Origin: Eunapius fragilis
Taxonomy: Eukaryota; Porifera; Demospongiae; Spongillida; Spongillidae
NCBI GenBank assembly: GCA_963681505.1
Contig: OY811980.1
Location: 8,003,118 to 8,067,117, forward strand
Direction of reading: 5' to 3'
DNA: 64,000 bases
Numbering within the stretch: position 1 is the first letter of the stretch; every line of letters begins with the position of its first letter. Shown piece by piece: positions 1 through 64,000 of the stretch. Made by a program: the position numbers and the translations under genes. The notes below the pieces were generated by a model. It was given only the letters and a program-made list of their open reading frames with translations. It had not been told where the DNA came from and did no database searches.

Positions 1-1025
1 GGCCGGATGGCCTGAATGGTTATCACGCATCACTCATGTCATGCGGTCTCCCATGCATCATTATATAGTCATGCATATATACAAGAGCTGATTAATCGAA
101 GAACAGGTGCCGCAATATATATAATATTATAATTATAATTATAATTATTATAATTATAATTATAATTATTATATTTATAATTATAATTATATATATAATC
201 AAGAATGCAATAAAAGATATAACCCCGGTGGGCATGCATGGTTTCACATATATGCATCTCTATAAAAGAACTACTTGAATTAAACTCCACCCACATCAAT
301 AGCTGACATGCAGGTCAACTGAATTTCCAGCCATGCACAATTATGTGCAAACCAACCTCGATGTACAAACCACTTAGGCAGGAACTGGCGGTGTGAGATG
401 AGAGCGAAGCAAGACCGCGAATCAATTGATTTCACAAATGATCACTTGTAAAATCATCGCATGATTGAACACAGGGTGCATGCTCAATCATCTAAAATTG
501 ATTTGACGCCCTGTGCGCCCGGAAAGAAACATTGACAATGGCTGAAATAGACTTATCACGCATATAATGCACTATAACGTCCTATATAGAGGCCTGCAAA
601 TATACGTGCGCTGATGTATGTTTTGTTTATTGACACTTATACTATCCAACTTTTAAAGAATGTTTTCACGACCTTACGATGCCATTCCGGATCTCGATCA
701 CGACTCACGATATTTCATTCCAAAGACAAGTATGGGTTGCCCAATACCATATTTTCTCCAGCTTGGCTCCTGAGAGATTGTTAACATAGGCAGCACATTT
801 TTATTATGTAAGTCACCCGATAAGGTTTTCGCTTACATTTGAATTGTGGGCCATCCTTTCTAATGTACTCGAAGACGTCATGATCATTATGTCTAAACCT
901 TTAAGTTCTGTTGTCTGTTGTCCTATTTGAAAACTCGCTTCCAAGAAGGTAGATGGATCGCGTGGAACACGTAGCCCGTCCACTATCGTAATCTACGAAC
1001 ACACGGATTATTTTATTGATGCTTA

Positions 1026-1105
1026 GGGGCCGTTCATAAATTACGTCACGCTATTTATGGACCCCCCCCCTCCCATTCAGCGTGACGTAATTAATGAACG
1101 GCCCC
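1026..1105. mobile_element. MITE with GGGGCCGTTCATAA ends and TTA target duplication
   Basis: An 80-bp element whose ends are inverted copies of a sequence starting GGGGCCGTTCATAAATTACG, separated by a short C-rich loop. It is flanked by TTA on both sides (1023-1025 and 1106-1108). A TTA duplication and short inverted ends suggest a non-autonomous PIF/Harbinger-type element; the superfamily is inferred from the duplication only. A related single end lies at 63220-63248, so the family occurs at least twice in the window. Confidence 0.7.
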
Positions 1106-1506
1106 TTAAGGGTCATCTATTATATAATGCGAGCGTTGCTGTGATGTAATCCATCCGCTGCCGTGACTGGGTCTGGGGGCGAGATTACATTTATCTGACC
1201 ACAAAATGCTGTCGTTAGCGTTCATTAGCAAGTAGCGTTTTTTATTTGACTTGCTGCATAACATAATCCTTAAATGGCCTTGCATGCTATTTCGCATGTT
1301 CGGGTTTATAGGGATACATGTACGTATAATTTAAATATGTTAACGAATCCACCCACGTTATTTGGTCTGGGCGCGAGATTAAAAAACCAGGATGCGGATC
1401 ATAATTTACCATTATCTCCAGCAGAGCTTGCCCGCCGGATTGTAATCAGGTCTTTCAAATGAAGTACCGTGACGGTGTCTCTGAATGAAAATGCAGGCAC
1501 ACTGTG

Positions 1507-1849
1507 CGCACGCGCTAGTTGGGCGTAGCCCGACCTTCGCGTATTGGCGAAGGTCGGGTACCAAACCCGCACAGTTTTTGTACAGACGTATTATGCAATT
1601 TGTCAATGAATTTTGGCGTGTTATACAATCGGGTTCAATGAATAATTATATAAATTAAGTGTACATCAGATTGGCTTTACTACCAGCTGCGCAAAATATA
1701 TTTATTGGGCGATAATTGCCCGCAGTGAAATGCTGCATTCTGATTGGACTGCAAACCCCGTTGCAGCTTGTACAAAAACTGTGCGGGTTTGGTACCCGAC
1801 CTTCCGCCAATACGCGAAGGTCGGGCTACGCCCAACTACGCACGCGCCG
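1507..1849. mobile_element. Foldback element with 80-base arms
   Basis: The left arm (about 1507-1586) and right arm (about 1769-1849) are inverted copies of each other. Each contains its own smaller hairpin, CCCGACCTTCGC paired with GCGAAGGTCGGG. The spacer of about 180 bases is AT-rich and non-coding. I could not identify a target duplication. It abuts the palindromic element at 1857. Confidence 0.55.
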
Positions 1850-1856
1850 CGTGGTA

Positions 1857-1983
1857 TAGTCTCGTACCCAGACCCAGATTCCCAACAGCTGCGGATGGAT
1901 TACATCACCGCTACGTGAAAGTGGCCGTAGCGGTGATGTAATCCACCGCAGCTGTTGGGAATCTGGGTCTGGGTACGAGACTA
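1857..1983. mobile_element. Palindromic MITE with TAGTCTCGTACCC ends
   Basis: A 127-bp near-perfect palindrome beginning TAGTCTCGTACCCAGACC and ending in its reverse complement, with arms of about 60 bases. The same terminal sequence bounds a longer element at 22036-22444 and appears with more divergence at about 23838-23921 and 49165-49252, so this is one repeated family. No coding capacity is visible. Confidence 0.7.
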
Positions 1984-2062
1984 GCGTGGCCACGTGGTGA
2001 TACATATGATTAATCAAAGATAATCTCTGCACAAATATGCACACACAGGTTCACACAAGTAG

Positions 2063-3039
2063 TCAAACAAGTGTAGCACTGATTGGATGCTGTGGCTTCA
2101 TGGTCACGTACTCGTTCTGTTCCGCGTACTCCTTGAGTGCGTCATGACAGAACACGTACTGCCCCTATTAAGGTGATACAACACACTCATCCAAATGTGC
2201 CATATGCAGTTCTTTGATGGTCTCTTACCAGAGTCATGACAAAGTTCTGACGACGAGCTCTTGAGGACTTGATGAACTGGAAGAAGTCCACCACATGTTC
2301 AGTCCTAAGTCTCTCCATCATGGCATGGATGGTGATGAAGGTACCAGTACGACCCATGCCATCACTATCATGAAAAGTGTAATTAAACATAGGAGAGGCA
2401 AGGGTGGTTTGTAGATATCCTGATTGACTCACTGACCACTCTAGATAAGCACCAATCAAAACACCTCACTTGCATTGCACACCACTCCTACACACACACA
2501 GCTCACTTGCATTGCACACCACTCCTACACACACACACCTCACTTGCATTGCACACCACTCCTACACACACACACAGCTCACTTGCATTGCACACCACTC
2601 CTACACACACACACAGCTCACTTGCACACCACTGTGATACACTTGTCTTCAGACTGTACAAACTGGGGTTTGGAAGCCATCGTAAGCACTGGAGCACAGG
2701 AGGGTGGATTGCTGTGCTCTGGCCAATCGGTGTAGTAGAATAGGTGTACAGTAATGTTGCCTTGGCTATCAGCCTACAAATGTAAGAAGTGAAGGAGGAA
2801 GGAAGAAAAGTTGAAGAGAGTGACACTTTCTGTTACTTTTCCCTTTCAGTCTCACCTTCTGTTCTTTCAGTTCCAGTCTGTACACTGTAATACCATCCTT
2901 TGCTGAGCTGTCAGGATTTCCTGTCAGAGTGACTGACATTTTCCCATACACCAGTGTCTCTCCTGGCCACATAGGCCAGTACTGAACCACTCTGTCCTGT
3001 TAGTGAAGGGTAACATAGCAGTCATGAATGCACACAACC

Positions 3040-3104
<65 letters not shown>

Positions 3105-6100
3105 ACATTACCTCATCCAGACGACACAACACGACAATGGTCATACTCTTGAACTCCCACACCATCCTCCAGAAGTCTTCCACTGTGTTCTCAAGAGGGG
3201 CTTGGGCAGCTATGTAGGCATTACGTACCTTGTATCCCTATATGGAGTGATGGAGTGTTACCATGGACATAAATACACATCACTGACATCTATACAGCTG
3301 GCATTGATGTACTCGGATCCTTGCACCCCTGTTGATTTGAGTCGAGCACGACTGAGGCTAACTGTATTAAGAGGAGTGGCATTAAGGTGGGTGTGGCTTT
3401 AATTTGGGAGTGGTATTAAGATGGGTGTGACTTGAATGTGGGAGTGGCATTAAGGTGGGTGTGGCTTTAATTTGGGAGTGGCCTTAACGTGGGAGTGGCC
3501 TTAATGTGGGAGTGGCCTTAAGGTGGGAGTGGCCTTAATGTGGGAGTGGCCTTAATGTGGGAGTGGCCTTAAGGTGTGTAGTGTACATAAAAAGGTTTAG
3601 TGATTTTGATAAAAAGAGGCACGGGTGAGACATTATGGTGTGGGGAGGAGGGAGTGATTGGAAGGAGTTCAACATGAGCGTATGTGAATCATGGTTATGA
3701 GGGAATGAGGGAGGGGATGATGCTTACATGTTACACGGTCGTCATAGCGATTCTTGCCAACATTGTACTGCCGTCTCGCCTCTGTAATATCTCTATCAGT
3801 TGGCTTATAACTAAACCTCTCCAGGAGCTGGAGGAATGAATGATGAATAGTCAGACCACTACCTTAGTCCTATGAAATCAATGAATCAATTCTTAAAGCA
3901 TACCCCTTCCCTTCTGCACCCTCAACCCTCCTATTGTACATTTAACCCTTTTCAACCCTCCTATTGTACATTTAACCCTTTTCAACCCTACTGTTGAGTT
4001 TAGATAAATTCATATTCTTCAGTTGTATCTATTTATGCTAAGAAATGCTGGAGGGAACTGGTTGTACATGTACGATCTCTATGGAGACTTTGGATCACAG
4101 GGGGTCACAAGGAGATCACCTGGGGTCACATGGGATGACTTTGCTACATACCTCAAACTGTTCTTCAAATTGTGACCTGTTTCCATCATGAGGCCGTCTG
4201 TGCAGCTCATCCACCCTGCTGTGCAGGTCAGAGGCATCAATACGAGTGTCCCCACATGTGATGACCTCATTGAGGGCATCATGGATGAACATGTACTGGG
4301 CCTGTATGGGATGCAGTGTATCTTGATATTTGAATGATATATTGAGCGACGTGAAGGGTGATCATTAGGTACACTACTGGACCTACACAGGGCACACAGG
4401 ACCTACACAGGGCACACTGGACCTACACACCACTGGGTCTACACAGACCTACACACCACTGGGTCTACACAGTGCACACTGGACCTACACACCACTGGGT
4501 CTACACAGGGCACACTGGACCTACACAGGGCACACTGGACCTACACAGGGCACACTGGACCTACACACCACTGGACCTACACAGGGCACACTGGACCTAC
4601 ACACCACTGGGTCTACACAGGGCACACTGGACCTACACACCACTGGGTCTACACAGGGCACACTGGACCTACACACTACACATACCAAGGTCTCGACAGC
4701 CAACAGCCTCTGCCTCTTGGTGTCACTGAAACATTCACACACGTTCACGGTGTCCTTCTCCTTCAGTCGCTCCAACATGCAGTCCAAGATGATGAACACA
4801 CCAGACCTTCCCACACCTGAGCTACAGTGGACCACCATGGGGGGACCATCTTGTCTGTGTTCACTGCGCACACGTTGGATGAACCCAATGAAAGAAGTGG
4901 CAGATGTTGGTGTACCAAAGTCTGGCCACCCTACATACTGATAGTGCAGCACTATTAGTGGTTTATCATCATCCTACATGTATAAATATATTTACACATT
5001 AATACAGTCATTTTAATATAAGTAGGTGTGACCATAACGTAAGTAGGTGTGGTCACACTTACCTTCTCAACTCTGATCCTTCTAGTCACATAGTCAGCAA
5101 AGGGTGCGGCCTCTTCCAAGGTGACCCTCGGATCATGTAATGGTTCCATGGTCCCTCCCACATTGTCTGGCCAGTACTGCTCACACTTACGCTACACATC
5201 ATATGGGCGGACACATAAGACTGGGGAAGAGGGGGAGGGGGCGTGCCTTACCTTCCCTCCCTCATTGCACTGGGTCAACATGACTATGGTGTTCACCTTC
5301 TCCTGCCAAACCATCCTCCAGAAGTCGCTCACAGTGGATGGCATGGGACCCTGGGCCATGATGTATGCGTGTGCCTTCTTGTAGCCCTATAAGGGGAGGA
5401 GCATGATGTAGTCATGGCAACAAGACAGGTCGTGGTTACTGACATCAATGAAGGAGGCATTGATGTAGTCTGATCCATCTTCACCCTCTATCATAGAAAG
5501 GTGTACCCTGTTATGGTCATCTTGAATAGAGGGTTAGACGTGGGTGTTGGTCACATTGGAATGCTTGAACACAGTAATGCTCACATGGGGATATGTTGTG
5601 GAACCTGTTCTTGCTCTTGTTACAGGGAAGAGCAGCTGCCTTTGTTGGGTGCTGGCATTCGGGGATGGACTGGAACTCTCTGTCAAACATCTTATCTCTA
5701 TCCTGATGCATGAAGGTAACGTGGTCTGCAAAGTCTCTGATGTACACCGGACCACCAACAGGAACTGCAAAGACAAGAGAGCTATGTCATGAAGGAAGAA
5801 ACCAGATGACCTTACCTGTCTGGACTACCTCCCTAAAGCTCCCATCAACACCTTCCACCTCTGTGACAGGGACAGGCTGCACCTCAGTGCTTTTGAATTC
5901 CAATTGCAACTCATCTGGTCCTATGGACAAGCATTGTCTCTTTGTCCTGTGGAGGCGTTGCAGTTAAAATATGGAGAGGGGGGAGAGAGAGGGAGGGGGG
6001 GGAGGGGGAGGGAGGGGGAGGGAGGAAAGGGGTGAGCTTACCTGTTAGCCCTGGCTAGGACTGCACAGACAATGAGGATGATGGCCATAATGGCTATAAT

Positions 6101-8395
6101 GGCTACCACTGCAGCTGCTACTGGAATGATGCAGATAAGGTATAGGGAGCCACATGATGATGAAACTGCTGTGGCTGTTGCTATGGTTATTGAAGTAGCA
6201 CTGCATGAGTGCTCTGAACTCAGAATAGCAATAATCTACTTACTTTCAGGCATAGCTGTGGTAGTGGTGGTTGCCCCAACACCAGCTGTGGTTCCAGCAC
6301 TGACTGATACCACATAGGTCACCATTGGGTCCAGCCCAGTGATGAGGTATGTGGTGATGTCAGCAGTCAGGATAGCTGTCCCTCCTCCTGTGGTCCCTCT
6401 GGCTCTACTGGTACTGGGTGTCCAGGTGACCAGGTAGTACCTCACAAACCCTCTGGCCTCAACTGGAGACAGAGGCTTCCACCTCAGAAGGATGGTGCTT
6501 ACATTTATTGAAGTGACATTAATGTTCAGGGTACCACTGGGAGCTGATGAGTGACCAAAAGGAATGGGTGCCATTACTTCAAATAGTCATACTTACCCAA
6601 CTCCTGAGAGAATAGAGTTAGTGTTTTGTTTTCACCTATCATGGTTCCAAATATTGCCCGCACGGTTGCTATGTAGGGTACCCCTGCAACTGAAGGAGAC
6701 AGCAGATATATGGTCCATACCTTCCTTCATACCAAACACATACCATAACTTTTTGTCAAGGTGTAGTTTTGCAATGTGGTAGTGCCCATTTCTATCAGGG
6801 TACCCTCTGAGTACGTTGTCATGGCAACAATATAGTAGGAGATCTTATTACAGTTCAGTACAGGCGCCTCCCACACAATCCTTAAAAGTTGTCCATATGA
6901 CTGGAGACTGAGTCCAGATACCACACCAGCTGTACAGAGGAGGGTCATGTGATTATATTCATATAAGTAATTAGCCTCTTTCTATCTCACACACACAAAC
7001 ACACACCCATATGACTTACAAACTGAGAAGTTGACCACTCCTGTGGTAGCATAGGCCACTATGGGAACATCATCTGGAACAGCCACTGATGCCTCACACC
7101 TGTAGACATAGCTACCTCCCACAGAGGACCCAGCTATGGTCAGCATGCTCACATTGGACCCTGCAGGGGTCACAGTCACATCTGTGCCAGGAACCCCTGG
7201 ATCCAGGGGAGTGAATGTTCCATTTTCCCCACTGATACTTCTGGACCACCTGAAGACCAAAGAGGGAACAACTGACAGAGGTTTGGCAGCTGTACAGTTG
7301 AGCTGGAAGACTGCTTGCTGACAGGAAGTGCCATTGATAGAGGGACTAAGAGTTTGGGCTGAGGGAGAGAACCAGACATGGAGCATCCAGTACACATGGC
7401 ATGGAGGACATACCAGTGACCACAACAGAGGCATTAGAAGGGGATGGTGTGTATTGGGTGAAGTATGGAGTGTACAATGTCCCCACCAAGCACTGGTACA
7501 TAGTGTTATTGTCCTTTGAGCTCACGGTTGAGAAGGTGAGCGTTGAGGTATATCCATATATTGATTGACCAAGGGATAAGATGGACGCATTGGTTGCAGA
7601 TATACGACCATTGGATGGTACTTTTCCACTTGGACCTATCCATTGGACATCCAGTGCCTTGGTGCTCTGAAAACTCAGGGATGCTGTACAGCTTGTAGAC
7701 AGTGGTACCCCAACGGTGCCTTGTGATACCACTCCAGCACTGATTGTTGCTTGAACTACAGTAAATGACAAAATCAGACAACTAGTCCCCAGTCCAACCC
7801 CTCACCTGTGACGTTGAAGGCATAGCTGGCAGTTCTACTAACTCCATTTGCACTGGCATTGCATACGTACATTCCTGCATATGACAGGACCACTGGAGAT
7901 GGCAGTGTAAGTGACCTTGATGTGGTACTGCCAGAGGTTGTTTGAGCTCCCACTGATCCAGCGGGGTATGAGGTCCACGTGACATTGGTGGAGTTTGGTG
8001 TAGCCATGCAGGTCAAGACATATTGTGTTGCAGTTCCTAACACAGCTGCAGATGGAGCTCCACTTGTGATGGAGACGGTAATGGTCTGGGCACTGGCTGT
8101 CAGGTCATTCGAGAATGTGATTATGTTGCTTTGTATTATATCTTAAGTATATTTCTACACATGGTATTGTTCTGGCTAAGCAGTTGCACTCCTCGCACGT
8201 ACCACAGCAGTTCTTTTAACATAAATGGCTTTGTAAACCCCGTAAAGTGCTAAGCCGCGCAGCAGAAGTATGCGCATGCGACAACAATGTAGCCTGTTAG
8301 CGCGCGCGCGCGCCTGTAACTCTTATGTATAATATACTGAACTGACCTGACCCGATGGCCGCCAGCACTAGCAGGCACAAGTTGGATATCTCCAT
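2063..8395 (-). CDS. G1: receptor-type protein tyrosine phosphatase with two PTP domains
   Basis: Single-pass receptor predicted to sense ligands outside the cell and remove phosphate from tyrosine inside. Twenty-two exons in transcript order: 8347-8395, 7806-8096, 7414-7755, 7020-7358, 6744-6929, 6597-6689, 6244-6543, 6042-6213, 5816-5946, 5585-5764, 5444-5520, 5252-5386, 5063-5191, 4686-4973, 4152-4301, 3728-3827, 3288-3361, 3112-3237, 2856-2996, 2622-2773, 2229-2364, 2063-2164. Their sum is 3693 bases, 1230 codons plus stop. Exon 1 starts [15 protein letters not shown], a signal peptide. Exons 2-4 are Ig domains, 5-7 two FN3 domains, exon 8 the membrane span. D1 has KNRF, WPDFGTP and [10 protein letters not shown], so it should be active. 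D2 has KNRY, WPE instead of WPD, and VCNDGMGRTG (His lost, Cys and Arg kept). The juxtamembrane exon is unlike that of G3-G6. Extracellular introns are phase 1. Confidence 0.92.
2466..2640. repeat. 36-bp minisatellite carrying a repeated 5' splice site (G1, D2)
   Basis: Four to five tandem units, each containing CTCACTTGCA on the plus strand. On the gene strand this is TGCAAGTGAG, the end of the WPE exon plus its splice donor. The donor that keeps D2 in frame is the one bounding the exon at 2622. The remaining copies lie downstream in the intron. The array appears to have grown by duplicating the exon-intron boundary. Confidence 0.75.
3034..3103. repeat. (CA)n microsatellite in G1 intron
   Basis: About 35 CA units lie directly after the splice donor of the [12 protein letters not shown] exon. 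The homologous intron carries CA tracts of different length in G3 (18221-18240), G4 (25678-25755) and G6 (50833-50928), so the repeat is ancestral to the duplications and unstable. Confidence 0.9.
3385..3575. repeat. 17-bp minisatellite in G1 intron
   Basis: Tandem GTGGGAGTGGCCTTAAT-like units with small variation fill the intron between the KNRY exon and the SEYINAS exon of D2. In G3, G4, G5 and G6 the same intron carries other repeats, with 15-bp or 30-bp units. Confidence 0.8.
4370..4685. repeat. Minisatellite after the D1 catalytic exon of G1
   Basis: About 15 imperfect units of roughly 21 bases built from GGCACACTGGACCTACACA and CACCACTGGGTCTACACAG. The array starts about 20 bases downstream of the donor of the [10 protein letters not shown] exon (donor at 4685). 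In G4 and G6 the equivalent intron position carries an unrelated 30-bp repeat. Confidence 0.85.
5964..6034. repeat. Purine-rich GGGAGG tract in G1 intron
   Basis: A plus-strand G/A-only tract in the intron between the membrane exon and the juxtamembrane exon. On the transcribed gene it is a long polypyrimidine run upstream of the 3' splice site. Longer equivalents lie in G4 (29540-29860) and G6 (55120-55480), but one intron further downstream. Confidence 0.8.
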
Positions 8396-8693
8396 GGCGT
8401 TAGCGGAGCAGATTTGACCGCTGTGCAAAGATTCCGGGCTGATCCTTGAGTCAACTGAAGTGTTGAGTGGGGGACGTGTCTGCTATTTGGTGAGCTCGCA
8501 GTATTAGGGCATTGTGCGTGGAGCGGTGTCAACTGTTAATACCGTATCAGCATTCCGAAGAGCGGGCTGTTATCGTAGTACGGAGTCGCGTAACGTTCAA
8601 TTCATGGTGTACGCTCATGCATGCATGTGCTTTGGCTGACAGAATCGCAATCAAAAATGTAATTAAAGCGTGCAATTAAAGCTATCAGGCCGC

Positions 8694-11600
8694 TTAAACG
8701 TCGGTCGAAACGCTTGCTGTAATGGATCGTAACTTTCCAAGCTGTTCTTGTTGATGTGGGTTTTCCGCAAAGTCTGCAACTGCTTCATGGCAGTATATGT
8801 ATTGTTCCTGCAGATGGGAGGAGTGGTTACGCTGCAATAATGCACTGTTGAAATAAGCTCACTATTGTCTTCACAAAGTTCTGACGATGAGCTCTTGAGG
8901 ACTTGATGAACTGGAAGAAGTCCACCACATGTTCAGTCTTAAGTCTCTCCATCATGGCATGGATGGTGATGAAGGTACCAGTACGACCCATGCCATCACT
9001 GGGGGGAGAGGGGGAGGGAGGAGAGTGAAGAAGCAAGTGCAATAACTATGGAATATCTGTTATCCATGCAGAACAAAGGGGAGGACCAGCTATATATGTG
9101 TTACTTTAGATCATAAGGCATGTTGCTTGTGTCATTCCCTAAAGTTCAATTTTAATGCACATGCATCCATGGATTTAGTTAAACATTTTGTTTCAATCAC
9201 AACAACTTTGGTCCATATGTTCTACAATCACAGCATATCTCACTGTGCTGTGTGGATGTAGACGCGTACACGTGTTATGCTATGGCTGTGCCTACACTAC
9301 ATGGCTCCCCAAGTACTCTAACAGGGCCATAACCAGGGGAGTTCATAACCAAAAAAACCTGTTTTTACTAGCAATTTTACGGGTTTCCTTGGTTACAAAC
9401 CCCCTCTGGTTATGGCCCTGTCTAAAGAGGTGTGTCTACACTGGCTCCCCAATTACTCTAAAGAACAGTGGCTCTCCAATTAAAGTGGCTTACTTGCATA
9501 GTACTGTAATATACTGGTTGTTCCCTTGAATTTGAGCTTTTGAAATAGCCTTGCAAATTTGAATAACAGGGCCATTGGATGAGGGCCTGCCATTCTCAGG
9601 CCATCCAGTGTAGTGAAACAAGTGTACTGTGTTACATTGAGTTGGAACCTACAGATAGGTGGGTTTGTAAGGACAAGAGAAGAAGATGAGCAGAGACAAG
9701 GTAAGTAAGAGAGGGAGGGTGATGATATGAGGGGAGAAAGGTTAAGAGAAAAGGGGAGAGGAAGTAAGGTGCATGAAGAGACATGGTTCCTACCATTTCT
9801 TCATTTAATCGCAGTTCATATACTTTAAGTTGTTTATTTGAACTGCTAGGCATTCTTGTCAAGGTTACTGCCACCTTTCCATACATCAGTGTCTCTCCTG
9901 GTCTCATAGGCCAGTACTGAACCACTCTGTCCTGTTAAAGTTAGTGAAGAATAGCAGTCATGCATGCACACACATGCGCACAAACAACAAGTAAGTTCTT
10001 CCACACATGGACACACATACAAACACACACAAACACACTCACACATTACCTCATCCAGACTACACAACATGACAATGGTCATACTCTTGAACTCCCACAC
10101 CATCCTCCAGAAGTCTTCCACTGTGTTCTCAAGAGGGGCTTGGGCAGCTATGTAGGTATTGGATCCCCCCTCATATCCCTACATGGAGTGATAGGGTGTG
10201 CTACCATGGACATATATACACATTGAGGCATCACTGACATCTATACAGCTGGCATTGATGTACTCGGATCCTTGTACACCTGTAGGTCTGATACATGCTC
10301 GATTGAGGTTATCTGAGGGATGGGAAGGTGAGAAGTGATGGAGGTGAGGAGTGATAAAAGTGGAGTGGTGGTGGAATTTACTTACATGGTATGCGATCTT
10401 TATAACGATTCTTGTCACTATTGTGCTGCTGCCTGGCTTCTGAATTATCACTGTCAGCTGGAACTGTCAATAGGAGCTGGATAAGAGGAACCAGGGTCAA
10501 AGCCAAATACTGGTGTTCAATCAATGGCAGAAACGTTTATAAAGCAATATTTGGTGGAGGTACTGAATCACAGCAAAAAATGCATTTGCATAATCTAAAC
10601 TTGGATCGTATCTAAAGTGGTGATTCGATGGATAGCCAAGTAACAGGAGGTGAGAGCATGCACTCATGTGACCATTCTTCCCACTTCATTATGTGATTTA
10701 ACCATCACCTCATACTGCTCCTCAAATCCTGAGTGGCTTGTCCCATTAACTACTCTGTGCAGTGCATTGATCTTAGTGCGCAGTTCCGAAGCATCAATGT
10801 GAGTGTCTACACTTGTGATTGGTTCATTTGAAAATGGTACAATATCAGGAAGCTTCCCTCCATTCATATATGACTTCAATTCAATATCATCTTTAGTTTC
10901 CTTTGCGGGAGAGTTTGTGTCTCCAGGCACATAATTTAATGACACACTTGAGGATAATTCACCACTGTTTTGTGATTTGACCCTGAACATATTAATATCA
11001 TTACTGAAATCAAGATGGCTGGAGCTAGACACAGAGCTTACCTGCAAGAATGTCTGACCAAAACAATACTGACAACTATAATGGCCACTAGAACAACTAC
11101 AGGAACAGCCGTAGCAATGGATAGGGTACAGGCCATGTCACACATGGTGGCCAATGTTGATGGTATCGATGACATTAATGTTGGCTGAGCTGAGTAACAA
11201 TTGGAGTTACTCAAAAGGAAATATTGCACAACACAGATTACTTGAATGCTTACTTGTGGTAGTGGTGTTTGGCATAGCTGTGGCAGTGGTGTTTGGCATA
11301 GCAGTGGTAGTGGTGTTTGCCCCAACACCAGCTGTGGTTCCAGCACTGACTGATACCACATAGGTCACCATTGGGTCCAGCCCAGTGATGAGGTATGTGG
11401 TGATGTCAGCAGTCAGGTTAGCTGTCCCTCCTCCTGTGGTCCCTCTGGTTCTACTGGTACTGGGTGTCCAGGTGACCAGGTAGTACCTCACAAACCCTCT
11501 GGCCTCAACTGGAGACAGAGGCTTCCATCTCAGAAGGATGGTGCTTGCATTTATTGAGGTGACCACAATGTCCAGGGTACCACTGGGAGCTGATGTGTAA

Positions 11601-14022
11601 GGATGGTATGGAGCCATTGGATATATGTTTGATTTTATATGCACTTGTTAAAAGATATTTTTGCATACCCAGCTCCTGAGAGAATAGAATTAGTGTTGAA
11701 TTTTCACCTATCATGGTTCCAAATATTGCCCACACAGTTGCTATGTAGGGCACCCCTGCAGCTGAAGGAGACAGCAGATATATAGTCCGTACCTTCCTGC
11801 ATACAAAACACTTACTATAATTTTTTGTCAAGGTGTAATTTGGCACTGTTGTGGCGCCCATCTCTATCAGGGTACCCTCTGTGTACGTTTTCATGGCAAC
11901 AGTATAGTTGGAGATCGTATTACAGTTAACTATAGGGGCCTTCCAAACTATCCTTAAAAGTTGTCCGTATAACTGGAGAGTGAGTCCAGACACCACACCA
12001 GCTGTACATAAGTGGACATGTGATAGTATGGTAATTCAAGTACCCTTGCAACACACTAAGAACCTTAGCCTTCTCCACGCAGGTGTTATACACAGATATA
12101 TGAGTGAAAACATTATACACACCCATATGACTTACAAACAGAGAAGTTGACCACTCCAGTAGTAGCATAGGCCACTATTGGAACGTCATCTGGAACAGCC
12201 ACTGATGCCTCACACCTGTAGATATAGCTACCTCCCACAGAGGATCCAGCTATGGTCAGCATGCTCACATTGGACCCTGCAGGGGTCACAGTCACATTTG
12301 TGCCAGGAACCCCGGGATCCAGGGGAATGAATGTTCCATTTTCCCCACTGATGCTTCTGGACCACCTGAATACCAAAGAGGGAACAACTGACAGAGGTTT
12401 GGCAGCTGTACAGTTGAGCTGGAAGACTCCTTGCTGACAGGAAGTGCCATTGATAGAGGGACTAAGAGTTAGGGCTGAGGGAGAGAAGCAGTCATGGAGC
12501 ATCCAGTACACATGGTATGGAGGACATACCAGTGACCACAACAGAGGCATTAGAAGGGGATGGTGTGTATTGGGTGAAGTATGGAGTGTACAGCGTCCCC
12601 ACCAAGCACTGGTAGATAGTGTTATTGTCCTTTGAGCTCACAGTTGAGAAGGTGAGCATTGAGGTGTACACAATCAACCCAGCTAGCTGTGTAGAGACTT
12701 GAACTGTGATGCGGTCACGAGGCTGAACTACACCAGCTGGTCCAATCCACTGAAAGTCTAAGTATTTGTCATTGGAAGCAACACCTATGCTGACAGTACA
12801 GCTGATTACTATGGGCTCTCCAATAATGGCAGATTTTATGGAATCAGTACCAATTTGCAGGCTGCCAACTGGAAAAGAAAAGGAATTAAATAATTAAAGT
12901 CTGACCATATTCCTCACTTGTGACGTTGAAGGCATAGCTGGCAGTTCTGCTAACTCCATTTGCACTGGCATTGCATACGTACAGCCCTGCATATGACAGG
13001 ACCACTGGAGATGGCAGTGTAAGTGACCTTGATGTGGTACTGCCAGAGGTTGTTTGAGCTCCCACTGATCCAGCAGGGTATGAGGTCCATGTGACATTGG
13101 TGGAGTTTGGTGTAGCCATGCAGGTCAAGACATATTGTGTTGCAGTTCCTAACACAGCTGCTGATGGAGCTCCACTTGTGATGGAGAGGGTAATGGTCTG
13201 GGCACTGGCTGTATATGTAGAGGTATGACTTCTTAGCATGCATGGCCAGATTATTGCCAAGTGCGTTATGCATGTAATCTAATATAAATTGCTTTTGATG
13301 TCAGTGATGATCATAACAGATCAAACCAATTTGTGCTTTTATAGTAAAACCACGCCCTCAGCGTGCATTTTAATTACACAATTGCTTTACATATTTTAGA
13401 ATGGAATGATCATATTTGGCAGAATGTTGCATGACACCTGCGTAGTATATACCCACATCCTTAACATTGGTAAATCTGAACGGGGACACCCTTCCAGAAT
13501 TAGTGATCCACAATTTAGTGGTCCTACAAGTAGGTAACAGTCCGCAAGGATAGTGACGTCATGCCTGTTCTATGTCAAGGATCGACACAGGTTTACATTG
13601 TGGTTACGCCATCTCCACAAATAGGCCACCCCCCTCGAGATCGTTCTTTCGCAAAGTTTTCATACGTTAACGGGGGCGACGGAGCCGTGGCCATGATAGC
13701 TTACCGCTCTTCACATGATCGACGCGAGTGGAATCATCTATCGCGATCCCTATTCTAGTCTCTGCTACATATACAGAACCACACTTGTTTATATTGATAC
13801 TTGCCTTCGAAAGGCTATAGCTATCCTCCCTCCTCGTGTGAAGGCCGCTTTGTTTCACCCTTGGGCTCATTTATATTTCGTATGAGACCCTCCCTTTGTT
13901 AACGGTTTACTTAATTACTAGACCTTCTGTAATAGCTAGCTCAGAGGAGTGCCGCCATGCATGGACTTACACGATCCAAGGACCGCAAGCAGTTGGAGTA
14001 GGAAGCCGACCACCGCCACCAT
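8694..14022 (-). CDS. G2: RPTP-like receptor with a single atypical PTP domain (D2 only)
   Basis: Same ectodomain as G1 (three Ig, two FN3), one membrane span, but no D1. Sixteen exons: 13971-14022, 12918-13208, 12530-12868, 12136-12474, 11816-12001, 11669-11761, 11254-11589, 11042-11189, 10709-11003, 10386-10476, 10239-10312, 10050-10178, 9794-9931, 9494-9648, 8863-8998, 8694-8807. Sum 2916 bases, 971 codons plus stop. The signal peptide starts [17 protein letters not shown]. The membrane exon ([16 protein letters not shown]) is followed after a 38-base intron by a linker exon that runs into the D2 entry helix ([16 protein letters not shown]). The lone PTP domain has KNRY, WPE and LCNDGMGRTG: signature Cys and Arg kept, His replaced by Leu. 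Weak or absent catalysis is an inference. Ig2 is a third sequence type, unlike the other copies. The 38-base intron is the least certain junction. Confidence 0.88.
9322..9420. mobile_element. 99-bp MITE in G2 intron
   Basis: Inverted ends starting CAGGGCCATAACCAGGGG, flanked by TCTAA on both sides (9317-9321 and 9421-9425). The core is AT-rich with no coding capacity. It lies in the intron between the WPE exon and the next D2 exon, well away from the splice sites. Family not assigned. Confidence 0.7.
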
Positions 14023-14946
14023 TCCTGTAACTGTGGGCGGGGTGCAATCACGCGGGCCGGGGGTGCTCAAGGTCACCAGCGTAGTTGTCGCCGAGTAGCC
14101 CGTGTGTTAATTAAACCTAAGGACTTGTGTGTCCACTGACTTTTTTTTTCCGAAAGCAGGGTGGCTATTTGCTGATATTGCGCCAGTCAGCTATACAGTT
14201 CAACTCATCTTTTATGTATTATTTATGAACTGATACCTCAGTTAATGAATAAGCGTGACGTAAGCAATTTTGGTATTACTGACATGTGTTCGACCAAAAT
14301 GCTACCTATGGTATTCTACAAAGGTGAATTTTAGCACAATAGTAATTTGATCGAATAAAACACATTACAGTTATTTTTGTTAAGCCCAGTGATGTGATAT
14401 CGTCGAAAAATTAAAGCAATCGTAAGGCAATATGGATTATTTCTGCCATCACGTCATCGGAAGTCTCGCTAGAGACTTCCATATAGGTTTTGACCCTGAC
14501 TATGAATTTAATTAAAATCCCGCGACCCTACCGTAGCTTCGCTCCCGACGATGGAATCGTCTAACGTGTTGCGGCAATCGATCTAGAAGTCAGAATTGAG
14601 TAGTTTCGTTTTTGTTTCACGTCGTAGAACCGCGTGGTTGTCGAGAACGAAAAATACTGCTGTCGTCGTTCCCCTTCCAAAAATAATGGGCGGGTCGTCT
14701 GCTTCTGCTTGGGAACTCATAACTCGGGACAGGAACACTTTTAAGCAATGAAAATTGCACCAATAGCTTTAGAATTTGCTGGAGGACTCGCTTTAATACA
14801 CAAAAACCTAAAAGCTTATATACGGTCTTATCAAGTCTAATTAAGCAAAAGTACCTAGAAAATTTTCACAATACGTCTGGATTGAATTAAATGAAAGAGG
14901 GGATACCTGCGATGCAACAGTGATTTGGGTGTTAAAAAAATTAAGG

Positions 14947-15232
14947 AAACAAGTAAATAAAAACAGAAAGTTGGTGGGATATAGGTTTTGCAGGCAAATA
15001 GTATACTGGTGTAAAAAGCAAGGAAACAAGTTTTATCAGAAGGGAAAATGTAATAGTCCTATATTTAGCACAGAAACAGCATATGCCTTAGTCGAAGTGT
15101 GCTAAATATAGGACTATTACATTTTCCCTTCTGATAAAAACTTGCTTCCTTGCTTTTTACACCAGTATACTATTTGCCTGCAAAACCTATATCCCACCAA
15201 CTTTCTCAGAGAATGTTTTTATTTACTTGTTT
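14947..15232. repeat. Long hairpin 1
   Basis: A 286-base inverted repeat with arms of about 130 bases and a loop of about 25 bases around 15075-15095. The outer ends read AAACAAGTAAATAAAAAC and its complement; inside them is AAGTTGGTGGGATATAGG. Coding potential is negligible. It could be a foldback transposon or a source of double-stranded RNA. Confidence 0.8.
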
Positions 15233-15394
15233 GAAATATTAAAGATACTCCCGGCAGCGCCTCACGTGAGCGCATATGATACTCCTAGTTACACTTTCTA
15301 AAGAAGGCGGAAACTTCAACTTCTGTTGCTTAACCAATTACTCATTAGTAACGCGGAATATTTTTGTTTAACTAAAGTAGAATTGTTCAAAATC

Positions 15395-15685
15395 AACAAG
15401 TAAAGAAAAACATTCTCTAACGAAAAAGTTGGTGGGATATAGGAATTGGAGGCAAAAGTGGTGTAAAAAGGAAGGAAACAAGGTTTTGGGAAAAGAAAAA
15501 TGAGACAAAAATCCTATATATAGCACGTGTAAATGTAACAGAACCAAAAGAAGTGCTAAATATAGGATTTTTGTCTCATTTTTCTTTTCCCAAAACCTTG
15601 TTCCCTTCCTTTTTACACCACCTTTGCCTTCGATTCTTATATCCCACCAACTTTCTCCTTAGAGAATGTTTTTCTTTACTTGTTT
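15395..15685. repeat. Long hairpin 2, diverged sister of hairpin 1
   Basis: A 291-base inverted repeat with the same outer ends (AACAAGTAAAGAAAAACAT) and the same GTTGGTGGGATATAGG block as hairpin 1. The inner arms differ in sequence from hairpin 1, but each hairpin pairs well with itself. The loop is about 25 bases near 15534-15558. Confidence 0.8.
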
Positions 15686-17493
15686 CCTCTATTTTTTTAT
15701 TATCATTTTTTGTCGATTATTAATACTGGCAAGTGCACCCCCCCCCGCTTCAATTACCATCACGAGCAGACGCCCGCTTTTGTTTGGGATCACTGTAAGG
15801 AACGCGGAAGAATTCTAACTCGTCGTCTCATTGTTTAGCTCTTCTCTTTTGTTGCACAATTCTAAATATACGTAAATGTCGCCATGGGAACGCTTCACTC
15901 CGCATTACGTAATGATTACGCATGTCAGTTTTATCATACATCTGATACTTGAAGATGCATGTCCTTCCAGGAGATTCTAAAGCGATTGGTATAATTGGCG
16001 CTCTTTAAAACCATTCCTATCCGGAGTTATACTCACCCGAGAAGAAGACGACAACGTTGACGACGGAGAAGATTTGGCCTGGGGACGAGGTAAAACACGA
16101 ACTTTTTTTGTTCTCTTAAAGCAAACAGTTTGAAGACTGGAATGAAACATCAAAAATGACCGTCTTTGCCTTCTGTTTCGATAGCAACAAAGAGCAACAC
16201 TATCCGTTTCTACGGTACGCGAGTTGTACGCGGGTCGCGGGTTTTAATGATTTCACGACCCGGGTCAATTCCTATATAGGAACTACTATCGTTGTTCCTG
16301 ATAAAATGAGGCAGCAGAGGAATATAAATGTTAGGTAGCTGGACAGTGATATATTTCCCGCGCAACCCACGATCGCTGGAAGCTAATTGCTTGCTTAGTC
16401 GTTGTTTGGTGGAACAGAAGCTACCCTGGGGCCGAGCGTAGCAGAAATATTTAAGGCACCGATCAAAACGTGCCTTGGGTCAAGAAAGAAGCAGATGAAG
16501 GTTGCCAGGAGCCTTTTGTTGTGTCCATTGAATTAAACAGCACACTTGAATTTGCGGGTTGAATGGTGATTGATTGCAGAAATATCAGATTAAATTTCTG
16601 TACGGGCCCCCCTCCCTCCCTGGTTATGACGCCCCCCCTCCCCCCCTCCCCAACCTTATAATTTTAATTTTTACTGTAGCGTTACTACATGTAGCTATGT
16701 GTTTTTACTAACACTCATCTGAGCGTCGATTAACAAGTGACTAAGATTGCAAAATCGATAATGCCCCTTCATCTTTGGTGCCCTTCGTGGGGTTGGTCCC
16801 TCCCTTCGGTAAGCACTGGGGGCGCCTGTGGTTTATTATTTCTGGTGTAACAATGAGTGGCCACCTGCCAGACCTATAAGTATAACCGTGTACCTATAAT
16901 TAATTTTATACGCTCGTCCAATAAGTGGCCAGTTTTTGAAAACGCAACGCTAGTGATAGTACTGCTTCTTCATTAATCATCAAAAACAAACTGCCCAGTA
17001 TTGGATTAATTGATAACTCTCGGCGCACGTCCAGATTGCCCCACATATATTACTCTTAGTTCGCATGTTCACTACAGCGCATGCGCACCGACATGATCAA
17101 GGAATTTACTGAGCTAGCTGCACCCGCGGGACCACACCGGATTGCATCAATTTTTTTCTTGTTGCTATACAGAGGCAGCAACTGAAGCTATCATTACGTG
17201 ATTTAACTGCTCGTATTCACACTCACATATATGAGCTTACTATGCGGTACGTTGGTGTACCAGTTTGTTAACCTTCCTCATTGTCATGCCACGTAAGAAG
17301 GTGTAATGTCACAAATGGGAAGGTGCCATGCATCAAGAGGTTTGCGAAAAGGACTGTTCCATGGCTTCTCCCTCTGCAAATGACTGCTTACATATATCTG
17401 TATAATAATAGTTATTATCATTCTTATATCAGTAGAAGACAGAATATGTATATGTTAATTTCCTCCTAAAATCCAACTGGCACTGAGGCTTGA

Positions 17494-20400
17494 TCACATA
17501 TCAATATAATCCGCAACAGCTTCATGACAGAACACGTACTGCTCCTGCAAATGGTAAGTGGAAGATAAACTCCATATAGTTGGTAGATGTAAATTACTTA
17601 CTGCTGTAGTAATAAAGTTCTGACGATGATTTAGTGAGGACTTGATGAACTGGAAGAAGTCCACCACATGTTCTGTCTTAAGTCTCTCCATCATGGCATG
17701 GATGGTGATGAAGGTACCAGTACGACCCATGCCATCACTGAAGGAGAAGGTTATCAATTATACTAATGGTATAGTGATCTAAGTTGGCTTAATATTTCAG
17801 GGTTGCAAGGGTTAAAACTACTCACTTGCACACTACAGTTGTGACTTTGTTTCCTGTCTGCATTTGAGCTTTGAGCACTGCCTTGTTCATCTTAATAACA
17901 GGACCAGTGGATGAGGGCCTGCCATTATCAGGCCATCCAGTGTAGTAAAACAGGTGTACGGTGCTACTCTGAGTTGGAACCTAGGAGTGCATGTTTAGCT
18001 AAAGTGAAGGTGCCTTATGTCAAGGAACAGATACAAATGTCACCTCTTCTTTCAGTTCGAGTTTATACACTGTAATGCCATCCTTTGCTGAGATGTCAGG
18101 ATCTCTTGTCAGAGTGACTGACATTTTCCCATACACCAGTGTCTCTCATGGTCTCATAGGCCAGTACTTAACCACTCTGTCCTGTTAGTGAAGGGTAACA
18201 GTCATGCATGCACACAACCAACACACACACACACACACAAGTACACACATTACCTCATCCAGACGACACAACATGACAATGGTCATACTCTTGAACTCCC
18301 ACACCATCCTCCAGAAGTCTTCCACTGTGTTCACAAGAGGGGCTTGGGCAGCTATGTAGGTATTGCGTACCTTGTATCCCTATATGGAATGATGGATGTT
18401 GTATACCATGGAGATATACACATTGAATCATCACTGACATCTATACAGCTGGCATTGATGTACTCTGATTCTTGTCTGGTACGTGCTCGATTGAGATTAT
18501 CTGAGGGATGGGAATGTGAGGAGTGATGGGGTGAGGAGAGATAAGGGTGAGGAGAGATGGAGGTAAGGAGTGATGGAGTGAGGAGTGATGGGATGAGGAG
18601 TGATGGGGTGAGGAGTGATGGGGTGAGGAGTGATGGAGTGAGGAGAGATGGAGGTGAGAGTGATAGGGTGAGGAGTGATGGAGGTGAGGAGTGATGGGGT
18701 GAGGAGTGATGGGTCAGAAGTGATGGGGTGAGGAGTGATGATGGTGAGAAGAGATGGAGGTGAGAAGTGATAGAGTAAGAAATTAGTGTTTGGTAATGGC
18801 AGCATAGTTATGGACTTGGGTGAGGTTAGTATTGGATTAGTGCAGAGATGGGACGGTTGTACTCACATGGTACGAGATCTTTGTAGCGATTCTTCTCAAC
18901 ATTGTACTGTTGCTTGGCCTCAGAAACATCTCCATCTGTTGGTTTATGGCTAACTTTCTCCAAAAGCTGGGGGAGGGGCATATTGCCATTAACTACTCAT
19001 GTGACTCCAAATCTCAGTGGGGATACCCCTAGGGAATCCCCCTAGGGGATCATGCAATCATCACCTCAAACTGCTCTACAAATCCTGAATGTGTTGTCCC
19101 ATGAAGTACTCTGTGCAGTTCATTGATCCTGGTGCGCAGTTCAGAGGCTTGTATTTGAGTGTCCCCACATGTGATCAGTTCATTGAGAGCTTCAGGGGGA
19201 GGGCCATCAACCTGTTCATTGAAGGCATCAATGGGAGGGCCATCACCGCACGTTGCTGTGTGATCAGTTCATTGAGGGCATTAAGGGGAGATGGGGGTAC
19301 CACATACCTGCTGATTGGTTAGACCTGCCTGTTGGTAGTGTTGGTACTTCTACTTCATGTTCCTCAGCGCTGGTAGGTGGATTCTGAATAAAACTCACTG
19401 TCTGTACAGGAGGTGGTGTCACTGTCTTGTCAATTTCTGAATATTTAACCCCATTAATAGTTCCTGGCTGGGCTTGTTTGTTCTTCCTGAAGATGTGCAT
19501 ACAGCCAGCTGTATGGGCAGCTCACTAGCTGACCTACTGCACAACTTGATCAGGAGAACACTGACAATGATGGCCACCATGACAACAACTGCTATCAACA
19601 ACACCACCACTATGGGTACGATGCAGGTCATCATGTCACATGATACAGCAACAGCAGCTAGGTGTTGGTGATGATGAGGCAGTTGCCATGGTAGTCATTG
19701 GTGGTTGGGCTGGACAATAGATAAATATGGCTGCCTTCATAACTGCATGATATGCATAGTCTCTTTATTTACCTGTAGGCATAGCTGTGGTATAGTGGTG
19801 TTTGCCCCAACACCAGCTGTGGTTCCAGCACTGACTGATACACATAGGCCACCATTGGGTCCAGCCCAGTGATGAGGTATGTGGTGATGTCAGCAGTCAG
19901 GTTAGCTGTCCCTCCTCCTGTGGTCCCTCTGGCTCTACTGGTACTGGGTGTCCAGGTGACCAGGTAGTACCTCACAAACCCTCTGGCCTCAACTGGAGAC
20001 AGAGGCTTCCACCTCAGAAGGATGGTGCTTGCATTTATTGAGGTGACCACAACGTCCAGGGTACCACTGGGAGCTGAAGAGTAAGAGCATGGGCAAGATG
20101 AGCCGTTTGATGTATATGTTTAATAGATATTTACCCAGCTCCTGAGAGAATAGAGTTAGTGTTTTTTTTTTCACCTATCATGGTTCCCAATATTGCCCAC
20201 ACAGTTGCTATGTAGGGTACCCCTGCAACTGAAGGAGACAGCAGATATATAGTCCATACCTTCCTTCATACCAAACACATACCATAACTTCTTGTCAAGG
20301 TGTAGTTTTGCAATGTGGTAGTGCCCATCTCTATCAGGGTACCCTCTGAGTATGTTGTCATGGCAACAGTATAGTAGGAAATCATATTACAGTTCAGTAC

Positions 20401-21709
20401 AGGCGCTTCCCACATTATCCGTAAAAGTTGTCCATATGACTGTAGACTGAGTCCAGATACCACACCAGCTGTACAGAGGTGGGTCATGTGATTGTATTAA
20501 AATACAGCTCAGTATGCTTGAAACACACATTAAGGACCTTAGCTTGTTCCACAGAGGTACATACTAATGATGTCTTACTGTACAACATACATGGATGACA
20601 CATTATGTACCCATATGACTTACAAACTGAAAGGTTGACCACTCCAGTGGTAGCATAGGCCACTATGGGAATATAATCTGGAACAGCCACTGATGCCTCA
20701 CACCTGTAGACATAGCTACCTCCCACAGAGGACCCAGCTATGGTCAGCATGCTCACATTGGACCCTGCAGGGGTCACAGTCACATTTGTGCCAGGAACCC
20801 CGGGATCCAGGGGAATGAATGTTCCATTTTCCCCACTGATGCTTCTGGACCACCTGAATACCAAAGAGGGAACAACTGACAGAGGTTTGGCAGCTGTACA
20901 GTTGAGCTGGAAGACTCCTTGCTGACAGGAAGTGCCATTGATAGAGGGACTAAGAGTTAGGGCTGAGGGAGAGAACCAGACATGGAGCATCCAGTACACA
21001 TGGTATTGAGGACATACCAGTGACCACAACAGAGGCATTAGAAGAGGATGGTGTGTATTGGGTGACGTATGGAGTGTACTGCGTCCCTACCAAGCACTGG
21101 TACATAGTGTTATTGTCCTTTGAGCTCACGGTTGAGAAGCTGAGCATTGAAGTGTACACATATATGCCTCCTGCAGTAACACCAGATGAGGCGTTGTTTG
21201 CACTTATGCGACCACTGTATGGTACCACACCATCTGGGCCTGTCCACTGGAAGGAGAGTGGTCTGTCTGTTAAATGTGGCAGACTGAAGGAGCCACTGTA
21301 TTGAAGTAAGGCCCCCACAATGACAGACTTGGAGATTACACCAGGAAATATGTTGATCACTAAAGGAGAGAAAAAGACTGTCTCCAGGCCACTAGTCCCC
21401 ACTCCAACCCCTCAACTGTGACGTTGAAGGCATAGTTGGCAGTTCTGCTAACTCCATTTGCACTGGCATTGCATACGTACAGCCCTGCATATGACAGGAC
21501 CACTGGAGATGGCAGTGTAAGTGACCTTGATGTGGTACTGCCAGAGGTTGTTTGAGCTCCCACTGATCCAGCAGGGTATGAGGTCCACGTGACATTGGTG
21601 GAGTTTGATGTAGCCATGCAGGTCAAGACATGTTGTGTTGCAGTTCCTAACACAGCTGCAGATGGCGCTCCACTTGTGATGGATACTGTAATATTTTTCT
21701 GGGCACTGG
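17494..21709 (-). pseudogene. G3: decayed D2-only RPTP-like receptor
   Basis: Homologous to G5 throughout: three Ig, two FN3, membrane span, ITIM-like juxtamembrane exon, D2, no D1. Recognisable exons: 21416-21709, 21018-21359, 20624-20962, 20283-20468, 20135-20228, about 19790-20076, 19534-19709, 19308-19486, 19065-19255, 18867-18966, 18439-18500, 18254-18379, 18044-18181, 17826-17980, 17602-17737, 17494-17544. Several faults suggest a pseudogene. No signal-peptide exon is found upstream, and the place where G5 has one is occupied by a transposon. The Ig1 splice donor reads TT instead of GT. A T-run in the second FN3 exon is one base longer, the next FN3 exon has a one-base loss and a two-base gain, and the membrane exon has four extra bases. 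The D2 exons themselves remain open, with WPDNGRP and VCNDGMGRTG. A restart inside the gene cannot be excluded. Confidence 0.75.
18520..18775. repeat. 15-bp minisatellite in G3 intron
   Basis: GTGAGGAGTGATGGG-type units, interspersed with AGAGATGGAGGTGAG variants, fill the intron between the KNRY and SEYINAS exons of D2. The same array, shorter, is in G5. Confidence 0.8.
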
Positions 21710-22035
21710 CTGTATGGAGAGATAGGGCATTACTAAATGACTCCTAGTTATATTGTGCATTGCGCTACTGATCAGTATGCGGTAAGTTCTCTCTGCGTTC
21801 TAGTTATAATTAACCATATATATTCATTAATTGATGCGTCTATAATCTGTGTAATTTTAGATACGTGGTCTGTAAAGCCTCTGGAGCTCTCATCTCCTAG
21901 TGTTTAGTCCGTCAAGAAGGACTCCCAGAGGAATACTGCATGTTTCTGAAGATAACCATAAAAATAGCAGGCATCAATAGTTTCACATGTAAATTTAAAT
22001 ACGTGGTCTGTAAAGCCTCTGAAGCTATCATCTCC

Positions 22036-22444
22036 TAGTCTCGTACCCAGACCCTCAATCCCACAGCTGCGGGTGGATTACATCACCGCTACGTGGAATT
22101 AATCTCGGCCATCGTCTTTGAAAGCTCGGCGGGCAACAGCCCGGGGAAGGGTCTGAAGAGCAAGGGGAGAGAGCTGTTCTGTGTGCGCTCCGTCTTGACC
22201 CTAAGCTGCGCGGCACAAAGACTAGAGTCCTGCGTATGCCTTCGCAATTGTCGTCTTTGCGAGCAGTTCGCACAGACACCGAACAGATATCATTCCGCAC
22301 TTAATTACACGATGACGACACTTATGACGACACAATAATTGCATAAAAATTCAAAACAACCATCTATGCGCCAGACCCTCTTTCCATGTAGCGGTGATGT
22401 AATCCACCCACAGCTGTGGGATTGAGGGTCTGGGTACGAGACTA
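22036..22444. mobile_element. 409-bp element with TAGTCTCGTACCC ends
   Basis: Inverted ends of about 60 bases (TAGTCTCGTACCCAGACC and complement) enclose a GC-rich unique core of about 280 bases. It has the same termini as the 127-bp palindrome at 1857-1983, which would be the internally deleted form. No transposase frame is visible. It occupies the position where the G3 first exon would be expected. Confidence 0.75.
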
Positions 22445-23837
22445 TGGTTAACTGCATCTCCCGCAATACTATAACTTGGTCTGTAACGAAAATAAATCAT
22501 TGCGCACAGTCCAAATTTTTTGAAAGTTGCATATTATAACGCTCTTAGAACAATACAAGGTGTTAATGCATAGGTCCGGATTGAATACCTTCACGTGGCT
22601 CTAAGGATTATACAATTCTACAAAGAAGTTTATTGTAAATCCAATGGCTATATGTCCTAACAGATTATTGATTCATACTATGAAAACCAAGTTCTGTTTT
22701 AATGTGATAAGCAATGAGATATAGCTGGACACATTCAACGGCGAGCTGCGGAAAACGAGCCATTGCGCATAGCCACATCGTCCTGAAAGTTTCATGGTAG
22801 ATAGAATTACCTCAATGCCTGCAACGTTTTTAGACGTTCCGTCATTGGAAGAGTAGAATACAAAACGTTGAATATATACTTTAATTAGAAAGCAGTATAT
22901 CTATTACGTAGCAATACTGCGTGAAAGAGTGCTTAAAGTTTCACGATCCAGACAAACCTCAAGTTTTATCGTCTTTAAACTATCGAGAACTAGATTTTCA
23001 AAAGTATACCTACCTCTCGTAACCTTCGTAAAAACCAGTCACAAATTTTAGTGCAGATATTTGGATACGCGCGGAAGTAGGTAACGTGAAATTATTTGCA
23101 AGTAGGGGAGACCGGGGCCGGCTAAAAGTCACAACTTTGATATTCAACAGTACCCTTATTATTTAAGCATATTAATAAAAAATAATAATAACATCAAATA
23201 ATCTGGCTACACAATGGCTATTCCACTTTTTCAATTAATCAATATGTTATTTAATTATAACCATTCTAATTGAAGCCGCAGTGCATTTGTGACAACCTGA
23301 CCCATCACAGCGTAAGAAGTCACACATGCTCGTCTTATCAAGATAAAAAAATATAACTATGACATTGATTAATGGGAAGTTTTAGTCAATGCATATAACT
23401 TTGCATTAACATAGTTAACATATCAATGCATGTTCCATTCTTTGTACCATTTTGGCCACCAAATCTTAAAATCATGCAGTCGTTTCCCATAATAAATCAC
23501 GCATGTAGTACGCTGCTTCTGATTCAGAACATGCATGGCATTTAATTGGGTGCATTTTATCTGTGAACATCTGTCACTATTACCAAGATTCGTATATCAT
23601 TAGCACTGAACACAATTCCGAACCAGTAATAACTTACATGTATTTTTTCCCCTAATGTTCAGAACCAAAAAAAGGGCCACGGTATATATACCATTGTGCA
23701 CTGTGGAATATCACTGACCTAATTAATCACCACTTAATGACAACTCGAAACTCAACAATAGGAAAGCCTCGAACCTCTAAATGCACATTATTGCGGATCG
23801 CAACAGAGATGAACTATACGCCCCCCGGTATGAGTAG

Positions 23838-23921
23838 TCTCGTACACAGGCCCTAAAATACGTCGTGCGTTGATGTAATCCACCTGCGCAGTGACGTATT
23901 TTAGGGTCTGGGCACGAGATG
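23838..23921. mobile_element. Short inverted-repeat element related to the TCTCGTACCC family
   Basis: Starts GTCTCGTACACAGGCCCTAA and ends in an imperfect complement ending GGGCACGAGA. The allied copy at 49165-49252 lies at the homologous place downstream of G6, so the insertion predates that duplication. Confidence 0.5.
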
Positions 23922-24459
23922 GTACCGGGGCCGCTGATAACGCTCTTTGCATGTTCCAACTCTGATTTGATCATAGAGACAGCAGCTGGTGGATCTAACT
24001 ACACAGCTAGGAGTGATATGTTTTAGCATGTTGCTAGGTTACAGTTAATTCTAAATTTCAGTTAAGCTACTGCAGTCCCTGAAACACTTTATCAATCAAT
24101 ACAAGTTAAGGTTAACATTGGACCAATAAACAATTGCACCTTGGGAAATGCGACACCTTAAGCCAGGTTTCAAGAGTGACTAGAGGTATATCATATCTGG
24201 GTGTTACTGTATGGATTATAGGTTTAGACAGACAGCATAAGAAGAGATAAACAGACACACAAGTAGTTATAATGTACAATGTGACAGGGCCGACTTCTGG
24301 AATTCCTTATGAAGTATTGAGTTACTTTCCTTGTATCAGTTGGCTGTAATTGTGTCAGTTGGCTGTAATTGTGTCAGTTGGCGTAATTATGTCAGTTGGC
24401 TGTAATTGTGCATTTGATCATATACACACACACATAATTTAAAAAGTATTAATTTCCTC

Positions 24460-25687
24460 CTAAATACCACTGGTATCACTCGGGCGGTGTGATTGGAAGT
24501 TTGCATACTGTCCCATCATATCAATATAATCCGCAACAGCTTCATGACAGAACACGTATTGCTCCTGCAAATGGTAAGTGGAAGATAAACTCCATAATAC
24601 AAAGTCTGACCTAAACTGAACTATTCTGATGTGCTAGAATTATAATAGAAAATCTTGAATTTATGTATATACATGTGTTCCTTTGATCTGTAGGATGCTT
24701 GTTATTGGATGTCATTTATATGCCAAAAATATTAAAGTGTACACAGATATGCATTATTTACCGATGAAAGGAACAAAAAAAGAATAGTTCAGTTTAGTTC
24801 AGACATTGTTAATTTATAGTTGGTAGATGTAAATTACTTACTGCTGTAGTAATAAAGTTCTGACGATGATTTCGTGAGGACTTGATGAACTGGAAGAAGT
24901 CCACCACATGTTCTGTCTTAAGTCTCTCCATCATGGCATGGATGGTGATGAAGGTACCAGTACGACCCATGCCATCACTGAAGGAGAAGGTTATCAATTA
25001 TACTAATGGTATAGTGATCTAAGTTGGCTTAATATTTCAGGGGTGCAAGGGTTAAAACTACTCACTTGCACACTACAGTTGTGACTTTGTTTCCTGTCTG
25101 CATTTGAGCTTTGAGCACTGCCTTGTTCATCTTAATAACAGGACCAGTGGATGAGGGCCTGCCATTATCAGGCCATCCAGTGTAGTAAAACAGGTGTACT
25201 GTGCTACTCTGAGTTGTAACCTAGAAGGAAGAGGTGTGGCTAAAGTGAAGGTGCCTTAGGGGAAGGAACAGATACAACACTCCATACCATCATGTGACCA
25301 CACAACACTCCATACCATCATGTGACCACACAACACTCCATACCATCATGTGACCACACAACACTCCATACCATCATGTGACCACACAACACTCCATACC
25401 ATCATGTGACCACACAACACTCCATACCATCATGTGACCACACAACACTCCATACCATCATGTGACCACAGTGTTACCTTTCCCTTTTAGTCTCACCTTC
25501 TCTTCTTTCAGTTCCAGTCTGTACACTGTAATACCATCCTTTGCTGAGATGTCAGGATCTCTTGTCAGAGTGACTGCCATTTTCCCATACACCAGTGTCT
25601 CTCCTGGTCTCATAGGCCAGTACTGAACCACTCTGTCCTGTTAATGAAGAGTAGCTGTCACACATGGACACAACCAACACACACACA

Positions 25688-25756
<69 letters not shown>

Positions 25757-28700
25757 TACCTCATCCAGACGACACAACATGACAATGGTCATACTCTTGA
25801 ACTCCCACACCATCCTCCAGAAGTCTTCCACTGTGTTCCCAAGAGGGGCTTGGGCAGCTATGTAGGCATTGCGTACCTTGTATCCCTATATGGAGTGATG
25901 GAGTGTTACCATGGAGATTTATACATCGAAGCATCACTGACATCTATACAGCTGGCATTGATGTACTCGGATCCTTGTACACCTGTAGGTCTGATACGTG
26001 CTCGATTGAGGTTATCTGAGGGATGGGAAGGTGAGAAGTGATGGTATGAGGAGTGATGGGGGGGGGGGGGGGTGATGAGTGAAGGGGTGAGGAGAGAGTG
26101 AGAAATGATGGAGGTGAAGAGGTGTGTGGTGATTGTTGTGCATAGTCATGATGGTGGAGGAGGTTAGAGCAGAGGTGATGGTGTAGGAGGAGGTTAGAAC
26201 AGAGGTGATGGTGTAGGAGGAGGTTAGAACAGAGGTGATGGTGTAGGAGGAGGTTAGAGCAGAGGTGATGGTGTAGGAGGAGGTAGACCAGAGGTGATGG
26301 TGTAGGAGGAGGTTAGAGCAGAGGTGATGGTGTAGGAGGAGGTTAGAGCAGAGGTGATGGTGTAGGAGGAGGTTAGAGCAGTGGTGATGGTGTAGGAGGA
26401 GGTTAGAGCAGAGGTGATGGTGTAGGAGGAGGTTAGAACAGAGGTGATGGTGTAGGAGGAGGTTAGAGCAGAGGTGATGGTGTAGGAGGAGGTTAGAGCA
26501 GAGGTGATGGTGTAGGAGGAGGTTAGAACAGAGGTGATGGTGGAGGAGGTTTGAACAGAGGTGATGGTGTAGGAGGAGGTTAGAGCAGAGGTGATGGTGT
26601 AGGAGGAGGTTAGAGCAGAGGTGATGGTGTAGGAGGAGGTTAGAGCAGAGGTGATGGTGTAGGAGGAGGTTAGAGCAGAGGTGATGGTGTAGGAGGAGGT
26701 TAGAGCAGAGGTGATGGTGTAGGAGGAGGTTAGAGCAGAGGTGATGGTGTAGGAGGAGGTTAGAACAGAGGTGATGGTGGAGGAGGTTAGAACAGAGGTG
26801 ATGGTGTAGGAGGAGGTTAGAGCAGAGGTGATGGTGTAGGAGGAGGTTAGAGCAGAGGTGATGGTGTAGGAGGAGGTTAGAACAGAGGTGATGGTGTAGG
26901 AGGAGGTTAGAGCAGAGGTGATGGTGTAGGAGGAGGTTAGAGCAGAGGCTGTACAGGGGGTTCACAACAACGAAAAGTAACACTCCAAACAACGAACAAT
27001 AAATGAGGATCATTGGGCCTTAAACTAGCTGTTAGAGGTCATATCACATCCCACCATCAATATATTTATAATATAGAGGGGCAAAGACGGTTTTGATGGT
27101 GGGATGTGATATGACCTCTAACAGCTAGTTTAAGGCCCAATGATCCTCATTTATTGTTCGTTGTTCAGAGTGTTACTTTTCCGTTGTTGTGAACCCCCCC
27201 TGTACTCACATGGTACGAGATCTTTGTAGCGATTCTTCTCAACATTGTACTGTTGCTTGGCCTCTGAAACATCTCTATCTGTTGGTTTATAGCTAACTTT
27301 CTCCAGGAGCTGGGGGAGGGGCATATTGCTAATGGTAACTACGGTGCTGGGATCCCCCTAGGGGGTCATGCAATCATCACCTCAAACTGCTCTACAAATC
27401 CTGAACGTGTTGTCCTATGAGGCAGTTCATTGATCCTGGTGCGCAGCTCAAAGCATTCCACGTGAGTGTCCCCACATGTGATCAATTCATTGAGGGCATC
27501 ATGGATGAACACATACTGGGACTGTGGAGGGAGGAGAACACATACTGTGGATAGTGGAGAGGTGTGGCACAATGTTGTCACCCCTAGCACCAGCCCACCA
27601 TCACCTACCACCAGCTCATAACATCAGCCCACCATCACCTAACACCATCACCTCACCTGCAGCCCACCATCGCCTAACACCAGCGCATAACATCAGACCA
27701 TCATCATCATACTACAAAGCACCAATATCTCCATGGACCATCACATGCTTACCAAGGTCTCTACAGACCATCACATGCTTACCAAGGTCTCTACAGACCA
27801 TCACATGCTTACCAAGGTCACTACAGACCATCACATGCTTACCAAGGTCTCTACAGACCATCACATGCTTACCAAGGTCTCTACAGACCATCACATGCTT
27901 ACCAAGGTCTCTACAGACCATCACATGCTTACCAAGGTCTCTACAGACCATCACATGCTTACCAAGGTCACTACAGACCATCACATGCTTACCAAGGTCA
28001 CTACAGACCATCACATGCTTACCAAGGTCACTACAGACCATCACATGCTTACCAAGGTCTCTACAGACCATCACATGCTTACCAAGGTCTCTACAGACCA
28101 TCACATGCTTACCAAGGTCTCTACAGACCATCACATGCTTACCAAGGTCTCTACAGACCATCACATGCTTACCAAGGTCTCTACAAACCATCACATGCTT
28201 ACCAAGGTCTCTACAGACCATCACATGCTTACCAAGGTCTCTACAGACCATCACATGCTTACCAAGGTCTCTACATACCATCACATGCGTACCAAGGTCT
28301 CTACAGACCATCACATGCTTACCAAGGTCTCTACATACCATCACATGCTTACCAAGGTCTCTACAGACCATCACATGCTTACCAAGGTCTCTACAGATCA
28401 TCACATGCTTACCAAGGTCTACAGAACATCACATACTTACCAAGGTCTCTAAAGTAAATGACCTCTGTCGTCTCATATCTCCAAAGCATTCACACACGTT
28501 CACGGTATCCTTTTCCTTCAGTTGCTCCAACATGCAGTCCAAGATGATGAACACACCAGACCTTCCCACACCTGAGCTACAGTGGACCACCATGGGGGGA
28601 CCATCTTGTCTGTGTTCACTGCGCACACGTTGGATGAAGCCAATGATGGAGGTGGCAGAGGATGGTACCCCAGTGTCCGGCCATCCCTCATACTGGAAGT

Positions 28701-31700
28701 GGGAAACCATCACCGCCACATTGCCAGCCTTGAAAGGGTTAAAGGTTGATTGTCATAATCTTGAGTAGACATGGCCATGATGTAAGTAGGTGTGGCCATA
28801 ACATAAGTAGGTGTGGTCACACTTACCATCTCAACTCTCATCCTTCTAGTCACATAGTCAGCAAAGGGTGTGACCTCGTCCAAGGTAACCTTCAGATCAG
28901 GGAATGGTTCCATGGTCCCTCCCACATTGTCTGGCCAGTACTGCTCACACTTACGCTACACATGATATGGGCGGACACATAAGACTGGGGAAGAGGGGAA
29001 GGGCGTGTCTTACTTTTCCTCCCTCATTGCACTGGGTCAACATGACTATGGTGTCCAAATTGTGCTTCAATACCATCCTCCAGAAGTCTCCTACAGTATT
29101 AGGCATGGGGCCCTGAGCCATGATGTATGCGTGTGTCTTCTTGTAGCCCTATAAGGGGAGGAGCCATGGTAGTCATGGCAACAAGATGGGTCATGGTTAC
29201 TCACATCGTAGTTGACATCAATGAAGGAGGCATTGATGTAGTCGGATCCATCTACACCCTCTATCGTAGGAAGGTGTACCCTGTTATAGTCATCTTGATG
29301 AGAGGGTTAGACGTGGGTGTTGGTCACTTTGGAATGCTTGAACACAGTAATGCTCACATGGGGATATGTTGTAGAACCTGTTCTTGCTCTTGTTATAGGG
29401 AAGAGCAGCTGCCTCTGTTGGGTGCTGGCATTCGGGGATGGACTGGAACTCTTTGTCAAACATCTTATCTCTGTCCTGATGCATGAAGGTAACGTGGTCT
29501 GCATATTCTTTGATGTGCACCGGACGACCAGAAGGTACTGGAGAGAGGAGAGGGGACAGATAAGGAGAGAAGGAGATAAGGAGAGAAGGGAGAGGAGGGA
29601 GGAGGAGGGAGAGGAGGAGAGACAGGAAGAGGAGGGAGGGGGAGGAAGAGGTGGAGAAGGAAAGGGAGTAGGAGGAGGGGAAGAGGAGGAGGGGGAGGGT
29701 AGGAGGAGGAGGGGGAGGAGGATGAGCAGGAGGGGGAGGAGGAGGAGGAGGAGGGGGAGGAGAATGAGGAGGGGGAGGAAGAGGAGGAGGAGGAGGGGGA
29801 GGAGAAGTAGGGGGAGAAGGAGGAGGGAGATGAGGGAGAGGAGGAGGGAGGGTAAGAAAGTTAGTCGAGACTTGGTCAAGATATCACTAGGCAGTACCAC
29901 ATACCTGCTGCTTGGTTAGACCTGCCTGTTGGTAGTGTTGATACTTGTTCCTCAGTGCTGGTAGATAGGTTCTGATTAATGCTCACTGTTTGTACAGGAG
30001 GTGGAGTCCCTTGCTCTCGAATTTCTGAGTATATTATCCCAGGATCATTTGACAGCTGGGCTTGTTTCTTGTTTCTGAATATGCGCACACATGGTGGTAA
30101 AGTGGGGCAGTTCACACATGATGGTAAGATGGAGTAGCTCACACATGATGGTAAGATGGAGTAGCTCACACATGATGGTAAGATGGGGTAGTTCACACAT
30201 GATGGTAAGATGGGGTAGTTCACACATGATGGTAAGATGGGGCAGCTCACACATGATGGTAAGATGGGTAGCTCACACATGATGGTAAGATGGGGTAGCT
30301 CACACATGATGGTAAGATGGGGTAGCTCACACATGATGGTAAGATGGGGTAGCTCACACATGATGGTAAGATGGGGTAGCTCACACATGATGGTAAGATG
30401 GGGCAGCTTACACATGATGGTAAGATGGGTAGCTCACACATGATGGTAAGATGGGGTAGATCACACATGATGGTAAGATGGGGCAGCTCACACATGATGG
30501 TAAGATGGGGTAGCTCACACATGATGGTAAGATGGGGCAGCTCACACATGATGGTAAGATGGGTAGCTCACACATGATGGTAAGATGGGGCAGCTCACAC
30601 ATGATGGTAAGATGGGGTAGCTCACACATGATGGTAAGATGGGGCAGCTCACACATGATGGTAAGATGGGTAGCTCACACATGATGGTAAGATGGGGTAG
30701 TTCACACATGATGGTAAGATGGGGCAGCTCACACATGATGGTAAGATGGGGTAGCTCACACATGATGGTAAGATGGGGCAGCTCACACATGATGGTAAGA
30801 TGGGGTAGTTCACACATGATGGTAAGATGGGGTAGCTCACACATGATGGTAAGATGGAGTAGCTCACACATGATGGTAAGATGGGGTAGCTCCCATTAGC
30901 TGACCTGTTGCATGTCTTGATCAGAAGAACACTGACAATGATGATGGCTACCATGACAACAATAGGTACCACCACCACTATGGGTATGATGCAGGTCATC
31001 ATGTCACATGATGCAGCACCAGCAGGTGTTGGTGATGATGAGGCAGTTGCCATGGTAGTCATTGGTGGTTGGGCTGGACAATAGATAAATATGGCCACCT
31101 TCATAACATGCTGATTATACATAGTCTCTTTGTTTACCTGTAGGCATAGCTGTGGTAGTGGTGGTTGCCCCAACACCAGCTGTGGTTCCAGCACTGACTG
31201 ATACCACATAGGTCACCATTGGGTCCAGCCCAGTGATGAGGTATGTGGTGATGTCAGCAGTCAGGTTAGCTGTCCCTCCTCCTGTGGTCCCTCTGGCTCT
31301 ACTGGTACTGGGTGTCCAGGTGACCAGGTAGTACCTCACAAACCCTCTGGCCTCAACTGGAGACAGAGGCTTCCACCTCAAAAGGATGGTGCTTACATTT
31401 GAGGTGACATTAACGTCCAGGGTACCACTGGGAGCTGAGGTGTTTGCATAGCAGAGATATCATTAATTCTAACACAACACACATACCCACTAATCACAAT
31501 ATGTAACCATGGTAACCACTAAGCACTAGCTACACATGTGATGTAACCATAGTAACCCACTAGCACTAGCTACACATGTGATTTAACCATGGTAAATTAA
31601 TGGAGCACAAAAGGTATGTTTTCTTAACCAGATGTTTGCACCAGACATAATGTTTACAAAAACATAATGATGATGTCACCAGCCATTATTATGTTCAGAA

Positions 31701-34298
31701 CAGGGAAACAGGATGTCCCTGCACTATTCTCAGATACTGAAGTTCCTTGGCAGCTGTTGTTCAAAACAGGAATACTGTTGTGCAAGAGCATAATCCAAAA
31801 GCCACACCCACTGTTGGGTAACCACGGTGACAGTGTCCATATAAGGTTACCAATGTGTCAAACTTTAAAAGCACTATCTAGTGTGTCATCCCTATAACGT
31901 GCCAGAGGTCATAGTTTTGGTTCTCCTCCCCTACTTGTACTTACCTAGCTCCTGTGAGTAGACCACCACTTGCACTGTGGTGTTCTGTGCTCCTCCAAAC
32001 ACTGCCTGTACTGAGGCATTGTATGGTACTCCAGCCTCTGTGACAGGTGGGGATGGGGAGGAGGAGTGGATAATTGGATTGCCTAGGGCACAACACTTAC
32101 CATAGCTTTTTGTCAAGGTGTAGTTTTGCAATGTGGTAGTGCCCACCTCTATCAGGGTACCCTCTGAGTACGTTGTCATGGCAACAGTATAGTAGGAAAC
32201 GGCATTACAGGTCACTACAGGAGCCTCCCACACTATCCTTAAAAGTTGTGACTGTAGACTGAGTCCAGATACCACACCAGCTGTACAGAGGTGGGTCAAG
32301 TGATTGTATTAAAATACAACTGAGTATGCTTGAAAAACACATTAAGGACCTTAGCTTGCTCCACAGATGTACATACTAGTGATGTCTTACAGTACAGCAT
32401 ACATGGATGACCCATTATGCACCCATATGACTTACAAAATGAGAAGTTGACCACTCCAGTAGTAGCATAGGCCACTATGGGAACATCATCTGAAACAGCC
32501 ACTGATGCCTGACACCTGTAGACATAGCTACCTCCCACAGAGGACCCAGCTATGGTCAGCATGCTCACATTGGACCCTGCAGGGGTCACAGTCACATTTG
32601 TGCCAGGAACCCTGAGATCCAGGGAAGTGAATGTTCCATTTTCCCCACTGATGCTTCTGGACCACCTGAATACCAAAGAGGGAACAACTGACAGAGGTTT
32701 GGCAGCTGTACAGTTGAGCTGGAAGACTCCTTGCTGACAGGAAGTGCCACTGATAGAGGGACTAAGAGTTAGGGCTGAGGGAGAGAACCAGACATGGAGC
32801 ATCCAGTACACATGGCATGGAGGACATACCAGTGACCACAACAGAGGCATTAGAAGGGGATGGTGTGTATTGGGTGAAGTATGGAGTGTACAGTGTCCCC
32901 ACCAAGCACTGGTACATAGTGTTATTGTCCTTTGAGCTCACGGTTGAGAAGGTGAGCGTTGAGGTATATCCATATATTGATTGACCAAGGGATAAGATGG
33001 ACGCATTGGTTGCAGATATACGACCATTGGATGGTACTTTTCCACTTGGACCTATCCATTGGACATCCAGTGCCTTGGTGCTCTGAAAAGTCAGGGATGC
33101 TGTACAGCTTGTAGACAGTGGTACCCCAACGGTGCCTTGTGATACCACTCCAGCACTGATTGTTGCTTGAACTACAGTAAATGACAAAATCAGACAACTA
33201 GTCCCCAGTCCAACCCCTCACCTGTGACGTTGAAGGCATAGCTGGCAGTTCTACTAACTCCATTTGCACTGGCATTGCATACGTACAGCCCTGCATATGA
33301 CAGGACCACTGGAGATGGCAGTGTAAGTGACCTTGATGTGGTACTGCCAGAGGTTGTTTGAGCTCCCACTAATCCAGCAGGGTATGAGGTCCACGTGACA
33401 TTGGTGGAGTTTGGTGTAGCCATGCAGGTCAAGACATATTGTGTTGCAGTTCCTAACACAGCTGCAGATGGAGCTCCACTTGTGATGGATACTGTAATAG
33501 TTGTCTGGGCACTGGCTGTATGGAGAGATAGGGCATTACTAAATGACTCCTAGTTATATTGTGCATTGCGCTATCAGTGTGCGGTAAGTTCTCTCTGCGT
33601 TCTAGGTTATAATTAAGCCATTAATTGATGCGTCTATAATCTGTGTGCTAGGGTATTTAGTCCGTCAAGAAGGGCTCCCAGAGGAATACTGCATGGTTCC
33701 GAAGATAACCATAAGAATAGCAGGCATCAATAGTTTCACATGTAATTTTAAATACGTGGTCTGTAAAGCCTCTGGAGCTCTCATCTCCAGTCCGTATACC
33801 TAAGGTGCCTCCTAAGGCTCTGGTCTCGAAGAAAATGGTTTCTAGTCCAAAGTCTCTGCAGTTCTGGTCTTTAGTTCATACATACCGGGCCGGTCCAATC
33901 AACTTTGTGCCCCCTGTAATAACTGCTCTGCATGCTACTGGTGTATTTTACCATGTGCCTTTTGGCTGCGTGTGCACAATGCGACCGTAGATTACACTAG
34001 ACGAATATGATTAAGCCTTGTGCATGTATTAGGCCTTATCTTTACACGATACTAAAAACATTCAATTCACGCCTCTAGCACCTGGTCCTCTAATAGTTCT
34101 ATAAACGGTCGGAACCAACAGCGCATAAGACAGACGACATCGAAGGTACCGTATAAGCTGTGTGTGTGTGTGTGTGTGGGGGGGGGGGGGGTCCCTTATC
34201 AAGAACGAAGCTGCTGACTTACACGATCCAAAGATCACCAGCAGATGGAATAGGAAGCAGACCACCACCATTTCTCTATTCGGTTCAGTTACGCGCAT
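24460..34298 (-). CDS. G4: receptor-type protein tyrosine phosphatase with two PTP domains
   Basis: Twenty-two exons: 34223-34298, 33222-33515, 32830-33171, 32436-32774, 32101-32280, 31945-32037, 31138-31434, 30905-31073, 29905-30074, 29358-29537, 29205-29293, 29014-29148, 28827-28955, 28441-28728, 27381-27521, 27210-27309, 25942-26015, 25760-25885, 25497-25637, 25066-25220, 24842-24977, 24460-24564. Sum 3759 bases, 1252 codons plus stop. The first Met gives [17 protein letters not shown]; the second Met (34271) matches the G2 start and may be the real one. Layout is signal peptide, three Ig, two FN3, membrane span ([20 protein letters not shown]), ITIM-like IIYSEI, D1 and D2. D1 has WPDTGVP and [10 protein letters not shown], so it should be active. 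D2 has WPDNGRP and VCNDGMGRTG. The tail is longer than in G3 and G5, ending [10 protein letters not shown]. Five introns carry minisatellites or purine tracts. Confidence 0.92.
25270..25470. repeat. 27-bp minisatellite in G4 intron
   Basis: Seven to eight nearly identical units containing CACTCCATACCATCATGTGA, inside the intron before the WPD exon of D2. G6 has a single unit at the same place (about 50605-50632), so the expansion is specific to G4. Confidence 0.9.
25678..25756. repeat. (CA)n microsatellite in G4 intron
   Basis: Nearly pure CA tract next to the donor of the [12 protein letters not shown] exon of D2, at the same place as in G1 and G6. Confidence 0.9.
26155..26950. repeat. 30-bp minisatellite in G4 D2 intron
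   Basis: About 26 units built on GGTGTAGGAGGAGGTTAGAG, with a few 27-base variants. The unit length is a multiple of three, so it stays open in several frames; these are not genes. G6 has only about four units here (51345-51450). Confidence 0.92.
26954..27202. mobile_element. 249-bp MITE with TA duplication, beside a 5' splice site
   Basis: Inverted ends start CAGGGGGTTCACAACAACG, with arms of about 110 bases and a loop of about 35. TA lies on both sides (26952-26953 and 27203-27204). The homologous G6 intron reads AGAGGTTGTACTCACA without the element, giving an empty site that confirms the TA duplication. That suggests a Tc1/mariner-type non-autonomous element. It sits at intron bases +6/+7, leaving GTGAGT intact. 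Confidence 0.82.
27575..27715. repeat. Degenerate CACCATCACCTAACACCAGC repeat in G4 intron
   Basis: Short imperfect units of about 30 bases, immediately adjoining the splice-donor array. G6 has a longer version (51855-52110). Confidence 0.7.
27733..28440. repeat. Tandem splice-donor minisatellite of G4 (30-bp unit, about 23 copies)
   Basis: On the gene strand each unit contains GTAGAGACCTTGGTAAGCAT, that is, the end of the D1 catalytic exon (codons VETL) and its GT donor. The true donor is the first copy, at 28440. Units differ by single bases. Read on in the exon frame, each unit stops after V-S-M, so use of a later donor would not restore the receptor. Confidence 0.92.
29540..29860. repeat. 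GGA-rich purine tract in G4 intron
   Basis: About 320 bases of almost pure purine (GGAGGAGGGG) on the plus strand. On the transcript it is a long pyrimidine tract just upstream of the acceptor of the first D1 exon (29537). Confidence 0.9.
30098..30893. repeat. 27-bp minisatellite in G4 membrane/juxtamembrane intron
   Basis: About 29 units built on CACACATGATGGTAAGATGG, filling the intron between the membrane exon and the ITIM-like exon. The same unit fills this intron in G6. G5 has a different 21-bp unit, and G3 has an unexpanded intron of 47 bases (19487-19533). Confidence 0.93.
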
Positions 34299-34473
34299 CC
34301 ATTATTGCTGATATGATGGAGTGACATACAATGAATTTGTTAGTCACATGCCCAGACCCCGTAATCAACTGGTGAATGTCATTAAGAAAACTCAAACTCC
34401 CTTATCAAAATGTTTGAGACAAAAAGCATAACTAAAAGATCAGTTTAAAGATCATATTGAATGGTTTTCAAAA

Positions 34474-34510
<37 letters not shown>

Positions 34511-35665
34511 TAGCTTATTCCTAACCGGAGAAACGGGCCTTAAGTACCGATAAAACAATGCGGTATGGAGATTGATGTGGAGATATTATAAAACCTGTGA
34601 TCCCCGTAATGCCGATATTCAAACGGTCATAACTTTTAATAATGATTTCGATCCCAAATTTCATATGAAGAATGGCATGTTGTAGACCTACACAACGAAT
34701 GTGCATTTGGGAACAAATACCATTACCTTATACACTGGAATTTCAACATACATTTAATTTTATCAATGGATAAAACTGAATAGTGTACGAGTGTCCGATT
34801 AAATGTATCTTCACCCAAGGCACCGTATTCTAGCAATCTTAACTGAAGTTTTATTAATTTAGTTTGTAAATAATGAATTAAGCTAGACTTCAGATAGTAT
34901 GCACGATTTGCGAAGGGGTTTAACAAAGAATTATTTTTGTGAATATTCACGTGAATAAAACGCTCATACGTTACTAAACAAGGGCGTGAATCAAAGCTGC
35001 ATGTTTTTATGCAAGCATGTACATGTAAATGTACATGTAAATGTACACGCTTCGACAAAGAATTAAAGAGATTTTCCAGGCTGACATAGCATGCGTTTAG
35101 AAACTTCACTTGAATTAAGAATGATTTTTCACAAAGTATATTATATGAGCCATAGCCATGCGTATGAAACATTCACGTGGAGACAAGTTCTTCACAGAGT
35201 ATATAGAGCGATAGCATGCATATGAAACATTCACGTGAAGAAAAATTCTTCACATGCAGAGTATATTATATGAGGCATAGCATGCGTATGAAACATTCAC
35301 GTGAAGAAATATTACTCACAGAGTATATAGAGCCATAGCAAGCGTATGAATCATTCACGTGAAGAAATATTACTCACAAAGTCTAATAAATGAGCCATAC
35401 CATGCATGCGTATGAAACCACCATGTGTACGGAAGAACATGTGTCAGTGCAATCTTTATCGTTATAGATGCCATACATGCATGTACAGTACGTATATACG
35501 CGCACGTGATGCTTGTATGTTTATATGCCCACGCAGGAAAAAGGTCTATGTATTGATTGGTTACTTTTTCAAGTTTAAGTAATAGCATGTTTTAAAAACT
35601 GACATAAATTACCACAATCACAAAATCACACATCACATATGATTGCAAATATTGACAACATTTGT
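34299..35665. other. Intergenic region upstream of G4
   Basis: No gene is recognised. A run of about 32 T lies at 34478-34509. From about 35150 to 35400 there are four diverged copies of a roughly 60-base unit containing GAAACATTCACGTGAAGAAA, and a CATGTAAATGTA repeat lies at about 35020-35045. Confidence 0.6.
35150..35420. repeat. Diverged 60-base tandem repeat
   Basis: About four units each containing GCGTATGAAACATTCACGTG followed by an A-rich block and CACAGAGTATAT. The copies differ enough to be old. Confidence 0.6.
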
Positions 35666-38600
35666 TTAGATGAATTGGATGCAGTGAGGACAATACCACT
35701 TCTTCCTTCGTACACGTTTAACAAGTGCAACACATTCTCCATGCATCCAACATAAGCATCGATCACACTGGATCCACCATCCATCATCACAGCATTCCAG
35801 TTCCAAACACACAGCACAATGCCAAACTAAGTGAAATATTAGTGAAATTTGGAACTAATAATTAAAGATCTCACAAACCTTCTGTTTTGTATTCTGCAAC
35901 AAACTGATTCACAAAATCTATGCATGCATAAAGACAATTCAGTTATAAATCAAACGCTTTATTTTTTTCTCGGTTATACCTTCAGAATTCAGAGTTAAAA
36001 TGAAGCCGTCTTGATGGTGATCTACATTGCCTTGTTGTGGTGACTGAAAGTGATCTCTTTCTACTTGGCGAATGGGATACTGTAACCTCCCTAAATGCAT
36101 GAATACATGTGTTACACTACTACATGCCATTGTTTGTGTCGTGCATGCGCATTTACCTAAGTTGTTTAATGCAGGTGGAAGGGCTCAGTATAGCATTTGG
36201 AGATTTAGCTTGACACAAGTTCTCACCTTCAAAGTAACACATAGTAACACATAGTAATGATAAATATTCAGATCCATACGTACATAACTGGCCTGGAGCT
36301 GGTGACATTACATGTGGACACTACAAAGAAATCATTAAAGTTTAAAATATTAAGTTATATGCTTTTCAGTCCTACCAATTGTGTTGTCACTGGTTTCCAG
36401 ACTAATTGGTTGAGACATGTCCTCACTAATTGCTTGAGGCCTGTCCACATTGGGTTCAGGCATATATGTAGCTAGGGGTTCAAAATAAAAACAAAAATGT
36501 GGGGTAAATACGTTCTTCAACCTGCATGCCAGCAAGCACACACAAAATCCTGATTTGAAAAGCTTTATTGTCATGGTCCTATATATAAATGCTTAATTTT
36601 AATTTTTATTAAATTTATAATTTAATAACTACAAGTACATGCAGTGTTCTATATATAATTCAAACATGTTATCATGATAATAAGAATTAAAATTATTGTT
36701 TTATAATTATTATCATGCAACTGCATCTTTACCCGTAATTGCAAAACAAAAACCACAGAACTTACAAGCATGTGGGTCAGCAACATAAGAGTCATCATCA
36801 TCCTCATACAGGGGCGTATTTAAGGCGGGGGAATATTTAATGTTGGGATTCCTGATACAGCATGCTAAAATATTGCAATTAAATATACATGCACATGTGA
36901 ATACGTTACCTTTACTTCATACATGCAGTGAGCGAATGTAAGTTTCCAAAATCCATCTGTAACCCATAACCTTCCACATCCTATTTAAAAAGTTATGTAA
37001 TGTAGTGTTGGAGTGGTGTCAAAAGGGTACATGCACTGAGGTACCTCTGTCCTTGCATTGTAAAGTGCACACTGATGATGGGTGTGGATAAAGTGTCTCC
37101 CAACGAACAGACTCAATCATCTCCATGCAAGCATCCATATCGCTGTCAAGTCGAAAACAATAGTCCAGCTTATCAATCCTTCTGAACTCCGCTTCAACTT
37201 CTCCTTTCCAAAAAGCAGCTACCACGATTTTTGGATTCAATTCTACAGGGTGTCCCACAATCAAGGAAAGGTTGATAAAAATTCAATACATGCGTGTGAC
37301 ATGTAATTGTATTAGTGAGGATTGATTATTAATAACAGGTTAGAATAGGAAGAATGCTGATCATATTAATAATCATTTGATAGAAAAAAGTTAAAATTAC
37401 TAAAGTGATAACTCTGCGGTAGAATAGGATAATTGAAATTTGTAAACATTAGTAATTATGACTTGAATATGGGTGATCACTTTTTAAATAAATTCTTCCA
37501 CGATTAAAATTAAACATCAATTAACTTAAACTTTACATGCTTTTTATTCACTAACTAGCGTGTCCCCGTGAAAAATCACGGGCTGATTATCCGTCTCGCT
37601 TTTATTCGTCTCGCTATTCATTTGCCAGATGAACAGTTGGTCTACCTCCTAGCTCCTCTTTTTTTACCGGCTGTTTTACCAAATGTTGCATATATACGGT
37701 TACTACGCAACCTCTATAACATGCCCGCGCAATTTCAGATAGTAACTACATGTTCTCGGCCTGTACGATGAGACTTGAGAGTGAACCACAATAGCGTTGC
37801 ATTTATTGTTTCGGCACTTATGCAGTTCCCCGGCCCCACTTTGAATTCAAGAAATATTGAAAAAAAAAATTAGATATAAAATGTGAAGTGGAAACCAGCT
37901 GTCATTGCGACCGCTGTTTGTGTGGGAGGTGGTCGTTTCTATTGGTAGCTAGGTACGCGTACATACCTAGCAACCAATAGGCGCTAGGCCGAGTATATAA
38001 ATGAGTTACGCGGACGTACGTACGTACGGACGTACGTACGTCCGTTGGAAATTATAGTATTAGATTTTTTTACTGCTGCATAAGTTATATACAACAATGA
38101 TCATTAGTACATTTCAAATTTTTATTACTACCGTTGTCAGGTATGATGTGAAAGGCATCATTGTATGACTCGGCAAATCCTTGGAAAGAAACCCAGCTGT
38201 GATTTCTATAAATATGGAAACAAATGCATTAATAAATGTGCTAGAAGCAGTTGAATAAAACTTACGCAAGGCTGGCTAATTTAGGCTGCACTGTAAGTCC
38301 AAAAATTTTCTTTCGAAAAATACCCCATCAGTGACTTCTATGGCGTCCCGTTCAGTTTCATAAAAGCGAAACCCCGTGCTTGTCTTGTTGCCATACTGTG
38401 CGTAGTTGTACAATAAGCCACACTCTTGACATCGTAGGGAAATTTTTGTGGCAACGAGAACTCCCGAACAGCGATAGTACATAACATTGGTTGTGTGATA
38501 AGACACAAGACGTCGTTGACACGTTATGCACTCGCGCGTAGGTGGAGCAAAAAGCAACGCACTTGATGTATTCAGTGCGAGCTCCAGTTCACTGGTCACA

Positions 38601-38684
38601 TTCAAACGCTCTTGATTTAACATCATACGTATTGCTTCAATATCCGTTTCAGAAGCTTCGACCGGCTTTATCGCATCGATCCCT
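35666..38684 (-). CDS. KDZ-associated cysteine-cluster protein with PHD finger (5' end uncertain)
   Basis: Exons in transcript order: about 38280-38684, 38132-38205, 37045-37242, 36923-36980, 36766-36851, 36376-36471, 35980-36090, 35879-35917, 35666-35826. Phases agree across all junctions except the first, where only a weak GTGCAG donor avoids a stop. The N-terminal part has CITCQRRL and, about 30 residues on, LRCQECGLLYNY, resembling the CxC5 cluster found beside KDZ transposases. Next comes FQGFAESYND, and then CGRLWVTDGFWKLTFAHCM, which resembles the CxC6 cluster. An acidic EDDDDSY linker follows, and the protein ends in a PHD finger: CAVC, then CCDDGWWIQCDRCLCWMHGEC, then WYCPHC, stop at 35666-35668. 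PHD fingers usually bind histone tails. No transposase catalytic core is seen, so this may be a host gene or a transposon-derived one. Confidence 0.6.
37880..38060. repeat. Short GTACGTACGTACG-type repeat
   Basis: Around 38005-38045 the plus strand reads ACGTACGTACGTACGGACG, a self-complementary tetranucleotide repeat inside an intron of the PHD-finger gene. An inverted pair, GGTAGCTAGGTACGCGTA, lies just before it. Confidence 0.5.
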
Positions 38685-39729
38685 TAAAAACTTCAACTTC
38701 TGATGCTCAGTTAGGGACTCTGGCATACGTTGGATGGCTATAAACAGCGGCAGCACAAATTAATAATCAGCCCCGGATCCAGGATTTGGCTAGGGGGGGG
38801 GGGGGGGTCGGTTTTACGGGAGGAGCGGCACATTGACAATGAATGCATGCGAAGCCAGGGGCGGATACGGGGGGCGCTGCTTGCCGTACGATGATTTATA
38901 TCCTCGTTTGTGTGCGCGTGCGTGATAGTGCGTGGGGGGCGGAGCGGGGTGGGGGGGGGGGGTGGCAATTGGTCCCAGAGGGCGGCATTTCATATGAATG
39001 TGGAGAGGGCGGCCGCCCCCCCCCCCCCCCCCCCCCCCCCTCCCCCCAAGCCTATGCTGAGCACAATCCTAGCTCCATAGTGCGCAATCAACCACGTGAA
39101 CTTCACGTTCTCATCAGGCTTTTCATAGAGTGACTGCTACATTGCCCGAGCTCAACACTGGCAAACTGCTGATACCCTGCCTTCACTGCGGCAATATCCA
39201 TCTTGTTACTGACGCTACGCTGGGCTAGATCATCGAGATCGGGAAGTAACTGCCGAGACCTGTAATTCGACTCAAGTCCCCAGGCCGGCGTGTGAAACAA
39301 AAATGTTCACAAAAAATGTATTACTGAAATGTCCTTCGCAAATCGTGCTGCATATGATTTAAACGACAATCTGAAATAAGTACGTACCAAAACCAAGCAT
39401 AAGCCCATACTTCTCCATTGTAAACGAGCACCAATATGGCGGACTAATTAGAAGATGAATGCTATTAAGTCACGCGATGAAAGAGCTCTATTCTAGTCTC
39501 TGCTACATATACAGAACCACACTTGTATATATTGATACTTGCCTTCGAAAGGCTATAGCTATCCTCCCTCCTCGTGTGAAGGCCGCTTTGTTTCACCCTT
39601 GGGCTCATTTTATATTTCGTACGAATGGTTCGTTGCATGAGTCCCTCCCTTTGTTAACGGTTTACTTAATTACTAGACCTTCTGTAGTAGCTAGCTCAGA
39701 GGAGTGCCGCCATGCATGGACTTTCTTAC

Positions 39730-39780
39730 ACGATCTAAGGATCGCAAGCAGCTGGAGTAGGAAGCCGACCACAACCAGTA
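39730..39780 (-). pseudogene. Orphan copy of the G2 signal-peptide exon
   Basis: Closely matches the first exon of G2 (13971-14022), including the run [11 protein letters not shown] and a GTAAGA donor, but the start codon region is changed so that ATG is lost. No Ig exon follows it downstream; the next coding sequence is the PHD-finger gene. It marks the edge of the duplicated segment. Confidence 0.7.
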
Positions 39781-39803
39781 TTTGTGGGCGGGGTGCAATC
39801 ACG

Positions 39804-39834
<31 letters not shown>

Positions 39835-40822
39835 CGGGTGCTCAAGGTCACCTGCGTAGTTGAGCTAGCCGAGTAGCCCGTGTGTTAATTAAACCTAAGG
39901 TCCTGTGTATCCACTGACTTTTTTTTTTCTCTGAAAGCAGGATGGCTATTTGCTGATATTGCGCCAGTCAGCTATATACAAGTTCAACCCATCTTTTATG
40001 TATTATTTATGAACTGATACCTCAGTTAATGAATAAGCGTGACGTAAGCAATTTTGGTATTACTGACACTAACACTCATCTGAGCGTACAAATAGCGATT
40101 AACAAGTGACTAAGATTGCAAAATCGATAATGCCCCTCCATCTTTGGTGCCCTTCGTGGGGTTGGCCCCTCCCTTCAGTGAGCACTTGGGGCGTCTGTGG
40201 GCTTATTATTTCTGGTGTAACAATGGGCTATTTCATTCAATGGCAGTACAGGGGTACTGATGGATAAAAGTTACGTTATTAACGGTGGTTAGCTTTGATA
40301 TTCGTAATATCCAGGGGAATTTATTAACTGTCCGGGGTGATTAATTGTATGGTCATCAGTACCCCTGCACGGTATTAAATGGAATAGCCCAATGAGTGGC
40401 CGCCTGCCAGTCCTATAAGTATAACTGTACATGTGTATTGCGTATAGACAACCTATAATTAATTTTATACGCTCGTCCAATAAGTGGCCAGTTTTTGATG
40501 ATTAATGAAAACGCAGCGCTAGTGATAGTACCGCTGCTTCATTAATCATCAAAAACAAACTGCCCAGTTTTGGATTGATAACTCTCGGCGCACGTCCGGA
40601 TTGTCCCGCATAACTGCTGCTATAGTTCGCATGTTCACTATAGCGCATGCGCATCGACAGGCCGCCAAGAACCGGGCTCGGGGCAAATTTGGCCCCTATG
40701 AATTAATAATATATTTTAATACTGTATATGTTCATGCTATGTTGTTTGCCATTTGTATTATGTACAAAGCAAATTTAAAAAAAAGAACATAAACATAAAC
40801 ATACAGTACGCATAAATCATCA

Positions 40823-41068
40823 ATTGTAGGGAGTGCCGACAGCAGCCTTGCGCGCTTTTTTGTTTGCGAAGGTTTCTATTATTTCATTAAACTCTAGTTG
40901 CTTCGCCAACTCTGTCTCGACAGCCAATGTTCCTAGCATCTGACACATAGTTGATCGGAGATAGTTCTTTATTCTTTTTAGAACACTAAAAGATTCAGCT
41001 ACTGTAACCGGACCCTGATTATCACGAATCTCATCAATCTCATGAAATCGTTTTAAAAACGCTGTCAC
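40823..41068 (-). pseudogene. hAT transposase C-terminal fragment
   Basis: An open stretch of 81 residues containing SFSVLKRIKNYLRSTM and, further on, LEFNEIIETFANKKARK. This matches the C-terminal dimerisation region typical of hAT transposases and ZMYM-like relatives. The catalytic part is absent, and I find no inverted ends around it. Only this tail remains, so it is not functional as a transposase. Confidence 0.6.
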
Positions 41069-41739
41069 TTAACATCAAATCCACGTTGTTTTAGCGTATT
41101 CTGCCCTTTGGCCCCTTCAGCACGCATTGGCTTTTCCCTTCTTTTCTGGGCGCCTGATTTGTGATGGTAGCCGCTTGTTAAATAGAAAGTGTAAACCAAG
41201 ACGCTGATTGGCTACAACGGTCTGGGCCCCCAAACTAATTAGTAACTGAGCCATTGATTATCGACCAAGCCTAATAAAGGGCGTGGCTCTAAAGGCCATT
41301 GAAGGGGTTTTGCCCTCCCCCCCCCCCTCCCCCCCCCCCCCTCCCCCTCTCATTGGGGCTGCGCATCGACATCGACATCGAAGGGACTGAACTAGCTGCA
41401 CCCGCGGGACCCCACCGGATTTTTTTCTTGTTGCTATACAGAGGAAACTATCATCACGTGATTTAACGACTCGTATCCACACTCACATATATGAGCATAC
41501 TAAACTATGTTGGTGTACCAGTTTGTTAACCTTCCTCATTGTCATGCCACGAGAGGCGTAATGTCACAAATGGGAAGGTGCTATGCATCAGGAGGTTTGC
41601 AAAAAGGTCTGTTCCATGGCTTCTCTATGACTGCTTACATAATATATCTGTATAATAATAGTTATTATCATTCTTATATCAGTAGAAGACGGAATATGTA
41701 TATGTTAATTTCCTCCTAAAATACAACTAGCAGGCTTGA

Positions 41740-44700
41740 TCACATATCAATGTAATCTGCAACAGCTTCATGACAGAACACGTACTGCTCCTGCAAATGG
41801 TAAGTGGAAGATAAACTCCATATAGTTGGTAGATGTAAATTACTTACTGCTGTAGCAATAAAGTTCTGACGATGATTTCGTGAGGACTTGATGAACTGGA
41901 AGAAGTCCACCACATGTTCTGTCGTAAGTCTCTCCATCATGGCATGGATGGTGATGAAGGTACCAGTACGACCCATGCCATCACTGAAGGAGAAGGTTAT
42001 CAATTATACTAATGGTATAGTGATCTAAGTTAATAATTCAGGGGTGCAAGGGTTAAAACTACTCACTTGCACACAACAGTTGTGACTTTGTTTCCTGTCT
42101 GCATTTGAGCTTTGAGCACTGCCTTGTTCATCTTAATAACAGGACCAGTGGATGAAGGCCTGCCATTATCAGGCCATCCAGTGTAGTAAAACAGGTGTAT
42201 GGTGCTACTCTGAGTTGTAACCTAGAAGGAAGAGGTGTGGCTAAAGTGAAGGTGCCTTATGTCAAGGAACAGATACAAATGTTACCTCTTCTTTCAGTTC
42301 CAGTCTGTACACTGTAATACCATCCTTTGCTAAGCTGTCAGGATTTCCTGTCAGAGTGACTGCCATTTTCCCATACACCAGTGTCTCTCCTGGTCTCATA
42401 GGCCAGTACTGAACCACTCTGTCCTGTTAGTGAAGAGTAGCTGTCACATATGGACACAACCAACACACACAAATACAAGTACACACATTACCTCATCCAG
42501 ACGACACAACATGACAATGGTCATACTCTTGAACTCCCACACCATCCTCCAGAAGTCTTCCACTGTGTTCACAAGAGGGGCTTGGGCAGCTATGTAGGCA
42601 TTGGGTCTCCCATTGTATCCCTATATGGAATGATGGATGTTGTATACCATGGAGATATACACATTGAATCATCACTGACATCTATACAGCTGGCATTGAT
42701 GTACTCTGATTCTTGTCTGGTACGTGCTCGATTGAGATTATCTGAGGGATGGGAATGTGAGGAGTGATGGGGTGAGGAGAGATAAGGGTGAGGAGAGATG
42801 GAGGTAGGAGTGATGGAGTGAGGAGTGATGGGATGAGGAGTGATGGGGTGAGGAGTGATGGGGTGAGGAGAGATGGAGGTGAGAGTGATGGGGTGAGGAG
42901 TGATGGGGTGAGGAGTGATGGAGGTGAGGAGTGATTATGGTGAGAAGAGATGGAGGTGAGGAGTGATAGAGTAAGAAATTAGTGTGTGGTAATGGCAGCA
43001 TAGTTATGGACTTGGGTGAGGTTAGTTTTGGATTAGTGCAGAGATGGGACGGTTGTACTCACATGGTACGCGATCTTTGTAGCGATTCTTATTGTACTGT
43101 TGCTTGGCCTCAGAAACATCTCCATCTGTTGGTTTATAGCTAACTTTCTCCAGGAGCTGGGGGAGGGGCATATTGCCATTAACTACTAATGTGACTCCTA
43201 ATCTCAGTGGGGATATCCCTAGGGAATCCCCCTAGGGGATCATGCAATCATCACCTCAAACTGCTCTACAAATCCTGAATGTGTTGTCCCATGAGGTACT
43301 CTGTGCAGTTCATTGATCCTGGTGCGCAGCTCAGAGCCTTCCACGTGAGTGTCCCCACATGTGATCAATTCATTGAGGTCCTCAGGGGAAGGGCCATCAC
43401 CACACGTTGCTGTGTGATCAGTTCATTGAGGGCATTAAGGGGAGATGCAATGTAAATGAGGTAAGGAGGAGATGGGGGCACCACATACCTGCTGATTGGT
43501 TAGACCTGTCTGTTGGTAGTGTTGGTACTTCTACTTCATGTTCCTCAGTGCTGGTAGATAGGTTCTGATTAATGCTCACTGTCTGTACAGGAGGTGGTGT
43601 CCCTGTCTCGTCAATTACTGAATATTTAACCTGATCATTAGTTCCTGGCTGGGCTTGTTTGTTCTTCCTGAAGATGTGCACACATGAAGGATACAGCCAG
43701 CTGTAAGATGGGACAACTCACTAGCTAGATGGGACACTCACTAGCTAGATGGGACAGCTCACTAGCTAGATGGGACAGCTCACTAGCTAGATGGAACAGC
43801 TCACTAGCTAGATGGGACAGCTCACTAGCTAGATGGGACAGCTCACTAGCTAGATGGGACAGCTCACTAGCTAGATGGGACAGCTCACTAGCTAGATGGG
43901 ACAGCTCACTAGCTAGATGGGACAGCTCACTAGCTAGATGGGGCAGCTCACTAGCTAGATGGGGAGGCTCACAGGATAGATGGGACAGCTCACTAGCTAG
44001 ATGGAACAGCTCACTAGCTAGATGGGACAGCTCACTAGCTAGATGGGGAGGCTCACAGGATAGATGGGACAGCTCACTAGCTGGATGGAACAGCTCACTA
44101 GCTAGATGGAACAGCTCACTAGCTAGATGGGACAGCTCACTAGCTAGATGGGACAGCTCACTAGCTAGATGGGACAGCTCACTAGCTAGATGGGACAGCT
44201 CACTAGCTAGATGGGACAGCTCACTAGCTAGATGGGACAGCTCACTAGCTAGATGGGACAGCTCACTAGCTAGATGGGACAGCTCACTAGCTAGATGGGA
44301 CAACTCACTAGCTAGATGGGACAGCTCACTAGCTAGATGGGACAGCTCACTAGCTAGATGGGACAGCTCACTAGCTAGATGGGACAGCTCACTAGCTAGA
44401 TGGGACAGCTCACTAGCTAGATGGGACAGCTCACTAGCTAGATGGGACAGCTCACTAGCTAGATGGGACAGCTCACTAGCTAGATGGGACAGCTCACTAG
44501 CTAGATGGGACAACTCACTAGCTAGATGGGACAGCTCACTAGCTAGATGGGACAGCTCACTAGCTAGATGGGACAGCTCACAGGATAGATGGGACAGCTC
44601 ACTAGCTAGATGGGACAGCTCACTAGCTAGATGGGACAGCTCACTAGCTAGATGGGGCAGCTCACTAGCTAGATGGGACAGCTCACTAGCTAGATGGGAC

Positions 44701-47700
44701 AGCTCACTAGCTAGATGGGACAGCTCAATAGCTAGATGGGACAACTCACTAGCTAGATGGGACAACTCACTAGCTGGATGGGACAGCTCACTAGCTGGAT
44801 GGAACAGCTCACTAGCTAGATGGGACAGCTCACTAGCTAACCTGCTGCACGACTTGATCAGGAGAACACTGACAATGATGGCTACCATGACAACAACTGC
44901 TATCAATAACACCACCACTATGGGTATGATGCAGGTCATCATGTCACATGATGCAGCACCAGCAGGTGTTGGTGATGATGAGGCAGTTGCCATGGTAGTC
45001 ATTGGTGGTTGAGCTGGACAATAGATAAATATGGCCACCTTCATAACATGCTGATTATACATAGTCTCTTTGTTTACCTGTAGGCATAGCTGTCGTAGTG
45101 GTGGTTGCCCCAACACCAGCTGTGGTTCCAGCACTGACTGATACCACATAGGTCACCATTGGGTCCAGCCCAGTGATGAGGTATGTGGTGATGTCAGCAG
45201 TCAGGTTAGCTGTTCCTCCTCCTGTGGTCCCTCTGGCTCTACTGGTACTGGGTGTCCAGGTGACCAGGTAGTACCTCACAAACCCTCTGGCCTCAACTGG
45301 AGACAGAGGACTCCACCTCAGAAGGATGGTGCTTGCATTTATTGAGGTGACCACAACGTCCAGGGTGCCACTGGGAGCTGAAGAGTAAGAGCATGGGCAA
45401 AATGAGCCGTTTGATTTATATGTTTAATAGATATTTACCCAGCTCCTGAGAGAATAGAGTGAGAGTTTTGTTTTCACCTATCATGGTTCCAAATATTGCC
45501 CACACAGTTGCTATGTAGGGTACCCCTGCAGCTGAAGGAGATAGCAGATATATAGTCCATACCTTCCATCATACCAAACACATACCATAACTTTTTGTCA
45601 AGGTGTAGTTTTGCAATGTGGTAGTGCCCATCTCTATCAGGGTACCCTCTGAGTATGTTGTCATGGCAACAGTATAGTAGGAGATCTCATTACAGTTCAG
45701 TACAGGCACCTCCCACACTATCCTTAAAAGTTGTCCATATGACTGTAGACTGATTCCAGATACCACACCAGCTGTACAGAGGTGGGTCATGTGATTGTAT
45801 TAAAATACGACTGAGTATGCTTGAAACACACATTAAGGACCTTAGCTTGCTCCACAGAGGTACATAATAGTTATGACTTACTGTACAACATACATGGATG
45901 ACACATATGACTTACAAACTGAGAAGTTGACCACTCCAGTGGTAGCATAGGCCACTATGGGAACATCACCTGGAGCAGCCACTGATGCCTCACACCTGTA
46001 GACATAGCTACCTCCCACAGAGGACCCAGCTATGGTCAGCATGCTCACATTGGACCCTGCAGGGGTCACAGTCACATTTGTACCAGGAACCCCGGGATCT
46101 AGGGGAGTGAATGTTCCATTTTCCCCACTGATGCTTCTGGACCACCTGAAGACCAAAGAGGGAACAACTGACAGAGGTTTGGCAGCTGTACAGTTGAGCT
46201 GGAAGACTGCTTGCTGACAGGAAGTGCCACTGATAGAGGGACTAAGAGTTAGGGCTGAGGGAGAGAACCAGACATGGAGCATCCAGTACACATGGTATGG
46301 AGGACATACCAGTGACCACAACAGAGGCATTAGAAGGGGATGGTGTGTATTGGGTGAAGTATGGAGTGTACAGTGTCCCCACCAAGCACTGGTAGATAGT
46401 GTTATTGTCCTTTGAGCTCACGGTTGAGAAGCTGAGCATTGAGGTGTACACATATATGCCTCCTGAAATCTCAACAGATGAGGCATTGTTTGCACTTATG
46501 CGACCACTGTATGGTACCACACCATCTGGGCCTATCCACTGGAAGGACAGTGGCCTGTCTGTTAAAGATGGCAGACTGAAGGAGCAACTGTATTGAAGTA
46601 AGGCCCCCACAATGGCAGACTTGGGAATTACACCTGGAAATATGTTGCTCACTAAAGGAGAGAAAGAGACTGTTTCCAGGCAACTAGTCCCCAGTCCAAC
46701 TCCTCACCTGTGACATTGAAGGCATAGCTGGCAGTTCTACTAACTCCATTTGCACTGGCATTGCATACATACAGCCCTGCATATGACAGGACCACTGGAG
46801 ATGACAGTGTAAGTGGCCTTGATGTGGTACTGCCAGAGGTTGTTTGAGCTCCCACTGATCCAGCGGGGGGGTATGAGATCCATGTGACATTGACGGAGTT
46901 TGGTGTAGCCATGCAGGTCAAGACATATTGTGTTGTAGATCCTAACACAGCTGCAGATGGAGCTCCACTTGTGATGGATACTGTAATATTTGTCTGGGCA
47001 CTGGCTGTATGGAGAGATAGGGCATTACTAAATGACTCCTAGTTATATTGTGCATTGCGCTATCAGTATGCGGTAAGTTCTCTCTGCGTTCTAGGTTATA
47101 ATTAAGCCATTAATTGATGCGTCTATAATCTGTGTGCTAAGGTATTTAGTCCGTCAAGAAGGACTCCCAGAGGAATACTGCATGTTTCTGAAGATAACCA
47201 TAAAAATAGCAGGCATCAATAGTTTCACACGTAATTTTAAATACGTGGTCTGTAAAGCCTCTGGAAGTCTTATCTCCAGTCCGTATACCTAAGGTGCCTC
47301 CTAAGGCTCTGGTCTCTAAGAAAATGGTTTCTAGTCCAAAGTCTCTGCAGTTCTGGTCTTTAGTTCATACATACCGGTCCGGTTCCAATCAACTTTGTGC
47401 CCCCTGTAATAACTGCTCTGCATGCTACTGGTGTATTTTATCATGTGCCTTTTGGCTGCGTGTGCACAATGCGATCGTAGATCACACTAGACGAATATGA
47501 TTAAGCCTTTTACATGTATTAGGCCTTATCTTTACACGATACTAAAAACATTCAATTCACGCCTCTAGCACCTGGTCTTCTAATAGTTCTATAAACGGTC
47601 GGAACCAACAGCGCATAAGACAGACGACATCGAAGGTACCGTTTAAGCTGTATGTGTGTGTGTGTGGGGGGGGGGGGGGGGGGGTCCCTTATCAAGAACA

Positions 47701-47791
47701 AAGCTGCTGACTTACACGATCCAAAGATCACCAGCAGATGGAGTAGGAAGCAGACCACCACCATTTCTCTATTCGGTTCAGTTACGCGCAT
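41740..47791 (-). CDS. G5: RPTP-like receptor with a single atypical PTP domain (D2 only)
   Basis: Seventeen exons: 47716-47791, 46708-47004, 46310-46651, 45916-46254, 45586-45771, 45439-45531, 45078-45377, 44842-45013, 43489-43667, 43255-43409, 43063-43156, 42680-42741, 42492-42620, 42286-42423, 42067-42221, 41848-41983, 41740-41790. Sum 2904 bases, 967 codons plus stop. The signal peptide begins [19 protein letters not shown], as in G4. Three Ig and two FN3 domains, a membrane span and a juxtamembrane exon with ITIM-like VKYSVI are followed directly by the D2 entry exon. All D1 exons are missing, yet the join is in frame (phase 1). D2 has KNRY, WPDNGRP and VCNDGMGRTG. The tail is short, ending VADYIDM. 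The SEYINAS exon is 12 bases shorter than in G4. The gene looks intact, so a stable D1-less receptor is the simplest reading. Confidence 0.9.
42755..42972. repeat. 15-bp minisatellite in G5 intron
   Basis: GTGAGGAGTGATGGG-type units in the intron between the KNRY and SEYINAS exons, a shorter version of the G3 array. Confidence 0.8.
43700..44838. repeat. 21-bp minisatellite in G5 membrane/juxtamembrane intron
   Basis: About 54 units of GATGGGACAGCTCACTAGCTA, with occasional variants such as AGGATA for TAGCTA. The unit derives from the sequence just inside the donor; G3 has one unexpanded copy. Because 21 is a multiple of three, long frames of repeated LARWDSS or SHLASEL result; these are artefacts. 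Confidence 0.95.
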
Positions 47792-49113
47792 CCATTATTG
47801 CTGATATGATGCTTGGCCAGCAGTGACATACAATGAATTTGTTATAGTCACATGCCCAGACCCAGTAATCAACTGGTGAATGTCATTAATACTATAACTT
47901 AATTGGTCTGTAGCGAAAATAAATAATTGCGCACAGACCGAAAGTTGCATATATTATAACGCTCTTAGAACAATGCAAGGTGTTAAAATGCATAGGTCCG
48001 GATTTAATACCAAAATGGCGTATTTACGTGGCTCTAAGGTTTATACAATTCTACAAAGAAGATCCAATGGCTATATGTCCTAGCAGAGTATTGATTCATA
48101 CTATGAAAACCAAGTTCTGTTTTAATGTGATAAGCAATGAGATATGGCTGGACACATTCAACGGCGAGCTGAAAACGAGCCATTGCGCATAGCCACATCG
48201 TCCTGAACGTTTCGTGGTAGATATAGAATTACCTGCCTGCAACGTTTTTAGACATTTCTGAAGAGGTCCCGTCATTGGAAGAGTAGAATACACAACGTTG
48301 AATATATACTTTAACTAGAAAGCAGTATATCTATTACGTAGCAATACTGCGTGAAAGAGTGCTTAAAGTTTCATGATCCAGACAAAACGTCAAGTTTTAT
48401 CGTCTTTCGAGAACTAGATTTTCAAAAATATACCAACCTCTTGTAATTATAACCTTCGTAAAAACAGATATTATCTCTGGTAAAAATCAGTTACAATTTT
48501 TAGTGCAGATATTTGGATACGCGCGCGGAAGTATATTTAACTACCTATATAGTACGCTATCAGTAGTCTTACCCTCACTCCCGCAGCTATATAGCATGCT
48601 ATCAGTGAGTACGATAGCTTTGTCCTTAAAGCATGTTCCATTCTTTGTACCATTTTGGCCACCATCTTAAAATCATGCAGTCGTTTTCCACCACAACAAT
48701 TTTTTTTTTCCATCGTGCGCCTCTATAGATGGGCCATGTGGCTCGCTCCACAACTATCGTACTGGTGTCAATGAACTTATTAGGGACTGCACATGTAATA
48801 AATCACGCATGTAGTACGCTGCTTCTGATTCAGAACACGCATGTGTATGCATTTAATTGGGTGTATTTTATCTGTGCACATCTGTCACTATTACCAAGAT
48901 TCGTATATCATTAGCACTGAACACAATTCCGAACCAGTAATAACTTACATGTATTTTTCCCCCTAATGTTCAGAACCAAAAAAGGGCCACGGTATATATA
49001 CCATTGTGCACTGTGGAATATCACTGACCTAATTACCACTTAATGACAACTCGAAACTCAACAAAACGAAAGCCTCGAACCTCTAAATGCACATTATTGC
49101 GGATTGCAATACG

Positions 49114-49162
<49 letters not shown>

Positions 49163-49779
49163 GAGTAGTCTCGTACCCAGGCCCTAAAATACGTCGTGCG
49201 GTGATGTAATCCACCCGCGCTGTGACGTATTTTAGGGTCTGGGCACGAGATGGTACCGGAGCCGCTGATAAAGCTCTTTGCATGTTCCAACTGTGAAGTG
49301 ATTTGATCATAGAGACAGCAGCTGGTGGATCTAACTACACAGCGAGTGATATGTTTTAGCATGTTGCTAGGTTACAGTTAATTGTTAAGCTACTGCACAG
49401 TTCAGAAACACTTTATCAATCAATGCAAGTTAAGGTTAACACTGATAGGACCAATAAACAATTGCACCTTGGGAAATGCGACACCTTAAGCCAGGTTTCA
49501 AGAGTGACTAGAGGTATATCATATCTGGGTGTTACTGTATGGATTATAGGTAGAGACAGACAGCATAAGAAGAGATAAACAGACACACAAGTAGTTATAA
49601 TGTACAATGTGACAGGGCCGACTTCTGGAATTCCTTATGAAGTATTGAGTTACTTTCCTAGTATCAGTTGGCTGTAATTGTGTCAGTTGGCTGTAATTGT
49701 GTCAGTTGGCTGTAATTGTGCATTTGATCATATACACACACACATAATTTAGTATGCACCAAAAAGTATTAATTTCCTC
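47792..49779. other. Intergenic region upstream of G5 and downstream of G6
   Basis: No gene is recognised. It matches 22440-24459 in order with small indels. A run of about 48 C lies at 49107-49157, next to a small inverted-repeat element. Just inside G5, 47665-47684 is a G-run next to a GT repeat. Confidence 0.65.
49107..49252. repeat. Poly-C run and adjoining inverted-repeat element
   Basis: About 48 C residues precede an imperfect inverted-repeat element (about 49165-49252) beginning GTCTCGTACCCAGGCCCTAA. The homologous site at 23818 has only a six-base C run, so the homopolymer expanded after duplication or is a sequencing artefact. Confidence 0.7.
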
Positions 49780-50848
49780 CTAAATACCACTGGTATCACT
49801 CGGGCGGTGTGATTGGAAGTTTGCATACTGTCCCATCATATCAATATAATCCGCAACAGCTTCATGACAGAACACATATTGCTCCTGCAAATGGTAAGTG
49901 GAAGATAAACTCTATAATACAAAGTCTGAACTAAACTGAACTATTCTGATGTGCTAGAATTATAATAGAAAATCTTGAATTTATGTATATACATGTGTTC
50001 CTTTGATCTGTAGGATGCTTTTTATTGGATGTCATTTATTTGCCAAAAATATTAAAGTGTACACAGATACGCATTATTTACCGATGAAAGGAACAAAAAA
50101 GAATAGTTCAGTTTAGTTCAGACATTGTTAATTTATAGTTGGTACATGTAGATGTAAATTACTTACTGCTGTAGTAATAAAGTTCTGACGATGATTTCGT
50201 GAGGACTTGATGAACTGGAAGAAGTCCACCACATGTTCAGTCTTAAGTCTCTCCATCATGGCATGGATGGTGATGAAGGTACCAGTACGACCCATGCCAT
50301 CACTGAAGGAGAAGGTTATCAATTATACTAATGGTATAGTGATCTAAGTTGGCTTAATATTTCAGGGTTGCAAGGGTTAAAACTACTCACTTGCACACTA
50401 CAGTTGTGACTTTGTTTCCTGTCTGCATTTGAGCTTTGAGCACTGCCTTGTTCATCTTAATAACAGGACCAGTGGATGAGGGCCTGCCATTATCAGGCCA
50501 TCCAGTGTAGTAAAACAGGTGTACTGTGCTACTCTGAGTTGGAACCTAGAAGAAAGAGGTGTGGCTAAAGTGAAGGTGCCTTAGGGGAAGGTCCAGCAGA
50601 TTCAACCCTCCATACCATCACGTGACCACAGTGTTACCTTTCCCTTTCAGTCTCACCTTCTCTTCTTTCAGTTCCAGCCTGTACATCGTAATACCATCCT
50701 TTTCTGAGATGTCAGGATCTCTTGTCAGAGTGACTGCCATTTTCCCATACACCAGTGTCTCTCCTGGTCTCACAGGCCAGTACTGAACCACTCTGTCCTG
50801 TTAGTGAAGGAGCAGTCATACATGCACACAACCAACACACACACACAC

Positions 50849-50930
<82 letters not shown>

Positions 50931-53900
50931 TACCTCATCCAGACGACACAACATGACAATGGTCATACTCTTGAACTCCCACACCATCCTCCAGAAGTCT
51001 TCCACTGTGTTCCCAAGAGGGGCTTGGGCAGCTATGTAGGCATTGCGTACCTTGTATCCCTATATGGAATGATGGAGTGTTACCATGGACATAAATACAT
51101 ATTGAAGCATCACTGACATCTATACAGCTGGCATTGATGTACTCGGATCCTTGTACACCTGTAGGTCTGATACGTGCTCGATTGAGGTTGTCTGAGGGAT
51201 GGGAAGGTGAGAGGGATGGAGGTGAGGAGTGATGGGTGGGGGGGGGAATGATGAGTGAAGGGGTGAGGAGAGAGTGAGAAATGATGGAGGTGAAGAGGTG
51301 TGTGGTGATTGTTGTGATAATTAAAGCATAGTAATGATGGTTAGGAGGTTAGAGCAGAGATGATGGTGTAGGAGGAGGTTAGAGCAGAGGTGATGGTGTA
51401 GGAGGAGGTTAGAGCAGAGGTGATGGTGTAGGAGGAGGTTAGAGCAGAGGTTGTACTCACATGGTACGCGATCTTTGTAGCGATTCTTCTCAACATTGTA
51501 CTGTTGCTTGGCCTCTGAAACATCTCTATCTGTTGGTTTATGGCTAACTTTCTCCAGGAGCTGGGGGAGGAGCATATTGATAACAGTAACTACGGTGCTG
51601 GGATACCCCTAGTGAATCCCCCTAGGGGATTATGCAATCATCACCTCAAACTGCTCTACAAATCCTGAACGTGTAGTCCCATGAGGTACTCTGTGCAGTT
51701 CATTGATCCTGGTGCGCAGCTCAGAGCCTTCCACGTGAGTATCCCCACATGTGATCAGTTCATTGAGGGCATCATGGATGAACACATACTGGGACTGTGG
51801 AGGGAGGAGAACACATACTGTGGATAGTGGAGAGGTGTGGCACAATGTGGTCACCCCTAGCACCAGCCCACCACCACCTACCACCAGCTCATAACATCAG
51901 CCCACCACCACCTCACCAGCCCACCATCACCTCACCAGCCCACCATCACCTACCACCAGCTCATAACATCAGCCGACCATCACCTCAACAGCCCACCATC
52001 ACCTACCACCAGCCCATAACATCAGCCGACCATCACCTCACCATCCCACCACCACCTAACACCAGCTCATAACATCAGCCCACCATCACCTAACACCAGT
52101 TCATAACACCAGCCCATACTACAAAGCACCAATATCTCTATAAACCATCACATGCCTATCAAGGTCCCTACAGATCACCACATACTTACCAAGGTCTCTA
52201 CAGACCATCACATGCTTACCAAGGTCTCTACAGACCATCTTATGCTTACCGAGGTCTCTACATACCATCACATGCTTACCAAGGTCCCTACAGACCATCA
52301 TATGCTTACCAAGGTCTCTACAGACTATCACATGCTTACCAAGGTCTCTACAGACCATCACATGCTTACCAAGGTCTCTATAGACCATCACATGCTTACC
52401 AAGGTCTCTACAGACCATCACATGCTTACCAAGGTCTCTACAGACCATCATATGCTTACCAAGGTCTCTACAGACCATCACATGCTTACCAAGGTCTCTA
52501 CATACCATCACATGCTAACCAAGGTCTCTACAGACCATCACATGCTTACCAAGGTATCTACAGACCACCACATGCTTACCAAGGTCTCTACAGACCATCA
52601 CATGCTTACCAAGGTCTCTACAGACCATCACATGCTTACCAAGGTCTCTACATACCATCACATGCTAACCAAGGTATCTACAGACCACCACATGCTTACC
52701 AAGGTCTCTACAGACCATCATATGCTTACCAAGGTCTCTACAGACCATCACATGCTTACCAAGGTCTCTACATACCATCACATGCTAACCAAGGTCTCTA
52801 CAGACCATCACATGCTTACCAAGGTCTCCACAGACCATCACATGCTTACTAAGGTCTCTACAGACCATCACATGCTTACCAAGGTCTCTACATACCATCA
52901 CATGCTAACCAAGGTCTCTACAGACCATCACATGCTTACCAAGGTCTCTACATACCATCACATGCTTACCAAGGTCTCTACAGACCATCACATGCTTACC
53001 AAGGTCTCTACAAACCATCACATGCTTACCAAGGTCTCCACAGACCATCACATGCTTACCAAGGTCTCCACAGACCATCACATGCTTACTAAGGTCTCTA
53101 CAGACCATCACATGCTTACCAAGGTCTCTACAGACCATCATATGCTTACCAAGGTCTCTACAGACCATCACATGCTTACCAAGGTCTCTACAGACCATCA
53201 CATGCTTACCAAGGTCTCTACAGACCATCACATGCTTACCAAGGTCTCCACAGATCATCACATGCTTACTAAGGTCTCTACAGACCATCACATGCTTACC
53301 AAGGTCTCTACATACCATCACATGCTAACCAAGGTCTCTACAGACCATCACATGCTTACCAAGGTCTCTACATACCATCACATGCTTACCAAGGTCTCTA
53401 CAGACCATCACATGCTTACCAAGGTCTCTACATATCATCACATGCTTACCAAGGTCTCTACAGACCATCATATGCTTACCAAGGTCTCTACAGACCATCA
53501 CATGCTTACCAAGGTCTCTACAGACCATCACATGCTTACCAAGGTCTCTACAGACCATCACATGCTTACCAAGGTCTCTACAGACCATCACATGCTTACC
53601 AAGGTCTCTACAGACCATCATATGCTTACCAAGGTCTCTACAGACCATCATATGCTTACCAAGGTCTCCACAGACCATCACATGCTTACCAAGGTCTCTA
53701 TAGACCATCACATGCTTACCAAGGTCTCTACAGACCATCACATGCTTACCAAGGTCTCTACAGACCATCACATGCTTACCAAGGTCTCTACAGACCATCA
53801 TATGCTTACCAAGGTCTCTACAGACCATCACATGCTTACCAAGGTCTCTACAGACCATCACATGCTTACCAAGGTCTCTACAGACCATCATATGCTTACC

Positions 53901-56644
53901 AAGGTCTCTACAGACCATCATATGCTTACCAAGGTCTCCACAGACCATCACATGCTTACCAAGGTCTCTATAGACCATCACATGCTTACCAAGGTCTCTA
54001 CATACCATCACATGCTTACCAAGGTCTCTACAGTAAATGACCTCTGTCGTCTCATATCTCCAAAGCATTCACACACGTTCACGGAATCCTTCTCCTTCAG
54101 TCGCTCCAACATGCAGTCCAAGATGATGAACACACCAGACCTTCCCACACCTGAGCTACAGTGGACCACCATGGGGGGACCATCTTGTCTGTGTTCACTG
54201 CGCACACGACGGATGAAGCCAATGATGGAGGTGGCAGAGGACGGTACCCCAGTGTCCGGCCATCCCTCATACTGGAAGTGGGAAACCATCACCGCCGCAA
54301 TGCCAGTCTTGAAAGGGTTAAAGGTGCAATTGTTATAAGAGTAGACATGGCCATGATGTAAGTAGGTGTGGCCATAACATAAATAGGTGTGGTCACACTT
54401 ACCATCTCAACTCTCATCCTTCTAGTCACATAGTCAGCATAGGGTGTGGCCTCGTCCAAGGTAACCTTCAGATTAGGTAATGGTTCCGTGGTCCCTCCCA
54501 CATTGTCTGGCCAGTACTGCTCACACTTACGCTACACATCATATGGGCGGACACATAAGACTGGGGAAGAGGGGGAGGGGGCGTGCCTTACCTTCCCTCC
54601 CTCATTGCACTGGGTCAACATGACTATGGTGTCCAATTTGTGCTCCAATACCATCCTCCAGAAGTCTCCTACAGTATTAGGCATGGGGCCCTGAGCCATG
54701 ATGTATGCGTGTGTCTTCTTGTAGCCCTATAAGGGGAGGAGCCATGGTAGTCATGGCAACAAGAAGGGTCATGGTTACTCACATCGCAGTTGACATCAAT
54801 GAAGGAGGCATTGATGTAGTCTGATCCATCTACACCCTCTATCATACGAAGGTGTACCCTGTTGTAGTCATCTTGATGAGAGGGTTAGACGTGGGTGTTG
54901 GTCACTTTGGAATGCTTGAACACAGTAATGCTCACATGGGGATATGTTGTGGAACCTGTTCTTGCTCTTGTTACAGGGAAGAGCAGCTGTCTCTGTGGGG
55001 TGCTGGCATTCGGGGATGGACTGGAACTCTTTGTCAAACATCTTATCTCTGTCCTGATGCATCAAGGTAACGTGGTCTGCAAAGTCTTTGATGTGCACCG
55101 GACCACCAGAAGGTACTAAAGAGAGGAGAGGGGACAGATAAGGAGATAAGGAGAGAAGGGGGAGAAGAGGAGGAAGAGGAGGAGAGGAGGGGGAGGAGGT
55201 GGGAGAGGAGGGGGAGAAGAAGAGAGTAGGAGGGGGAGGAGGTGGGAGAGGAGGAGGAGGAGGAGGGGGAGGAGGGGAGAAGAGGAGGTGGGAGAGGAGG
55301 GGGAGGAGGAGAGGGAGGGGAAGGGAGAAGAGGAGGAGGAGAGAGGAAGAGGAAGGGAGAGGGAGGAGGAGAGGAAGAGGAGGAGAGGGAGGAGGAGAGG
55401 AAAAGGAGGAGGGGGAGGAAGATTAGGGGAGGAGGAGGAGGGAGAGGAGGGAGAGGAGGAGGGAGAGGAGGAGGGAGGGTATGAAAGTTAGTCAAGACTT
55501 GGTCAAGATATCACTAGGCAGTACCATATACCTGCTGCTTGGTTAGACCTGCCTGTTGGTAGTGTTGATACTTTTGCTTTCTGTTCCTCAGTGCTGGTAG
55601 ATAGGTTCTGATTAATGCTCACTGTTTGTACAGGAGGTGGAGTTCCTGGCTCTCGAATTTCTGAGTATATTATCCCAGGATCATTTGACAGCTGGGCTTG
55701 TTTCTTGTTTCTGAATATGCGCACACATGATGGTAAGATGGAGTAGCTCACACATGATGGTAAAATGGGGTAGTTCACACATGATGGTAAGATGGGGTAG
55801 TTCACACATGATGGTAAGATGGGGTAGCTCACACATGATGGTAAGATGGGGCAGCTCACACATGATGGTAAGATGGGGTAGTTCACACATGATGGTAAGA
55901 TGGTAGCTCACACATGATGGTAAAATGGGGTAGTTCACACATGATGGTAAGATGGGGTAGTTCACACATGATGGTAAGATGGAGTAGCTCACACATGATG
56001 GTAAGATGGAGTAGCTCACACATGATGGTAAGATGGGGTAGTTCACACATGATGGTAAGATGGGGTAGTTCACACATGATGGTAAGATGGGGTAGTTCAC
56101 ACATGATGGTAAGATGGGGCAGCTCACACATGATGGTAAGATGGGGTAGCTCACACATGATGGTAAGATGGAGTAGTTCACACATGATGGTAAGATGGAG
56201 TAGCTCACACATGGTACGGTGGCTCGGTAGGTCGCGGGTACGAGCAACGGTCTGAGAGCAAAATTGCGTACGGTCCGAGAGCAAAATTGCGTACGGTCCA
56301 AGAGCAAAATTGCGTACGGTCCAAGAGCAAAATTGCGTACGGTCCGAGAGCAAAATTGCGTACGGTCCGAGAGCAAAATTGCGTACGGTCCGAGAGCAAA
56401 AACGCGCAGGAGCTGAGAGCAAAAATGCGTACGAGCTGAGAGCAGTTGTTTACATTGGATTTAGGCATTACGCCATTTGTTTTTTTTCTTTAAAAAATGG
56501 CTTCCAGATGCATCGCTAGCGTCATCCGTTTGTAACTTTTCCAAGGGCTGTTAACATCCTGAGGCAGCGCAAGGCAGCTATTCTTGATCCCTGATTGCGC
56601 ACCGGTGTGTAACTGTGTGTGGGCATGAGTGTCTTGTGTGTACG

Positions 56645-56685
<41 letters not shown>

Positions 56686-56880
56686 GTGTGTGTGTGCGGG
56701 CGTGTGTATGTGTGTGTGTGTGTATGTGTGTGTGTGTTTGTGTGCGATTCCTTTTACATCGTGATGTGTATCTCTATTTGTCATGCACTGGTACAGTTAA
56801 GAGCAGTCTTGGGAGATTTACCAAAAGCACGGACAGCTGTGGTCTTATCTTATTTACTGTGCACTAAGTCGGCTGACTGA

Positions 56881-56971
<91 letters not shown>

Positions 56972-58028
56972 TTTGTCTGCATCATGCATGTGTATGTTCT
57001 AGGCGTTAAATTTACTTTTAAATCATGCATACTTTCATTTATTGTTTTGTCCCACTATTAATTGGGCCAAGGATCTTGTAACACTCAAGATTGAGACAAT
57101 CAGCTTCAACCGCCCAGAACTCTCTAAGTTGCTGACATGTTGTCCCTCTCTCTCTCTCATTGCGTTGTTGCAGCTTTGATTGCCTCCCTGTCATTCTCAG
57201 GCTTGGGCAGTGCTGTTAACAGTAGGTGACGGCAGTTTTCAACACCAAGGTCTCCCTCTCCAATGCCATGTTTGCTCTGGACTCTCCCATTCCCCAGAGG
57301 GTCTTGTCAGGAATGATAATGATATAAGCTCAACATTTCCACATCTTGTTGGAGTCTCCAACAGAGCTTACCTTCTGTCCGTAGCAGTTAGCCCCTCATG
57401 CTTCCTCTTGGCTACCGGTGGTCCCTTCCCCTTCTGGTGACCAAAAGGGTTGAGAGCAGTATTGGGGTAGAATGGGCACATTAACTGATCGGAAGTATCC
57501 AACTCGAGCCACCACCAATGGCCATCTGGTACTCATTGGAATCCAGGTACAAACCCATATCAGGGGAAGTGACCACCGGTAGCCAAGAGGAAGCATGAGG
57601 AGCTAACTGCTACTGACAGAAGGTAAGCTCTGTTGGCTGGGGAGGAAGACTCCAACAAGATGTGGAAATGTTAAGCTTATATAATTATCATTCCTGACAA
57701 GACCCTCTGGGAAATGGGAGGGTCCAGAGCAGAGATGGCATTGGAGAGGGAGACCTTGGTGTTGAACACTGCCGTCACCTACTGTTAACAGCACTACCCA
57801 AGCCTGAGAATGACAGGGAGGCAATCAAAGCTGCAACAACGCAATGAGAGAGAGAGGGACAACATGTCAGCAACTTAGAGAGTTCTGGGTTGAAGCTGAT
57901 TATCTCAATATTGAGTGTTACAAGATCCTCGGCCCAATCAATAGTGGGACAAAACATTATGCATGATTTAAATGTAAAATTTCCCTTCTTTAACGCCTAG
58001 AACATACACATGCATGATGCAAACAAAA

Positions 58029-58072
<44 letters not shown>

Positions 58073-58296
58073 TTCAGACAGCCGACTTATTGCAAAGTAA
58101 ATAAGACGAGATCACAGCTTTCTATATGCGTAATAAGCTCTGAAGATAAATTGAAAACTAAATTTAGAAAACATAACGTAAATCTCCCAAGACTGCTCTT
58201 AACTGTACCAGTGCATGACAAATAGAGATACACATCACGATGTAAAAGGAATCGCACACAAACACACACACACATACACACACACATACACACGCC

Positions 58297-58336
<40 letters not shown>

Positions 58337-61300
58337 CGTACACACAAGACACTCATGCCCACACACAGTTACACACCGGTGCGCAATCAGGGATCAAGAA
58401 TAGCTGCCTTGCGCTGCCTCAGGATGTTAACAGCCCTTGGAAAAGTTACAAACGGATGACGCTAGCTAGCGATGCATCTGGAAGCCATTTTTTAAAGAAA
58501 AAAAACAAATGGCGTAATGCCTAAATCCAATGTAAACAACTGCTCTCAGCTCGTACGCATTTTTGCTCTCAGCTCCTGCGCGTTTTTGCTCTCGGACCAT
58601 ACGCAATTTTGCTCTCGGACCGTACGCAATTTTGCTCTCGGACCGTACGCAATTTTGCTCTTGGACCGTACGCAATTTTGCTCTCGGACCGTACGCAATT
58701 TTGCTCTCGGACCGTACGCAATTTTGCTCTTGGACCGTACGCAATTTTGCTCTCGGACCGTACGCAATTTTGCTCTTGGACCGTACGCAATTTTGCTCTC
58801 GGACCGTACGCAATTTTGCTCTCAGACCGTTGCTCGTACTCATTTTTGCTCTCAAACCGCTGCTCGTACCCGCGACCTACCGGGCCACCGTACACATGAT
58901 GGTAAGATGGGGTAGTTCACACATGACGGTAAGATGGGGTAGCTCACACATGATGGTAAGATGGGGTAGCTCACACATGACGGTAAGATGGAGCAGCTCA
59001 CACATGATGGTAAGATGGGGTAGTTCACACATGATGGTAAGATGGGGTAGCTCACACATGATGGTAAGATGGGGTAGCTCACACATGATGGTAAGATGGA
59101 GTAGCTCACACATGATGGTAAGATGGAGTAGCTCACACATGATGGTAAGATGGGGTAGTTCACACATGACGGTAAGATGGAGTAGCTCACACATGATGGT
59201 AAGATGGGGTAGCTCACACATGATGGTAAGATGGGGTAGCTCACACATGATGGTAAGATGGGGTAGCTCACACATGATGGTAAGATGGGGTAGCTCACAC
59301 ATGATGGTAAGATGGGGTAGTTCACACATGATGGTAAGATGGGGCAGCTCACACATGATGGTAAGATGGGGTAGCTCACACATGATGGTAAGATGGGGTA
59401 GCTCCCATTAGCTGACCTGTTGCATGTCTTGATCAGGAGAACACTGACAATGATGATGGCTGCCATGACAACAACAGGTACCACCACCACTATGGGTATG
59501 ATGCAGGTCATCATGTCACATGATGCAGCAACAGCAGGTGTTGGTGCTGATGAGGCAGTTGCCATGGTAGTCATTGGTGGTTGGGCTGGCCAATAGATAA
59601 ATATGGCCACCTTCATAACATGCTGATTATACATAGTCTCTTTGTTTACCTGTAGGCATAGCAGTGGTAGTGGTGTTTGCCCCAACACCAGCTGTGGTTC
59701 CAGCACTGACTGATACCACATAGGTCACCATTGGGTCCAGCCCAGTGATGAGGTACGTGGTGATGTCAGCAGTCAGGTTAGCTGTCCCTCCTCCTGTGGT
59801 CCCTCTGGCTCTACTGGTACTGGGTGTCCAGGTGACCAGGTAGTACCTCACAAACCCTCTGGCCTCAACTGGAGACAGAGGCTTCCACCTCAGAAGGATG
59901 GCGCTTACATTTAAGGTGACATTAACATCCAGGGTACCACTGGGAGCTGATGTGTTTGCATAGCAGAGATATCATTAATTAATGCAAACACAACACACAA
60001 ACCCACTAGCACTAACTAATCACATGATGTAACCATGGTAACTCACTAGCACTAGCTACACATATGATGTAACCATAGTAACCCACTAGCACTAGCTACA
60101 CATGTGATGTAACCATGGTAACCCACTAGCACTAGCTACATGATGTAACCATGGTAACCCACTAGCACTAGCTACATGATGTAACCATGGTAACCCACTA
60201 CCACTAGCTACACATGTGATGTAACCATGGTAAACTAATGGAGCACAAAAGGTATGTTTTTTTAACCAGATGTTTGCACCAGACATCATAATGTTTACAA
60301 AAAAAAAGATGTCACCAGCCACCATTATAACAGGGAAACAGGATGTCCCTGCACTATTCTCAGAGTTACTGAAGTTCCTTGGCAGCTGTTGTTCAAAACA
60401 GGAATACTGTTGTGTACGATCATAATCCAAAAGCCACACCCACTGTTGGGTAACCACGGTGACAGTGTCCATATAAGGTTACCAATGTGTCAAACTTTAA
60501 CCCTTAAAGCACTATCTAGTGTGTCATCACTATAACGTGCCAGAGGTCATAGTTTTGGTTCTCCTCCCCTACTTGTACTTACCTAGCTCCTGTGAGTAGA
60601 CCACCACTTGCACTGTGGTGTTCTGTCCTCCTCCAAACACAGCCTGTACTGAGACATTGTATGGTACTCCAGCCTCTGTGACAGGTGGGGATGGGGAGGA
60701 GGAGTGGATAATTGGATTGCCTAGGGCACAACACTTACCATAGCTTTTTGTCAAGGTGTAGTTTTGCAATGTGGTAGTGCCCATCTCTATCAGGTTACCC
60801 TCCGAATATGTTGTCATGGCAACAGCATAGTAGGAAACAGCATTACAGGTCACTACAGGAGCCTCCCACACTATCCTTAGAAGTTGTGGCTGGAGAGTGA
60901 GTCCAGATACCACACCAGCTGTACAGAGGTGGGTCATGTGATTGTATTAAAATACAACTGAGTACGCTTGAGACACACATGAAGGACCTTAGCTTGCTCC
61001 ACAGAGGTACATACTAAATACATGGATGACCCATTATGCACCCATAGGACTTACAAACTGAGAAGTTAGTGGTAGCATAGGCCACTATGGGAACATCATC
61101 TGGAACAGCCACTGATGCCTCACACCTGTAGACATAGCTACCTCCCACAGAGGACCCAGCTATGGTCAGCATGCTCACATTGGACCCTGCAGGGGTCACA
61201 GTCACATTTGTGCCAGGAACCCCAGGATCCAAGGGAGTGAATGTTCCATTTTCCCCACTGATGCTTCTGGACCACCTGAAGACCAAAGAGGGAACAACTG

Positions 61301-62234
61301 ACAGAGGTTTGGCAGCTGTACAGTTGAGCTGGAAGACTGCTTGCTGACAGGAAGTGCCACTGATAGAGGGACTAAGAGTTAGGGCTGAGGGAGAGAACCA
61401 GACATGGAGCATCCAGTACACATGGTATGGAGGACATACCAGTGACCACAACAGAGGCATTAGAAGGGGATGGTGTGTATTGGGTGAAGTATGGAGTGTA
61501 CAGTGTCCCCACCAAGCACTGGTAGATAGTGTTATTGTCCTTTGAGCTCACGGTTGAGAAGGTGAGCGTTGAGGTGTACACATATATGCCTCCTGCAGTA
61601 ACACCAGATGAGGCATTGTTTGCACTTATGCGACCACTGTAAGGTACCACACCATCTGGGCCTATCCACTGGAAGGACAGTGGCCTGTCTGTTAAAGATG
61701 ACATACTGAAGGAGCAACTGTATTCAAGTAAGGCCCCCACAATAGCAGACTTGGGAATTACACCAGGAAATATGTTGCTCACTAAAGGAGAGAAAGAGAC
61801 TGTTTCCAGGCAACTAGTCCCCAGTCCAACCCCTCACCTGTGACGTTGAAGGCATAGCTGGCAGTTCTGCTAACTCCATTTGCACTGGCATTGCATACGT
61901 ACAGCCCTGCATATGACAGGACCACTGGAGATGGCAGTATAAGTGACCTTGATGTGGTACTGCCAGAGGTTGTTTGAGCTCCCACTGATCCAGCAGGGTA
62001 TGAGATCCACATGACATTGGTGGAGTTTGATGTAGCCATGCAGGTCAAGACATATTGTGTTGTAGATCCTAACACAGCTGCAGATGGAGCTCCACTTGTG
62101 ATGGATACTGTAATGGACTGGGCACTGGCTGTATGAAAAACGTTCATATTTATTTAAATCGCTCCCCCAACGATACCTGCTCAGCGTACGATTGAACCCG
62201 CTAGGTATATGTATGTACGTTTATGCATGTGATT

Positions 62235-62315
<81 letters not shown>

Positions 62316-62445
62316 TGTGCGTGCGTGTGTGTTGTGCGTGTGCGTGTGTGCGTGTGTGGGCGCGCATGCACGGAGGAAAGTATCAGGAACACTTACCGCC
62401 AGTTAAGATGGCTACGAGGAACACGATATGAAAGGCGCCGCTCAT
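49780..62445 (-). CDS. G6: receptor-type protein tyrosine phosphatase with two PTP domains
   Basis: Twenty-two exons: 62397-62445, 61838-62128, 61440-61781, 61055-61384, 60739-60918, 60583-60675, 59650-59946, 59417-59585, 55532-55710, 54936-55115, 54783-54871, 54592-54726, 54403-54531, 54020-54307, 51645-51794, 51461-51560, 51118-51191, 50934-51059, 50657-50797, 50391-50545, 50167-50302, 49780-49884. Sum 3738 bases, 1245 codons plus stop. The signal peptide [16 protein letters not shown] is unrelated to those of G4 and G5. Three Ig, two FN3, a membrane span and ITIM-like IIYSEI precede D1 ([21 protein letters not shown]) and D2 (KNRY, WPDNGRP, VCNDGMGRTG). Ig2 is the G3/G5 type but the FN3 exons are the G4 type, so it is a mosaic. 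The membrane/juxtamembrane intron is 3.7 kb, two minisatellite blocks around a foldback transposon; the intron after the D1 signature exon is 2.2 kb of tandem splice donors. Confidence 0.92.
50833..50929. repeat. (CA)n microsatellite in G6 intron
   Basis: About 48 CA units with one CG interruption, directly beside the donor of the [12 protein letters not shown] exon. Confidence 0.92.
51345..51450. repeat. 30-bp repeat in G6 D2 intron, short array
   Basis: Four units of the G4 repeat (GGTGTAGGAGGAGGTTAGAG), ending a few bases from the donor of the KNRY exon. This intron gives the empty site for the G4 MITE. Confidence 0.88.
51855..52110. repeat. CACCATCACCTACCACCAGC repeat in G6 intron
   Basis: Imperfect units of 30 to 45 bases next to the splice-donor array; a shorter version is in G4. 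Confidence 0.75.
52137..54019. repeat. Tandem splice-donor minisatellite of G6 (30-bp unit, about 63 copies)
   Basis: The array starts at the donor of the D1 signature exon (54019) and runs for 1.9 kb. Nearly every unit keeps, on the gene strand, ACCTTGGTAAGCATGTGATG: the last codons of the exon followed by a consensus GTAAGC donor. Variation includes GTTAGC at some units (plus-strand GCTAACC) and T/C changes in the ATGTGATGG part. The plus strand is open for about 700 codons here only because the unit is ten codons long. Confidence 0.94.
55120..55480. repeat. GGA-rich purine tract in G6 intron
   Basis: About 360 bases of nearly pure purine on the plus strand. On the transcript it is a pyrimidine tract ending just upstream of the acceptor of the first D1 exon (55115). 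Mirror-symmetric purine tracts of this length can form triplex DNA. Confidence 0.9.
55722..56213. repeat. 27-bp minisatellite, left block, G6
   Basis: About 18 units of the CACACATGATGGTAAGATGG repeat. The array continues after the transposon at 58894. Confidence 0.93.
56214..58893. mobile_element. 2.68-kb foldback transposon in the G6 minisatellite
   Basis: Ends read GTACGGTGGCTCGGTAGGTC and its near-perfect complement. The arms are about 1.22 kb (56214-57436) and 1.33 kb (57559-58893), with a unique centre of only about 120 bases. Each arm has 21-bp subterminal tandem repeats (GAGCAAAATTGCGTACGGTCC; about 7 left, 10 right) and GT/CA microsatellites of unequal length. A 5-bp duplication, ACATG, flanks it (56209-56213 and 58894-58898). 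No transposase frame is seen, so it is non-autonomous. Long inverted arms with internal tandem repeats recall foldback-type DNA transposons; the exact family is unassigned. Confidence 0.85.
56881..56970. repeat. (GT)n in the left arm of the foldback element
   Basis: About 44 GT units; the matching place in the right arm (58031-58068) has only about 19 CA units. This accounts for part of the arm difference. Confidence 0.9.
58894..59400. repeat. 27-bp minisatellite, right block, G6
   Basis: About 18 further units of the same repeat as at 55722-56213, ending next to the donor of the membrane exon. Some units carry CACACATGACGGTAAG, a variant not obvious in the left block. Confidence 0.93.
59985..60240. 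repeat. ATGTAACCATGGTAACCCAC repeat in G6 FN3 intron
   Basis: Six to seven units of about 42 bases (TAGCACTAGCTACACATGTG followed by ATGTAACCATGGTAAC) lie in the intron between the two FN3 domains. G4 has about three units at 31495-31590. Confidence 0.8.
62239..62308. repeat. (GT)n microsatellite in G6 first intron
   Basis: About 35 GT units between the signal-peptide exon and the first Ig exon. Confidence 0.92.
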
Positions 62446-64000
62446 GTTTGTTTCATCGCTGTGATAGTCAAGTTATTAATAATTAATGTACATGTGATCC
62501 GCGACGCGACGCGACAGTACCCACGGGAAAAATTATGGCGTATGATTATTTTATCGACTCGCCTGTGCGCCTCGTTCCCAGGCCATATATGTTCTGTTGG
62601 CACCAGCGCTGCTGAGATGGTAAGGATGATGTGTTGTCAGTTGTGCCAACCTTTTCTCATATCTTATTTTGAAGGCAGTTACAGTTCAAAGCTTGCTCAC
62701 ATGGGACCCGTGCACCTCTATGTACATTTCTTGGTGACAGGCTAATAATAAGGTCAGTGATCACAAATATAATCAGTGCATTACCTGGAAAGGATCAGGT
62801 AAGGCCTAAGCCAGATATGGCCATTAGGTAAGGCCTAAGTAAGGATATGGCCATCAGGTAAGGCCGGATTACGTCATACTATTTTCGACCCCCCCCCCTT
62901 GTCACACATTATCCCATACTTAGGCCTTCCCTGATGGCCTTACTTTAATAGGTCTTACCTGATGGCCTTACTTAGGAGGCCTTCCCTGATGGCCTTACCT
63001 GATGGCCATACCTGATGGCCTTACCTGATGGCCTTACCTGATGGCCTTACCTGATGGCCTTACCTGATGGCCTTACCTGATGGCCTTACCTGATGGCCTT
63101 ACCTGATGGCCTTACCTGATGGCCTTACCTGATGGCCTTACCTGATGGCCATACCTGATGGCCTTACCTGATGGCCTTACCTGATGGCCATACCTGATTG
63201 CCTTACCTGATGGCCATATGGGGCAGTTCATAAATTACGTCACGCTGAAGAGTGTGATGAAGCATGACATCACTTACGCATGACATCACTTACGCATGAC
63301 ATCACTTACGCATGACAAATATTGGCTCCTGATTCAGTGATCTTAGACCATAATTACAGTGGCACGTGTTTGTAGGAGGTCATGTTATTTCATTGCTGTA
63401 AATCATAGTGGTCTGATTGTTCTTCGATTTTACTACAACCAGACATCTTTTGAAAGAAGTTCTCATTAATTAGGATGGCATGGAGCATTTAGATACCAGT
63501 TGTTGGTTCAACCCAGGGCTTAATAGTCTGCTTGTCTATCACGATGTAAAGGTTTTTGCAGAAGGTGACTTGTCCCCCATTGCACCCCAAGTGGCTATCA
63601 CCCACCATGCACATGTCATTTTATCTTAGTGGTTGTCCTCCACATGTGTACCAGAGGCCAGGACACAATCTTCTCTGGGTCATTCCATTCAGTCACCCTG
63701 GACCTGGTCACTGATGTGATCCAGCTCTCTCCACTTGCACAAAGCCTTGATCAAGTTATTAACTACACATGTATATATAGCGCTTTTATCAATGAACCCG
63801 AGAGGCTATGACCATGTTCTAATGTTTATTTATGGCTAGTCTTTGCGGCCCCTTGGGCTTTACCCTTGACTGCACAACCATTTACATGATCAGAAAAATC
63901 CAAATAATGCACACTACTATCATCCTCACAAAGGGCTTCTCTGTTGTGGCTCTAACACCTACATGCAAACATAGTATGGCTGTTGTTTACTGTAGCTAGA
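62446..64000. other. Right flank, upstream of G6
   Basis: No gene is recognised. It should contain the G6 promoter. It holds a 13-bp minisatellite (62936-63215), a single Harbinger-like end (63220-63248) and three copies of a 16-base CATGACATCACTTACG repeat (63262-63312). The plus strand from about 63530 to 63810 has long open stretches but no splice pattern or motif that I recognise. Confidence 0.55.
62936..63215. repeat. 13-bp minisatellite TTACCTGATGGCC
   Basis: About 20 tandem units. Immediately to the left (62795-62870) the same motif occurs in inverted orientation (GGTAAGGCCTAAG and ATGGCCATCAGGTAAGGC), enclosing a C-run. The minisatellite therefore seems to have grown from one arm of a small inverted-repeat element. 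Confidence 0.85.

Follow-up and report, generated by a model that had tools for sequence, protein, structure and literature searches.

A junction-spanning minisatellite repeats the 5′ splice site at exon 14 of a putative receptor tyrosine phosphatase gene

In the window (the whole 64,000-nucleotide stretch of DNA analysed, from a 219-Mb genome in 24 contigs), exon 14 of a predicted receptor protein tyrosine phosphatase (PTP) gene, G6, runs into a long array of tandem copies of its own 5′ splice site. The array of donor copies is real. TRF reports a repeat of period 30 with 63.5 copies and 94% matches at 52128..54033, and by counting units one by one from plus-strand position 54028 downwards we found 63 full 30-bp units lying head to tail on the minus strand, 62 of which have a donor GT after a copy of the exon end. 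An initial annotation of this DNA had placed about 63 tandem donor units here, and was right in both coordinates and count. We favor, at a probability of about 0.72, the reading that this is a mostly neutral, junction-spanning intronic minisatellite whose decoy donors are overcome by position. With more than 50 identical donors after one exon, a single transcript offers a natural competition experiment for 5′ splice site choice, which bears on the long-standing question of how the spliceosome settles on a single 5′ splice site among candidates that sequence does not tell apart.

G6 (49783..62445, minus strand) was divided by eye into 22 exons, which together form one open frame. All 21 introns have a GT donor and an AG acceptor, and the single frame runs to a stop in exon 22. 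The predicted protein consists, in order, of a signal peptide, Ig, FN3, a transmembrane segment (TM, placed by reading) and the phosphatase domains D1 and D2; Pfam finds Y_phosphatase in two stretches (1.1e-146), fn3 (2.8e-10) and ig (0.00014). Tandem PTP domains behind a TM, together with Ig and FN3 repeats, make the predicted G6 product a receptor PTP. Judged by its sequence, D1 looks like an active phosphatase domain, and its closest solved structure is human PTPRF/LAR (6kr4, E 9.9e-135); D2 has VCNDGMGRTG. Exon 14 (54020..54307, minus strand) carries the PTP D1 signature and ends in RSFTVETL. The array starts inside it, so that the last 14 bases of the exon and the authentic donor are themselves part of the repeat. 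This first donor, TTG/GTAAGC (three last exon and six first intron bases; the slash marks the junction), lies at 54014..54022 on the minus strand, with its GT at plus-strand position 54019, where it had been annotated. Intron 14 (51795..54019, minus strand) is 2225 bp long and holds, between the array and exon 15, a second, degenerate tandem repeat (51861..52116, minus strand); exon 15 (51645..51794, minus strand) follows at a phase 0 junction.

The array unit reads GAGACCTTG/GTAAGCATGTGATGGTCTGTA on the minus strand. Its donor 9-mer is TTGGTAAGC in 52 of the 63 units, TTGGTTAGC in five and TTAGTAAGC in three, while TCGGTAAGC, TTGGTAAGT and TTGATAGGC were found once each. The nine bases of the first donor are thus identical in 52 units (the first and 51 others), and to these the initial description of "equal" donors applies; nine others are weaker, one is stronger (GTAAGT, near the far end) and one has no GT. 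GTAAGC stands at the donor position in 56/63 units. Calling the donors "consensus" was generous, since 101 of 128 donors of the gene family equal or beat the score of TTG/GTAAGC. The only unit without a GT is the one most distant from the exon, and a 64th unit is degenerate. Divergence is likewise greatest in the six exon-distal units, with a mean of 2.33 differences versus 0.62–0.86 elsewhere. A 20-bp core, allowing up to 3 mismatches, matched 87 times in the window (63 in this array and 24 in a paralogous one), and on average 0.00 times in 100 dinucleotide shuffles of the window. Assemblers are prone to errors in long arrays of near-identical units, and similar blocks of units recur within this array, so a real but short array might have been inflated or reshuffled by the assembler. 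We regard such an effect as very improbable, given that two paralogs share the array with three unit types in common, and that some variants occur in single units and the far end is degenerate.

Only one of the 62 donor choices in G6, the first, leaves the frame open; the other 61 end in ETL-VSM-stop, in agreement with the initial annotation. In the paralog G3, one of 23 choices is open. The protein formed across the first junction, VETL/SQYVFIH, aligns to human LAR D1 without a gap. In the 264-kb gene cluster, GT stands at the identical codon in all 11 copies of exon 14 (G6 and G3 included), where one copy is aligned to residue 95 of 96 and a 12th match was excluded, with 24% identity and overlap with a D2 exon. 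The LAR match, the shared GT and the open frame support the first donor, whose position is ancestral, as the productive one. Constraint on the exons downstream backs its use weakly: between G3 and G6, exons 15–22 have a dN/dS of 0.35 and no stop in the G3 hits, a value based on few changes, 7 of them synonymous and 9 nonsynonymous (from rounded values, the one-sided binomial p is 0.041), in a pair of tandem paralogs between which sequence exchange is possible. The same pair gives higher values in other exons (0.73 in exons 9–14 and 0.56 in exons 2–8). A purposeful D1-only protein, as had been suggested for the internal donors, is not borne out, because the frame stops before the QYVFIH stretch and upstream of eight exons, so that mRNA decay would be the ordinary expectation.

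Neither donor sequence nor predicted structure favors the first donor, so that its selection should rest on position. The consensus unit contains a further donor-like GT, CATGTGATG, that scores 6.29 versus 6.86 for the donor itself. Predicted accessibility with a 200-nt folding window was 0.005 for the first donor and 0.041 for the median internal donor (0.009 versus 0.040 at 120, and 0.004 versus 0.019 at 400), and the first donor of G3 is likewise below the median. The array unit is self-complementary, and the predicted fold of a 201-nt stretch is somewhat better than that of its shuffles (z −2.15; 7 of 200 were as good). The idea that RNA folding hides the internal donors was unsupported, the predicted accessibility of the first donor being lower than that of the median internal donor, and proximal use is for the same reason assumed here from position alone. 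We infer that the first donor would be picked through its place beside the real exon, by exon definition, by enhancers upstream or by the order in which the sites are transcribed. Such a choice is not guaranteed: for a different gene, PMC5585400 describes how SR protein binding can favor the intron-proximal of two competing donors, a preference that would disfavor the first donor here.

Were the internal donors to compete, a fixed share of transcripts might end in the VSM-stop and be degraded or yield a truncated receptor, and array length would set gene output, differing between individuals and paralogs. We think this unlikely. The 51 internal donors that match the first exactly, the higher predicted accessibility of the median internal donor, the nonproductive outcome of every internal choice examined, the 63 versus 24 units in the two paralogs and the use of two downstream repeats as donors in IFI6, as reported in PMC4526556, all speak for competition, but internal donor cores lack clear conservation, the sequence has no sign of tuning, and the downstream exons are open and, on few changes, seemingly constrained. 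A heritable version, in which array length sets the fraction of pre-mRNA lost to the VSM-stop and receptor dose varies, tunable through unequal exchange with the first exon-donor unit never damaged, seems to us slightly more doubtful still; if it were true, individuals and paralogs would differ in receptor dose. Splicing that depends on repeat number, as the initial annotation had proposed, is possible.

How the internal donors have evolved can be read from their cores (positions −2 to +6). The 63 G6 units have 12 core differences versus 15.2 expected, and 6 distinct variants versus 4.5; leaving out the last unit, which has no GT, the remaining 62 have 10 versus 13.9 and 4 versus 4.0. In G3, we counted 1 difference versus 3.5 expected and 1 distinct variant versus 2.4 in 23 of the 24 30-bp units (one degenerate unit was dropped and the 28-bp first unit excluded), counts too small to tell neutrality from selection. 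GT is lost in 1 of 63 units in G6 and in none of the 23 compared in G3. Internal donor cores were not clearly more conserved than the remainder of the unit in either set (63 and 23 units), and the G6 counts are compatible with neutrality. Weak selection on the internal donors is conceivable, because GT losses are few and core differences lie slightly below expectation. The lack of clear core conservation and the difference in copy number between the paralogs, 63 versus 24, argue against a selected role for the array.

The 62 donor sites with GT within 1.9 kb, and the second donor-like GT in the consensus unit, might alternatively form a platform for U1 snRNP, the intron's many U1 sites retaining the pre-mRNA, blocking premature polyadenylation or recruiting the spliceosome. 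We give this very little credence, as the donors are mediocre within their own family and eight distant paralogs manage without the array. Titration of U1, an effect put forward in the initial annotation, is implausible on general grounds: a few dozen sites on one pre-mRNA would face an abundant snRNP, and a single gene could hardly titrate U1 overall.

The same array is present in G3 (27736..28451, minus strand; 23.9 copies by TRF), at the same junction and with the same degenerate end; its first unit, a variant, is 28 bp long and has the donor GTAAGT. Exon 14 of G3 (28441..28728, minus strand) has its final 11 bases inside the array and encodes protein 92% identical to that of G6. In the best-aligned pieces, the two genes are 90.5% identical in the intron after the array and 95.6% in the stretch before it. 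Among 62 G6 units we distinguish 17 types and among 24 G3 units 8, of which 3 occur in both genes. The G6 intron between exons 14 and 15 is 2225 bp long and that of G3 919 bp; in the eight distant paralogs, which lack the 30-bp array, it is short (roughly 60–350 bp). G1 has another array, with a 36-bp unit (window 4446-4676), nine bases past the same donor. It lacks the 30-bp unit, yet its exon 14 already ends GAGACCTTG/GTA, which suggests that the repeat was seeded by the exon. The simplest history would place the origin of the array after the split from G1 and before that between G3 and G6. Intron gain by tandem duplication was considered and rejected: GT is at the same codon in all 11 exon 14 copies, 9 of which are without the 30-bp array. 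A DNA search of the genome found the 30-bp repeat at three loci at least (the G6 array, the G3 array and a 4.4-unit piece on contig C6), a lower bound in that 40 of 57 candidates were scored. The stray piece on C6 (L019 4542-4673) lies in a 9-kb locus that, outside the repeat, has blastn matches to the cluster only near its end (8889-8995), of a dispersed-repeat-like kind.

The neutral minisatellite that we favor would have arisen when a segment made up of ~13 bases from the end of exon 14 and ~17 from the start of the intron was tandemly duplicated in the ancestor of G3 and G6, after the G1 split. The copies would have expanded into a minisatellite, and gene duplication would have brought the array into both genes, giving 24 and 63 units. 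Because each unit copies both the exon end and the donor, gain or loss of whole units would leave the junction with both of them intact. In this way a minisatellite could expand from the border of an exon while the gene stays whole. Productive mRNA would come from the donor next to the exon, the internal copies would be decoys, mostly of equal strength and always adding VSM-stop, and the array itself would be mostly neutral. For donor competition, the two paralogs supply two array lengths.

In the 264-kb cluster, only the exon 14 arrays of G6 (14 bp) and G3 (11 bp) overlap an exon by at least 6 bp, in a scan that covered 188 of 209 exon hits (those with E up to 1e-4) and 95 of 109 arrays (those of at least 2.3 copies). 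Other arrays lie ~2–14 bp after copies of exons 8, 11, 12, 14, 16 and 21, on the donor side, and ~12–17 bp before copies of exons 9, 13, 15 and 17, on the acceptor side, counting from the whole aligned codon closest to the array. Closeness is therefore not specific to donors, and we rejected the notion that minisatellites in this genome are generally born at 5′ splice sites, since arrays adjoin acceptors as well. An excess of donor-like motifs in the minisatellite units is a weak lead. At a score of 6.5 the motif occurs in 22 of 67 units versus 11 of 67 reversed units, and 100 letter shuffles, which do not preserve dinucleotides, gave a mean of 9.35 (sd 2.75, largest 17); at scores of 8 and 9 it occurs in 8 and 5 units, no more than shuffling can yield (up to 11 and 6). 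These units represent 67 of the 109 arrays, those with at least 3 copies and a period of 9–80 after low-complexity units were dropped, and they include paralogous arrays. One example is CAGGTAAGG, in a 13-bp × 22 array (window 62923-63215 and 63262-63317).

Minisatellites are plentiful on the contig around the window (C10), with 109 arrays of period at least 9 in 264 kb once overlapping rows were removed; the same contig has many phosphatase hits across several megabases. Within the window, the exon 8–9 intron has a 27-bp array (55722-56213 and 58892-59404) that is interrupted by an inverted-repeat element of ~2.6 kb (56238-58839; longest arms 274 nt, 99% complementary); 23-bp repeats lie close to both of the element's ends. 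In two paralogs this intron is nearly all minisatellite (43706-44839, 21-bp × 54; 30086-30892, 27-bp × 30), starting ~4–14 bp past the last whole exon 8 codon. Three of the six gene copies in the window (8763-13206, 17497-21698 and 41743-47002) have no hits to exons 10–14, which make up all of D1 as far as the signature exon. In two of them exon 9 is followed by a shortened exon 15; the third is also without exon 8–9 hits. All three look like D1-less receptors keeping only D2, and the copy at 17497-21698 has one stop inside its exon 15–22 hits.

The LAR-type receptors PTPRF and PTPRS share with G6 the Ig, FN3, TM and tandem phosphatase domains. In contrast to them, G6 belongs to a large local cluster, in which three of the six window copies are without the D1 exons 10–14. 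Tandem duplications over a splice border have been described in intron gain (PMC4974935); they likewise cross an intron-exon boundary and copy splicing signals, but there a new intron arises, whereas intron 14 of G6 is ancestral and has only grown. Among the open-licence papers that our searches listed, we recognised no other splice-donor array from titles and abstract openings. The closest known case is the human IFI6 (6-16, G1P3) minisatellite, which has repeated splice donors (Turri, Cuin and Porter 1995, Nucleic Acids Res 23:1854). Like it, the G6 array overlaps an exon-intron boundary, reaching 14 bp into exon 14, and its units carry a donor-like site (GT in 62/63, the nine bases of the first donor in 52/63). 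The IFI6 minisatellite reportedly sits at the end of an exon and has 12-bp repeat units that are in frame. Unlike IFI6, G6 has 30-bp units in 63 copies, belongs to another gene family in another genome, and has internal donors each of which would add a stop. Two downstream repeat units of IFI6 are reported in PMC4526556 to be used as donors, and PMC3618361 cites the minisatellite for interference with splicing. The G6 array is a real, long junction-spanning minisatellite of the IFI6 kind, one for which a precedent is known.
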